From positions 1-37,930 of the forward strand of contig JALGTU010000015.1 of the NCBI GenBank assembly GCA_029821195.1: a stretch of 37,930 bases of DNA, written 5' to 3'. The notes under the pieces were generated by a model, which was not told where the DNA came from, made no database searches, and saw nothing but the letters and a program-made list of their open reading frames with translations. A program made the translations under genes and the position numbers. The stretch comes from Candidatus Zipacnadia bacterium. Lineage in GTDB: Bacteria > Armatimonadota > Zipacnadia > Zipacnadales > Zipacnadaceae. Each line of letters opens with the position of its first letter. Positions within the stretch are counted from its first letter, which is position 1. This document shows, piece by piece, positions 1-37,930 of the stretch.

Positions 1-135
1 CAGGGCGAGGGCTTCAAGCTCTACAGCATCGGTCAGGACCTCGATGACGACGGTGGGGCGCCCTTCTTGAGGTATAGGCATCGTAGAGAACCGAGAGGCT
101 ATGACGGAGACATCGTCTGGGAGTGCCGCCGGTAG
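1..135 (+). CDS. C-terminal fragment of an unidentified protein (runs in from the left edge)
   Basis: Frame 1 is open from the first base to a TAG at 133-135, giving 44 residues. The fragment contains the motif FKLYSIG, then an acidic Gly-rich stretch (DLDDDGG), and near the end YDGDIVWE. From memory, this ending (Y-S-x-G, a D/G cluster, then G-D-I-V) is common at the C-terminus of prepilin-like or secreted hypothetical proteins in Planctomycetes and Armatimonadota; no search was possible. The start, domains and function lie outside the window. The gene converges on the subtilase-like gene at 258. Confidence 0.5.
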   Translation, partial: QGEGFKLYSIGQDLDDDGGAPFLRYRHRREPRGYDGDIVWECRR

Positions 136-215
136 GAGCTTGCCCCTCTTCGCCCGGCGATCACTCTTCCTCTTGCTTTCTTGCTGCGGACCTCCGTTGC
201 CAACAAGACTGAGCC

Positions 216-241
216 GCCGCCACCGGGCAGGACCGGGCGGC
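216..241. terminator. GC-rich hairpin between convergent genes
   Basis: GCCGCC at 216-221 pairs with GGCGGC at 236-241, and the 14-nt loop can pair further internally. It lies between the stop at 135 and the convergent stop at 258, where a terminator is expected. No clear U-tract follows on either strand, so rho-independent function is uncertain. Confidence 0.3.
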
Positions 242-257
242 AGTAGTCACCAGCAGA

Positions 258-1277
258 CTATGTGCCGGCCTGCGCTGCTATCCTTCGATAGACCTCGTAC
301 AGATTTATGACGCCAGGCGCGTCGAGCTTGCGCAGCTTGCCCGGGCTAGGGTTAATCAGCCTCTGAATATCCGCCGCCAGCCGCTCGATCTCCTTGTCAC
401 CAAACTCCGGTACGCTGGTCAGCGCATCACGATCGATGCGTGCGGTCTCACGCAGCAGCTTGACCACCACCTCGGGATCGGGCTTATCTGCACTTGCCGC
501 GTAGATGTATGCAGCGACCGCCACTGTCACCTCCGCGGCCGGGCACGTGCCTCCGGGCCCGCTGGCGTAGTACGACGGCGCGATGAAGTTGATGATTTCG
601 CTATCCACCTGCGCGCCCCGGTTGAGCGGCTTCAGTAGCCGGCCTTGTCCCCTGCGGGCCAGGGGGGCCGCCGTCACGAAATGGCCAATCCCCCCGCCCC
701 ACGGCTTGGCCGCGTAGCCCTGCGGGCAGGTGCCGGTCGGCCGGTTACCCACCTGGACATACGGCGAGATGAACAGTGTGTCCTCCGCCCGCCTCAGGCT
801 GTCAACAATCGGCGCGACATCGCCCCAGAATGAAAGGAATGTCACCACAATATCCGCGCGCCGAGCCGCCTTGGCGAAGGCTTCCGCGACCTGGGCATAA
901 GGCGGCTCAGACTGGTAGCTGAGCAGCTTCACCCGGATTCCCAGCGCCCGCGTCAGGTCCAGGATAACGCCCACAGCGGCGGTGTCGTGGGTATTGGTGC
1001 GCGGGTCGCAGTCCGGGTAGTCGGGGGCCAGGCAATAGCGCAGCCGGGCCAACCCGTCCAGGCGCGACCCCAGCCGACGCCGGCTGATTCCATCCAGCCC
1101 CACTACCGCCAGGGTTACCGGTCGCCGATCTGCTAGCTTACGCACCTCCGCGAGCTTCTGCTCGTCGGTAACGCCCAACGCCTTCAACTCCCACTGCGCT
1201 CCCACCGCGACTTCGGCGGGAGCGTTGCCCAAGGCGATGATGAACATGGCCACCAGGATGGTAATGGATCTCAGCAT
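258..1277 (-). CDS. Secreted subtilisin-fold (S8-like) protein with Cys at the nucleophile position
   Basis: 339 residues from the ATG at 1277, chosen because AAGGA lies 5 nt upstream and a signal peptide (about 1-25, hydrophobic core from about residue 5) begins there. Landmarks of the subtilase fold occur in order: VVGLDG with D62 (matching the catalytic-Asp strand), HDTAAVG with H97 (matching HGTHVAG), VGNRPTG with N178 (oxyanion Asn region), FIAP at 231-234, and GGTCPAAE at 243-249 where the family has GTSMAAP. It closes with LLRETA and GVINLYEVY, as subtilases do. The catalytic Ser is therefore Cys245. It is either a degenerate, non-proteolytic family member or a cysteine-nucleophile variant. 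The assignment rests on motif order, not overall identity. It is divergent from the nitroreductase and has no evident operon partner. Confidence 0.6.
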   Translation of the reverse strand: MLRSITILVAMFIIALGNAPAEVAVGAQWELKALGVTDEQKLAEVRKLADRRPVTLAVVGLDGISRRRLGSRLDGLARLRYCLAPDYPDCDPRTNTHDTAAVGVILDLTRALGIRVKLLSYQSEPPYAQVAEAFAKAARRADIVVTFLSFWGDVAPIVDSLRRAEDTLFISPYVQVGNRPTGTCPQGYAAKPWGGGIGHFVTAAPLARRGQGRLLKPLNRGAQVDSEIINFIAPSYYASGPGGTCPAAEVTVAVAAYIYAASADKPDPEVVVKLLRETARIDRDALTSVPEFGDKEIERLAADIQRLINPSPGKLRKLDAPGVINLYEVYRRIAAQAGT

Positions 1278-1523
1278 GAGCTTCCTTGGGGAAGCAAGAC
1301 TCAGCGAAAAGGGCCCTTCTAAGTTCGCGCCTGCCACGGCTCAGGCCTTCATCACATCAACCAGGGGAAGGACCAGAGCGTCTGGGCAGCGAACTACCTA
1401 TTGCCGACGGTATGTGGCAAGCCGTTCCGAGGCGCTTGTGATTGAGACCGGCCAGTGCGCGCGAATCAATTCGGCGCCTGGCACAACACGGCACTGTCAG
1501 AGCCAGTTGAAAGGTGATGAAAT

Positions 1524-2096
1524 ATGACAACCTACGAATTGATCCTGAGCCGGCGGACCATCCGCAAGTTCGAGCAGACGCCTGTGCCCACTGACCTGCT
1601 CGAGAAATGCGTCAATGCCGCGCGCGTGGCGCCCTCCGGCGGCAACCTCCAGCCGCTGGAGTACATCGTCGTCGCCGACCCGGAGCAGTGCCAGCAGGTA
1701 TTCCCGCACACCGCCTGGGCGAGCTACCTCGACGACGGTACGCCTGGGCCGGGCGAGCAACCGGTGGCGTACATCTTTATCCTGACGAACACGGAAATCC
1801 GCGCTAATGCGCAGCAGGATGTGGGCATCGCCGCTGCGAACATTGTCCTGGTGGCGCTGGACGAGGGCGTGGGGAGTTGTATGATCGGCTCGCTCGACCG
1901 CGATGCACTCCGCAAGGTGCTGAAGGTACCCGAGCACTGCCAGATATCGCTGGCAATTGCGCTGGGATACCCCGCTGAGCAGCCGGTGATGGAGGAAATG
2001 ACCGGCGACTCGATTAAATACTACCGGGACGAGCAAGGCACCCTGCACGTGCCCAAGCGCGCGCTGGCCGACGTGGTGCACTGGAATAGGTCCTGA
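1524..2096 (+). CDS. Nitroreductase-family flavoprotein
   Basis: 190 residues, the size of compact single-domain nitroreductases that bind FMN as dimers and use NAD(P)H. The N-terminus carries SRRTIRKF (residues 9-16), the Arg-rich FMN-phosphate loop. APSGGNLQP (about 36-44) is the second flavin-contact segment, and ALGYPAE near 152 is the usual C-terminal family motif. AAAGGTGAT lies just upstream of the ATG. The substrate cannot be read from the sequence; family members reduce nitroaromatics, quinones or other enones. The HpcH aldolase follows 123 nt downstream on the same strand, past a hairpin repeat, so co-transcription is possible but not shown. Confidence 0.88.
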   Translation: MTTYELILSRRTIRKFEQTPVPTDLLEKCVNAARVAPSGGNLQPLEYIVVADPEQCQQVFPHTAWASYLDDGTPGPGEQPVAYIFILTNTEIRANAQQDVGIAAANIVLVALDEGVGSCMIGSLDRDALRKVLKVPEHCQISLAIALGYPAEQPVMEEMTGDSIKYYRDEQGTLHVPKRALADVVHWNRS

Positions 2097-2140
2097 AAAC
2101 AGCGCCGGACACGGCGCCAGATGGCCGTAGCAATCGGTGG

Positions 2141-2159
2141 CACGGGCTTCCAGCCCGTG
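2141..2159. repeat. REP-like intergenic hairpin
   Basis: Perfect 8-bp inverted repeat CACGGGCT / AGCCCGTG around a TCC loop, in the gap between the nitroreductase and the aldolase. A smaller stem (GCGCC 2102-2106 with GGCGC 2113-2117) precedes it. No U-tract follows, so it resembles an interspersed palindromic element more than a terminator. Only one copy is seen in this window. Confidence 0.5.
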
Positions 2160-2219
2160 TTGGCACAGCCAGGGACCTCTACCAGCGAGATCTTTTTTGA
2201 CTAGGGAGGCACCGATGAG

Positions 2220-3005
2220 ATGGACAATCCGCTCAAGCAGCAGATAGCCGCAGGCACCCCCGTCTGGGGAACGATGCTCGAGGAGATGACCAGCCCGGGC
2301 GCGCCGCAGCTTCTGAAGAACGCCGGCTTTGACTGGTTCGTTATTGACTGCGAGCACTCCTGGCCGGGGCTGGAGCGCTGTGCGTGGCTGATCCGCGTCG
2401 CCCGGGCGATTGACTTCCCCATCTTCTTCCGCATCTCGCGCACCGTCGGCCAGATGCTCAGCCGCCTGCTGGATATTGGGGCCACCGGACTGATCGTCCC
2501 CCACATCGAGACCGCCGTGCAGGCCCAGGAGGTGGTGGACTGGGCCAAGTATCCGCCCGTAGGCAAGCGCGGGCGCGCTGGAGGCGTGGGGCTGGAGGAC
2601 TACGAGCGGTGGCCGCTGCCCGAGGCCCTCGAGCGCCACGACGCCTATACTATGGTCGCGGTGCAGATTGAGTCGAAGCTGGGCGTGGACAACTGCAATG
2701 AGATCTTCGCGGTCGAAGGCGTCGAGGCCTGTTTCGTGGGGCCGGCGGACCTGTCGCTGAGCCTCGGCCTGTCCGGCCAGCGCGAGCACCCCGACGTGGT
2801 CGCCGCTATCCATACCGTCTTCGCCGCCGCCCAGGCTAACGGAGTTGCGCCGGGCATTCACATGGGGGATGCGGACCAGCTCCGCTATTGGATGGCGCAG
2901 GGCGGGCTATTCATGGCCTACAGCAGCGACATATCAATGATCACGCAGGCCAGCACCCAGGCCCTGGCGCAGCTCCGCGCCGGCGATGCTGGCACTCGCC
3001 AGTGA
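2220..3005 (+). CDS. HpcH/HpaI-family class II aldolase
   Basis: 261 residues forming a TIM barrel of the HpcH/HpaI aldolase/citrate lyase family, which cleaves or forms 2-keto-4-hydroxy acids using a divalent metal. Seen: FDWFVIDCEHS (about 38-48) with the general-base His, FRISR (about 69-73) with the substrate Arg, VPHIET and KYPPVGKRG (the Gly-Arg loop), VQIES with the metal Glu, and FVGPADLSLSLG with the metal Asp. The length matches 2-keto-3-deoxy-sugar-acid aldolases. The ATG at 2220 follows AGGGAGGC at a 9-nt spacing. A PfkB kinase begins 28 nt downstream, so the pair probably forms a sugar or sugar-acid pathway; the actual aldol substrate is unknown. Confidence 0.88.
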   Translation: MDNPLKQQIAAGTPVWGTMLEEMTSPGAPQLLKNAGFDWFVIDCEHSWPGLERCAWLIRVARAIDFPIFFRISRTVGQMLSRLLDIGATGLIVPHIETAVQAQEVVDWAKYPPVGKRGRAGGVGLEDYERWPLPEALERHDAYTMVAVQIESKLGVDNCNEIFAVEGVEACFVGPADLSLSLGLSGQREHPDVVAAIHTVFAAAQANGVAPGIHMGDADQLRYWMAQGGLFMAYSSDISMITQASTQALAQLRAGDAGTRQ

Positions 3006-3033
3006 TTTGCGCCGCACAGGGAGGACGGCCGCC

Positions 3034-3975
3034 ATGCCACAGGTAGTCTGTCTGGGAATAATAGTCGTGGACGTATGGGCACGCCCAGTTGATCAGTGGC
3101 CCCAAAAGGGACGGCTGCTACCGGTTGACGAGATCGGCATGGGTCTGGGGGGGCACGCCACCAACAGTGGCCGCTGTCTGGCGAAACTGGGCATGGACGT
3201 GGCTGTTCTGGGCTGCGTCGGCCAGGACGGCCTGGGCGACTTTGCCATTGAGGAACTCCAGGCGCACGGGGTTGACACCAGCGGCATCTACCGCACCGAC
3301 GCTGCCGGGACTGCCGCCACGCTGATCATGGTAGACAGCGCCGGCGAGCGTACCTTCGTCCACGCCGTCGGCGCCGACGGCGAGATCCGACCCGAGCAAC
3401 TGGATATGGATCTATTGAAATCCGCCCAGCTTCTGTATATGGCCGGCGCGCTGGCTATGCCCGGGTTCGACGGCGCGCCCCAGGCCCAAGTTATGGCCGA
3501 GGCCCAGCAGGCCGGGCTGACGACCGTCCTGGACGTGGTCTGGGACGCTACGGGTAAGTGGCTGGAAACGCTGGCCCCCGTCCTGCCCCACGCCGATATA
3601 TTCCTGCCCAGCCTCGTCGAAGCACAAGAGATCACCGGCCAGAAGGACCCGGCAGACGTGGCCGGCTTCCTGCTGGATACAGGGATAGAGATCGTGGGCC
3701 TGACCAATGGGGCCGAGGGGGCCTGGGTCTTCACCGCCGATGAGGAAATAGCCCTGCCCGCTTTTGAGGTGGACGTCGTGGATGGCACCGGCGCAGGTGA
3801 CGCGTTCACCGCGGGCTTTGTCTATGGCTACCTCCATGACTGGGAGTTGGAGCGGACGGCGCGCTTCGCCTGCGCCATGGGTGCGCTGGCCACTACCGCG
3901 GTGGGCACCACCGCCGGCATCAAAGACTACCAGCAAGTCCTCGCCTTCCTGCAAGAGCGCGAGCCGCAATACTGA
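3034..3975 (+). CDS. PfkB-family carbohydrate/nucleoside kinase
   Basis: 313 residues from the ATG at 3034, preceded by AGGGAGGA at about 8 nt; an in-frame ATG at 2986 lies inside the upstream gene and has no Shine-Dalgarno sequence. The ribokinase fold is shown by GGHATNSGRCLAKLG (substrate-lid region, about 40-54), GxDGLGDF (about 63-70), and the C-terminal signature DGTGAGDAFTAGF with the anion hole and catalytic Asp (about 250-262). It phosphorylates a sugar, sugar acid or nucleoside using ATP. Its position 28 nt after the HpcH aldolase fits a keto-sugar-acid kinase paired with an aldolase, but that is inference from context. Confidence 0.87.
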   Translation: MPQVVCLGIIVVDVWARPVDQWPQKGRLLPVDEIGMGLGGHATNSGRCLAKLGMDVAVLGCVGQDGLGDFAIEELQAHGVDTSGIYRTDAAGTAATLIMVDSAGERTFVHAVGADGEIRPEQLDMDLLKSAQLLYMAGALAMPGFDGAPQAQVMAEAQQAGLTTVLDVVWDATGKWLETLAPVLPHADIFLPSLVEAQEITGQKDPADVAGFLLDTGIEIVGLTNGAEGAWVFTADEEIALPAFEVDVVDGTGAGDAFTAGFVYGYLHDWELERTARFACAMGALATTAVGTTAGIKDYQQVLAFLQEREPQY

Positions 3976-4076
3976 CAGTAGGCGCTGACTTAGCACGGCA
4001 CCTGTGGTCGCTGCCACCTGTAGCGGCCAGAGTGTTGCGCTACACAAAGAGCGTATGCGCCTGGCGTTTATCCGTC

Positions 4077-4092
4077 GCGACAGGAATGTCGC
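4077..4092. repeat. REP-like intergenic hairpin
   Basis: GCGACA / TGTCGC around a GGAA loop, flanked by GT and TCCTAC as in the interspersed GTAGGAGCGAC-type palindromes of other bacterial genomes (recollection). Just upstream, TGTAGCG (4019-4025) pairs perfectly with CGCTACA (4038-4044). Both lie in the 252-nt gap between the convergent pfkB-family gene and clpC, which holds no plausible gene. Confidence 0.5.
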
Positions 4093-4168
4093 TCCTACCA
4101 TTGGTTCAGTGCGCTTACCGCCAGAGGCCATAGCCCGCAAGTCTGTCCCACTAAAGCACTTACCACAC

Positions 4169-4202
4169 AAAAAGGGACAAGCCCAAAAGGAGGGTTTGTC
4201 CC
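4169..4202 (-). terminator. Rho-independent terminator of clpC (possibly bidirectional)
   Basis: Arms at 4174-4184 and 4192-4202 form an 11-bp stem with a 7-nt loop. Read leftward it has one A-C mismatch and is followed by TTTTT, starting 26 nt after the clpC stop. Read rightward the mismatch becomes a G-U pair and GGTGTTTTT follows, so it may also end transcripts from the convergent aldolase-kinase genes. Confidence 0.8.
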
Positions 4203-4227
4203 GGTGTTTTTCAAAGTGGGTCTCGCT

Positions 4228-6648
4228 TTATGGGGAGAGCACGCCGGTCTCAGCCAGCTCGAAGGTCGCTTCGCCGTCGCGGAAATCGGCCACAATCTCC
4301 CCCTGGAGCTCGTCGCCCCATTGCAGGACGCGCTCGGCCAGTGGGTCCTCGATGACCCGGCGAATCGCGCGGCGCAACGGCCGGGCGCCCATGGACGGAT
4401 CATAGCCTTCCTTAGCCAAATGGGCCCGCAACTCCTCACTGATCCGCAGCACCAAACCCCGGCTGCCCAACTGCTCACGGATATTGCGCAGCTCCAGGTC
4501 AATGATCTGGTCAATCTGCTCCGGCGTCAGCGCATGGAAGACGACTATGTCGTCCACCCGGTTGAGGAACTCAGGACTGAAAGTCTTGCGCAGCTCCTCG
4601 GTGACCTTTTTCTTCATCCGCTCGTAATCGTGCTGGCGCTGCTGGGCGGTCGCTTGTTCCTCCTCGGTAGCGAAGCCCATCGTGCTACTTTCGCTGATGA
4701 GCCGGGCGCCCACGTTGCTGGTCATAATAACGACTGTGTTCTTGAAGTTGACCACGCGTCCCTGCGCATCGGTCAGCCGGCCATCTTCCATTATCTGGAG
4801 CAGGACGCTGAAGACCTCCGGGTGCGCCTTTTCGATCTCGTCAAAGAGTACCACGGAGTAGGGCCGGCGGCGGACTGCTTCGCTGAGCTGGCCGCTTTCC
4901 TCGTAGCCCACGTACCCAGGCGGAGCTCCAGTCAGCCGGGACACGGCAAACTTCTCCATGTATTCGCTCATATCAATCCGCACCAGCGCGTCCTCATCGC
5001 CAAACAGGAAGCGAGCCAACACCCGGGCCAGCAGCGTCTTGCCGACGCCGGTCGGCCCCAGGAAGATGAATGAGCCGGTGGGCCGGCGTGGGTCCTTGAT
5101 GCCGGCGCGCGCCCGCCGTACTGCCCGGGAGACGATGGCGAGCGCCTCGTCCTGTCCCACCACGTCCTCGTGCAGGGCTTCCTCCATCCGCAGCAGGCGA
5201 TCAGACTCCTCCTCGGTCAGCGAGGTTACCGGGATGCCCGTCCAAGTGGATACAACCTGCCCGATGTCTTCGCGGTAGACGTAGGGCTGCTCGGTGTCCT
5301 GCGCTACTTCCGTCGTTTCGGGGACTTCCCCCGGCAAACCGGCGTAGTCACCCCACGCCGGCCTGGGCTGATCTTCCGCTTCGTGCAGCCCCTCCGCGAG
5401 CGTCTCGACGTCGGTCGTCATTTTGTACTGGCGAAGCTTGACCCGCGAGCCGGACTCGTCAATCAAGTCAATCGCCTTGTCGGGTAGCGCCCGGTCGGTG
5501 ATATAACGGCTGGACAGATCCACCGCCGCCGCCAGGGCCTCGGGCGCGTAGTAGACCTGGTGGAAGTCCTCGTAGCGCTCCTTGATACCCTCCAGGATCT
5601 GCATTGTCTCTTCCGGGGTGGGCTCGCGGACCATAACCGGCTGGAAGCGACGCTCCAGGGAGGGCGTCTTCTCGATATACTTGCGATATTCGTCCAGGGT
5701 AGTCGCGCCGATGCACTGCAGCTCGCCGCGGGCCAGCGCTGGCTTGAGGATGTTGGAGGCATCCATCGCGCCTTCCGCCGCTCCGGTGCCGACCACCGTG
5801 TGCAGCTCATCCAAGAAAACGATGATCTGCCCCTCGGAGTTGCGAATCTCTTCCATGACCCGCTTCATCCGCTCCTCAAACTCGCCCCGGTACTTGGTAC
5901 CGGCTACCAGGCTGGCCAGATCCAACGCCACCAGGCGGCGACCCGTGAGCAGGTCCGGCACCTCCCCGGCGGTGATGCGCTGGGAGAGGCCCTCGACGAT
6001 GGCAGTTTTGCCCACACCCGCATCGCCGATCAGGGCCGGATTGTTCTTGGTCCGGCGGCACAGAATCTGCATAACCCGCTCGATCTCAGCCTCCCGGCCA
6101 ATGACCGGGTCTAACTTCCCCCCGCTCGCCAGTTGGGTCAGATCCCGGCTGAAGTGGTCGAGGTTCGGCGTCTTGGACTTGCCGCCCTCGCCCCCGCGGC
6201 TCGAATCGTCTCCCGCCAACTCGCGGATTAAATGACGCATCTGGCGCAGCTCCAGCCCGTAGCGCTGTAACAGTCGGTAGGCCGGGCCCTTACCCAGTCG
6301 CAGTAGACCAAGCAGCAGGTGCTCGGTACCGATGTGTGCGTCGTCCAGATGCCGCGCCTCGGCATAGGCAAGTTGCAGGACCTGCTGAGCATCAGGGGTG
6401 AACGACAGCTCCCGAGTGGTCTCCTCGATCGCGCCCAGCTCCATACGCTCTTCCAGCTCGGAGCGCAGCATCTCCAGATCGACACGCGCCACCTCCAACG
6501 CCTCCACCGCCAATCCATCACCCAGACGTAACAACCCCATAAGTAGGTGTTCGGTGCTTATCAGTTGTACCCTGCTGCGCTGGGCTTCACCGTGCGCCAA
6601 TAGCACGGCGCGCCGCGCGCGAGGGGTGAACCTTTGCCATAGCTGCAT
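4228..6648 (-). CDS. clpC: ClpC-type AAA+ unfoldase, ATPase subunit of a Clp protease
   Basis: 806 residues. It unfolds proteins and feeds them to ClpP in the cytoplasm. Two Clp N repeats span about 1-145. AAA-1 has Walker A GDAGVGKT (208-215) and Walker B IVFLDE (276-281). AAA-2 has GPTGVGKT (531-538) and VVLFDE (599-604). A GF-containing loop (MGF, 657-659) sits where ClpP-docking loops occur, and a D2 small domain follows. The odd part is the middle: between about 405 and 465 there is only a short acidic, Pro-rich linker, without the coiled coil and UVR-like repeat usual in ClpC. AGGAGAGAG precedes the ATG. No clpP or adaptor gene is in the window. The 248-nt upstream gap has no convincing CtsR or CIRCE operator. 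Confidence 0.95.
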
Positions 6649-6896
6649 AGCTCTGCTCTCTCCTGCGCATCTGTAGCAGGCAATAGAAACTGATGTCTAT
6701 TATTGATTACTCTTGTACACCTATTCAGACGCCCCAGCCCGACGAAAAGTTTCCCCCAGCCAAGTGCTAAGTATATATCGGCTCCGCACCTCTCCCAGTG
6801 AAATCCGCAAGTGCGGTGCGGCCTAGTGCGTGGTCAGGCTCCGGCTTTTTCTTACCTAACGCACCCGCCGACCGGTTTGTTCCGCTAAGGCTGCCG

Positions 6897-7775
6897 TCAC
6901 TGGTAAATCGGCGTACCCTCGCGCTTGATCAACTCGCGGAACGCCTTCCGCAGCTTCTGGGTCAGCGGGCCGGGCTTCCCCTCCCCGATGCTGCGGCCGT
7001 CCACGGTCACGACCGGAATTATCTCTGCGGCCGTCCCCGTCAGGAATGCCTCTTTGGCGCTGTAGACTTCCAGCAGGCGGAAGAGCTCCTCGTGGGTCTC
7101 GATTCCCATCCCCGCCAGCAGGTCAATAACCACCTTCCGGGTGATGCCGCGCAGATTCCCCACGTAAACGGGCGGCGTCACCACATGGTCGTCACGCACC
7201 AGAAATATGTTGTCGCCAGTGCATTCGGCCACATATCCGTCGCTGCTCAGCATTATGCCTTCGGGCACGCCGGCTCGCACAGTCTCAATCTTGGCGAGGA
7301 TGTTATTCAGATAGTTGAGGCTCTTCATCCCCGGATCCAGCGCGTCCGGCGAGGTGCGGCGCGTCGTACAGGTGATTACCTCCAGGCCCTTCTCATAGAA
7401 TTCCTCAGGATACAACGCTATCACATCAGCAATGATGAACACCGTCGGGCATGGACACTTGCGCGGGTCCAGACCCAGATCTCCCTTGCCCCGGGTCACC
7501 ACCAGCCGGATGTAAGCGTCGGTCAATTCATTGGCCCGACACGTCGCCAGCACCGCCTCCCCTATCTCCTCGCAGCTCAGCGGAATGTCGAGCATTATCG
7601 CGTTGGCCGAGTCATATAGTCGCTCAACATGCTCGTCCAGCCGGAAGACTCGGCCATCATAGGCGCGAATCCCCTCAAATACACCATCGCCGTAGAGCAA
7701 GCCATGATCGAAGACCGAGACCTTCGCCTCTTCCTCCGGCACGAGTTCGCCATCCAAGTAGATCAGCAAAGACAT
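6897..7775 (-). CDS. ilvE: Branched-chain amino acid aminotransferase (class IV PLP)
   Basis: 292 residues, normal for short-chain BCAT. It transfers amino groups between Val/Leu/Ile and 2-oxoglutarate. Seen: GVFEGIRAY (32-40), FRLDEHVERL (44-53), the Schiff-base Lys K151 in MKSLNYLNN, E184 in AECTGDNIF that contacts the PLP ring, and GTAAEI near 255-260. AGGTGG lies 8 nt before the ATG. A good sigma-70-type promoter is 100 nt upstream, and the gene appears monocistronic. D-amino-acid aminotransferase and aminodeoxychorismate lyase share this fold, but the IRAY and DEHVERL segments favour IlvE. Confidence 0.88.
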   Translation of the reverse strand: MSLLIYLDGELVPEEEAKVSVFDHGLLYGDGVFEGIRAYDGRVFRLDEHVERLYDSANAIMLDIPLSCEEIGEAVLATCRANELTDAYIRLVVTRGKGDLGLDPRKCPCPTVFIIADVIALYPEEFYEKGLEVITCTTRRTSPDALDPGMKSLNYLNNILAKIETVRAGVPEGIMLSSDGYVAECTGDNIFLVRDDHVVTPPVYVGNLRGITRKVVIDLLAGMGIETHEELFRLLEVYSAKEAFLTGTAAEIIPVVTVDGRSIGEGKPGPLTQKLRKAFRELIKREGTPIYQ

Positions 7776-7878
7776 CCAATAACCACCTGTGCGCCGAGTC
7801 TAATCGCCCGCAACCAATATGCTACGCCGCCAGCAGAGAGGGCTGCCTGCCCAGCTCAGGTATTACTCGCTTGTTGTG

Positions 7879-7908
7879 ATTATACCACATCTCGTGGCGA
7901 TTATTCAA
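7879..7908 (-). promoter_or_regulatory. Sigma-70-type promoter of ilvE
   Basis: On the minus strand TTGAAT (7903-7908) is followed after 18 nt by a perfect TATAAT (7879-7884). The start of transcription would be near 7872, giving a leader of about 95 nt before the ilvE ATG. Confidence 0.7.
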
Positions 7909-7948
7909 TTCCCGCAAGTTATGGGAGGACCACTTGTGGACGCACGAA

Positions 7949-7965
7949 CACCACTAGGAGTGGTG
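7949..7965 (-). terminator. Hairpin after the sugar isomerase gene
   Basis: Perfect stem CACCACT / AGTGGTG with a 3-nt loop, 11 nt after the stop of the isomerase gene (transcribed leftward) and just upstream of the ilvE promoter. No proper U-tract follows, so termination strength is uncertain. Confidence 0.4.
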
Positions 7966-7975
7966 ATAATCGGCA

Positions 7976-8956
7976 CTACGCCCAGGTTATCTCGCCCGCA
8001 GCCGCCGAGATGAGGACATCCTTGAGGAATTTGACCGCCTTCAGGAAGCCTTCGTCAGCGGTCATCAGGCTGTCTTCATGCTCGATGCTCAGTACACCGT
8101 CGTAGCCGTACATCCGCAAGGTGCTGATCAGGTCCTTCCAGACGCTGTCGTCGTGCCCATAGCCAACGGTGCGGAATATCCAGCTCCGGTTAGGCTCATC
8201 GCCGTAGTGCTTGGTGTCCAGCACCCCGTTGACCCGGGCATTCCACTGGTAGACACAGGAGTCTTTCGCATGGAAATGCTTGATAACCTCACCGTGCTCC
8301 TGCAACCAGCGTACCGCCGCCGCCGGCTCGATGCCCTGCCAGAACAGATGGCTGGGATCGAAGTTGGCGCAGATGCGCTCGCCGTACTTCCCGCACGCTT
8401 CGCGCAGCTTGATCAGCGTCTCGGGATTGTAGACCAGGAAGTTGGGGTGCATCTCGAAACAGATGTGGACCCCGTTGTTGGCGGCATAGCGCGCCTCTTT
8501 CTGCCAGTACGGTATCGCCACTTCATTCCACTGGTACTCGAGCGCCGCCAGATGATCCTCCGGCCAGGGCGCAACGACCCAGTTGGGCACCCGGTCCTGG
8601 GGCCCCCCGCCCGGCAGCCCGGAAAAGCCATTGACACACTCAATGCCTAGCTTGCTGGCCAGCTTGACCGTGGCCCGGAAACCCTCGTGATGGGCGTTGG
8701 CGATTCGCTTATCGGGATGCAGCGGGTTGCCGTGACAGCTCAGCCCCGACAGCACTAGCCCGCGGCTCTCGATCGCCTTCATAAAGGCATCCCGCTTGCG
8801 CTTGGAGCTATTCAGCTCCGCCAGACTACAATGGGCATCACCGGTGTAGTTCGCCGTACCGATCTCCACCGCCTCACAACCCGCCTCGACAAACCAGTCC
8901 AACGCCTCCTCGAACGGCAGATCCGCCTTCGCAACTGTAAATGCACCGACTTTCAT
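7976..8956 (-). CDS. Sugar phosphate isomerase/epimerase-like TIM-barrel protein
   Basis: 326 residues from the ATG at 8956, chosen because GGGAGGT lies 8 nt upstream; the open frame continues upstream without a ribosome site. It is a xylose-isomerase-like (AP endonuclease 2) barrel. Metal-ligand segments are in order: FEMHPN with E168, NFDPSHLFW with D200 and H203, HFHAKD with H229, and SIEHED with E292. These enzymes isomerise or epimerise sugars, inosose or keto-acids using a divalent metal. It is the last gene of a leftward operon after a Gfo/Idh dehydrogenase and an FSA-like aldolase (73-nt gap), which suggests catabolism of a polyol or sugar; the substrate is unknown. Confidence 0.87.
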   Translation of the reverse strand: MKVGAFTVAKADLPFEEALDWFVEAGCEAVEIGTANYTGDAHCSLAELNSSKRKRDAFMKAIESRGLVLSGLSCHGNPLHPDKRIANAHHEGFRATVKLASKLGIECVNGFSGLPGGGPQDRVPNWVVAPWPEDHLAALEYQWNEVAIPYWQKEARYAANNGVHICFEMHPNFLVYNPETLIKLREACGKYGERICANFDPSHLFWQGIEPAAAVRWLQEHGEVIKHFHAKDSCVYQWNARVNGVLDTKHYGDEPNRSWIFRTVGYGHDDSVWKDLISTLRMYGYDGVLSIEHEDSLMTADEGFLKAVKFLKDVLISAAAGEITWA

Positions 8957-9029
8957 TGCTTGTGACCTCCCTTCAAGACTCAATAATGGTCGAACTTGTT
9001 GCTTTCTACTTGCTTGAGCAACTACGCGC

Positions 9030-9689
9030 TCAGTCCTGCGGGATATTCGTGTATATCTCGATGAAAGCCTCCAGACCCTCGGTGGTCTGCGGGTGCGCAC
9101 ACATCGCCTCGAAAACGTCGAAGGGCACGGCAACGGCATGGGCCCCGGCAAGTATAGACTCGATTACCTGATCCACATCCTTGATGCTGGCCGCGATTAT
9201 TGCAGTCTCGCACAATTCGAAGGCTTCGAAAAGCTGTCGGATTTTTCGGACCGTTTCGATACCGTTGTATCCTAGCATCTTGGCGCGACCGATGAAGGGG
9301 CTAATAAATGGCGATTCTGCCAGCCCCGCCAGCAACCCTTGAGTCGGATTGAATATTAGGGTGGCGTTGGTGCGGATCCCTTCGGGCACCAGAATCTTCA
9401 CTGCGGTCAACCCCGCTTTATTGGCTGCTATCTTGATCGCCAACATGGGGTCAATCTGATGCAGTTCGCGGGCACAGGCACAGATTTCCTCCGTGCTCCG
9501 CCCCACTGCCTGCACTGCTATCGGACCTTCGAAGAACTCGCGTATCTCTGCCACGACCTGACGATAGCTCTTGCCCGTGTGCCCCATCTTCTCCGGGTTA
9601 GTAGCGATCCCGTCAACCAGGCCAGTGCTCACGGCGTCTTTCAGTTGCTGGACGTCCGCCGTATCTAGAAAAATACGGTGCGCACTCAT
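9030..9689 (-). CDS. Fructose-6-phosphate aldolase/transaldolase-like enzyme
   Basis: 220 residues, the size of the short FSA/TalC class of transaldolases, which form Schiff bases. Seen: IFLDTADV (about 5-12, catalytic Asp), GIATNP (TNP motif, near 30), AIKIAAN with the putative Schiff-base Lys (about 83), then TNATLIFNPTQGLLAG and FISPFIGR, matching the family's ILD and APF.GR blocks. The ATG at 9689 is preceded by AAAGGAG at 11 nt; an upstream in-frame ATG lacks such a site. It lies 118 nt after the Gfo/Idh gene and 73 nt before the isomerase. The choice between aldolase and transaldolase activity is not decidable here. Confidence 0.85.
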   Translation of the reverse strand: MSAHRIFLDTADVQQLKDAVSTGLVDGIATNPEKMGHTGKSYRQVVAEIREFFEGPIAVQAVGRSTEEICACARELHQIDPMLAIKIAANKAGLTAVKILVPEGIRTNATLIFNPTQGLLAGLAESPFISPFIGRAKMLGYNGIETVRKIRQLFEAFELCETAIIAASIKDVDQVIESILAGAHAVAVPFDVFEAMCAHPQTTEGLEAFIEIYTNIPQD

Positions 9690-9807
9690 ACAACTATATA
9701 CTCCTTTCGCCCCGAGTAGTCGGTATAGAACTGCACACACTCTTCAAAAGGCGGTTCAGCCTCATTCAGCCCGCAGACCGACCTTCAGACTTGCGCCGCA
9801 CCCCAAC

Positions 9808-10989
9808 TCAGGCGGTCTCGACTTCCGCCCAGCCGCCAGCATCGGCGGAGCCTTCGCACGCTTCCAGGACTGCCTGCGTCTTTACGGCATCGGCGAAGTT
9901 AGGCGCCGGGCTTTCGCCCTTCTCAATGCCCACCAGCAGGTCAGCGACCGTGTTGATGAAGGTATGCTCGTAGCCGATGATGTGCCCCGGCGGCCAATAG
10001 CGCCCGCCGCCGTCGGGCAGTCCCAGGAAGGGATGGACCTCCTCAGTGGCCTGGATGGTGCGGAAGCCCTGAAGGCCGCCCTCGTCGTCCCCGCTGTAGT
10101 ACTCCAGCTCGTTCATCCGCTCCAGGTTGAAGATGATGCTGCCCTTCGAGCCGTTGACCTCGAACCAGTTGTAGTTCTTATGGCCCGGGGCGAAACGGGT
10201 AGCCTCCATCGTGCCCAGCGCGCCATTGGCGAACCGGGCCAGCGCGACCACACCGTCATCCACGTCCACCTTGACCTTCTCGCCACCGCCAGCCGTGGCG
10301 CCCAGCGTGGCGTCCACCCCGCCCAGCGCCGGCCGTTCCTTGACAAAGGTCTCCATATCGCAGCAGACCCGCTCAATATCCCCGACCAGCCACAGCGCCA
10401 GGTCAATGCTGTGAGCGAGCAGGTCGCCCAGCGCCCCGGAGCCGGCAACGGCCTTCTGCGCCCGCCAGACCGCCGGCATCTCCGGGTCCATCATCCAATC
10501 CTGGAGATACTGCGAGCGCCAGTGATAGATCGTGCCCAGCGCACCGTCGGCGATCATCTGTTTGGCCAGCGAAACCGCCGGAGCACGCCGATAGTTGTGG
10601 CAGACCATATGCACCACGCCGGCTGCTTCGACGGCAGCCAGCGCCTGGCGCGCTTCGGCCAGGTTCATCGCCAGCGGCTTCTCGCAGAAGACGTGTTTGC
10701 CCGCCTGCGCAGCCTTGATCGCCATCGCCACATGCACATTATTCGGCGTCGCGATGTCAATCAGGTCAATGTCATCCCGCGCGATCAGCGCCTCAAAGTC
10801 CGTCTCGACATCCTCCCAGCCCATCGCCGCGGCCGCGGCCTGGACCGCGGCCTCGTTACGGCCGCACAGGGCCTGCAACACCGGCTTGCTCTCGATTTCG
10901 GGAAAATAAAACGGGACCTGCCGGTACGCATTGCTGTGCGCCCGGCCCATAAAACTGTAGCCGACCAGACCAACTCTGACCTCGCCCAT
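9808..10989 (-). CDS. Gfo/Idh/MocA-family NAD(P)-dependent oxidoreductase
   Basis: 393 residues from the ATG at 10989, preceded by AAAGGAGG at 8 nt. The N-terminal Rossmann domain has VGLVGYSFMGRAH (about 5-17). VFCEKPLA (about 98) carries the family EKP lysine, and a C-terminal alpha/beta domain of about 250 residues follows. The family oxidises or epimerises sugars, inositols and glycosides. It is the first gene of the leftward operon with the FSA-like aldolase and TIM-barrel isomerase, and is divergent from the URO-D-like gene across a 177-nt region. The substrate is not identifiable. Confidence 0.9.
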   Translation of the reverse strand: MGEVRVGLVGYSFMGRAHSNAYRQVPFYFPEIESKPVLQALCGRNEAAVQAAAAAMGWEDVETDFEALIARDDIDLIDIATPNNVHVAMAIKAAQAGKHVFCEKPLAMNLAEARQALAAVEAAGVVHMVCHNYRRAPAVSLAKQMIADGALGTIYHWRSQYLQDWMMDPEMPAVWRAQKAVAGSGALGDLLAHSIDLALWLVGDIERVCCDMETFVKERPALGGVDATLGATAGGGEKVKVDVDDGVVALARFANGALGTMEATRFAPGHKNYNWFEVNGSKGSIIFNLERMNELEYYSGDDEGGLQGFRTIQATEEVHPFLGLPDGGGRYWPPGHIIGYEHTFINTVADLLVGIEKGESPAPNFADAVKTQAVLEACEGSADAGGWAEVETA

Positions 10990-11044
10990 CGTAGTCGCCT
11001 CCTTTGCGGATTGCGTCGCGTTCTGGCTTGCCACCTTTACGAAG

Positions 11045-11099
11045 CAGTGCAATGTTTGGTATATTTTAGCTGCCCGCGCCGATAATCCTTCTTGCACTG
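11045..11099. promoter_or_regulatory. Inverted repeat in a divergent promoter region
   Basis: CAGTGCAA (11045-11052) and TTGCACTG (11092-11099) are exact inverted copies separated by 39 nt. They flank an AT-rich segment with TATATT (11060-11065) between the divergent Gfo/Idh and URO-D-like genes. This spacing suits looped or paired regulator binding, but no regulator gene is nearby. Confidence 0.35.
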
Positions 11100-11166
11100 G
11101 GGAAAATCGCCGGCCCTCGGCAGGCGACGAGACTGGCTAGCGGTTACTATCAAAGGAGTGATCGTG

Positions 11167-12258
11167 TTGACCTCGCGCGAACGTTTGCTGTGCGCAATGC
11201 GCCTAGGCACACCCGATCGGGTGCCGGTCGCGCCCTTCGGCCTGGGCGCGCTGGACCCCGGAAGTGCCCTGGCGCAGGAGCTTATCGAGCGTACTGATAT
11301 CTTCCTGGAGGTATGGTGCGGCGGCGAGCAATACTCGGGGCAGGTTAATGACTCTCAAATCTGGTCCAGCGGCGACCCCTGCCTGGGGGCTGCCGCCGAA
11401 ATCCGTACCCACACGGAGGGGAGCAAAAGGGTCACTACGTACGAGACGCCCCAAGGCCCGCTGCGCTCGGTCATCGAGCACACCGGCGTGACCACAGCCC
11501 AGACGGAATTCCCCTGCAAGAGCCTTGCAGACGCCGAGAAGATACTCTCTATCCCTTACGAGCCACCACAGATAGACGCCACCAACTATCACCGCTGGGC
11601 GGAGCGGCTGGGCGGACAGAGCCTGGTGCTGGTGACTATAGGGGATGCGGTCAACTGGGTGGCCGAACTGTTCGCGCCCCAGGAGTTCTGCCTGATGTGG
11701 GCGGACGTCCCCGAACTGATGATCGAGCTGACCGAGACAGCCGCCGACCGGCTCTGCTACTTCTACGGTGAACTGTGCAAGGCTGGTGCTAAGTACTTCC
11801 GCGTCTATGGCGGCGAATATGTTTCGGTGCAACTCGGGCCGGAAGCCTTCCAGCGCCTGGTGGTCGAGCCCGACCGGCGCATCTTTGACCTAGTACGCCG
11901 CTACGAGGGCGTGGTGCACTTCCACAACCACGGGCCGATGACTCGCTTCTACGACCAGCTCCTGGAGATTGGCATTGATTCCCTGGACCCGCTGGAAGCC
12001 CCGCCATGGGGCGACTGTGATATCGCCGAAGCCAAAGCGCGCATCGGCCACAGCATCTGCCTGGTCGGCAATATTGACGATATGGAGGTCCTGGGCAAGT
12101 ATCCGACCGAGAAGATATTGGGGATGGGGCGAGAGCTGATTGAAAAGGCCGGTCCCGATGGCTACATCCTCGCCGGAACTAGCTCCGGCACTTATACCGA
12201 GCACGCCGCCCGCAACTTTCTGGCGCTGGTCGAGCTGTCCGAGCAGATGGCGGGCTGA
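11167..12258 (+). CDS. Uroporphyrinogen decarboxylase-like (URO-D/MtaA superfamily) protein
   Basis: 363 residues from the TTG at 11167, with AAAGGAG 8 nt upstream; this gives the family-typical start MTSRERLL. GTG at 11164 is the alternative. Family signs: RLGTPDRVPV (about 12-21), a central helical region with GDAVNW, the block HNHGPMTRFYDQLLEIGIDSLDPLE (His positions near 250 in the metal or porphyrin cleft), ICLVGNIDD, and GTSSGTYTEHAARNF near the end. True HemE is about 340-350 residues with an N-terminal RAWRQAGR-type motif that is absent here, so this is a paralogue, perhaps a corrinoid methyltransferase-like or sugar-linked enzyme. No partner corrinoid protein is seen. Confidence 0.8.
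   Translation: MTSRERLLCAMRLGTPDRVPVAPFGLGALDPGSALAQELIERTDIFLEVWCGGEQYSGQVNDSQIWSSGDPCLGAAAEIRTHTEGSKRVTTYETPQGPLRSVIEHTGVTTAQTEFPCKSLADAEKILSIPYEPPQIDATNYHRWAERLGGQSLVLVTIGDAVNWVAELFAPQEFCLMWADVPELMIELTETAADRLCYFYGELCKAGAKYFRVYGGEYVSVQLGPEAFQRLVVEPDRRIFDLVRRYEGVVHFHNHGPMTRFYDQLLEIGIDSLDPLEAPPWGDCDIAEAKARIGHSICLVGNIDDMEVLGKYPTEKILGMGRELIEKAGPDGYILAGTSSGTYTEHAARNFLALVELSEQMAG
12226..12254 (+). repeat. Direct repeat, copy 1 (3' end of the URO-D-like gene)
   Basis: These 29 nt at the end of the URO-D-like gene recur at 13927-13955 with 27 of 29 bases identical. The two copies bracket the FAD oxidoreductase gene. Confidence 0.85.
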
Positions 12259-12261
12259 GTT

Positions 12262-12276
12262 GGAGCTAGCAGCTCC
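12262..12276 (+). terminator. Short hairpin after the URO-D-like gene
   Basis: GGAGCT / AGCTCC around an AGC loop, 3 nt after the stop codon. It lacks a run of U, so it may only protect the 3' end. Confidence 0.35.
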
Positions 12277-12470
12277 GGTAGTTGTCTAATTGGCCACCAG
12301 TAAGCTCGGGCAAGGCTGTGAATTATTCACTTCTGCGCTTACGTCATCAGCATGAGTAGGAACTGCTAACAGATTCGAAGCATGTATCAGTAGAGTACAG
12401 ACAAATGGGAAATCTCGGGCTAATATTGGGGCAGCGATTGTCGGAGATTGACTGGACAGAGGAGTCTGCC

Positions 12471-13913
12471 ATGACTGCAGAGCTACGCAAGGGCGCGATC
12501 TACAAGACCACCACCGAGGCGAAGGTGGTCGAGGACGTAGACGTACTGGTGGTGGGAGGGGGCGCCGCCGGCGTCATCGCTGCGATCGCAGCCGCTCGTG
12601 CAGGTGCCGATACGGTTCTGCTCGAACGCACCGGCACCCTCGGGGGCATGATGACTACAGGCAATGCCGGATTGACGAGCTTCATCACCCATCAGAAAAG
12701 CCCGTCGGTTCAGCGCGAGATCCTCGCTGAGCTGGGCGCTGACCCGTCTGCCGTACAGATCGCAGGCGGGCTGCCGATGGAGATCACGCGACGCCTACTC
12801 GAAAGCGGGGCGGCTGTGGGAACCGAGGGCACTGCGGGCAGCTATGTATTCACTTCCCCCCCAGAGTTCAAGTGGCTCTTACTTGACATGATGGAGGAAG
12901 CTGGCGTCAGGCTCCTGCTCCACTGTCTTGCGGTGGACACTGTCCAGACAGATGGCAACCTGCGTGGGGTTGTCTTCGAAAGCAAGGAAGGACGCCAGGT
13001 AGTTCTTGCCCGACAGACCGTTGACGCGACGGGCGACGCAGACATCGCCGCAAGGGCCGGTTGTCCCTTTGTATTGGGAGTAGGGCCGGACGATATGGCC
13101 GCGAAGGAAAATGAGGCGAACATCGGCACTATGACAAGCATGGGTGTTATGTACCGCATGGCAAACGTGGACCTGGGCAAGACCCTTGCATTTCTCATGG
13201 ATCACCGGGATCAGTTCGATATGCAGGCAATGGCGCTCTATACCCTCGAGGAGGCCCACAAGCGCTTCCTAAAGGCGGAGATGGTGACGTTTGTGGTCAA
13301 GGGCAAGCAGATCGGGCTACAAGTATACAACAGTCCCCTACCAGGGGTGGTGACGCTGTGCTGCCCCAGCTACGCAGGCAACGGACTGCGGGTCGCGGAT
13401 CTCACCCGCGGGGAGTTCGAGATGAAGCGGACCATCCGTGAGCAGATTTGTGACATTAGGAGCCTGCCCGGCTTTGAGCAGAGCTTTGTGATCGACTGCC
13501 CCGATATTTGCGTGCGCGAGACCCGACACATCCGTGGAGAATATGTCCTGAGTATCGAGGATGTCTTAGACGGTCGGGACTTTGCCGACTCGATTGGCCG
13601 TGGCGCGCACACAGTGGACGCACACGCCATCCCCGAGAAGATCAGGCGCAGACGCGTGCCGCGCAACTGGTGCTTCCACATTCCGTACCGGTGCCTGGTG
13701 CCCAAGGGGGTGGATAACCTGCTCGTGGCCGGCCGGTGCGCGTCCTACACACACGAAGCCTTCGGCTGCGCCCGGCCCACCGTGCAGTGCATGGTCACGG
13801 GCGAGGCCGCAGGCGTAGCAGCGGCCATCTGTTGTGCCAGAGATATCTCACCGCGTCAACTCGATCCTGCCGCTCTCCGAGAGGAACTTACGACCAACGG
13901 CGTGCTCCTCTAG
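12471..13913 (+). CDS. FAD-dependent oxidoreductase (FAD_oxidored family)
   Basis: 480 residues from the ATG at 12471 with AGAGGAG 6 nt upstream. Rossmann FAD motif VDVLVVGGGAAGVIAAIAAA (about 24-43), then LLERTGTLGGMMTTGN (about 50-65), DATGDADIAARAG (about 183-195), and a C-terminal FAD block LLVAGRCASYTHEAFGCARPTVQCMVTGEAAG. This architecture is common in FAD enzymes next to sugar-catabolic genes of Planctomycetes, Lentisphaerae and Armatimonadota; substrates are mostly unknown. The gene sits between two copies of a 29-nt direct repeat, and its upstream 200 nt look less GC-rich than the neighbours, suggesting later arrival. Confidence 0.88.
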   Translation: MTAELRKGAIYKTTTEAKVVEDVDVLVVGGGAAGVIAAIAAARAGADTVLLERTGTLGGMMTTGNAGLTSFITHQKSPSVQREILAELGADPSAVQIAGGLPMEITRRLLESGAAVGTEGTAGSYVFTSPPEFKWLLLDMMEEAGVRLLLHCLAVDTVQTDGNLRGVVFESKEGRQVVLARQTVDATGDADIAARAGCPFVLGVGPDDMAAKENEANIGTMTSMGVMYRMANVDLGKTLAFLMDHRDQFDMQAMALYTLEEAHKRFLKAEMVTFVVKGKQIGLQVYNSPLPGVVTLCCPSYAGNGLRVADLTRGEFEMKRTIREQICDIRSLPGFEQSFVIDCPDICVRETRHIRGEYVLSIEDVLDGRDFADSIGRGAHTVDAHAIPEKIRRRRVPRNWCFHIPYRCLVPKGVDNLLVAGRCASYTHEAFGCARPTVQCMVTGEAAGVAAAICCARDISPRQLDPAALREELTTNGVLL

Positions 13914-13926
13914 ACTAGACGGCAGA

Positions 13927-13962
13927 CTGGCCGAGCTATCCGAGCAGATGGCGGGGCGCTAG
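13927..13962 (+). repeat. Direct repeat, copy 2: relic of a URO-D-like gene end
   Basis: 27 of 29 bases (13927-13955) match the end of the URO-D-like gene. Read in the matching frame it gives LAELSEQMAGR followed by TAG at 13960-13962, against LVELSEQMAG in the intact gene. It lies directly after the FAD oxidoreductase stop and overlaps the stop of the convergent dehydrogenase gene. Confidence 0.75.
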
Positions 13963-15158
13963 AACCAGCCCCGGTCGGCCATTGCCTTGACCAGCTCATC
14001 TACGGCCAGCGCCCAGGCCGCCGTACGCATAGTCATCCGCTCGTCAGCAAAGTCCCACACCCGGCCGGCAGTCTCGGCCATGGTCTTGTCAATTACCTGG
14101 TAGGTTTCCTGCTCCGTGGTCATCGCACCGGATTTGCCCAGGCGCCATTCGAGATACGAGGCCACCACACCACCGCTGTTGGCCAGGATGTCGGGGACGA
14201 CCGTGACACCGTTTTCCGCCAGGATCGCGTCGCCTTCGCTGGTGACGGGGTGATTGGCCGCTTCGATAATCAGCTTGGTTGTCACCGAGTCGGCGTTCTG
14301 CTCGGTCAGCACCTCGCCGGAAGCAGCGGGAATCAAGAAATCCACCGGCAAGGCCAGCAGTTCCGCATTGCTGATACGAGTCGGCCCAAAATCAATGAGC
14401 AAGTGGCCAGCGGCGACGTGCTCCAGCAAGCCATATATGTCAATGCCCTGCTCATCGTAGATACCGCCGTGGATGTCGGCGACGCCGACAATGCACACGC
14501 CCCTATCGGCCAGGAACTGGCACGTCCAGCTCCCAACATTACCGAAGCCCTGTACAGCACAGGTCGCACCCGCCAGCGATTCGCCACCGGCCTGCTCCCA
14601 GGCCAAAGCAGCAACCGCAGCTACCCCCCGCCCTGTCGCTTCGCGGCGGCCAGCAAGACCGCCATTGCGTGGGGGCTTGCCGGTGACGCTTTCGGGGATG
14701 TGCGTCTCCCCGTAGATAATGGCCATGTCCCGCGGGTTAGTGCCCATGTCTGGAGCCGGCACGTAGTCCAGCGGATAGAAGAACTCCTTGCGGATCATAT
14801 GCACGAATTCCTTGATCAGGCTGTCTTTCTCCAACGGGGCCAGCTTCTGCGGATCGGCCTTGATGCTCGACTTACCCCCCCCAAAAGGAATCTGGCTCAA
14901 TGCTGTCTTCATAGACATCAACTCAGCCAGATCCTGAGTCTCCTCAAGCGTCACATTGGGGTCGAAGCGAATACCGCCTTTGGCTACCCCCCGCGCGGTA
15001 TTGTGATACACCACATGTGCGTCAGCGCAAAAGAATTCGTCGCCCAGCGGCAGACTCAGCGCAAAGCTGATCTGCTTCTCCGGCCGAGACAGCAGCTCCC
15101 GGGCAGGTGCCGGGATGTCGATAACCTGGCGCAGAGCTTCGTAGTCAACGACAGACAT
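13959..15158 (-). CDS. gdhA: Glu/Leu/Phe/Val dehydrogenase (glutamate dehydrogenase type)
   Basis: 399 residues from the ATG at 15158, with AAGGAGG 8 nt upstream. It catalyses reversible NAD(P)-linked oxidative deamination, probably of glutamate. Seen: GGIRF (61-65), MKTAL with K84, GGGKSSIKADP (93-103), APDMGT with catalytic D137, GFGNVGS dinucleotide motif (204-210), IEAANHPVT near 300, and PDILANSGGVVASYLEW near 325. The length fits hexameric GDH of the small class. It lies 82 nt downstream of murG on the same strand with no clear terminator between, so it may be transcribed from the end of the cell-wall operon. Leucine or phenylalanine dehydrogenases are usually shorter, so GDH is favoured. 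Confidence 0.9.
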   Translation of the reverse strand: MSVVDYEALRQVIDIPAPARELLSRPEKQISFALSLPLGDEFFCADAHVVYHNTARGVAKGGIRFDPNVTLEETQDLAELMSMKTALSQIPFGGGKSSIKADPQKLAPLEKDSLIKEFVHMIRKEFFYPLDYVPAPDMGTNPRDMAIIYGETHIPESVTGKPPRNGGLAGRREATGRGVAAVAALAWEQAGGESLAGATCAVQGFGNVGSWTCQFLADRGVCIVGVADIHGGIYDEQGIDIYGLLEHVAAGHLLIDFGPTRISNAELLALPVDFLIPAASGEVLTEQNADSVTTKLIIEAANHPVTSEGDAILAENGVTVVPDILANSGGVVASYLEWRLGKSGAMTTEQETYQVIDKTMAETAGRVWDFADERMTMRTAAWALAVDELVKAMADRGWF

Positions 15159-15240
15159 TCGAGTCGCCTCCTTAGGGTCTATCCGGCGGCCGACAGTTAC
15201 GGCACGCAACGACGGCAAGCGCCGGGAATCTCACCTCATT

Positions 15241-16335
15241 CTACATCTGTATCAACAGCCGCGCAATGTACCGCGCGGCCTCCGGCCGACCCAGGATGGC
15301 GCTCGCCTCGGCCATTGCCCGGCGTTGCTCCTCATCACGATACAGAGCAAGTATCGCGTCTGCAAGAGTCGGGCCGGACAGATCAGCGTCCACGATGACC
15401 ACCGCACCACCTACCTTCGCCACCGCAGCAGCGTTGTAGCTCTGGTGGTGGGCAGCGTGGGGGTAGGGCACCAGTATCAGCGGCTTGCCCAATGCGGTGG
15501 CTTCCCCGATGCTGCTGGAGCCCGCGCGGCTGACGATCAGATCTGCCGCGGCCATGGCCGCTCCCATCTGCTCCAGAAAGGCAAAACACCAGTACGCGGG
15601 GGGCACCAGCCCAAGCCTGTCAGTTTCTGCTTTCACCACATCGTAGTCACGCCGCCCCGCCAGATGGACGATTTGGAGGTCAGGCTCGGCCACGAGCGTG
15701 GGCAGGGCCGCCAGTAGCGCCTGGTTGATACTGCTGGCCCCCTGGCTCCCCCCGGTCACCAGAACGGTAAACTTATCGGCGTCCAAGCCCAGCAGTTCCC
15801 GTCCCTGCTGAGCGCCGGCAGTGAGTATCTGTTTGCGGACCGGGGCGCCGGTGGGGACAGTATTGGCTCCGGGGAGGTGTTCGGCAGTCTCAGCAAAGGC
15901 CAGTGTCACCAGCTTGGCCCCCCTGCTGAGCAGGCGGCCCGTCCGATCCGGGTAGGCGTCCCCAATGTGCACCACCCGCGGCACTCCTAGCAGCCGGGCC
16001 GCACTCATTACCGGCGCAGTCACGTAGCCGCCGGTGCCGAAGATTACCGTGGGACGAAAGCGGCGCAGCAGCCGGAGGGCCTGCGCCGTACTGCGCAGGA
16101 AAGCAAGACTACTGGGCACCAGCCTCCAGGAGAGTCCGTACGGGAAGGGCCGCGCAGAGATGAACGCCGCGGGTAGACCACTCTGGGCGAGAACCGGATT
16201 GTTACGGTCAGGTGCGGCGCCGATCAGCAGAATCTCGACACCATCGTCCCGGTCGCGAAGTTGCTCCCCCACGGCCAGAGCCGGGAAGAGGTGGCCGGCC
16301 GTCCCACCGCCTGCCAGCACTATCCGCGCGCTCAT
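15241..16335 (-). CDS. murG: MurG, lipid II-forming GlcNAc transferase
   Basis: 364 residues. It transfers GlcNAc from UDP-GlcNAc to lipid I at the inner membrane face. N-terminal GGGTAGHLFPALA (9-21), TGGYV (101-105), GGSQGASSIN (195-204), the UDP-binding RAGSSSIGEATALGKP region (Glu near 274) and PYPHAAHHQSYNA. The usual HEQN segment of the acceptor-binding region reads HIGDA (123-127), so E, Q and N are all replaced. The start overlaps the ftsW stop as ATGA, showing translational coupling. It is the last wall gene in the cluster; murC and murB do not follow. Confidence 0.93.
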   Translation of the reverse strand: MSARIVLAGGGTAGHLFPALAVGEQLRDRDDGVEILLIGAAPDRNNPVLAQSGLPAAFISARPFPYGLSWRLVPSSLAFLRSTAQALRLLRRFRPTVIFGTGGYVTAPVMSAARLLGVPRVVHIGDAYPDRTGRLLSRGAKLVTLAFAETAEHLPGANTVPTGAPVRKQILTAGAQQGRELLGLDADKFTVLVTGGSQGASSINQALLAALPTLVAEPDLQIVHLAGRRDYDVVKAETDRLGLVPPAYWCFAFLEQMGAAMAAADLIVSRAGSSSIGEATALGKPLILVPYPHAAHHQSYNAAAVAKVGGAVVIVDADLSGPTLADAILALYRDEEQRRAMAEASAILGRPEAARYIARLLIQM

Positions 16336-17492
16336 CGGCTACCGTTACCCCCGCGCCTGCCGTTGTGCCGGGCTACAGCCAGCACCAGGCCGGCTGCCAC
16401 CATCGAGCTGACCAGACTGCTGCCGCCCGCGCTGACAAAGGGCAGCGTCAGGCCAGTAGGGGGAATCACGGCGGTAGCAACGGCAATGTTCACGAAGGCC
16501 TGCAGCGTGAGGGCGACCCCGATGCCGGCGGCTAGATACAAACCCAGGCGACTATTACTGCTGCGCCCGATCCGGAAGGCCAGCGCGGCCAGCAGGACCA
16601 CCAGGAACAGCACCCCCAGCGCACCCCACAGCCCGAGCTCTCCGGCGATGACGCAGTATATCGAGTCAGTGTGCGGGAAGGGCAGAGTCTTCCACTTGTC
16701 CGGGCTCATCCCCAGCCCACTGCCAAATAGCCCACCCCGCGCTATGGCGATAAGCATGCTGTAAATGTGATATCCCGCCTGGTGGATATACTCTTCGGGC
16801 TGAAGCCAGGCCTTAATACGCATCACGATATAGGGCTTGGTGAGCGCAAATGATATGCCCGCGGCCAACAGCGACAGCGCGATCGGCACCAGGTAGCGCA
16901 GACGCGCGCCGCCCAGGAAGGCCAACGCCAGGGCCAGCAACACCACCAGCATAGCCATGCCCTGGTCGGACTGCTTGATCAGCAGCCCAATCATCAAGCC
17001 AGTAGCCACAACTATGGGCAGGACCACTGTATATAGATTCTTGCGGTTCATCGGGCCCCGGGCCAGGTAGAGCGCCACTGTCGCCACGTAGGCGACCTTG
17101 GCAAACTCTGAGGGCTGAACGCCCCAAAGCCAGCGGTGGGCACCGCCTATCTCTCGGCCCCAGATCGCCGCCGCCGCCATTGCGATCAGTCCAATCAGGA
17201 AGGCGGGGCGACTGAGCCGCTCAATTAGCTTCAGCGGCAGCAGGCTGACGACCACCATTCCCAGCAGGCCGTAACCGGCATGCTTCAACTGACTCTTCAG
17301 AAAGAAGTAGGCATCACCGTCACCGTAGCCGGGGGTGGGCCGACCCGCCAGCGGGAAGCTGGAAGAGAATACAAAGACGATCCCCAACACTACCAGTCCG
17401 TAGACCACCAGCAGAAAGCGTCGGCCAACCGGCCCGTACGCGCCATCGTATTCATTTCGCTCCGCTGCACCGAGTTGCGCAACACTTACCAC
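16332..17492 (-). CDS. ftsW: FtsW, septal peptidoglycan glycosyltransferase (SEDS family)
   Basis: 386 residues, about ten membrane spans. It polymerises lipid II at the septum together with the class B PBP encoded upstream. Seen: WGVQPSEFAK (about 124-133), QSDQG with the catalytic Asp (about 175), FPHTDSIYCVIAGELG (about 275-290) and PFVSAGGSSL (about 355-364). Start is GTG at 17492, 3 nt after murD, with AAGGGGG 8 nt upstream. RodA is an alternative SEDS identity, but position between murD and murG identifies FtsW. Confidence 0.93.
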   Translation of the reverse strand: MVSVAQLGAAERNEYDGAYGPVGRRFLLVVYGLVVLGIVFVFSSSFPLAGRPTPGYGDGDAYFFLKSQLKHAGYGLLGMVVVSLLPLKLIERLSRPAFLIGLIAMAAAAIWGREIGGAHRWLWGVQPSEFAKVAYVATVALYLARGPMNRKNLYTVVLPIVVATGLMIGLLIKQSDQGMAMLVVLLALALAFLGGARLRYLVPIALSLLAAGISFALTKPYIVMRIKAWLQPEEYIHQAGYHIYSMLIAIARGGLFGSGLGMSPDKWKTLPFPHTDSIYCVIAGELGLWGALGVLFLVVLLAALAFRIGRSSNSRLGLYLAAGIGVALTLQAFVNIAVATAVIPPTGLTLPFVSAGGSSLVSSMVAAGLVLAVARHNGRRGGNGSR

Positions 17493-17495
17493 AGC

Positions 17496-18902
17496 TTACT
17501 GCCCCCTTGCGGCTTCCTGCTGCGCGATCTGCCGCGCCAGGCGGGTGAAGGTCTCGCCCCGGTGGACCTGATCCTGGAACATATCGAAGCTGGCGCAGCC
17601 GGGCAGCAGCACAATAGTGTCACCGGGCGCGGCGCGCCGGTAGCATTCTTCGACGGCTTGGTCCATACTGACCGCGGCGATAGTGTCAGTAGCGCCGCCG
17701 ATGGCTGCCTCCAGGGCCGGGCCACTTTCGCCGATCAGGCAAACAAGCTTGGCCCGCTCGCCCAGTCGGTGCCCAAACTGGCTGAAATCGGCCCCTTTGC
17801 TCTGGCCTCCAGCGATGACCAGAACCGGCCCAGACAGGGTAGTCAGGTCGGCCATCGCCGCCGCGGTGTTGGTCGCCTTCGAATCGTCAATGAACTTGAT
17901 GCCGCGCACCTCGACCACTTCCCGCAGCAAGTGATCCGCTGGCTCGAATTTCTTCAGCCCCTCCGCCATTTGCCCAGCAGTCGCGCCGCACAGCCCGGCA
18001 GCCAATCCGGCGGCCAGCGCATTGGTCACATTGTGCAGGCCCGGGACGGGCATATCCTCGGCAGCAAGGATGCGCTGCGGCCCCGCGCCAGTCTCCACGA
18101 CCAGGTAGCCCTCCTCCACTCGCCCGGCGGCATCCTGCGAACGGGCGGAGACCGCCAGCAGCGTGCTCGGCACCTGCGTTTGCATCGCGGCCACAGTAGG
18201 GTCGTCAATACAGAGTATGGCGTAGTCATCGCCGGTCTGATTGCGAAACAGGCGGGCTTTGGCGGCGCCATACTCAGCCAGGTCGGCGTGGCGGTCGAGG
18301 TGATCGGGCGTAATGTTGAGCAGGATGGCTATATACGGCCGGAAGTGCATGGTCGTCTCAAGCTGAAAGCTGCTGACCTCCACCACCATAACCTCCGCCT
18401 GGTCTGCCCGGTCAATCTGACTGATGACGGGCAGGCCGATATTCCCGGCGACCACGTTGGGAATGCCGGCGGCATCCAGCATATGACCCGTCATCATTGT
18501 CGTGGTGCCCTTGCCATTAGTGCCAGTGATAGCGACCATCGGCACCGGGCACAGCCGATAGGCCAACTCGATCTCACCGATGACCTCGATGCCCGCGACG
18601 CGCGCCTCGGTCAGCGCAGGATGCTCGCGGGGCACCCCGGGGCTAATTACTATCAGATCCACGTCGCCCAGTTGGCTCAACCCGCCGAATTCAGCGACCA
18701 CCTCTGCGCCCAGGCTGGTCACCTCGTGATGCGCATCAGCCAGTTCGGCGGCGGTCTTGGCATCGGCACCGACGACCTGCGCGCCGCGATTAAGCAGGTA
18801 ACGCACACTAGCCAGGCCGGTGCGCGCCAGGCCCACGACCCCCACGCGCTTGCCACTTAGATCAGTTTCTTCTCCGAAAACAGTATGCCCAGGGAGCGTC
18901 AT
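17496..18902 (-). CDS. murD: MurD, UDP-MurNAc-L-Ala:D-Glu ligase
   Basis: 468 residues. It adds D-Glu to UDP-MurNAc-L-Ala using ATP. A Rossmann-like N-domain begins at KRVGVVGLARTG (18-29). The P-loop GTNGKGTT (127-134) has G where most MurD have S. EVSSFQLE, NITPDHLDRH, GLHNVTNALAA (central domain) and IDDSKATN plus PGCASFDMF (C-domain) follow. AGGAG is 7 nt from the ATG. It is packed 9 nt after mraY and 3 nt before ftsW, so it is part of one transcript. Confidence 0.95.
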   Translation of the reverse strand: MTLPGHTVFGEETDLSGKRVGVVGLARTGLASVRYLLNRGAQVVGADAKTAAELADAHHEVTSLGAEVVAEFGGLSQLGDVDLIVISPGVPREHPALTEARVAGIEVIGEIELAYRLCPVPMVAITGTNGKGTTTMMTGHMLDAAGIPNVVAGNIGLPVISQIDRADQAEVMVVEVSSFQLETTMHFRPYIAILLNITPDHLDRHADLAEYGAAKARLFRNQTGDDYAILCIDDPTVAAMQTQVPSTLLAVSARSQDAAGRVEEGYLVVETGAGPQRILAAEDMPVPGLHNVTNALAAGLAAGLCGATAGQMAEGLKKFEPADHLLREVVEVRGIKFIDDSKATNTAAAMADLTTLSGPVLVIAGGQSKGADFSQFGHRLGERAKLVCLIGESGPALEAAIGGATDTIAAVSMDQAVEECYRRAAPGDTIVLLPGCASFDMFQDQVHRGETFTRLARQIAQQEAARGQ

Positions 18903-18911
18903 TTGCGACTC

Positions 18912-19886
18912 CTAAAGCAGACTGATCGCCATAAGAATCCCGGCACCGGCGGCTACTGCACCGACCAGCCAGAAGCGCACTACTATCTGCGGCTCTGCCC
19001 AGCCGCGCAGTTCGAACGCGTGATGGATCGGCGTCATTGCAAATACCCGCCGTCCGGTCCGGCGGAACCAGAGCACCTGGATGATGACCGTCAGAGTCTC
19101 GACCACAAACACCAGAGCCGCCACCGCGAAGACGAGCTCGATACCGGCGGCAACAGCAATGCCTCCCAGCAGCGCGCCCAGCCCGATGCTGCCCACATCA
19201 CCCATAAAGATCTGGGCGGGATGGGCGTTGAGCCACAGGAACCCGGCGCTCGCTCCGGCGACCAGAACCGACAGCATGGCAAGCTGGGGCGCCCCGGTCA
19301 GCCAACAGATCACGGCCAGGGCCAGCGCACACTCGCTCACCAGCCCGGCCGCCAGACCATCCAGCCCGTCGGTCAGGTTAACTGCGTTGGCACTGGCAAC
19401 TATCACCAGCGCGCCCAGTATTATCCGCGCGGGGCCCGGCCAGGCGCTGAAGCCCAGCAGCATGCTGCCGCCGATAGCGGGTTCGCCGGTGATGAACCAG
19501 GCAAAGCCCAGGGCGACCAGCAACTCGGCGGTCAGGCGATAGCGCGCTTTGATGCCCAAAGTGGCCTGCTGGCGGGATTTGACGTAGTCATCAATAAAGC
19601 CCAGCACGGCCAATACCACCATCAACCACAATACGCCCAGTATCTGCCAGCCGCCTGCGTGGTCAACCTTGACTATCAACAGGCCGACGACCACCACAAC
19701 CGCCAGCACAGACAACCCACCCAGGGACGGTGTGCCCTGTTTGCGTTGATGCCGACTGGGCGCATCTTCCCGCACTGTTGCCCGCCAGTTGAACCACCGG
19801 GCTACCGAGACGTTGAGGGCAGTCAGCGCCGCCGCCGCCAGCAACACACCCACAAAGAGGGTCAAGGCTGCCGCCAGGTCAGACAT
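18912..19886 (-). CDS. mraY: MraY, phospho-MurNAc-pentapeptide translocase
   Basis: 324 residues with about ten membrane spans. It makes lipid I by moving phospho-MurNAc-pentapeptide to undecaprenyl phosphate. Motifs: HQRKQGTPSLGG (46-57), FIDDYVKS (97-104, catalytic Asp pair), NAVNLTDGLDGLA (167-179), GDVGS (229-233) and MTPIHHAFELRGW (284-296). The HHH cluster usual here reads HHA. The start overlaps murF by 8 nt. Confidence 0.95.
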   Translation of the reverse strand: MSDLAAALTLFVGVLLAAAALTALNVSVARWFNWRATVREDAPSRHQRKQGTPSLGGLSVLAVVVVVGLLIVKVDHAGGWQILGVLWLMVVLAVLGFIDDYVKSRQQATLGIKARYRLTAELLVALGFAWFITGEPAIGGSMLLGFSAWPGPARIILGALVIVASANAVNLTDGLDGLAAGLVSECALALAVICWLTGAPQLAMLSVLVAGASAGFLWLNAHPAQIFMGDVGSIGLGALLGGIAVAAGIELVFAVAALVFVVETLTVIIQVLWFRRTGRRVFAMTPIHHAFELRGWAEPQIVVRFWLVGAVAAGAGILMAISLL

Positions 19887-21246
19887 AGTCCATCAATCCT
19901 TTCACCACCCGCTCCAGGGCCATCCCCCGTGAGCCTTTCACCAGCACAACATCCGATGAGATGAGCTCTGCGGCGAGCAAGTCAACTGCTTCATCCGGGT
20001 GTTCTACTGTGTCTGAACGGACGCCCGCTGCCGCTGCCTCTTCGGCCGCCAGGGCTGCCCATTCGCCCAGCGCAACCAGCCACTCAATGCCCTTCTCAAC
20101 ACAGAGCCGACCGACGCGGCGGTGTTCTTCTTCCGATGCCGGCCCTAGCTCGAGCATATCCCCGAAGACAAAGATCTTGCGGCCGGGCAACTCCACCAGC
20201 ATGTCCAGCGCTGCAACGACAGAATGGGGTGCTGCATTGTACGCGTCGTCAATCAGCGTAGTGCCCCGGGCCAGTATGTGCACTTCGCACCGCATCTCCT
20301 CGAGCGGACAGTTCGCCAAGCCCTCGGCAATACACTCCGTCGAGTCGGTCACCGCCCACGCTGCGGCCGCTGCGGCTGCAGCATTGAAGACGTTGTGCAT
20401 ACCTGGCAAGGCAATCTTCGCCGATACGGTCTCAGCCCCGATGCTCAGCCGCAGGTCTGCTCCTTCCAACCCCCGCAGCTTAACATTCTCGATACGCACA
20501 TCAGCGCTGGGGTTCACGCCAAACGATACCGTTCGGCAGGGCGCCAGCTCGGCAAACAGGTGGTAATAAAAGTCATCGGCGTTGAGCACGGCCATGCCGT
20601 CTTGCGGCAGGGCATGCAGCAACTCGGCCTTGGCCTGGGCGATGGCGTCACGGCTGCCCAGTCGGCCCAAATGCGTCTGCCCGATGTTAGTTATGAGGCC
20701 CACGTCGGGCGCAGCTAGCTCCGCCAGGTATGCTATTTCCCCGCGGCCGCGCATCGCGAACTCCAACACACAGTGCCGATGCTCGCCGTCCAGTGACAAC
20801 AGCACACGAGGCACACCGACCTCGTTGTTCTGATTGCCCGGCGAGATCAGCGTCGGCCCCTGCCTGGCCAGTATCGCGCCGATCATATTCTTGGTGGTAG
20901 TCTTGCCAACACTGCCAGTGACTGCGACCACCGACAGATCAAACTGCCGCCGATACCAACCCGCCAGCTTACCGTACGCGGCCACAGTATCGGCTACGAC
21001 GACCAGTGACCGGCCCTCGGGCAGATCGTTCCGTTCTCGGCTTACCACAGCGGCCGGCGCACCAGCGGCAAAGGCCTGCGCCAGGAAGTCGTGGCCGTCG
21101 AAGTTCTCGCCGCGCAGGGCGACGAACAGGTCTCCGGCCCGGAGGGTGCGGCTGTCAGTCGAGACACCGTGAACTTCGCTGTCGCCGCCTCCTCCATGTA
21201 GTTCGCCTCCGGTTGCCTCAGCTACTTGTGCCAATGTGATTCTCAT
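19879..21246 (-). CDS. murF: MurF, D-Ala-D-Ala adding ligase
   Basis: 455 residues. It joins D-Ala-D-Ala to UDP-MurNAc-tripeptide. N-domain DSRTLRAGDLFVAL (about 31-44), P-loop GSVGKTTT (111-118), NQNNEVGVP, EFAMRGRGEI, NIGQTHLGRLGS, PGMHNVFNAAAA and DDAYNAAPHS (C-domain, with the DxYNANP-type motif as DAYNAAP). It begins 11 nt after murE and overlaps mraY. Confidence 0.95.
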   Translation of the reverse strand: MRITLAQVAEATGGELHGGGGDSEVHGVSTDSRTLRAGDLFVALRGENFDGHDFLAQAFAAGAPAAVVSRERNDLPEGRSLVVVADTVAAYGKLAGWYRRQFDLSVVAVTGSVGKTTTKNMIGAILARQGPTLISPGNQNNEVGVPRVLLSLDGEHRHCVLEFAMRGRGEIAYLAELAAPDVGLITNIGQTHLGRLGSRDAIAQAKAELLHALPQDGMAVLNADDFYYHLFAELAPCRTVSFGVNPSADVRIENVKLRGLEGADLRLSIGAETVSAKIALPGMHNVFNAAAAAAAAWAVTDSTECIAEGLANCPLEEMRCEVHILARGTTLIDDAYNAAPHSVVAALDMLVELPGRKIFVFGDMLELGPASEEEHRRVGRLCVEKGIEWLVALGEWAALAAEEAAAAGVRSDTVEHPDEAVDLLAAELISSDVVLVKGSRGMALERVVKGLMDYV

Positions 21247-21257
21247 GTCCGTTCTAC

Positions 21258-22757
21258 TTACACTCCGGTCTCAAGTTGGCTGAGTGCTTCCCGTGCCACT
21301 TCGCGATCGTCAAAGGCTATCGTCTCGTCGCCGATTATCTGGCAGGTCTCGTGACCTTTACCGGCAATCACCAGGATATCCCCGGCCCGGCATTGTGCCA
21401 CAGCCTCAAAGATCGCTTGCTGTCGGTCCGCCTCGGTGGTGTAGTCGCCGCCGGTTGCTCCGGCAACGATTTCGTCTATGATAGCCTGCGGGTCTTCCGA
21501 GCGCGGGTTATCGGACGTGATTATTGTAAAGTCGGCGATCGAAGTGGCGATTCGGCCCATCTGCGGTCGTTTACCGCGGTCGCGATCGCCGCCGCACCCG
21601 AATACACACAGCAGCCGTCCCGGCCGCAGCGCCCGCGCCGCCCGCAACACGCTGTCCAGCGCATCCGGCGTGTGCGCATAGTCAACTATAACCGTAAAAT
21701 CCTGCCCTTCATCAATTCGCTCGAAGCGGCCGGGGACTTGATCCAGCCGCTCCAGGCCCGTGCCAATTTGCTGGGGCTCGATGCCCAACCCCCAGCCGCA
21801 CGCCGCTGCGGCCAGCGCGTTGTACAGATTAAACTCTCCCGTCAGCTTGAGCTTGACCGCCAGCGGCTCGACTTCAGGCAGGATCAGTCGCAGCTCTATG
21901 CCCTCAGGGCCAATCTGGGCGTTTGCCGCAGTCACCATCGCTGCCGGGTCGAGTCCATACGTGACGGTCCGTGCCGCTGTCATCTCCCGGATGCGCACCC
22001 CGGCGGCATCGTCAATATTGACAATCGCGACCATGCATTTGCTCGGTTCGGCGAGCGCAACGTAATCAGTGAATAGGCGCAGCTTGGCGGCGAAATAGTC
22101 GCCCAGGTCGGCGTGAAAGTCGAGGTGGTCCTGGCTCAGATTCGTGAATACGGCGGCGTCGAATTGGCACATCCAGGTGCGGTCCAGCGCCAGGCCATGT
22201 GAGGAGACTTCCATAGTCACGTGGGTGACGTCGGCATCTCGCATCTGCGCCAGCAGCTCCTGCAGCTCGACGCTATCAGGCGTGGTTCGGTCGGCGGCAA
22301 GCTGCTTGCCCGCGATGAACCGCGCAGTTGTGCTCACCAATCCCGTGCGCACCCCCCCGGCTCGAAAGATGCTGTCAACCAGGAAAGCGGTTGTGGTCTT
22401 CCCGTTGGTTCCGGTGACACCGACCAGCGTCAGGTTCTCGGAGGGATGGTCCCAGAACTCGGCGGCGATTTCAGCGGCAGCCCGCCGCGAGTCGGGCACC
22501 GCAATAGCGGTGACATGATCGGGTACGAGCTGAGCGGAGTGGTCATCCTGGTAGACCACGGCGCTCGCGCCTCGGGCCACAGCGGCGGGGATGAAGTCGT
22601 GGCCGTCGGCAGCGTAGCCCTCTACGGCCACAAATATGTTCCCGGGCGTCACTCGCCGCGAGTCTACGGTAACGCCCGTGATAGCTGGGGTTGAGACCAG
22701 GCGCCGACTATCGGCCCAACGCCCGGTCAGATTGTCCAAGGTCTTATCAGGCGACAC
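21258..22757 (-). CDS. murE: MurE, UDP-MurNAc-L-Ala-D-Glu:meso-DAP ligase
   Basis: 499 residues from a GTG at 22757. P-loop GTNGKTTT (116-123), MEVSSHGLALDR (182-193), the carbamylated-lysine segment YFAAKLRLF (K225 region), VDYAHTPD (358-365), FGCGGDRDRGKRP (386-398) and SDNPRSEDP (415-423). The DNPR motif marks meso-diaminopimelate specificity rather than lysine, so the wall should be DAP-type. It lies 29 nt after ftsI. The Shine-Dalgarno sequence is weak (GGAAG). Confidence 0.95.
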   Translation of the reverse strand: MSPDKTLDNLTGRWADSRRLVSTPAITGVTVDSRRVTPGNIFVAVEGYAADGHDFIPAAVARGASAVVYQDDHSAQLVPDHVTAIAVPDSRRAAAEIAAEFWDHPSENLTLVGVTGTNGKTTTAFLVDSIFRAGGVRTGLVSTTARFIAGKQLAADRTTPDSVELQELLAQMRDADVTHVTMEVSSHGLALDRTWMCQFDAAVFTNLSQDHLDFHADLGDYFAAKLRLFTDYVALAEPSKCMVAIVNIDDAAGVRIREMTAARTVTYGLDPAAMVTAANAQIGPEGIELRLILPEVEPLAVKLKLTGEFNLYNALAAAACGWGLGIEPQQIGTGLERLDQVPGRFERIDEGQDFTVIVDYAHTPDALDSVLRAARALRPGRLLCVFGCGGDRDRGKRPQMGRIATSIADFTIITSDNPRSEDPQAIIDEIVAGATGGDYTTEADRQQAIFEAVAQCRAGDILVIAGKGHETCQIIGDETIAFDDREVAREALSQLETGV

Positions 22758-22786
22758 ACTGAATCGCTTCCGTTCACACGTTACGG

Positions 22787-24604
22787 TCAGGTACCGTCGG
22801 GCCGTGCCGATGTTTCCGGGACCCGAGGGCCGCCTTCTTGCAGCATATACACCGCGATCTCGCGGGCGACCGGCGCCGCCACTGTCGAGCCGTGCCGGTT
22901 CTCTCCTCGGACCCTGGCGGTTACCAGGATAACAAAACGCGGCGTGGCGTCAAGTGGCGCCACCAGCACAAAACTGACTATATGCTGCCCCTCGAGCCAT
23001 TTTCGCTTCTTGGAATCCCAGATCTGTGCCGTGCCCGTCTTGCCCCCGACTGCAACTCCCTCGATCTGCGCCCGCAGGCCGGTGCCGTGTTCGACGGCTC
23101 CGCGGATCAGACTACGAACGATCCGGGAAGTCTCCTCCGAGCATACCCGCCTGATCGGCACGGGATTCACCTGCCGGTAGACGCTGCCATCCGCATTAAG
23201 CACCCGGTCCACGACGTACGGCTGCATCAGCACGCCGCCGTTGACCACCGCAGATACTGCTGCCACCAATTGGAGATCGGTCACTGCCACGCCTTGGCCA
23301 AAGCCCATATTGGCCACGTCGCGCTCGTACATCTTCTTTGAGTCCCGCAAGCTTCCCGCTGCCTCACCCGGGAAACCAGCCCGAGTATATGCACCTAACC
23401 CACAGCGCCGCAAGAACTTCACGTACCGTTCGGCACCAACTTTCGTAGCAGTTAGCGCGGCGCAGATGTTGCACGATTTGGCGATCATCCCCGCCATGTT
23501 CAGCCGACCATGCCCCCCGTTGCTGGCCCACCGACCCCAGCACTTCAACGGCTTGCCGCCCACCTCTGTGGTCCCAGGACAGTAGAAGGTATCGGTGAGG
23601 CTGACCGCGCCGCTGTCCAGCGCTGCCGCCGCCAGCAGTACCTTGAAGGTACTGCCCGGCTCGTACGCGCGGGTGACCGACAGATTGACCAGATTCCTTG
23701 GGGGAATGTCCACCCGGGCGACGCCCGTACCAGCGGAGGCAATGGTGTTGGGATCATAGTTGGGGCGACTGGCCAGAGCCAGAATCGCACCGGTACCCGC
23801 GTCCATGACCACCGCCGTAGCCTCGTCGGGGTCTTCGCGCTGCCAGCACCGGGCCAGGGCATCATCCACCACTCTTTGCAGGTCCCAATCCACCGTCAGG
23901 ACCAGATCCTTGCCGGGCACAGCCGGCAGCGCCGGCTGGTTCTCCATTCCTACTATCCTGCGCCCCCAGGCATCCTGGTTCACAAGCGGCGTGCCCTCAC
24001 GCCCCTGCAAGACGAAGCGGTACCGGCGCTCCAGCCCGCCCAACGGCCGGTGATCGCTGCTGAAATAGCCCAACAGGTGACAGCCGACCTCGCCTTCGGG
24101 GTACACGCGCTTGTACTCCAGGTCCTGGGTTATGCCCGCCAGCCGCCGGGCCAGGACCTGTTCCGCAGTATCCAGCGGTACTCGCCGCTCCAGGTAGGCA
24201 AAATCACGCTCACTGTTGAGCTTCTGCTCGATCTGCTCAACTGGTATACCCAGAACACTGTTCAGATACCGGCTCGCCTCGCCAACATCCTCATAGCGTC
24301 GCAATAGCTTGGGGTCAACCTTCAACGAGGCAGTCACGACGCTGTCGGCCACTATTCGCCCCCGCCGGTCACGGATAGCGCCCGGCTGGGGAACTGCGGG
24401 GCGATGGGGGGGATCAACACGGGCGGCTACCGCCAGGAAATGATCGCGGTTAATAAGCTGGACATAGACCAGGCGAGCCGCTAATCCGAGAGCTAGAGCG
24501 ATAATACCAATCAGCATCGCCCGCAGCACCCGCCGCTCAGGGAGGCCGTTGCCGCGGGCCGCCGATGGCCCGGCTATGCTGTGAGCAAGGCGGCTACTGT
24601 TCAC
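22787..24604 (-). CDS. ftsI: FtsI-type class B penicillin-binding protein (septal transpeptidase)
   Basis: 605 residues from the GTG at 24604; GTG at 24607 is equally possible, and the open frame further up overlaps ftsL. One membrane span (about 27-48), then a PBP dimerisation domain and a transpeptidase domain with EPGSTFK (Ser318, Lys321), SCN (377-379) and GGKTGT (520-525). It cross-links septal peptidoglycan on the outer side of the membrane with FtsW. There is no C-terminal PASTA domain, unlike many Gram-positive homologues; the tail after about 585 is short. Gene order ftsL-ftsI-murE identifies it as the division PBP. Confidence 0.92.
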   Translation of the reverse strand: MNSSRLAHSIAGPSAARGNGLPERRVLRAMLIGIIALALGLAARLVYVQLINRDHFLAVAARVDPPHRPAVPQPGAIRDRRGRIVADSVVTASLKVDPKLLRRYEDVGEASRYLNSVLGIPVEQIEQKLNSERDFAYLERRVPLDTAEQVLARRLAGITQDLEYKRVYPEGEVGCHLLGYFSSDHRPLGGLERRYRFVLQGREGTPLVNQDAWGRRIVGMENQPALPAVPGKDLVLTVDWDLQRVVDDALARCWQREDPDEATAVVMDAGTGAILALASRPNYDPNTIASAGTGVARVDIPPRNLVNLSVTRAYEPGSTFKVLLAAAALDSGAVSLTDTFYCPGTTEVGGKPLKCWGRWASNGGHGRLNMAGMIAKSCNICAALTATKVGAERYVKFLRRCGLGAYTRAGFPGEAAGSLRDSKKMYERDVANMGFGQGVAVTDLQLVAAVSAVVNGGVLMQPYVVDRVLNADGSVYRQVNPVPIRRVCSEETSRIVRSLIRGAVEHGTGLRAQIEGVAVGGKTGTAQIWDSKKRKWLEGQHIVSFVLVAPLDATPRFVILVTARVRGENRHGSTVAAPVAREIAVYMLQEGGPRVPETSARPDGT

Positions 24605-24693
24605 CACTGAGGCCCTCGGATTAAGAAAGAATAAGCTGCCAATTGGCAGCCCAGCGGACCAGCGCCTGGCCCTTGCCCGTCGCCCCCATCCGG

Positions 24694-25152
24694 TCAAAAA
24701 CTGTCGGCAACAACAACCCGATGACCGATACTGACCGGCTCGGGACCAGCGGGCCCCGGACGGCTGGCCACAGCCTCCGGGTGCGGGGTTAGCGGCGAAA
24801 TGGTCCATTGCTGCTGGGGCAAAGCCGGCAACTGTACTAAGTCCGTCGCCTCAGGATTAAAGACCATGTTGGCACGGTCGGCGAATTCGCGCAAGCGCGC
24901 GCGATCGCGCAGCGCGGCTACCCGGTGCCAGAGCTGGCGCTGTGTAGCCGTCTGCTTAGCAATCTGGCGGTCTAGGCTGCGCACCTGAAGCTCCAATACC
25001 GACACGCGGGCACAGAACACCAGAAAGAGAATACTAGCCAGGCCTATACAGCTAATTATCAGGCCCGGCCAAATGATCTCGCGCCAGATTATGCGCAGCT
25101 TGCTTCGCCTCCGCACTGAAGCCTGGCTGGTGCGCCCCCGGTTTTTGCTCAC
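24694..25152 (-). CDS. ftsL: FtsL-like bitopic division protein
   Basis: 152 residues from the GTG at 25152, with AGGAGGT 7 nt upstream. A basic N-terminus (about 1-25), one membrane span (about 27-47), then a short coiled-coil-like segment (about 50-95) with LELQVRSLDRQIAKQ, and a Pro-rich tail. FtsL proteins bridge the FtsI/FtsW synthase and other divisome parts and have very little sequence identity. The call rests on topology and position between rsmH and ftsI. Confidence 0.75.
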   Translation of the reverse strand: MSKNRGRTSQASVRRRSKLRIIWREIIWPGLIISCIGLASILFLVFCARVSVLELQVRSLDRQIAKQTATQRQLWHRVAALRDRARLREFADRANMVFNPEATDLVQLPALPQQQWTISPLTPHPEAVASRPGPAGPEPVSIGHRVVVADSF

Positions 25153-25279
25153 CGCTATGACCTCCTGCGCTGGTTGTCTCCAGCCCGCCGGGGCTGATTG
25201 CACCGAAGTTTGAGGGGGGGTGGGTGCCCGGCTGCGGCCCCTGCTCCGAGCTGTCTGCTTGTCTGGTTGCAGTTATTAC

Positions 25280-25308
25280 TTGATTCCCTGCATCAATTAT
25301 GCTACAAT
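25280..25308 (+). promoter_or_regulatory. Sigma-70-like promoter antisense to the dcw cluster
   Basis: TTGATT (25280-25285), a 17-nt spacer and TACAAT (25303-25308) on the plus strand lie in the 241-nt gap between rsmH and ftsL. Transcription would run antisense into rsmH. No convincing plus-strand gene follows. The gap itself holds no plausible protein. Confidence 0.35.
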
Positions 25309-25393
25309 GCAGGTTACCTTGGTGCTGTGAACTGTGCTGTGATTGGTGGTGTGTGTTTGCCGCCACTGGTGCTGCTACTGGCACCCACCCTCC

Positions 25394-26401
25394 CTATTCT
25401 CGGTCGCTCCCCTTCGATGTTGCGATTTCGTGGTCCCCATGCGTCTGTCGCTCGTCCTCGCCCAACGCTCGTACTGCATGCAGGCGACACGACCGCATCT
25501 GCGGACTGCGCTGTACTTCCGCCCGCTCTGGACTCAGCGCCTTGCGCACCGCCAGCTCCACAAGCGGCTGCTTACCGCAAACGCATGGGAGGGCGGGAGG
25601 ACAAGTGCAAGGGTTGCTCAAGCGCCTTAGCTCTTGCCTAGCCAGCCGATGCTCGTGGCCTGCCCAGGTTAATACCACCAAGCGTCCTGTGGCTGGTTGG
25701 AGAGCTTCGGCCGCAGTCTGCAACCCCCGGCGCAGCTCAGCTAGTTCGTCGTTTACTGCGACTCGAATCGCCATCAGCCATCGTGCAGCCGGGTTTCGTT
25801 GCTTTCCCCGGCCGGGGCGACTCACCGTTGCTGCGATCAGTTCTGCGAGCTGAGCCGTGGACTGAATCGGGCCGCTTCCCTCCCTGAACGACACGATTCG
25901 TGCTGCCACCTTCCTTGCCTCCCGCCCTCTCCCGGTTACCCTGAGAACGTCATAAAGCTGCTGTTGGGAATAGTTGTTGACCACCTCGTATGCGGTCAAC
26001 GCCTGTCGGCGGTCCATACGCATGTCCAGCGAGGAGGCGCTCGCGAAGCTGAATCCCCGTTCCAGATCGAGCATCTGATCCATAGATATCCCGGTATCAA
26101 TCAAGATGCCGTCCACCCGCTCGATCTGCGCTTCGGCCAGAACCTGCGCCAGCTCGGAAAAACGTTGTCGAAAGAGCTGGACGCGGTCACCGAAGCGCGC
26201 CAGGCGCCGCCGCGCCATGTCCAGGGCCTGTTCGTCACGGTCTATGCCGAGCAGCCGTCCCCCCGGGGCTGAAGCCTCCAGGATCAGCTCGGCATGACCA
26301 CCGCCGCCGACAGTCATGTCTACGTACGTTCCTGCGGGCTGGATGTCAAGGTGCGCCAACACCTGTTCGGGCATCGCCGGTTGGTGCTGCGACCGGGTCA
26401 A
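25394..26401 (-). CDS. rsmH: RsmH, 16S rRNA C1402 N4-methyltransferase
   Basis: 335 residues from a TTG at 26401 that overlaps the mraZ stop (TTGA). It methylates 16S rRNA. HQPAMPEQVL (6-15), VDMTVGGGGH (28-37) for SAM binding, IDRDEQALDMA, GFSFASASSLDMRMD, NPAARWLMAIRVAVNDEL, and the C-terminal Cys block CTCPPALPCVCG. Two usually strong motifs are altered: DLGVSS reads DTGISM, and SFHSLEDR reads TWAGHEHR. The last 20 or so residues are a charged extension. Starting at the TTG keeps the conserved His-x-Pro at the N-terminus. Confidence 0.92.
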   Translation of the reverse strand: MTRSQHQPAMPEQVLAHLDIQPAGTYVDMTVGGGGHAELILEASAPGGRLLGIDRDEQALDMARRRLARFGDRVQLFRQRFSELAQVLAEAQIERVDGILIDTGISMDQMLDLERGFSFASASSLDMRMDRRQALTAYEVVNNYSQQQLYDVLRVTGRGREARKVAARIVSFREGSGPIQSTAQLAELIAATVSRPGRGKQRNPAARWLMAIRVAVNDELAELRRGLQTAAEALQPATGRLVVLTWAGHEHRLARQELRRLSNPCTCPPALPCVCGKQPLVELAVRKALSPERAEVQRSPQMRSCRLHAVRALGEDERQTHGDHEIATSKGSDRE

Positions 26402-26880
26402 TGATCAGCTCCGTCAGACCCGCCGCTCCCTCCGGCATCTCCCCGAAGCAGTCTGCGGGCAATTTGCTTCAGCTCCTTGCCCCGCTCGGTCAGGAATTCG
26501 TTGTACCGCCCCACCTCCCAGATCTCGTAGCGATCATCCAGATAGATAAGCTGCGCCTCTTTACCCGCTTCCAGCCCGGCCCAGCGCAGCAACGGCTCGG
26601 GGATCTTGATCCGCCCCTGCTCGTCAATGGTGCACTCCTCGGCTCTGGCGATCAGCAGGCGTTTCAGATCGTGCAGGTCCGGATCCAGTGGGCTGGCGTT
26701 GGCGCGCACAAACTGCTGCTGGTATAGATCCCAGGCCTGGGGCACGAACAGGTTGATGCAGTTGTCAAACCCACACGCCAGCACGACAACTGAGGGCAGA
26801 CTTGCCCGCTGCTGCTCGCGCAGCTTGAGTCTGCTCGCAGAATCAAGCTTATGAATTGTTGCTCCCTGCGGGGCCACCAT
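26398..26880 (-). CDS. mraZ: MraZ, transcriptional regulator of the dcw cluster
   Basis: 160 residues from the ATG at 26880; longer in-frame starts would lie inside the promoter. It contains two AbrB-like half domains, each with the MraZ D-x-x-x-R signature: LDSASRLKL (about 13-21) and IDEQGRIKIP (near 85-95). MraZ forms rings and represses its own operon by binding short repeats in E. coli. Here such repeats lie between the promoter and this start. It is the first gene of the division cluster; its stop overlaps the rsmH start. Confidence 0.9.
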   Translation of the reverse strand: MVAPQGATIHKLDSASRLKLREQQRASLPSVVVLACGFDNCINLFVPQAWDLYQQQFVRANASPLDPDLHDLKRLLIARAEECTIDEQGRIKIPEPLLRWAGLEAGKEAQLIYLDDRYEIWEVGRYNEFLTERGKELKQIARRLLRGDAGGSGGSDGADH

Positions 26881-26909
26881 ACTATTCCAGTATGCTCCGC
26901 TTTTTCCCA
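26875..26909 (-). promoter_or_regulatory. Candidate MraZ operator (10-bp phased repeats)
   Basis: On the minus strand four 5-nt units occur at exact 10-bp steps: TGGGA (26905-26909), CGGAG (26895-26899), TGGAA (26885-26889) and TGGTG (26875-26879). They sit between the predicted transcription start and the mraZ ATG. E. coli MraZ binds TGGGN repeats with 5-nt spacers, so this fits autorepression. Confidence 0.65.
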
Positions 26910-26928
26910 GCTTAAACCTATGCAGACC

Positions 26929-26957
26929 ATTATAGTCCAACAACACGAACATGTCAA
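26929..26957 (-). promoter_or_regulatory. Consensus sigma-70 promoter of the dcw cluster
   Basis: Perfect TTGACA (26952-26957), 17-nt spacer, and perfect TATAAT (26929-26934) on the minus strand. Transcription should start near 26922, about 40 nt before mraZ. Confidence 0.88.
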
Positions 26958-27017
26958 GGGGTGGGGAAAGAAAAATCAATGGGGATGAAGAACGTCTCCA
27001 GCCAGGTGCAAACAGAA

Positions 27018-27042
27018 CGGGCCGACTGCAACAGCCGACCCG
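27018..27042 (-). terminator. Terminator of the rpe transcript
   Basis: An 11-bp stem (two G-U pairs) with a TTG loop, followed leftward by TTCTGTTTG. It is 44 nt after the rpe stop and separates rpe from the dcw promoter. Confidence 0.65.
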
Positions 27043-27086
27043 CCACAACACAGCATTATCGCTGACCTGGCAAGCTGGCCACCTGC

Positions 27087-27758
27087 TCAGCCCCCCCCGC
27101 TCACCGCCTCACGCAGCGACTCGATGCCCGCGCTCAGGCCCTCGGGGTGCTCGAAGAGGTACGAGCCGCAGATGAGTATCTCGGCACCGGCGGCGACCAG
27201 CTCCGGCGCGGTGTTCGGGTCCACGCCGCCGTCCACCGCGATGCGTGCTTCCGGGTTAAACTCCTCGAGCAGTTCGCGAGTTTGCCGGATCTTGGGCAGT
27301 ACCGAGGCCATGAACTCCTGCCCGGCGGTCCCGGGCTCGACGGTCATCAGCAGCACCAGATCTAGCTGGTCGGCGATCGTCTCCAACCCGGCGACGGGCG
27401 TAGCGGGGTTAAAGACCAGGCCCGCCAGCAAGCCGAGACTGCGGATATGGGCGAGCACATGTGCCGGCTGAGTGAGCGTCTCGCGCTGGACAAACAATGA
27501 GTCAGCGCCTGCTCGAGCAAAGCTCTCGATATGCTTGGTGGGGTTGCCCACCATCAGGTGGGCGTTGCAGTGTAGCTCGGTCTCGCCGCGCAGCGCTTCG
27601 ATGACAAGCGGGCCGAAGCTGATAGCATCCACGAACCAGCCGTCCATAACATCAAAGTGCAGCCACTGGGCCCCGGCCTCGGCAACTTCCCGGGCCTGCT
27701 CGCCCAGGCGACGAAAATCAGCACACAACATCGAAGGGGCAATCGAGATCTCGGGCAT
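27087..27758 (-). CDS. rpe: Ribulose-phosphate 3-epimerase
   Basis: 223 residues from the ATG at 27758, with AAAGGAG 8 nt upstream. It interconverts ribulose-5-P and xylulose-5-P in the pentose phosphate pathway. TIM-barrel motifs: APSMLCADF (7-15), LHFDVMDGWFV with metal His34/Asp36 and nearby Asp39, NAHLMV with His67, LLMTVEPGTAGQ loop, and AVDGGVDPN with the second catalytic Asp (about 176). It lies 51 nt after the membrane protein gene and probably shares its transcript. Confidence 0.93.
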   Translation of the reverse strand: MPEISIAPSMLCADFRRLGEQAREVAEAGAQWLHFDVMDGWFVDAISFGPLVIEALRGETELHCNAHLMVGNPTKHIESFARAGADSLFVQRETLTQPAHVLAHIRSLGLLAGLVFNPATPVAGLETIADQLDLVLLMTVEPGTAGQEFMASVLPKIRQTRELLEEFNPEARIAVDGGVDPNTAPELVAAGAEILICGSYLFEHPEGLSAGIESLREAVSGGG

Positions 27759-27809
27759 ATTGGGCACTCCTTTGGATGCTGGCTGCCCCGACGCAGCCGC
27801 GATGGATAC

Positions 27810-29408
27810 TTACTGCGTGGGCTCGTCCGTGGGCACAGGCGGATTGGGAGTGTAGCGCGGGCCATAGTCGCGCAGCTTATCCGCAAGCCTGGCCACAAGC
27901 AGCTTGGCTCCGGCTACCTGAATAATATCCCGACCGGCAGCGGCCAGCAGCGCCGGCTCGCCCTGCCAGCTCGCCCTACCCACTGCTGTCGCACCCTTCC
28001 GGCCCCCGATCAGTACTGTGTTCGGCTCATCCCATCCCGTCACCTCGACCAGTTGGCAAGCCGCCTGCCACATCTGCAGGCCAGCGCTGGCCAGTCCGGG
28101 GCGGTCCCGCCCGCCCGGCGCAGCGACCAGAACGGTCTCCTCGCCAACCTCGCCCAGGGTCATAGTCAAGCCCCACTGCTCCAGGAGCGGATCAGCCAGC
28201 GGATGGGAGACGGTCTGCTGCGGGCATTCCTGTTCCGCGACGGGCGGTGGTGGGCTGAACTGGGCCTCTTCGGGCATATCGGCGCCAGCTATCTCCGCGA
28301 GCGCTTGTCGCGCCGACGTTGCGGCCTGGCCCAGGCTAACCGGCCCCGGCTGCGCTCGTCCCACCCACCAGCCTTCCCTCTCACGGTCGGCAGCCAATAC
28401 CCAGCAGCCCTCAGCGACCTCGATCAGCAGAAGCTCGATGGCACCGGCCCGGGCAGCTTGCGCAAAAGCCTCGGCGCTCCCCACCAGCAGGCCCACGGCG
28501 TCGGCCAGCTTCGCCTCGTCGAGCACATCTTCCGCCTCCCACACCAGCACGCCCCCGCCAAACGGCGTTGTGCTGGCAGCAGTCACCACCGGCTTGACTT
28601 CGGGCTGCTCCTGCGGCTCGACTTCCGGCCCCACCTCAGGCTCCTCGGAAACAACCGGCAGGCGCGAGGTGTCGTCGGCGCGCTCCTCCTCCGCAGCCGG
28701 CATATCCACAATTACCCCGGGCGGTTCGCTGTCGGTCTCCTCAAGAGCCAGCATCAGCGACTCGCGTGAATCCAGATCGTCGTAGAACCCCGCCCTGACG
28801 CTGGGCTGAGGCAACTCCTCCGGCAGTTCGCGACCGCTGGGCGGCTCACTGACTTCATCCTCGTCGGATTCCATGAGCGCCGCCAGCAGTTCCCGCTGGC
28901 GCACAGCCTGATCGTCGTCCAGTGGCGCATACGCTTCGGCCCCAGCGCCGAAACCGAACTCGTCCGTCAGGTCGGAGGTCCATGTGTCCCGCACCACCCA
29001 CAGGAATATGGCGACCGCACAGATCTGCACCAAGACACCGGGCCAGTACAGCAGGTAGAAATAGCTGAAGCCGGCCCAGAAGCTGCCAGTGGTAACCTGG
29101 ACAGGAGCGGTCACCTGCGCAGTGATCACGCTGATGCCGCCACGGACGATAAGTCCCAGGAGGGTACCTACGAAGGCCCGACTGGCGCCAATAGAGCTAG
29201 CCGCCGCCACGGTCAACACCAGCAGATAGCAAATGATCTCGGCGATGAGCAGGGCCAGTGACCATAGCCCGACGGTGAGGGGGCGGCCCACTTGCGAGCT
29301 TTCCAGCAACACGGTCCCGGCGACCGCCACCACAACAGTGAAGATCAGCCACAAGACGATGCCAAGCGATGCGATTGGACCGGCGGTCGCTGGGGCCTCG
29401 CGGAGCAA
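27810..29408 (-). CDS. Membrane protein with two roadblock/LC7-like domains
   Basis: 532 residues from a TTG at 29408, chosen because AAAGGAGG lies 8 nt upstream; an in-frame ATG at 29435 has no such site. Four predicted spans (about 12-34, 45-70, 78-100, 110-138), then an acidic, Pro-rich linker (about 140-285). The first soluble domain (about 286-375) has the roadblock pattern: a strand, an AEAFAQAA helix, LLLIEVAEGCWVLAA, then a helix SARQALAEIA. The second (about 420-515) repeats it: VLVAAPGG, ASAGLQMWQAA, TVLIGGRKG, ALLAAAGRD and a final helix. Roadblock proteins such as MglB regulate small GTPases; no GTPase gene is adjacent. The fold call is inference from pattern. Confidence 0.55.
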   Translation of the reverse strand: MLREAPATAGPIASLGIVLWLIFTVVVAVAGTVLLESSQVGRPLTVGLWSLALLIAEIICYLLVLTVAAASSIGASRAFVGTLLGLIVRGGISVITAQVTAPVQVTTGSFWAGFSYFYLLYWPGVLVQICAVAIFLWVVRDTWTSDLTDEFGFGAGAEAYAPLDDDQAVRQRELLAALMESDEDEVSEPPSGRELPEELPQPSVRAGFYDDLDSRESLMLALEETDSEPPGVIVDMPAAEEERADDTSRLPVVSEEPEVGPEVEPQEQPEVKPVVTAASTTPFGGGVLVWEAEDVLDEAKLADAVGLLVGSAEAFAQAARAGAIELLLIEVAEGCWVLAADREREGWWVGRAQPGPVSLGQAATSARQALAEIAGADMPEEAQFSPPPPVAEQECPQQTVSHPLADPLLEQWGLTMTLGEVGEETVLVAAPGGRDRPGLASAGLQMWQAACQLVEVTGWDEPNTVLIGGRKGATAVGRASWQGEPALLAAAGRDIIQVAGAKLLVARLADKLRDYGPRYTPNPPVPTDEPTQ

Positions 29409-29462
29409 ATTAGCTCCCTCCTTTGGTGCTCTCATTGGTGCTGCGCTGCCGAGCTGCCATCC

Positions 29463-29491
29463 TTGCCGCGTGTACTTAACTGTAGTATAAT
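29463..29491 (+). promoter_or_regulatory. Promoter of the methyltransferase operon
   Basis: TTGCCG (29463-29468), 17-nt spacer, perfect TATAAT (29486-29491). Transcription would start near 29498, about 50 nt before the methyltransferase start. Confidence 0.65.
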
Positions 29492-29496
29492 ACACG
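29469..29496. promoter_or_regulatory. 28-bp imperfect palindrome over two opposing -10 boxes
   Basis: Outer arms CGTGTA (29469-29474) and TACACG (29491-29496) match exactly; over the full 13-nt half-sites 10 positions are symmetric around a GT centre. It covers the -10 elements of both divergent promoters, the expected place for an operator. Confidence 0.5.
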
Positions 29497-29512
29497 TGGG
29501 ACTTTTGGGCAA
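29484..29512 (-). promoter_or_regulatory. Promoter of the roadblock membrane protein and rpe
   Basis: On the minus strand TTGCCC (29507-29512), 17-nt spacer, TATACT (29484-29489). The -10 overlaps that of the rightward promoter almost completely, so the two cannot be occupied at once. Confidence 0.6.
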
Positions 29513-29548
29513 CTGCAAGATTCTTGCCGCCCACCGGACAACCATACC

Positions 29549-30373
29549 GTGGAAAAAGCCGTTGACGAACGCAATCGCCTCAACGACCTGAGCAACAAGC
29601 AGTGGCTGCGGGAGACCAAGAGCTTCTGGATGAGCAAGGCCCCACCGCGCGATGAGCTAAAGCGCCAGCACCCCGCCACCTTCTCCGAGTATGACATCGA
29701 ACGGCTCCTTCGTCTCTTCACCAAACCCGGCCAGACTGTCCTGGACCCTTTCGTCGGCGTCGGTTCGACGCTGATTGCCTGCCTGCGCACCGGCCGGCGA
29801 GCCATCGGCATCGAGCTGGTACCCCGCTGGCACGAGATCGCCCAGCAGCGCCTAGCCGCCGAAAGCGGCGATGGCATCCCTGAGCAGATCTCCCTGCTCC
29901 ACGGCGACGCCAGCGCCGAGCTGGCGGAGATGGAATCCGAGAGCATTGACTTTGTGGTCACCAGCCCGCCGTACTGGAGCATCCTGAACAAGGCCAGTGA
30001 GAAAGTGGGTGCCGAGCGCACCAGTCGCGGCCTGCCCACCAACTACAGCGACGATGGGCAGAACCTGGGCAACATCGAGGATTACGGGGAGTTTCTGACG
30101 AAGCTGGGTGAGATATTCGGCCAGTGCACCCGGGTGCTGCGCAGTAGGCAGTACATGGCCGTGATCGTCTCCGACTTCCGCCACGGCCCCCGCTATTACC
30201 TGTACCACGCCGATCTGGCCCGCGAGATCGAACAGCGCGGCATGGTGCTCAAGGGCGTTACCGCCCTGCTCCAGGACAGCAAGAATCTTTACGCCTACGG
30301 CATTCCCTACGCCTTCGTCCCCAACATCCACCATCAGCAGATCATAATCCTTCAAAAACCCGAATCCGCCTAG
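29549..30373 (+). CDS. Solitary N4/N6-type DNA methyltransferase
   Basis: 274 residues from a GTG at 29549. SAM motif I is LDPFVGVGST (65-74), and the catalytic motif is TSPPYW (138-143). Motif I precedes the catalytic motif, which is not the beta-class order. SPPY is typical of N4-cytosine enzymes but not decisive. Near the N-terminus LSNKQWLRETKSFW and HPATFS, and later NIEDYGEFL, VSDFR and VPNIHHQ, resemble a family of stand-alone methylases known from archaea and thermophiles (recollection). There is no clear Shine-Dalgarno sequence. No restriction gene is adjacent, so an epigenetic or orphan role is likelier than defence. The AMMECR1 gene follows after 17 nt. Confidence 0.85.
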   Translation: MEKAVDERNRLNDLSNKQWLRETKSFWMSKAPPRDELKRQHPATFSEYDIERLLRLFTKPGQTVLDPFVGVGSTLIACLRTGRRAIGIELVPRWHEIAQQRLAAESGDGIPEQISLLHGDASAELAEMESESIDFVVTSPPYWSILNKASEKVGAERTSRGLPTNYSDDGQNLGNIEDYGEFLTKLGEIFGQCTRVLRSRQYMAVIVSDFRHGPRYYLYHADLAREIEQRGMVLKGVTALLQDSKNLYAYGIPYAFVPNIHHQQIIILQKPESA

Positions 30374-30390
30374 ATGGGTAGGTGATGACG

Positions 30391-30945
30391 ATGCTCAGCG
30401 ACCAGCAGAAGCGCAGGCTGATCGAAGTGGCGCGGCAGTCGCTGCACGCCGCAGTGGCGGGCGGACCCCCGCCAGACCTGCAAACCGATGACCCCCAATT
30501 GCTCGAGCCTCGCGGCGCTTTCGTCACTCTGAAGAAGGCCGGGCAACTGCGCGGCTGCATCGGCTACATCGAGCCCCGCGTGCCACTCATCGAGGCCGTA
30601 GCAGACAACGCAGAGTCCGCCGCCCTGCATGACCCCCGCTTCACGCCGGTAACCTCCGAGGAGCTGCCCGATATTGAGCTTGAGATCTCAGCGCTAACGC
30701 CGCTGGTGCCGGTCACGGATGTTGAGGAGATTGAAGTAGGTCGCCACGGGCTGGTTATCTCGCGGGGACCTTATCGTGGCCTGCTGCTGCCGCAGGTGCC
30801 GGTGGAATGGGGCTGGGACCGCGAGGAGTTCCTCGAGCACACCTGCCTCAAGGCCGGGCTGCCCGCCGACGCCTGGCGCCGAGAAGACGCCGAGCTGGTG
30901 AGCTTTGAGGCAGAAGTGTTTTCGGAGGAAGTACTGAGGTCTTGA
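30391..30945 (+). CDS. AMMECR1-domain protein (AmrA-like)
   Basis: 184 residues from the ATG at 30391, preceded by GGGTAGGTG; ATG 30385 and GTG 30382 are in-frame alternatives overlapping that site. The domain signature is visible: GAFVTLKKAGQLRGCIGYIEP (about 42-62, with the LRGCIG core), AVADNAESAALHDPRF (about 70-85), ELPDIELEISALTPL, and VPVEWGWDREEFLEHTCLKAGLP near the C-terminus. In many bacteria and archaea this domain is encoded with Memo-like and radical SAM genes (AmmeMemoRadiSam). Those partners are missing here; instead it sits between a DNA methyltransferase and a secreted phosphoesterase. Its biochemical function is not established. Confidence 0.9.
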   Translation: MLSDQQKRRLIEVARQSLHAAVAGGPPPDLQTDDPQLLEPRGAFVTLKKAGQLRGCIGYIEPRVPLIEAVADNAESAALHDPRFTPVTSEELPDIELEISALTPLVPVTDVEEIEVGRHGLVISRGPYRGLLLPQVPVEWGWDREEFLEHTCLKAGLPADAWRREDAELVSFEAEVFSEEVLRS

Positions 30946-30980
30946 GCCTCCCGACACAATGCAATATATTGGAGTCTACG

Positions 30981-31965
30981 ATGAAGAGAATCGTTGTGCT
31001 GTTTCTGTTTGCTGTGCTGATAGCCGTACCGTGCCTCGCGGAGGAGCTGGCGCCCACACCCGCGCTCTCGATGATGCAACTGCTCGATCGCACGGCGGAC
31101 TTCAGCTTCGCGATTATGAGCGACCACAAGGGCTCCGCGCCGGCCAACAGCCCCGAGATGACCCGCATGGTACAGTGGATTAGGGAAAGCGGCGATCGCT
31201 TCGTAATCGGGCTCGGCGACCATCTGTGCAAGCGCTTCAAGAACCCGTTTCTTGACTTCCTGGCACAGAACCAGTGGTGGCACGACAACTTCTACCCCAA
31301 TATCGCCGACGGGGAAAATCAGTTCTATGGTACCGGGCAGGGCGACTGGGGGGCTGGCGGCAAGCTGCTGGATGTGGTGGGTATCAGTTCCCGAGCCGAT
31401 GTCACTGTGCGTGAGAATGGCTGCGAGTATTATGCACGAATCCCGGTCGGACGCTTCACCGTGCACCTAATCCAACTGCACTACCCCGACCAGCCGTGGT
31501 GTCACAGTGTCCTTCAACGAGTCCACGCGGCAGTACCTCGTTGACACGCTCGACAGCATCAACAAAGGTCCTCGCGATATTATCATCGCCTGTGCTCACT
31601 CGCGCTCTGGCTACTGGATCCACGAGCTGAACCCCGCGCGCCAGCAGAAGGTACTGGAGAGGTGCGACCTGGTGCTGTCCGCCACCACCCACCACTATGG
31701 TCGCTACGTGGTGCCCGGGTACGAGACACACGGTGCGCTGTGCCTGAACACTGGTTCGGTTAATTACCCTACGGCTGGCCTCCCAGGCGGCTACATTCAG
31801 GTGCACGTCTACGGGACCACTGGGCAGATGGTGGTACAGTATATCAATGTGGAGCGGGAACAGCGGCTACCTGGCCCCCCCGAAACCGAGGGCTACCTCA
31901 AGCAGATCGGCGGCGCAATCTCCGAACTCTCACCGGCCCCCACACGTACCACCGCCCCGCTCTGA
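30981..31965 (+). pseudogene. Secreted calcineurin-like phosphoesterase, frameshifted
   Basis: A signal peptide starts at the ATG at 30981 (hydrophobic core MKRIVVLFLFAVLIAVPCLA, GGAG 7 nt upstream). The first part has IMSDHKG (metal D/H) and VIGLGD. Reading continues in frame to about 31490, but similarity then passes to the +1 frame, which continues with TVSFNEST, CAHSRSGYW and ATTHHYGRY (the GHxH-like metal motif) to the TGA at 31963-31965. Removing one base near 31497-31501 joins the halves into about 327 residues (for example Q-P-W-V-T-V). The original frame stays open to a stop at 31544. It is either a real mutation or a sequence error. It follows the AMMECR1 gene by 35 nt and converges on the ABC permease. 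Confidence 0.7.
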
Positions 31966-31988
31966 CCCCTATATCGCTGGTGCGAAGC

Positions 31989-32735
31989 TTACCCGACAAG
32001 ACGTTTGGGCATATTGCGCCGGTGCGCGGTGATGGTAATTACCCACAGCACGACTGTAAAGCCTGCCAGAACGACCAGGCATAACCACGGCGAGACGATC
32101 ACCCTCTCCCCAAAAGCCGCCCGAATGATCTCGGTCGTATAGGTCAGAGGCGAGAGTAGAGCAACAAACTGCATCCAGGAGGCCATATGCGCAATAGGTA
32201 CAAATATGCCACTAATAAAGATCAAGGGCAGACGAACCAGGTTGGAAATGGTCATTATGCTGGAGGGGTTGTCAGTCGGCGGCAGCGAAAACAAAGATCC
32301 CAGGATAGCAAAACATAGCGCGGAGAGCAGGATGCCAGCTATCAGAAAAGCAGGATGATTTAGCGGGGCGCCGATAATTCCCACCGCAAACGCCGTGGGT
32401 AGCAGTGAAAAAACCACGCCAAATAACACAGCCGCCAGGACATCACCGCAGATGAGCGTCGGGACAGTTATCGGTGCAACCAAGAGACGCTCAAGCGTCC
32501 GGGTCCGGGTTTCGAAGGGCATAACAGCCGGTGTCGTGGCGGAAGAGGTGAAGAACAGTGCCATAGCGATGAGGCCGGGGACCAGATCCCGAGCCGGTAA
32601 GCCCCGCCCCCACGCAAAGGCCATAAACAGGAAGGCCGGGAAAAGCACGCCAAAGATTATGACGGGCCCGCGCAAGTAGTATATGCGAATGTCCTTTTTG
32701 GCAATGGTCCACGCTCGCCGCGCCGCAGCCATCAT
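31989..32735 (-). CDS. ABC-2-type transporter permease
   Basis: 248 residues with about six membrane spans and the ABC-2 pattern: an N-terminal amphipathic segment (AWTIAKKDIRIYYLRGP), a long loop ERLLVAPIT after span 2, and SGIFVPI followed by LSPLTYTTEIIRA near 200. Its start overlaps the ATPase stop as ATGA. With the upstream ATPase it forms an exporter of the drug, lipid or ion efflux type. There is no binding-protein gene, which supports export. It is the last gene of the ArsR-led operon. Confidence 0.88.
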   Translation of the reverse strand: MMAAARRAWTIAKKDIRIYYLRGPVIIFGVLFPAFLFMAFAWGRGLPARDLVPGLIAMALFFTSSATTPAVMPFETRTRTLERLLVAPITVPTLICGDVLAAVLFGVVFSLLPTAFAVGIIGAPLNHPAFLIAGILLSALCFAILGSLFSLPPTDNPSSIMTISNLVRLPLIFISGIFVPIAHMASWMQFVALLSPLTYTTEIIRAAFGERVIVSPWLCLVVLAGFTVVLWVITITAHRRNMPKRLVG

Positions 32736-33667
32736 TGCGAGCCACCTCCAGGTTCGGTAAGACGCACGAAGACTTCCTCTAGGCTCGGTCCCAGCGTATT
32801 AACGCTGACAATTCTCGTCGCCTCACTTCGGGCAATATCCACTACCGCGCTAACAACCTGCCCCGGCGAGTCGGTATAAAGGTGGAACTTGTCACCGTGC
32901 TTTTCGACGCGATTGACGGCGGCAATAGCCTCCAGACTGGCCGGATCCATAGGGCCCTCAAAGGCAACTTCCACCGCCTGGCTGCCCGAGAAGGTGGCTT
33001 TGAGCGCCTCCGGAGTGTTAATAGCAGCAAGCTGTCCATCCTGGATAATGGCCACTCGATCGCAGAGCATATTGGCCTCTTCAATATTGTGGGTGGTATA
33101 GAAAACAGCAGTGCCGCTCCGCGCCAGCTCCTGCACCCGGCTATGGATGAGACGACGACTGGCTACATCCAGCCCACCGGTTGGTTCGTCCAGGAACAAC
33201 ACTTGCGGACGATGAATCAGCGCCATGGCTAACATCAACCGCTGCTTCATACCCTTGGAGTAGGCTCGGGCACGAGTGTCGCGGCGTTCCCAGAGGTCGA
33301 ATTGCTCCAGTAGCTGCTCGGCTCGGCTGCGCAACTCCGGCCGGGGCAAGACGTAAAGCTCACCGGCAAAGATCAGGTTCTGCCAGCCGGACAGCTCGAT
33401 ATAGGGATTGGCCACTTCGGGAACAACCCCGATATGCTCCTTGGCGCCCAACGGATCCCGCACCATGTTATGTTCCAGAACATAGGCGCTACCCGCACTG
33501 GGCGGCAGTATCCCCGTCAGCATGCGCTGCGTGGTAGTCTTGCCCGCACCGTTGGGTCCAAGGAAGCCAAATATCTCGCCGCCGGCGACCTCAAAGTCAA
33601 TATGGTCCACCGCCAGGTGGTCGCCGTAATAGCGGGTCAAGTCCTCAACGCGAATGACCGCGTTCAT
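32732..33667 (-). CDS. ABC exporter ATP-binding protein
   Basis: 311 residues from the ATG at 33667, with AAGGAGG 8 nt upstream. Walker A GPNGAGKT (37-44), signature YSKGMKQRL (the usual LSGG reads YSKG), Walker B VLFLDEPTGGLD, switch His in TTHNIEEA. The DrrA/CcmA-like C-terminal extension (about 225-311) ends with LGPSLEEVFVRLT. It drives the ABC-2 permease encoded next. The gene lies 86 nt downstream of the Cys-rich peptide gene. Confidence 0.93.
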   Translation of the reverse strand: MNAVIRVEDLTRYYGDHLAVDHIDFEVAGGEIFGFLGPNGAGKTTTQRMLTGILPPSAGSAYVLEHNMVRDPLGAKEHIGVVPEVANPYIELSGWQNLIFAGELYVLPRPELRSRAEQLLEQFDLWERRDTRARAYSKGMKQRLMLAMALIHRPQVLFLDEPTGGLDVASRRLIHSRVQELARSGTAVFYTTHNIEEANMLCDRVAIIQDGQLAAINTPEALKATFSGSQAVEVAFEGPMDPASLEAIAAVNRVEKHGDKFHLYTDSPGQVVSAVVDIARSEATRIVSVNTLGPSLEEVFVRLTEPGGGSQ

Positions 33668-33753
33668 TACTACATCCTCCTTGCTGGCATCCCAGATCGC
33701 ATCTGCAATCCACTTTTTTTGCTCGCCCTTGTCTCCGACCTGGAGTAGCTGTG

Positions 33754-33891
33754 CTAATCCTTTTCGGTGCGCCTCACACAGGGGTGCTCTTTCACCTCGC
33801 CGTGACACTTTCTAACTTGCTCCGGTGAGCACTCCTCCGGTTTGCCCTGAAGATATTCCGGCTTCAAACAGCCCTGCTTGTGGTCACACAT
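33754..33891 (-). CDS. 45-residue cysteine-rich small protein
   Basis: ATG at 33891 preceded by AAAGGAGG inside the end of the arsR-like gene, which stops 2 nt earlier. Five cysteines (C2, C8, C21, C29, C38) and four histidines (H4, H30, H36 and nearby acidic residues form likely ligand sets). The core reads PEECSPEQVRKCHG (18-31), with HPC at 36-38. There is no signal peptide or membrane span; 45 residues, rich in K, E and C. This Cys/His spacing suggests a metal- or thiol-binding peptide. Position between a metal-type repressor and an efflux ABC pair points to a chaperone or sensor for the same ligand. I recall similar unannotated peptides beside ArsR genes but cannot verify this. Confidence 0.8.
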   Translation of the reverse strand: MCDHKQGCLKPEYLQGKPEECSPEQVRKCHGEVKEHPCVRRTEKD

Positions 33892-33893
33892 GG

Positions 33894-34235
33894 TTAACTG
33901 CCTCCTTTGTTGATCTCATACCCAGCACAAATGCAACTATCACTACTCGCCGGTGCCGTCAGAAACGTTTGTATCGCATGCTTGTATTCTGCGAACGTAT
34001 CGCTATTGAGACAGTAGTGAACATAATAGCCGCGTTTGTCAGCAGCTACCAGGCGCGCGTCGCGCAGAATACGCAAATGCTGTGATACTGCCCCCTGGGT
34101 GATACCCAGCCGCGTTGCCAGAGCACCTACGCACATTGGGTGGCGCTTAAGCAACTGGAGGATTTCAATGCGAGTGGCGGATGAGAACAGGCTGAATATA
34201 TGCGCCAAGTTTTCTGGTTGCTCAGCGTGGAGCAT
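33894..34235 (-). CDS. ArsR/SmtB-family transcriptional repressor
   Basis: 113 residues, a normal winged-helix size. FSSATRIEILQLLKRHPMCVGALATRLGITQGAVSQHLRILRDARLVAADKRGYYVHY spans the dimer helix, recognition helix (about 46-62) and wing. Cys residues occur at MCV (C35) and in a C-terminal SDSCICAG pair (about 100-104), so a metal or thiol input is possible. The classic ELCVC ArsR site has only its second-type single Cys here. It is the first gene of the operon with the Cys-rich peptide and ABC pair, and likely represses it. The start has no Shine-Dalgarno sequence and is only about 10 nt from the predicted transcription start. Confidence 0.9.
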   Translation of the reverse strand: MLHAEQPENLAHIFSLFSSATRIEILQLLKRHPMCVGALATRLGITQGAVSQHLRILRDARLVAADKRGYYVHYCLNSDTFAEYKHAIQTFLTAPASSDSCICAGYEINKGGS

Positions 34236-34247
34236 TTTAGTATCTAC

Positions 34248-34280
34248 GAATATTCTAACGTAAACAGTCTATTTTGTCAA
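34248..34280 (-). promoter_or_regulatory. Promoter of the ArsR-ABC operon with a palindrome on the -10
   Basis: TTGACA (34275-34280), 17-nt spacer, TAGAAT (34252-34257) on the minus strand. The perfect 8-bp palindrome GAATATTC (34248-34255) overlaps the -10, a suitable site for the repressor. Transcription would start near 34245. Confidence 0.75.
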
Positions 34281-34376
34281 GTAGGTATGAAACGGGATCT
34301 TTTCTGGTCAATAAGAGGCCATTCACTAAGTCGCCCCGCACCGCCACCTTGCCCCTTTTCCAGCAGCAAAGGCCAC

Positions 34377-35081
34377 TTACGGTCCGTGCCAGATGACGAG
34401 CTGGTCGAGGAAGGTCGCCGCGGCCCAGTGCAGCAGCCACGCGCCCAGGAACGACTTGCCGTGGTAGCACATAACCCCCAGCGCTAGCCCCGCGACGATC
34501 GCCGCGAACGCCTCCGCCTCCGGCTTGGCGAAGTGCATCATCACAAACGGCACCATCTGGATGACGATGGCGAAAGCGCCATAGCGCAATGAGAGCAGAT
34601 TGAGCAGAAAGCCCCGGAAGAAAAACTCCCAGGCGAAGAAGTAAACCCCCCAGCCGGCGATCACCACCAGCCGTGCCGCCAGCTCGAACCACGCGTATTC
34701 ATAAACCGGATAATAGCTGCGCAGCGAGGGCATGTAGCTGGCGACGACCAGCACCGGCAGCAACACCACGCCAAAGAACAGCACATACTTGCCCCAGATG
34801 CGCGCCCGGCCCCACTGGAGGCCGTAGCTGCCCAGGCTCTCGCGCCACGCCAGCTTTATTATGAGCGCTGGCACGCCGAAAAGCAGCACGAAGTTGATGC
34901 CGAACCACCCGAACAACTGCATGCGCGGCGCGAGCGAAACGATGCGGCCGTGGTAGTAAACGACGGCCAGCAGGGCGACGGCCAGGATCAGCCCGACGGA
35001 TTCGCGCGCCGGCGGCGGCATGCGCCGCCGTTCCGACGAGAAGTCCTCGGCATAATCGTGTTCGGGCTCAGAGTTATCCAT
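34377..35081 (-). CDS. CPBP-family intramembrane protease-like protein
   Basis: 234 residues, about seven membrane spans after a charged, acidic N-terminus (1-25). CPBP (Rce1/Abi-type) motifs: WEFFFRGFLL (about 151-160) in place of EExxxR, FVMMHF (FxxxH, about 178-183), and LLHWAAATF (about 216-224). The first Glu of motif 1 is Trp and the motif-3 Asn position is Ala, so the protease activity is uncertain. Such proteins process prenylated or secreted peptides or act in bacteriocin immunity. It stands alone between the ArsR operon and uvrC. Confidence 0.8.
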   Translation of the reverse strand: MDNSEPEHDYAEDFSSERRRMPPPARESVGLILAVALLAVVYYHGRIVSLAPRMQLFGWFGINFVLLFGVPALIIKLAWRESLGSYGLQWGRARIWGKYVLFFGVVLLPVLVVASYMPSLRSYYPVYEYAWFELAARLVVIAGWGVYFFAWEFFFRGFLLNLLSLRYGAFAIVIQMVPFVMMHFAKPEAEAFAAIVAGLALGVMCYHGKSFLGAWLLHWAAATFLDQLVIWHGP

Positions 35082-35186
35082 CGGTTATCACAATTCCCCT
35101 GAATCACTGCCCGCACCCGGCTGCGGCCCAGGTCCCACCTTCTACTTTTCTGCCAATGTACTGCAAAGTCCTGCACAGTGCACCGG

Positions 35187-37085
35187 CTACCCCCCCAGCT
35201 CGGTCAGGTACCGCAGCAGGTTCTGGGCGGCGGGGCGGTTCATACCGGGCACCGCGGCCAGCTCTTCGACGGTCGCCTGGCTCATCGCCACTACCGACGG
35301 GAAAGCCTTGAGGAGCGCCTGGCGCCGCCTAGGGCCGATGCCGGGGATTTCGTCCAGGACGGATTTGGTCATGGCCTTCCCGCGCAGGGCACGATGATGG
35401 GCAATAGCAAACCGGTGCGCCTCGTCGCGGATGCGCTGGAGCAGAAGCTGGGCGCGCGGATATTGCTCGCCGCTGACCGGCTCGGGCTGCTCGGGGATGA
35501 AGATCTCTTCCTCCTGCTTGGCCAGCGCGGCGACGGGAATATCCATCTCCACTTCCTCGAGCGCCTTGACCGCCACGCCGAGTTGCCCCTTGCCGCCGTC
35601 CACCAGGATCAGGTCGGGCAGGGGCAGGAACTTCTCGTCGCCGCCCTGCGCCCGCCGCAGCCGCCGCTGGAGTGTCTCACGCATCATCGCGTAGTCATCA
35701 GGCTTGTCGGCGGTCTGGCGCATGCGGAAGCGCCGGTAGCTATCCTTATCGGACAGGCCCCCGGTGAAGACGACCATCGAGCCAGTGGCATACTGCCCCT
35801 GGATATTGGAGATATCGTAGCACTCGATCCGCTGGGGCGGCTGGGCCAGCTCCAGCATCTCGGCGAGATCAGAAAGAGCAGCCAGGGCCGCCTGCCGCCG
35901 CTCGCCCCGCACCTCGGTCATACGCATGAGTTGGACCTCGGCATTGCGTTGGGCGAGTTCCACCAGCCGGCGTTTGCTGCCCCGCTGGGGCCGGCGCACC
36001 TCAACATTTGACCCGCGCAGTTCACTAAGCGTCGCCGACCAACCCTCGGCATCGGTCAAGTCATGCGAGACTGCAACCAGCTTCGGTGCCCAGCCCGCCC
36101 GCGTATAGTGATGTGTCAGGAATGCCTCGATAATCTCGGCTTCGCTGCGGTCCGCGGTGTGCAGGAGGGCAAACTGCTGCTGGCTGACCAGCTTGCCCGT
36201 CCGGATCGTCATCAGCACCACCAGTGCGCGGTCGTGCTCGGCGGCCACGGCAATGATGTCCTCATCACGGACCTGGACCGAGACCATCACCTGGTCCTCC
36301 AGCACCCGCCTTAGCCCCCCGATCTTGTCGCGGAGCACCGCCGCCTGCTCGAACTCGAGCCCCTCGGCCGCCTGCCGCATCTGCTCCTCAAGCTGGCGGA
36401 CTACCTCGCTGGACTTGCCCTGCAGGAACAGCTCGACCTGCCTGACTATCCCAGCGTACTCCTCCTCGCTGACTTCGCCGGTACACGGCCCCACGCAACG
36501 CTTGATATGATAGTTGAGGCAGGGCCGCCCCACTGGCTCCCCGGTCAGCTCCTTGCGGCAGGAGCGAATGCCAAAGAGCTGGCTGGCCAGGCGCATCGTC
36601 CGGCGCATCGCCTTCGCATCCGCATAGGGGCCGAATATCTTGCCGTCGCGTGCCGTATGAACCTGCTTGCGCTTGGGGTCGTGGAAGCCGCGGCGGATGG
36701 CCCGGCCGGCCGCCGGCCGCGCATCCGTGGGCAAGTCCCGCACCAGCATCAGCCGCGGGTACTTCTCATCAGTGATTTTGATATACGGGTAGCTCTTATC
36801 ATCAGCCAGGCGGACGTTGAAGCGCGGCTCGTGCTCCTTGATGAGATTGGCTTCCAGGATTAGCGCTTCCAAGTCCGACCGGGCAATGATGAAATCGAAA
36901 TCGGCAGCGTGGCTGATCATCGCCTGCTGCCAGGGCCCACCGCGCGGGTCTTCGCGAAAATGCTGACGCAGCCGCTGGCGCAGGGAGCGCGCCTTGCCCA
37001 CATACAGCACCTCACCCCCGGCATCCTTAATCAGGTACGCTCCGGGCTGATCCGGCACCGATTTTAGCTTGCCCTCAAGGTCCAT
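35187..37085 (-). CDS. uvrC: UvrC, excinuclease ABC subunit C
   Basis: 632 residues. It makes both incisions during nucleotide excision repair. GIY-YIG nuclease domain (about 10-95; GAYLI, YVGKA), four cysteines C176, C189, C197 and C201 matching the reported Fe-S cluster region, UVR motif (about 226-262, LEFEQAAVLRDKI), RNase H-like nuclease with YDISNIQG (D424) and LVDGGKGQ (D496), AHRFAI near 556-561, and tandem helix-hairpin-helix (about 573-632). There is an extra insert of about 25 residues (118-146) between the GIY-YIG domain and the Cys motif. Its start is 11 nt after the small membrane protein stop; the Shine-Dalgarno sequence is weak. Confidence 0.95.
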   Translation of the reverse strand: MDLEGKLKSVPDQPGAYLIKDAGGEVLYVGKARSLRQRLRQHFREDPRGGPWQQAMISHAADFDFIIARSDLEALILEANLIKEHEPRFNVRLADDKSYPYIKITDEKYPRLMLVRDLPTDARPAAGRAIRRGFHDPKRKQVHTARDGKIFGPYADAKAMRRTMRLASQLFGIRSCRKELTGEPVGRPCLNYHIKRCVGPCTGEVSEEEYAGIVRQVELFLQGKSSEVVRQLEEQMRQAAEGLEFEQAAVLRDKIGGLRRVLEDQVMVSVQVRDEDIIAVAAEHDRALVVLMTIRTGKLVSQQQFALLHTADRSEAEIIEAFLTHHYTRAGWAPKLVAVSHDLTDAEGWSATLSELRGSNVEVRRPQRGSKRRLVELAQRNAEVQLMRMTEVRGERRQAALAALSDLAEMLELAQPPQRIECYDISNIQGQYATGSMVVFTGGLSDKDSYRRFRMRQTADKPDDYAMMRETLQRRLRRAQGGDEKFLPLPDLILVDGGKGQLGVAVKALEEVEMDIPVAALAKQEEEIFIPEQPEPVSGEQYPRAQLLLQRIRDEAHRFAIAHHRALRGKAMTKSVLDEIPGIGPRRRQALLKAFPSVVAMSQATVEELAAVPGMNRPAAQNLLRYLTELGG

Positions 37086-37096
37086 AGAATGGTCAC

Positions 37097-37472
37097 TTAC
37101 AGGTCATGCACCGTGTAGCCCTGCGCCCTCGCCCATTCGGTACCGGCAAGGAACTTCCTAAGCTTCCTCCTCAAATAGATCACCAGTGGAACGTTAATTG
37201 CCAGCGCAGCTACCAGAATACCCAGAGCTGTAGGCCATGTGGGCGCATAAACCCGGATGATTCCAAAAAGAAGCGGCAGCATTCTGCCCGGCGGCTCGTC
37301 CGGCATTGCTACTGACCGCACAAAAAAACCCAATGGGCATCAAAACTGTGTACCCAGCCCACAGGCCCCAAGCTATCCCATACATCGAAGCTTTCAAGTG
37401 TTCGGCTATCGTCATGTGCCGGGAGATTTGTCTCATCTTCTCAGATCCCAGAGGCCGCCTCCACCATTTCAT
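37097..37472 (-). pseudogene. Small two-span membrane protein, frameshifted in a T7 run
   Basis: ATG at 37472 with AAGGAGG 7 nt upstream. The first frame runs through a charged segment, then the span YGIAWGLWAGYTVLMPIGFF. At a run of seven T (37322-37328 on the plus strand as A7) the likely product moves to the +1 frame, continuing VRSVAMPDEPPG and a second span (WPTALGILVAALAINVPLVIY), then a basic tail ending GYTVHDL at 37097. With six T the two parts join into one protein of about 124 residues. The first frame alone continues to 37194 with poor composition. Function unknown; no family recognised. Confidence 0.65.
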
Positions 37473-37507
37473 CTTGCTGCCTCCTTAGCACACCGTCAAT
37501 CCCTATT

Positions 37508-37736
37508 CTACCTATAAATCTCGAAGAATTCCTCCACGGTCATCCCTGCGTCCCTGATGAGACTCCTCAGCAGTCCTGGTCCAATTGTGTCGTGACGCGG
37601 TATGGATAAAGTCGGTTCGCAGCCGGGCTTTTCCAATATCACGTGACTGCCCCGTTGCCGTGTCACCGCCCAGCCGGCTTTTTAGGAAGACCCTGACTAT
37701 CTTTCGCCAGGAAGCTCGCGGTAGACGGGTTGTCAT
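37508..37736 (-). pseudogene. hicA: HicA-like toxin, frameshifted in an A5 run
   Basis: ATG at 37736 overlaps the hicB stop (ATGA). The first frame gives MTTRLPRASWRKIVRVFLK. At a run of five A (T5 at 37679-37683 on the plus strand) the HicA pattern moves to the +1 frame: AGWAVTRQRGSHVILEKPG, IPRHDTIGPGLLRSLIRDAG and TVEEFFEIYR, ending with TAG at 37508. The GSH segment holds the HicA catalytic His. With four A the gene would encode about 75 residues, the family size. As written the toxin is truncated. HicA cleaves mRNA and is held inactive by HicB. Confidence 0.82.
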
Positions 37737-37930
37737 ACGCTTACCTCACGCGGCGTCCCTTGATACTGGCGGCGCGCCCGTTTCAGCCGCGCTTCCAGGC
37801 ACAGAGCGATGGCCTCCTTGATATTATTCAGTGCTTCCTGCTCCGTACCCCCTTGGGAGTGACACCCAGGTAGGGCTGGACAATGAGCAACGAAGTTGCC
37901 ATCCTCGTCTTGTTCGATCCACACGTCCCA
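37733..37930 (-). CDS. hicB: HicB-like antitoxin (5' end beyond the window)
   Basis: The frame is open from the right edge to a TGA at 37733. The visible part has IEQDEDGNFVAHCPALPGCHSQG, the HicB partial RNase H-like fold, then TEQEALNNIKEAIALCLE and a basic tail. An internal GTG at 37924 could start it, but the conserved first strand begins upstream, so the start is most likely outside. hicB precedes hicA here, the reverse of the more common order. No DNA-binding domain is visible in this part. Confidence 0.85.
   Translation of the reverse strand, partial: WDVWIEQDEDGNFVAHCPALPGCHSQGGTEQEALNNIKEAIALCLEARLKRARRQYQGTPREVSV

Follow-up and report, generated by a model that had tools for sequence, protein, structure and literature searches.

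A membrane-anchored tandem roadblock protein encoded before rpe and the dcw cluster in Candidatus Zipacnadia, with relatives in MglA gene clusters

The window, by which we mean the whole stretch of DNA analyzed, comprises 37,930 nucleotides from Candidatus Zipacnadia bacterium, a member of the Armatimonadota (GenBank assembly GCA_029821195.1, contig JALGTU010000015.1). The gene under study lies, as originally predicted, between rpe and a divergent DNA-methyltransferase-like gene, and a dcw cluster follows beyond rpe (Table 1). The sequence upstream of the gene, AGGAGGGAGCTAATTTG, has AGGAGG at good spacing before the TTG at 29408, which supports the earlier choice of that codon as the likely start. 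Judging from its homologues, which rule out a chance open reading frame, this is a real gene: proteins found across the order share its three-part build at 20 to 60% identity. From its N terminus, the encoded chain has four membrane spans, then a disordered linker rich in acidic residues, and finally two roadblock/LC7 domains.

Table 1. Features of the tandem roadblock locus and of related loci
Feature	Locus	Position	Strand	Basis or remark
Membrane-anchored tandem roadblock protein gene	Window	27810..29408	minus	532 aa; TTG start; AGGAGG Shine-Dalgarno just 5'
Four-transmembrane anchor, residues ~12-150	Window	28959..29375	minus	AlphaFold2 and family alignment
Membrane-proximal helix, residues 165-182, RQRELLAALME	Window	28863..28916	minus	Alignment and AlphaFold2
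Acidic disordered linker, residues 183-277	Window	28578..28862	minus	AlphaFold2 and alignment
Roadblock domain 1, residues 279-373	Window	28290..28574	minus	AlphaFold2 topology and hhalign
Roadblock domain 2, residues 406-513	Window	27870..28193	minus	AlphaFold2 and Foldseek
rpe	Window	27087..27767	minus	Co-directional, 42 bases downstream of the tandem roadblock gene
dcw: mraZ, rsmH, ftsL, ftsI/spoVD-type PBP, murE, murF, mraY, murD, ftsW, murG	Window	15241..27051	minus	
DNA-methyltransferase-like and AmmeMemoRadiSam system A genes	Window	29549..30945	plus	Divergent, context only
DNA-methyltransferase-like gene	Window	29549-30373	plus	Divergent neighbor of the tandem roadblock gene
Roadblock-less form	L032 (G009)	1585-2418		
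Roadblock-less form	L034 (G012)	about 5160-6044		
Second four-span gene	L038	9917-10699		
Second four-span gene	L037	4735-5535		
Second four-span gene	L039	3739-4512		
Second four-span gene	L042	9152-9958		
Second four-span gene	L035	2136-2813		
Second four-span gene	L040	6033-6533		

The full protein was modeled with AlphaFold2 on an alignment of 15 homologues (A1), which places membrane helices at about residues 12 to 37, 47 to 66, 75 to 100, and 110 to 150. Within them, E57 and Y61 of span 2 and R89 of span 3 are present in all 25 family members aligned there. The most conserved residues of the family lie in this anchor and in the RQxxLLAALM helix, the latter being the cytosolic motif with the highest conservation. 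Lys and Arg average 2.0 before span 1 and 5.1 after span 4 across the family, with 0.3 to 0.6 in the loops, and this flanking of spans 1 and 4 by basic residues suggests that the N and C termini are probably both cytosolic. The linker contains 28 Asp/Glu, 6 Lys/Arg, and 14 Pro in 95 residues (183 to 277), with a DDTSRLPVV motif close to its C-terminal end; it is acidic, as had been predicted, whereas the linker as first delimited, put at 145 residues, is nearer 130, with a conserved helix inside.

The prediction of two roadblock domains carried together on a single membrane-anchored chain is borne out by AlphaFold2, Foldseek, and profile comparisons; the roadblock fold is predicted, and the domains are present in homologues across the order. 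In the full-length model, both domains run bb-a-bbb-a, with pLDDT mostly 80 to 94, in keeping with the a-bb-a-bbb-a roadblock fold, domain 1 without the first helix. The limits first proposed, residues 286 to 375 and 420 to 515, come close to those of the model. Modeled alone from 22 sequences, domain 2 reaches a pLDDT of 91.9 and a pTM of 0.85, and its top 21 Foldseek matches in the PDB are all roadblock proteins, including p14/LAMTOR2 (p14/MP1, Ragulator), Myxococcus MglB, and an archaeal roadblock protein of Prometheoarchaeum. The best of them, p14/LAMTOR2, has E = 3.8e-3, a probability of 1.00, and TM scores of 0.66/0.68, with no match under 1e-3. Foldseek with the full-length model gave weak matches only, HPPD and PCNA first and MglB at rank 28, because the two-domain arrangement misled the search; the single-domain model resolved the matter.

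Homology to Robl_LC7 is likewise found by hhalign and the family profile. Against soluble Robl_LC7 proteins of the class, hhalign gives 93.7% for domain 1 and a weaker 58.9% for domain 2, and the two domains match each other at 96.3%, with controls at about 0.1%. The family profile matches four stand-alone Robl_LC7 proteins (G003:C60, G006:C40, G022:C12, and G042:C60; E of 9.5e-9 to 4.8e-4), which score 57 to 64 bits with the Pfam Robl_LC7 model. The window protein itself has no Pfam Robl_LC7 (PF03259) match at the gathering cutoff and nothing above any Pfam or NCBIfam cutoff, matches no chain in a PDB sequence search, and as a query in a search for related loci found none; its homologue at locus L024 has a subthreshold Robl_LC7 match at domain 1 (E = 0.087). 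An NCBIfam hit (NF009143, E = 9e-4, residues 236 to 321) was discarded, as it covers mainly linker and is far under its cutoff.

The anchor profile finds exactly one copy in each of 35 of the 41 genomes of the order, mostly just 5' of rpe-mraZ-dcw, and the A1 profile matches 33 of the 41 (18 of 20 genera), with G022 counted only through a match to a soluble roadblock protein. Wherever the contig is long enough in families f1, f3, and f5, rpe follows the gene on the same strand, and at most of these loci mraZ, rsmH, ftsL/ftsI, and mur genes come after rpe. Between the gene and the rpe match lie 5 to 83 bases in f1 and 216 to 1415 in f3 and f5; for the f2 and f6 copies, rpe linkage was not seen within the stretches examined. 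The dcw linkage may reflect mere shared expression or gene-order inertia.

Directly after the tandem roadblock gene, or overlapping it, families f3 and f6 have a second four-span membrane gene. Comparison of its product with the TM-roadblock gene of Mgl clusters, described below, gives 17% in hhalign (E = 0.0015; controls at most 0.3%), which is only suggestive of homology and carries no weight in what follows. On the other side, divergent DNA-methyltransferase-like and AmmeMemoRadiSam system A genes flank the gene in many relatives. Farther along the window, two overlapping plus-strand ORFs (30942-31544 and 31507-31965, each in its own frame) resemble a single phosphoesterase-like protein split by a frameshift or assembly error, and 34377-35081 (minus) encodes a membrane protein of the CPBP type, for which the archaeomyxosortase MrtA model gives E = 2.8e-24, below its cutoff.

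Elsewhere in the phylum, a four-transmembrane (4TM) protein of ~320 residues is encoded directly upstream of mglA. Its anchor aligns with that of the window protein, which shares the invariant Glu of span 2, the Arg of span 3, and the near-invariant Tyr of span 2; the window copy precedes rpe rather than adjoining mglA. Between the window family and the mglA-linked anchors, hhalign gives 95.5% over 153 columns if the Zipacnadia copies from Mgl clusters are counted in and 58.9% over 78 columns if they are left out, while unrelated membrane controls reach at most 1.3%. Among 291 genomes of the phylum, MglA (E <= 1e-15) is detected in 19 and the anchor (E <= 1e-6) in 50. Outside the order, the anchor occurs as a single copy in 15 of 250 genomes, 5 of which supplied rows of the anchor profile, leaving ten independent; every one of the 15 belongs to the 17 MglA-positive genomes there. 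For 14 of them, the anchor gene maps to the mglA cluster, the G042 copy being on another contig. In Armatimonadota, the 4TM protein is thus a candidate for tethering the MglA switch to the membrane.

Tandem-roadblock relatives also occur beside MglA, in clusters of G041, a genome of the same class, and of G017, which belongs to family f4 of the order. The gene order there is TPR-roadblock, 4TM-linker-tandem roadblock, TM-roadblock, roadblock (MglB-like), MglA, roadblock, DUF4388-like, receiver-like, PilM, PilN, and PilO, where MglA, roadblock, and anchor matches were tested by HMM and the remaining names are a reading of the sequence; the MglA-roadblock-Pil order recurs on truncated contigs of G022 and G042. 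With the anchor HMM of the window family, the G017 protein scores E = 9.4e-12, and the domain HMMs match the G041 protein at E = 4.4e-10 (domain 1) and a partial G042 protein at E = 5.5e-8. Because the G041 protein, which sits in an mglAB/pilus cluster, has the linker repeats of the MglA neighbors (E = 1.5e-9) as well as tandem roadblocks, features of both types stand on one chain. The claim of a new architecture is therefore only partly right, since MglA-linked relatives have the same build. Loci L126, L127, L128, and L129 of Ca. Zipacnadia carry MglA-roadblock-PilMNO clusters with several roadblock proteins each, TPR-roadblock and TM-roadblock among them.

In a tree of the anchor, with a root of our choosing, Mgl-linked copies fall outside the rpe-linked ones, though the backbone is weak (support 40 to 66). 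This tree, and the fact that the Mgl-linked form is the more widespread of the two in the phylum, favor an ancestral Mgl-linked anchor, which would have gained tandem roadblocks in Ca. Zipacnadia before MglA was lost and the linkage to rpe-dcw arose. The protein might still be part of the type IV pilus/PilMNO machinery, localizing or gating it, with its place near dcw incidental: right after the genes of the MglA-linked relatives come DUF4388-like and PilM-like genes, and the window's own genome keeps a cluster of PilM, PilN, PilO-like, and secretin genes on contig C205. However, the tandem roadblock gene and PilM are on different contigs (C118 versus C205), and the connecting MglA layer is gone; we consider this reading unlikely, though a serious contender.

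In genus g4 (G009 and G012), the gene stops after the linker, directly before rpe and within about 20 bases of it, and both roadblock domains are absent. As g4 kept anchor and linker without them, the roadblocks are not always needed. The functional part could then be the 4TM anchor with the linker helix, the roadblocks being dispensable accessories and the protein a small factor of the envelope or of division that shares its regulation with rpe-mraZ-dcw, which would fit the peak of conservation in the anchor and RQxxLLAALM helix. A soluble roadblock gene was not found in any of the three g4 genomes, a further point in favor of this idea. Nonetheless, almost all other full-length members, including those only 20% identical, keep both roadblock domains with conservation at the level of the fold, and a protein that works through its anchor and helix seems to us rather unlikely. 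The co-loss in g4 also hints at a partnership between the tandem pair and the soluble roadblock protein; it is a hint only because losses in one genus may be a single event. A third candidate for a roadblock-less form, in G026, was not counted, as the gene that follows there encodes a further membrane protein that may contain a degenerate roadblock domain.

The MglA profile, built partly from f4 sequences, scores E = 1e-116 or better in the two f4 genomes, whereas the window's genome and 38 of the 40 others in the order have no match. The relation seen outside the order is thus reversed inside it, where G017 alone has MglA among the 35 genomes with the anchor. Since the window's genome is a draft of 237 contigs (95% complete), the absence is strong mainly because it is repeated across the order. 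PF00071 has no match in the window's genome at 1e-6, but it also missed the known MglA genes of G017 and G022 and was dropped as an MglA test. Matches to PF00025 (Arf family) in the order were rejected as MglA because their frames, of about 430 to 790 codons, are too long, none being a Ras-like gene of roughly 200 codons; the window's genome has a single one, of 664 codons. With no MglA detected in the window's genome or in most others of the order, MglB-like GTPase control is unsupported here; what survives of the predicted Mgl link is the tie of the anchor family to MglA elsewhere in the phylum. That the protein is a membrane-bound MglB-type GAP still regulating a small GTPase in this organism is hence highly improbable, although its roadblock fold is nearest LAMTOR2 and MglB in Foldseek and in G041 and G017 its relatives have mglA and mglB-like genes as neighbors.

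We think it reasonably probable that the protein is a membrane-tethered roadblock scaffold, formerly of an Mgl/type IV pilus system and now a GTPase-independent envelope platform, the most likely reading because the known GTPase is missing here. The analysis establishes the fold, the anchor homology, the Mgl linkage of relatives, the lack of a detectable MglA, and the gene context; topology, domain pairing, partners, and current role are inferred, as follows. The four spans would fix the protein in the inner membrane with its C terminus in the cytosol, and a flexible acidic arm, bearing the conserved RQxxLLAALM helix, would hold two roadblock domains at its tip. These may pair with each other as a preformed dimer or with the genome's single soluble roadblock protein, encoded on contig C73. 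The ancestor would have been the anchor protein of an MglA/MglB-type IV pilus (PilMNO) gene cluster; MglA would then have been lost from nearly all genomes of the order, leaving the gene at the head of an operon-like run, rpe-mraZ-dcw. The platform could recruit the soluble roadblock protein, division proteins, or PilM-type pilus proteins through Ragulator-like tethering, and may serve division, as the gene context suggests, or pili, as its ancestry suggests. More tentatively, the scaffold of a polarity module may have outlived its Ras-like switch and, heading the division cluster, become a GTPase-free platform for division or envelope growth. If true, the persistence throughout a bacterial order of a conserved roadblock pair on a membrane anchor, after its known partner GTPase was lost, would amount to a natural experiment on how roadblock platforms act alone.

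Discussion of bacterial roadblock proteins usually centers on their regulation of small GTPases. In Myxococcus, MglB is the GAP of MglA (PMC9481161). Like MglB and other Robl_LC7 (PF03259) proteins, the window protein has the roadblock fold, here in both C-terminal domains, with Foldseek matches to MglB structures 6izw and 6hjm; unlike MglB, which is short, soluble, and single-domain, it joins two such domains to a 4TM anchor by a long linker, and MglA is undetected. In the conservons of Streptomyces (CvnA-D), a roadblock protein is similarly associated with the membrane, as part of a complex (PMC4316618); no conservon-type histidine-kinase-like or CvnD-like gene is among the annotated neighbors of the tandem roadblock gene. 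A literature search found no paper joining "roadblock" with Armatimonadota. The MglA-adjacent 4TM proteins (L155 10591-11610 and L153 8752-9717) have a homologous anchor with the same Glu, Arg, and near-invariant Tyr but differ in their PLxxVxPQLP-type repeats, their lack of roadblock domains, and their place beside mglA. The tandem-roadblock proteins of Mgl/PilMNO clusters (L126 8752-11913 and L127 6367-8904) have the same build, with anchor or domain homology detectable by HMM, but are encoded with roadblock, MglA, and PilMNO genes and have longer linkers with repeats. Ragulator tethers roadblock pairs at the membrane for Rag GTPases (PMC5680233). It comprises several chains held by p18, recruits the Rag GTPases, and is not a homologous system; the analogy, to which p14/LAMTOR2 as the top Foldseek match adds, lies in a membrane tether that presents roadblock pairs.
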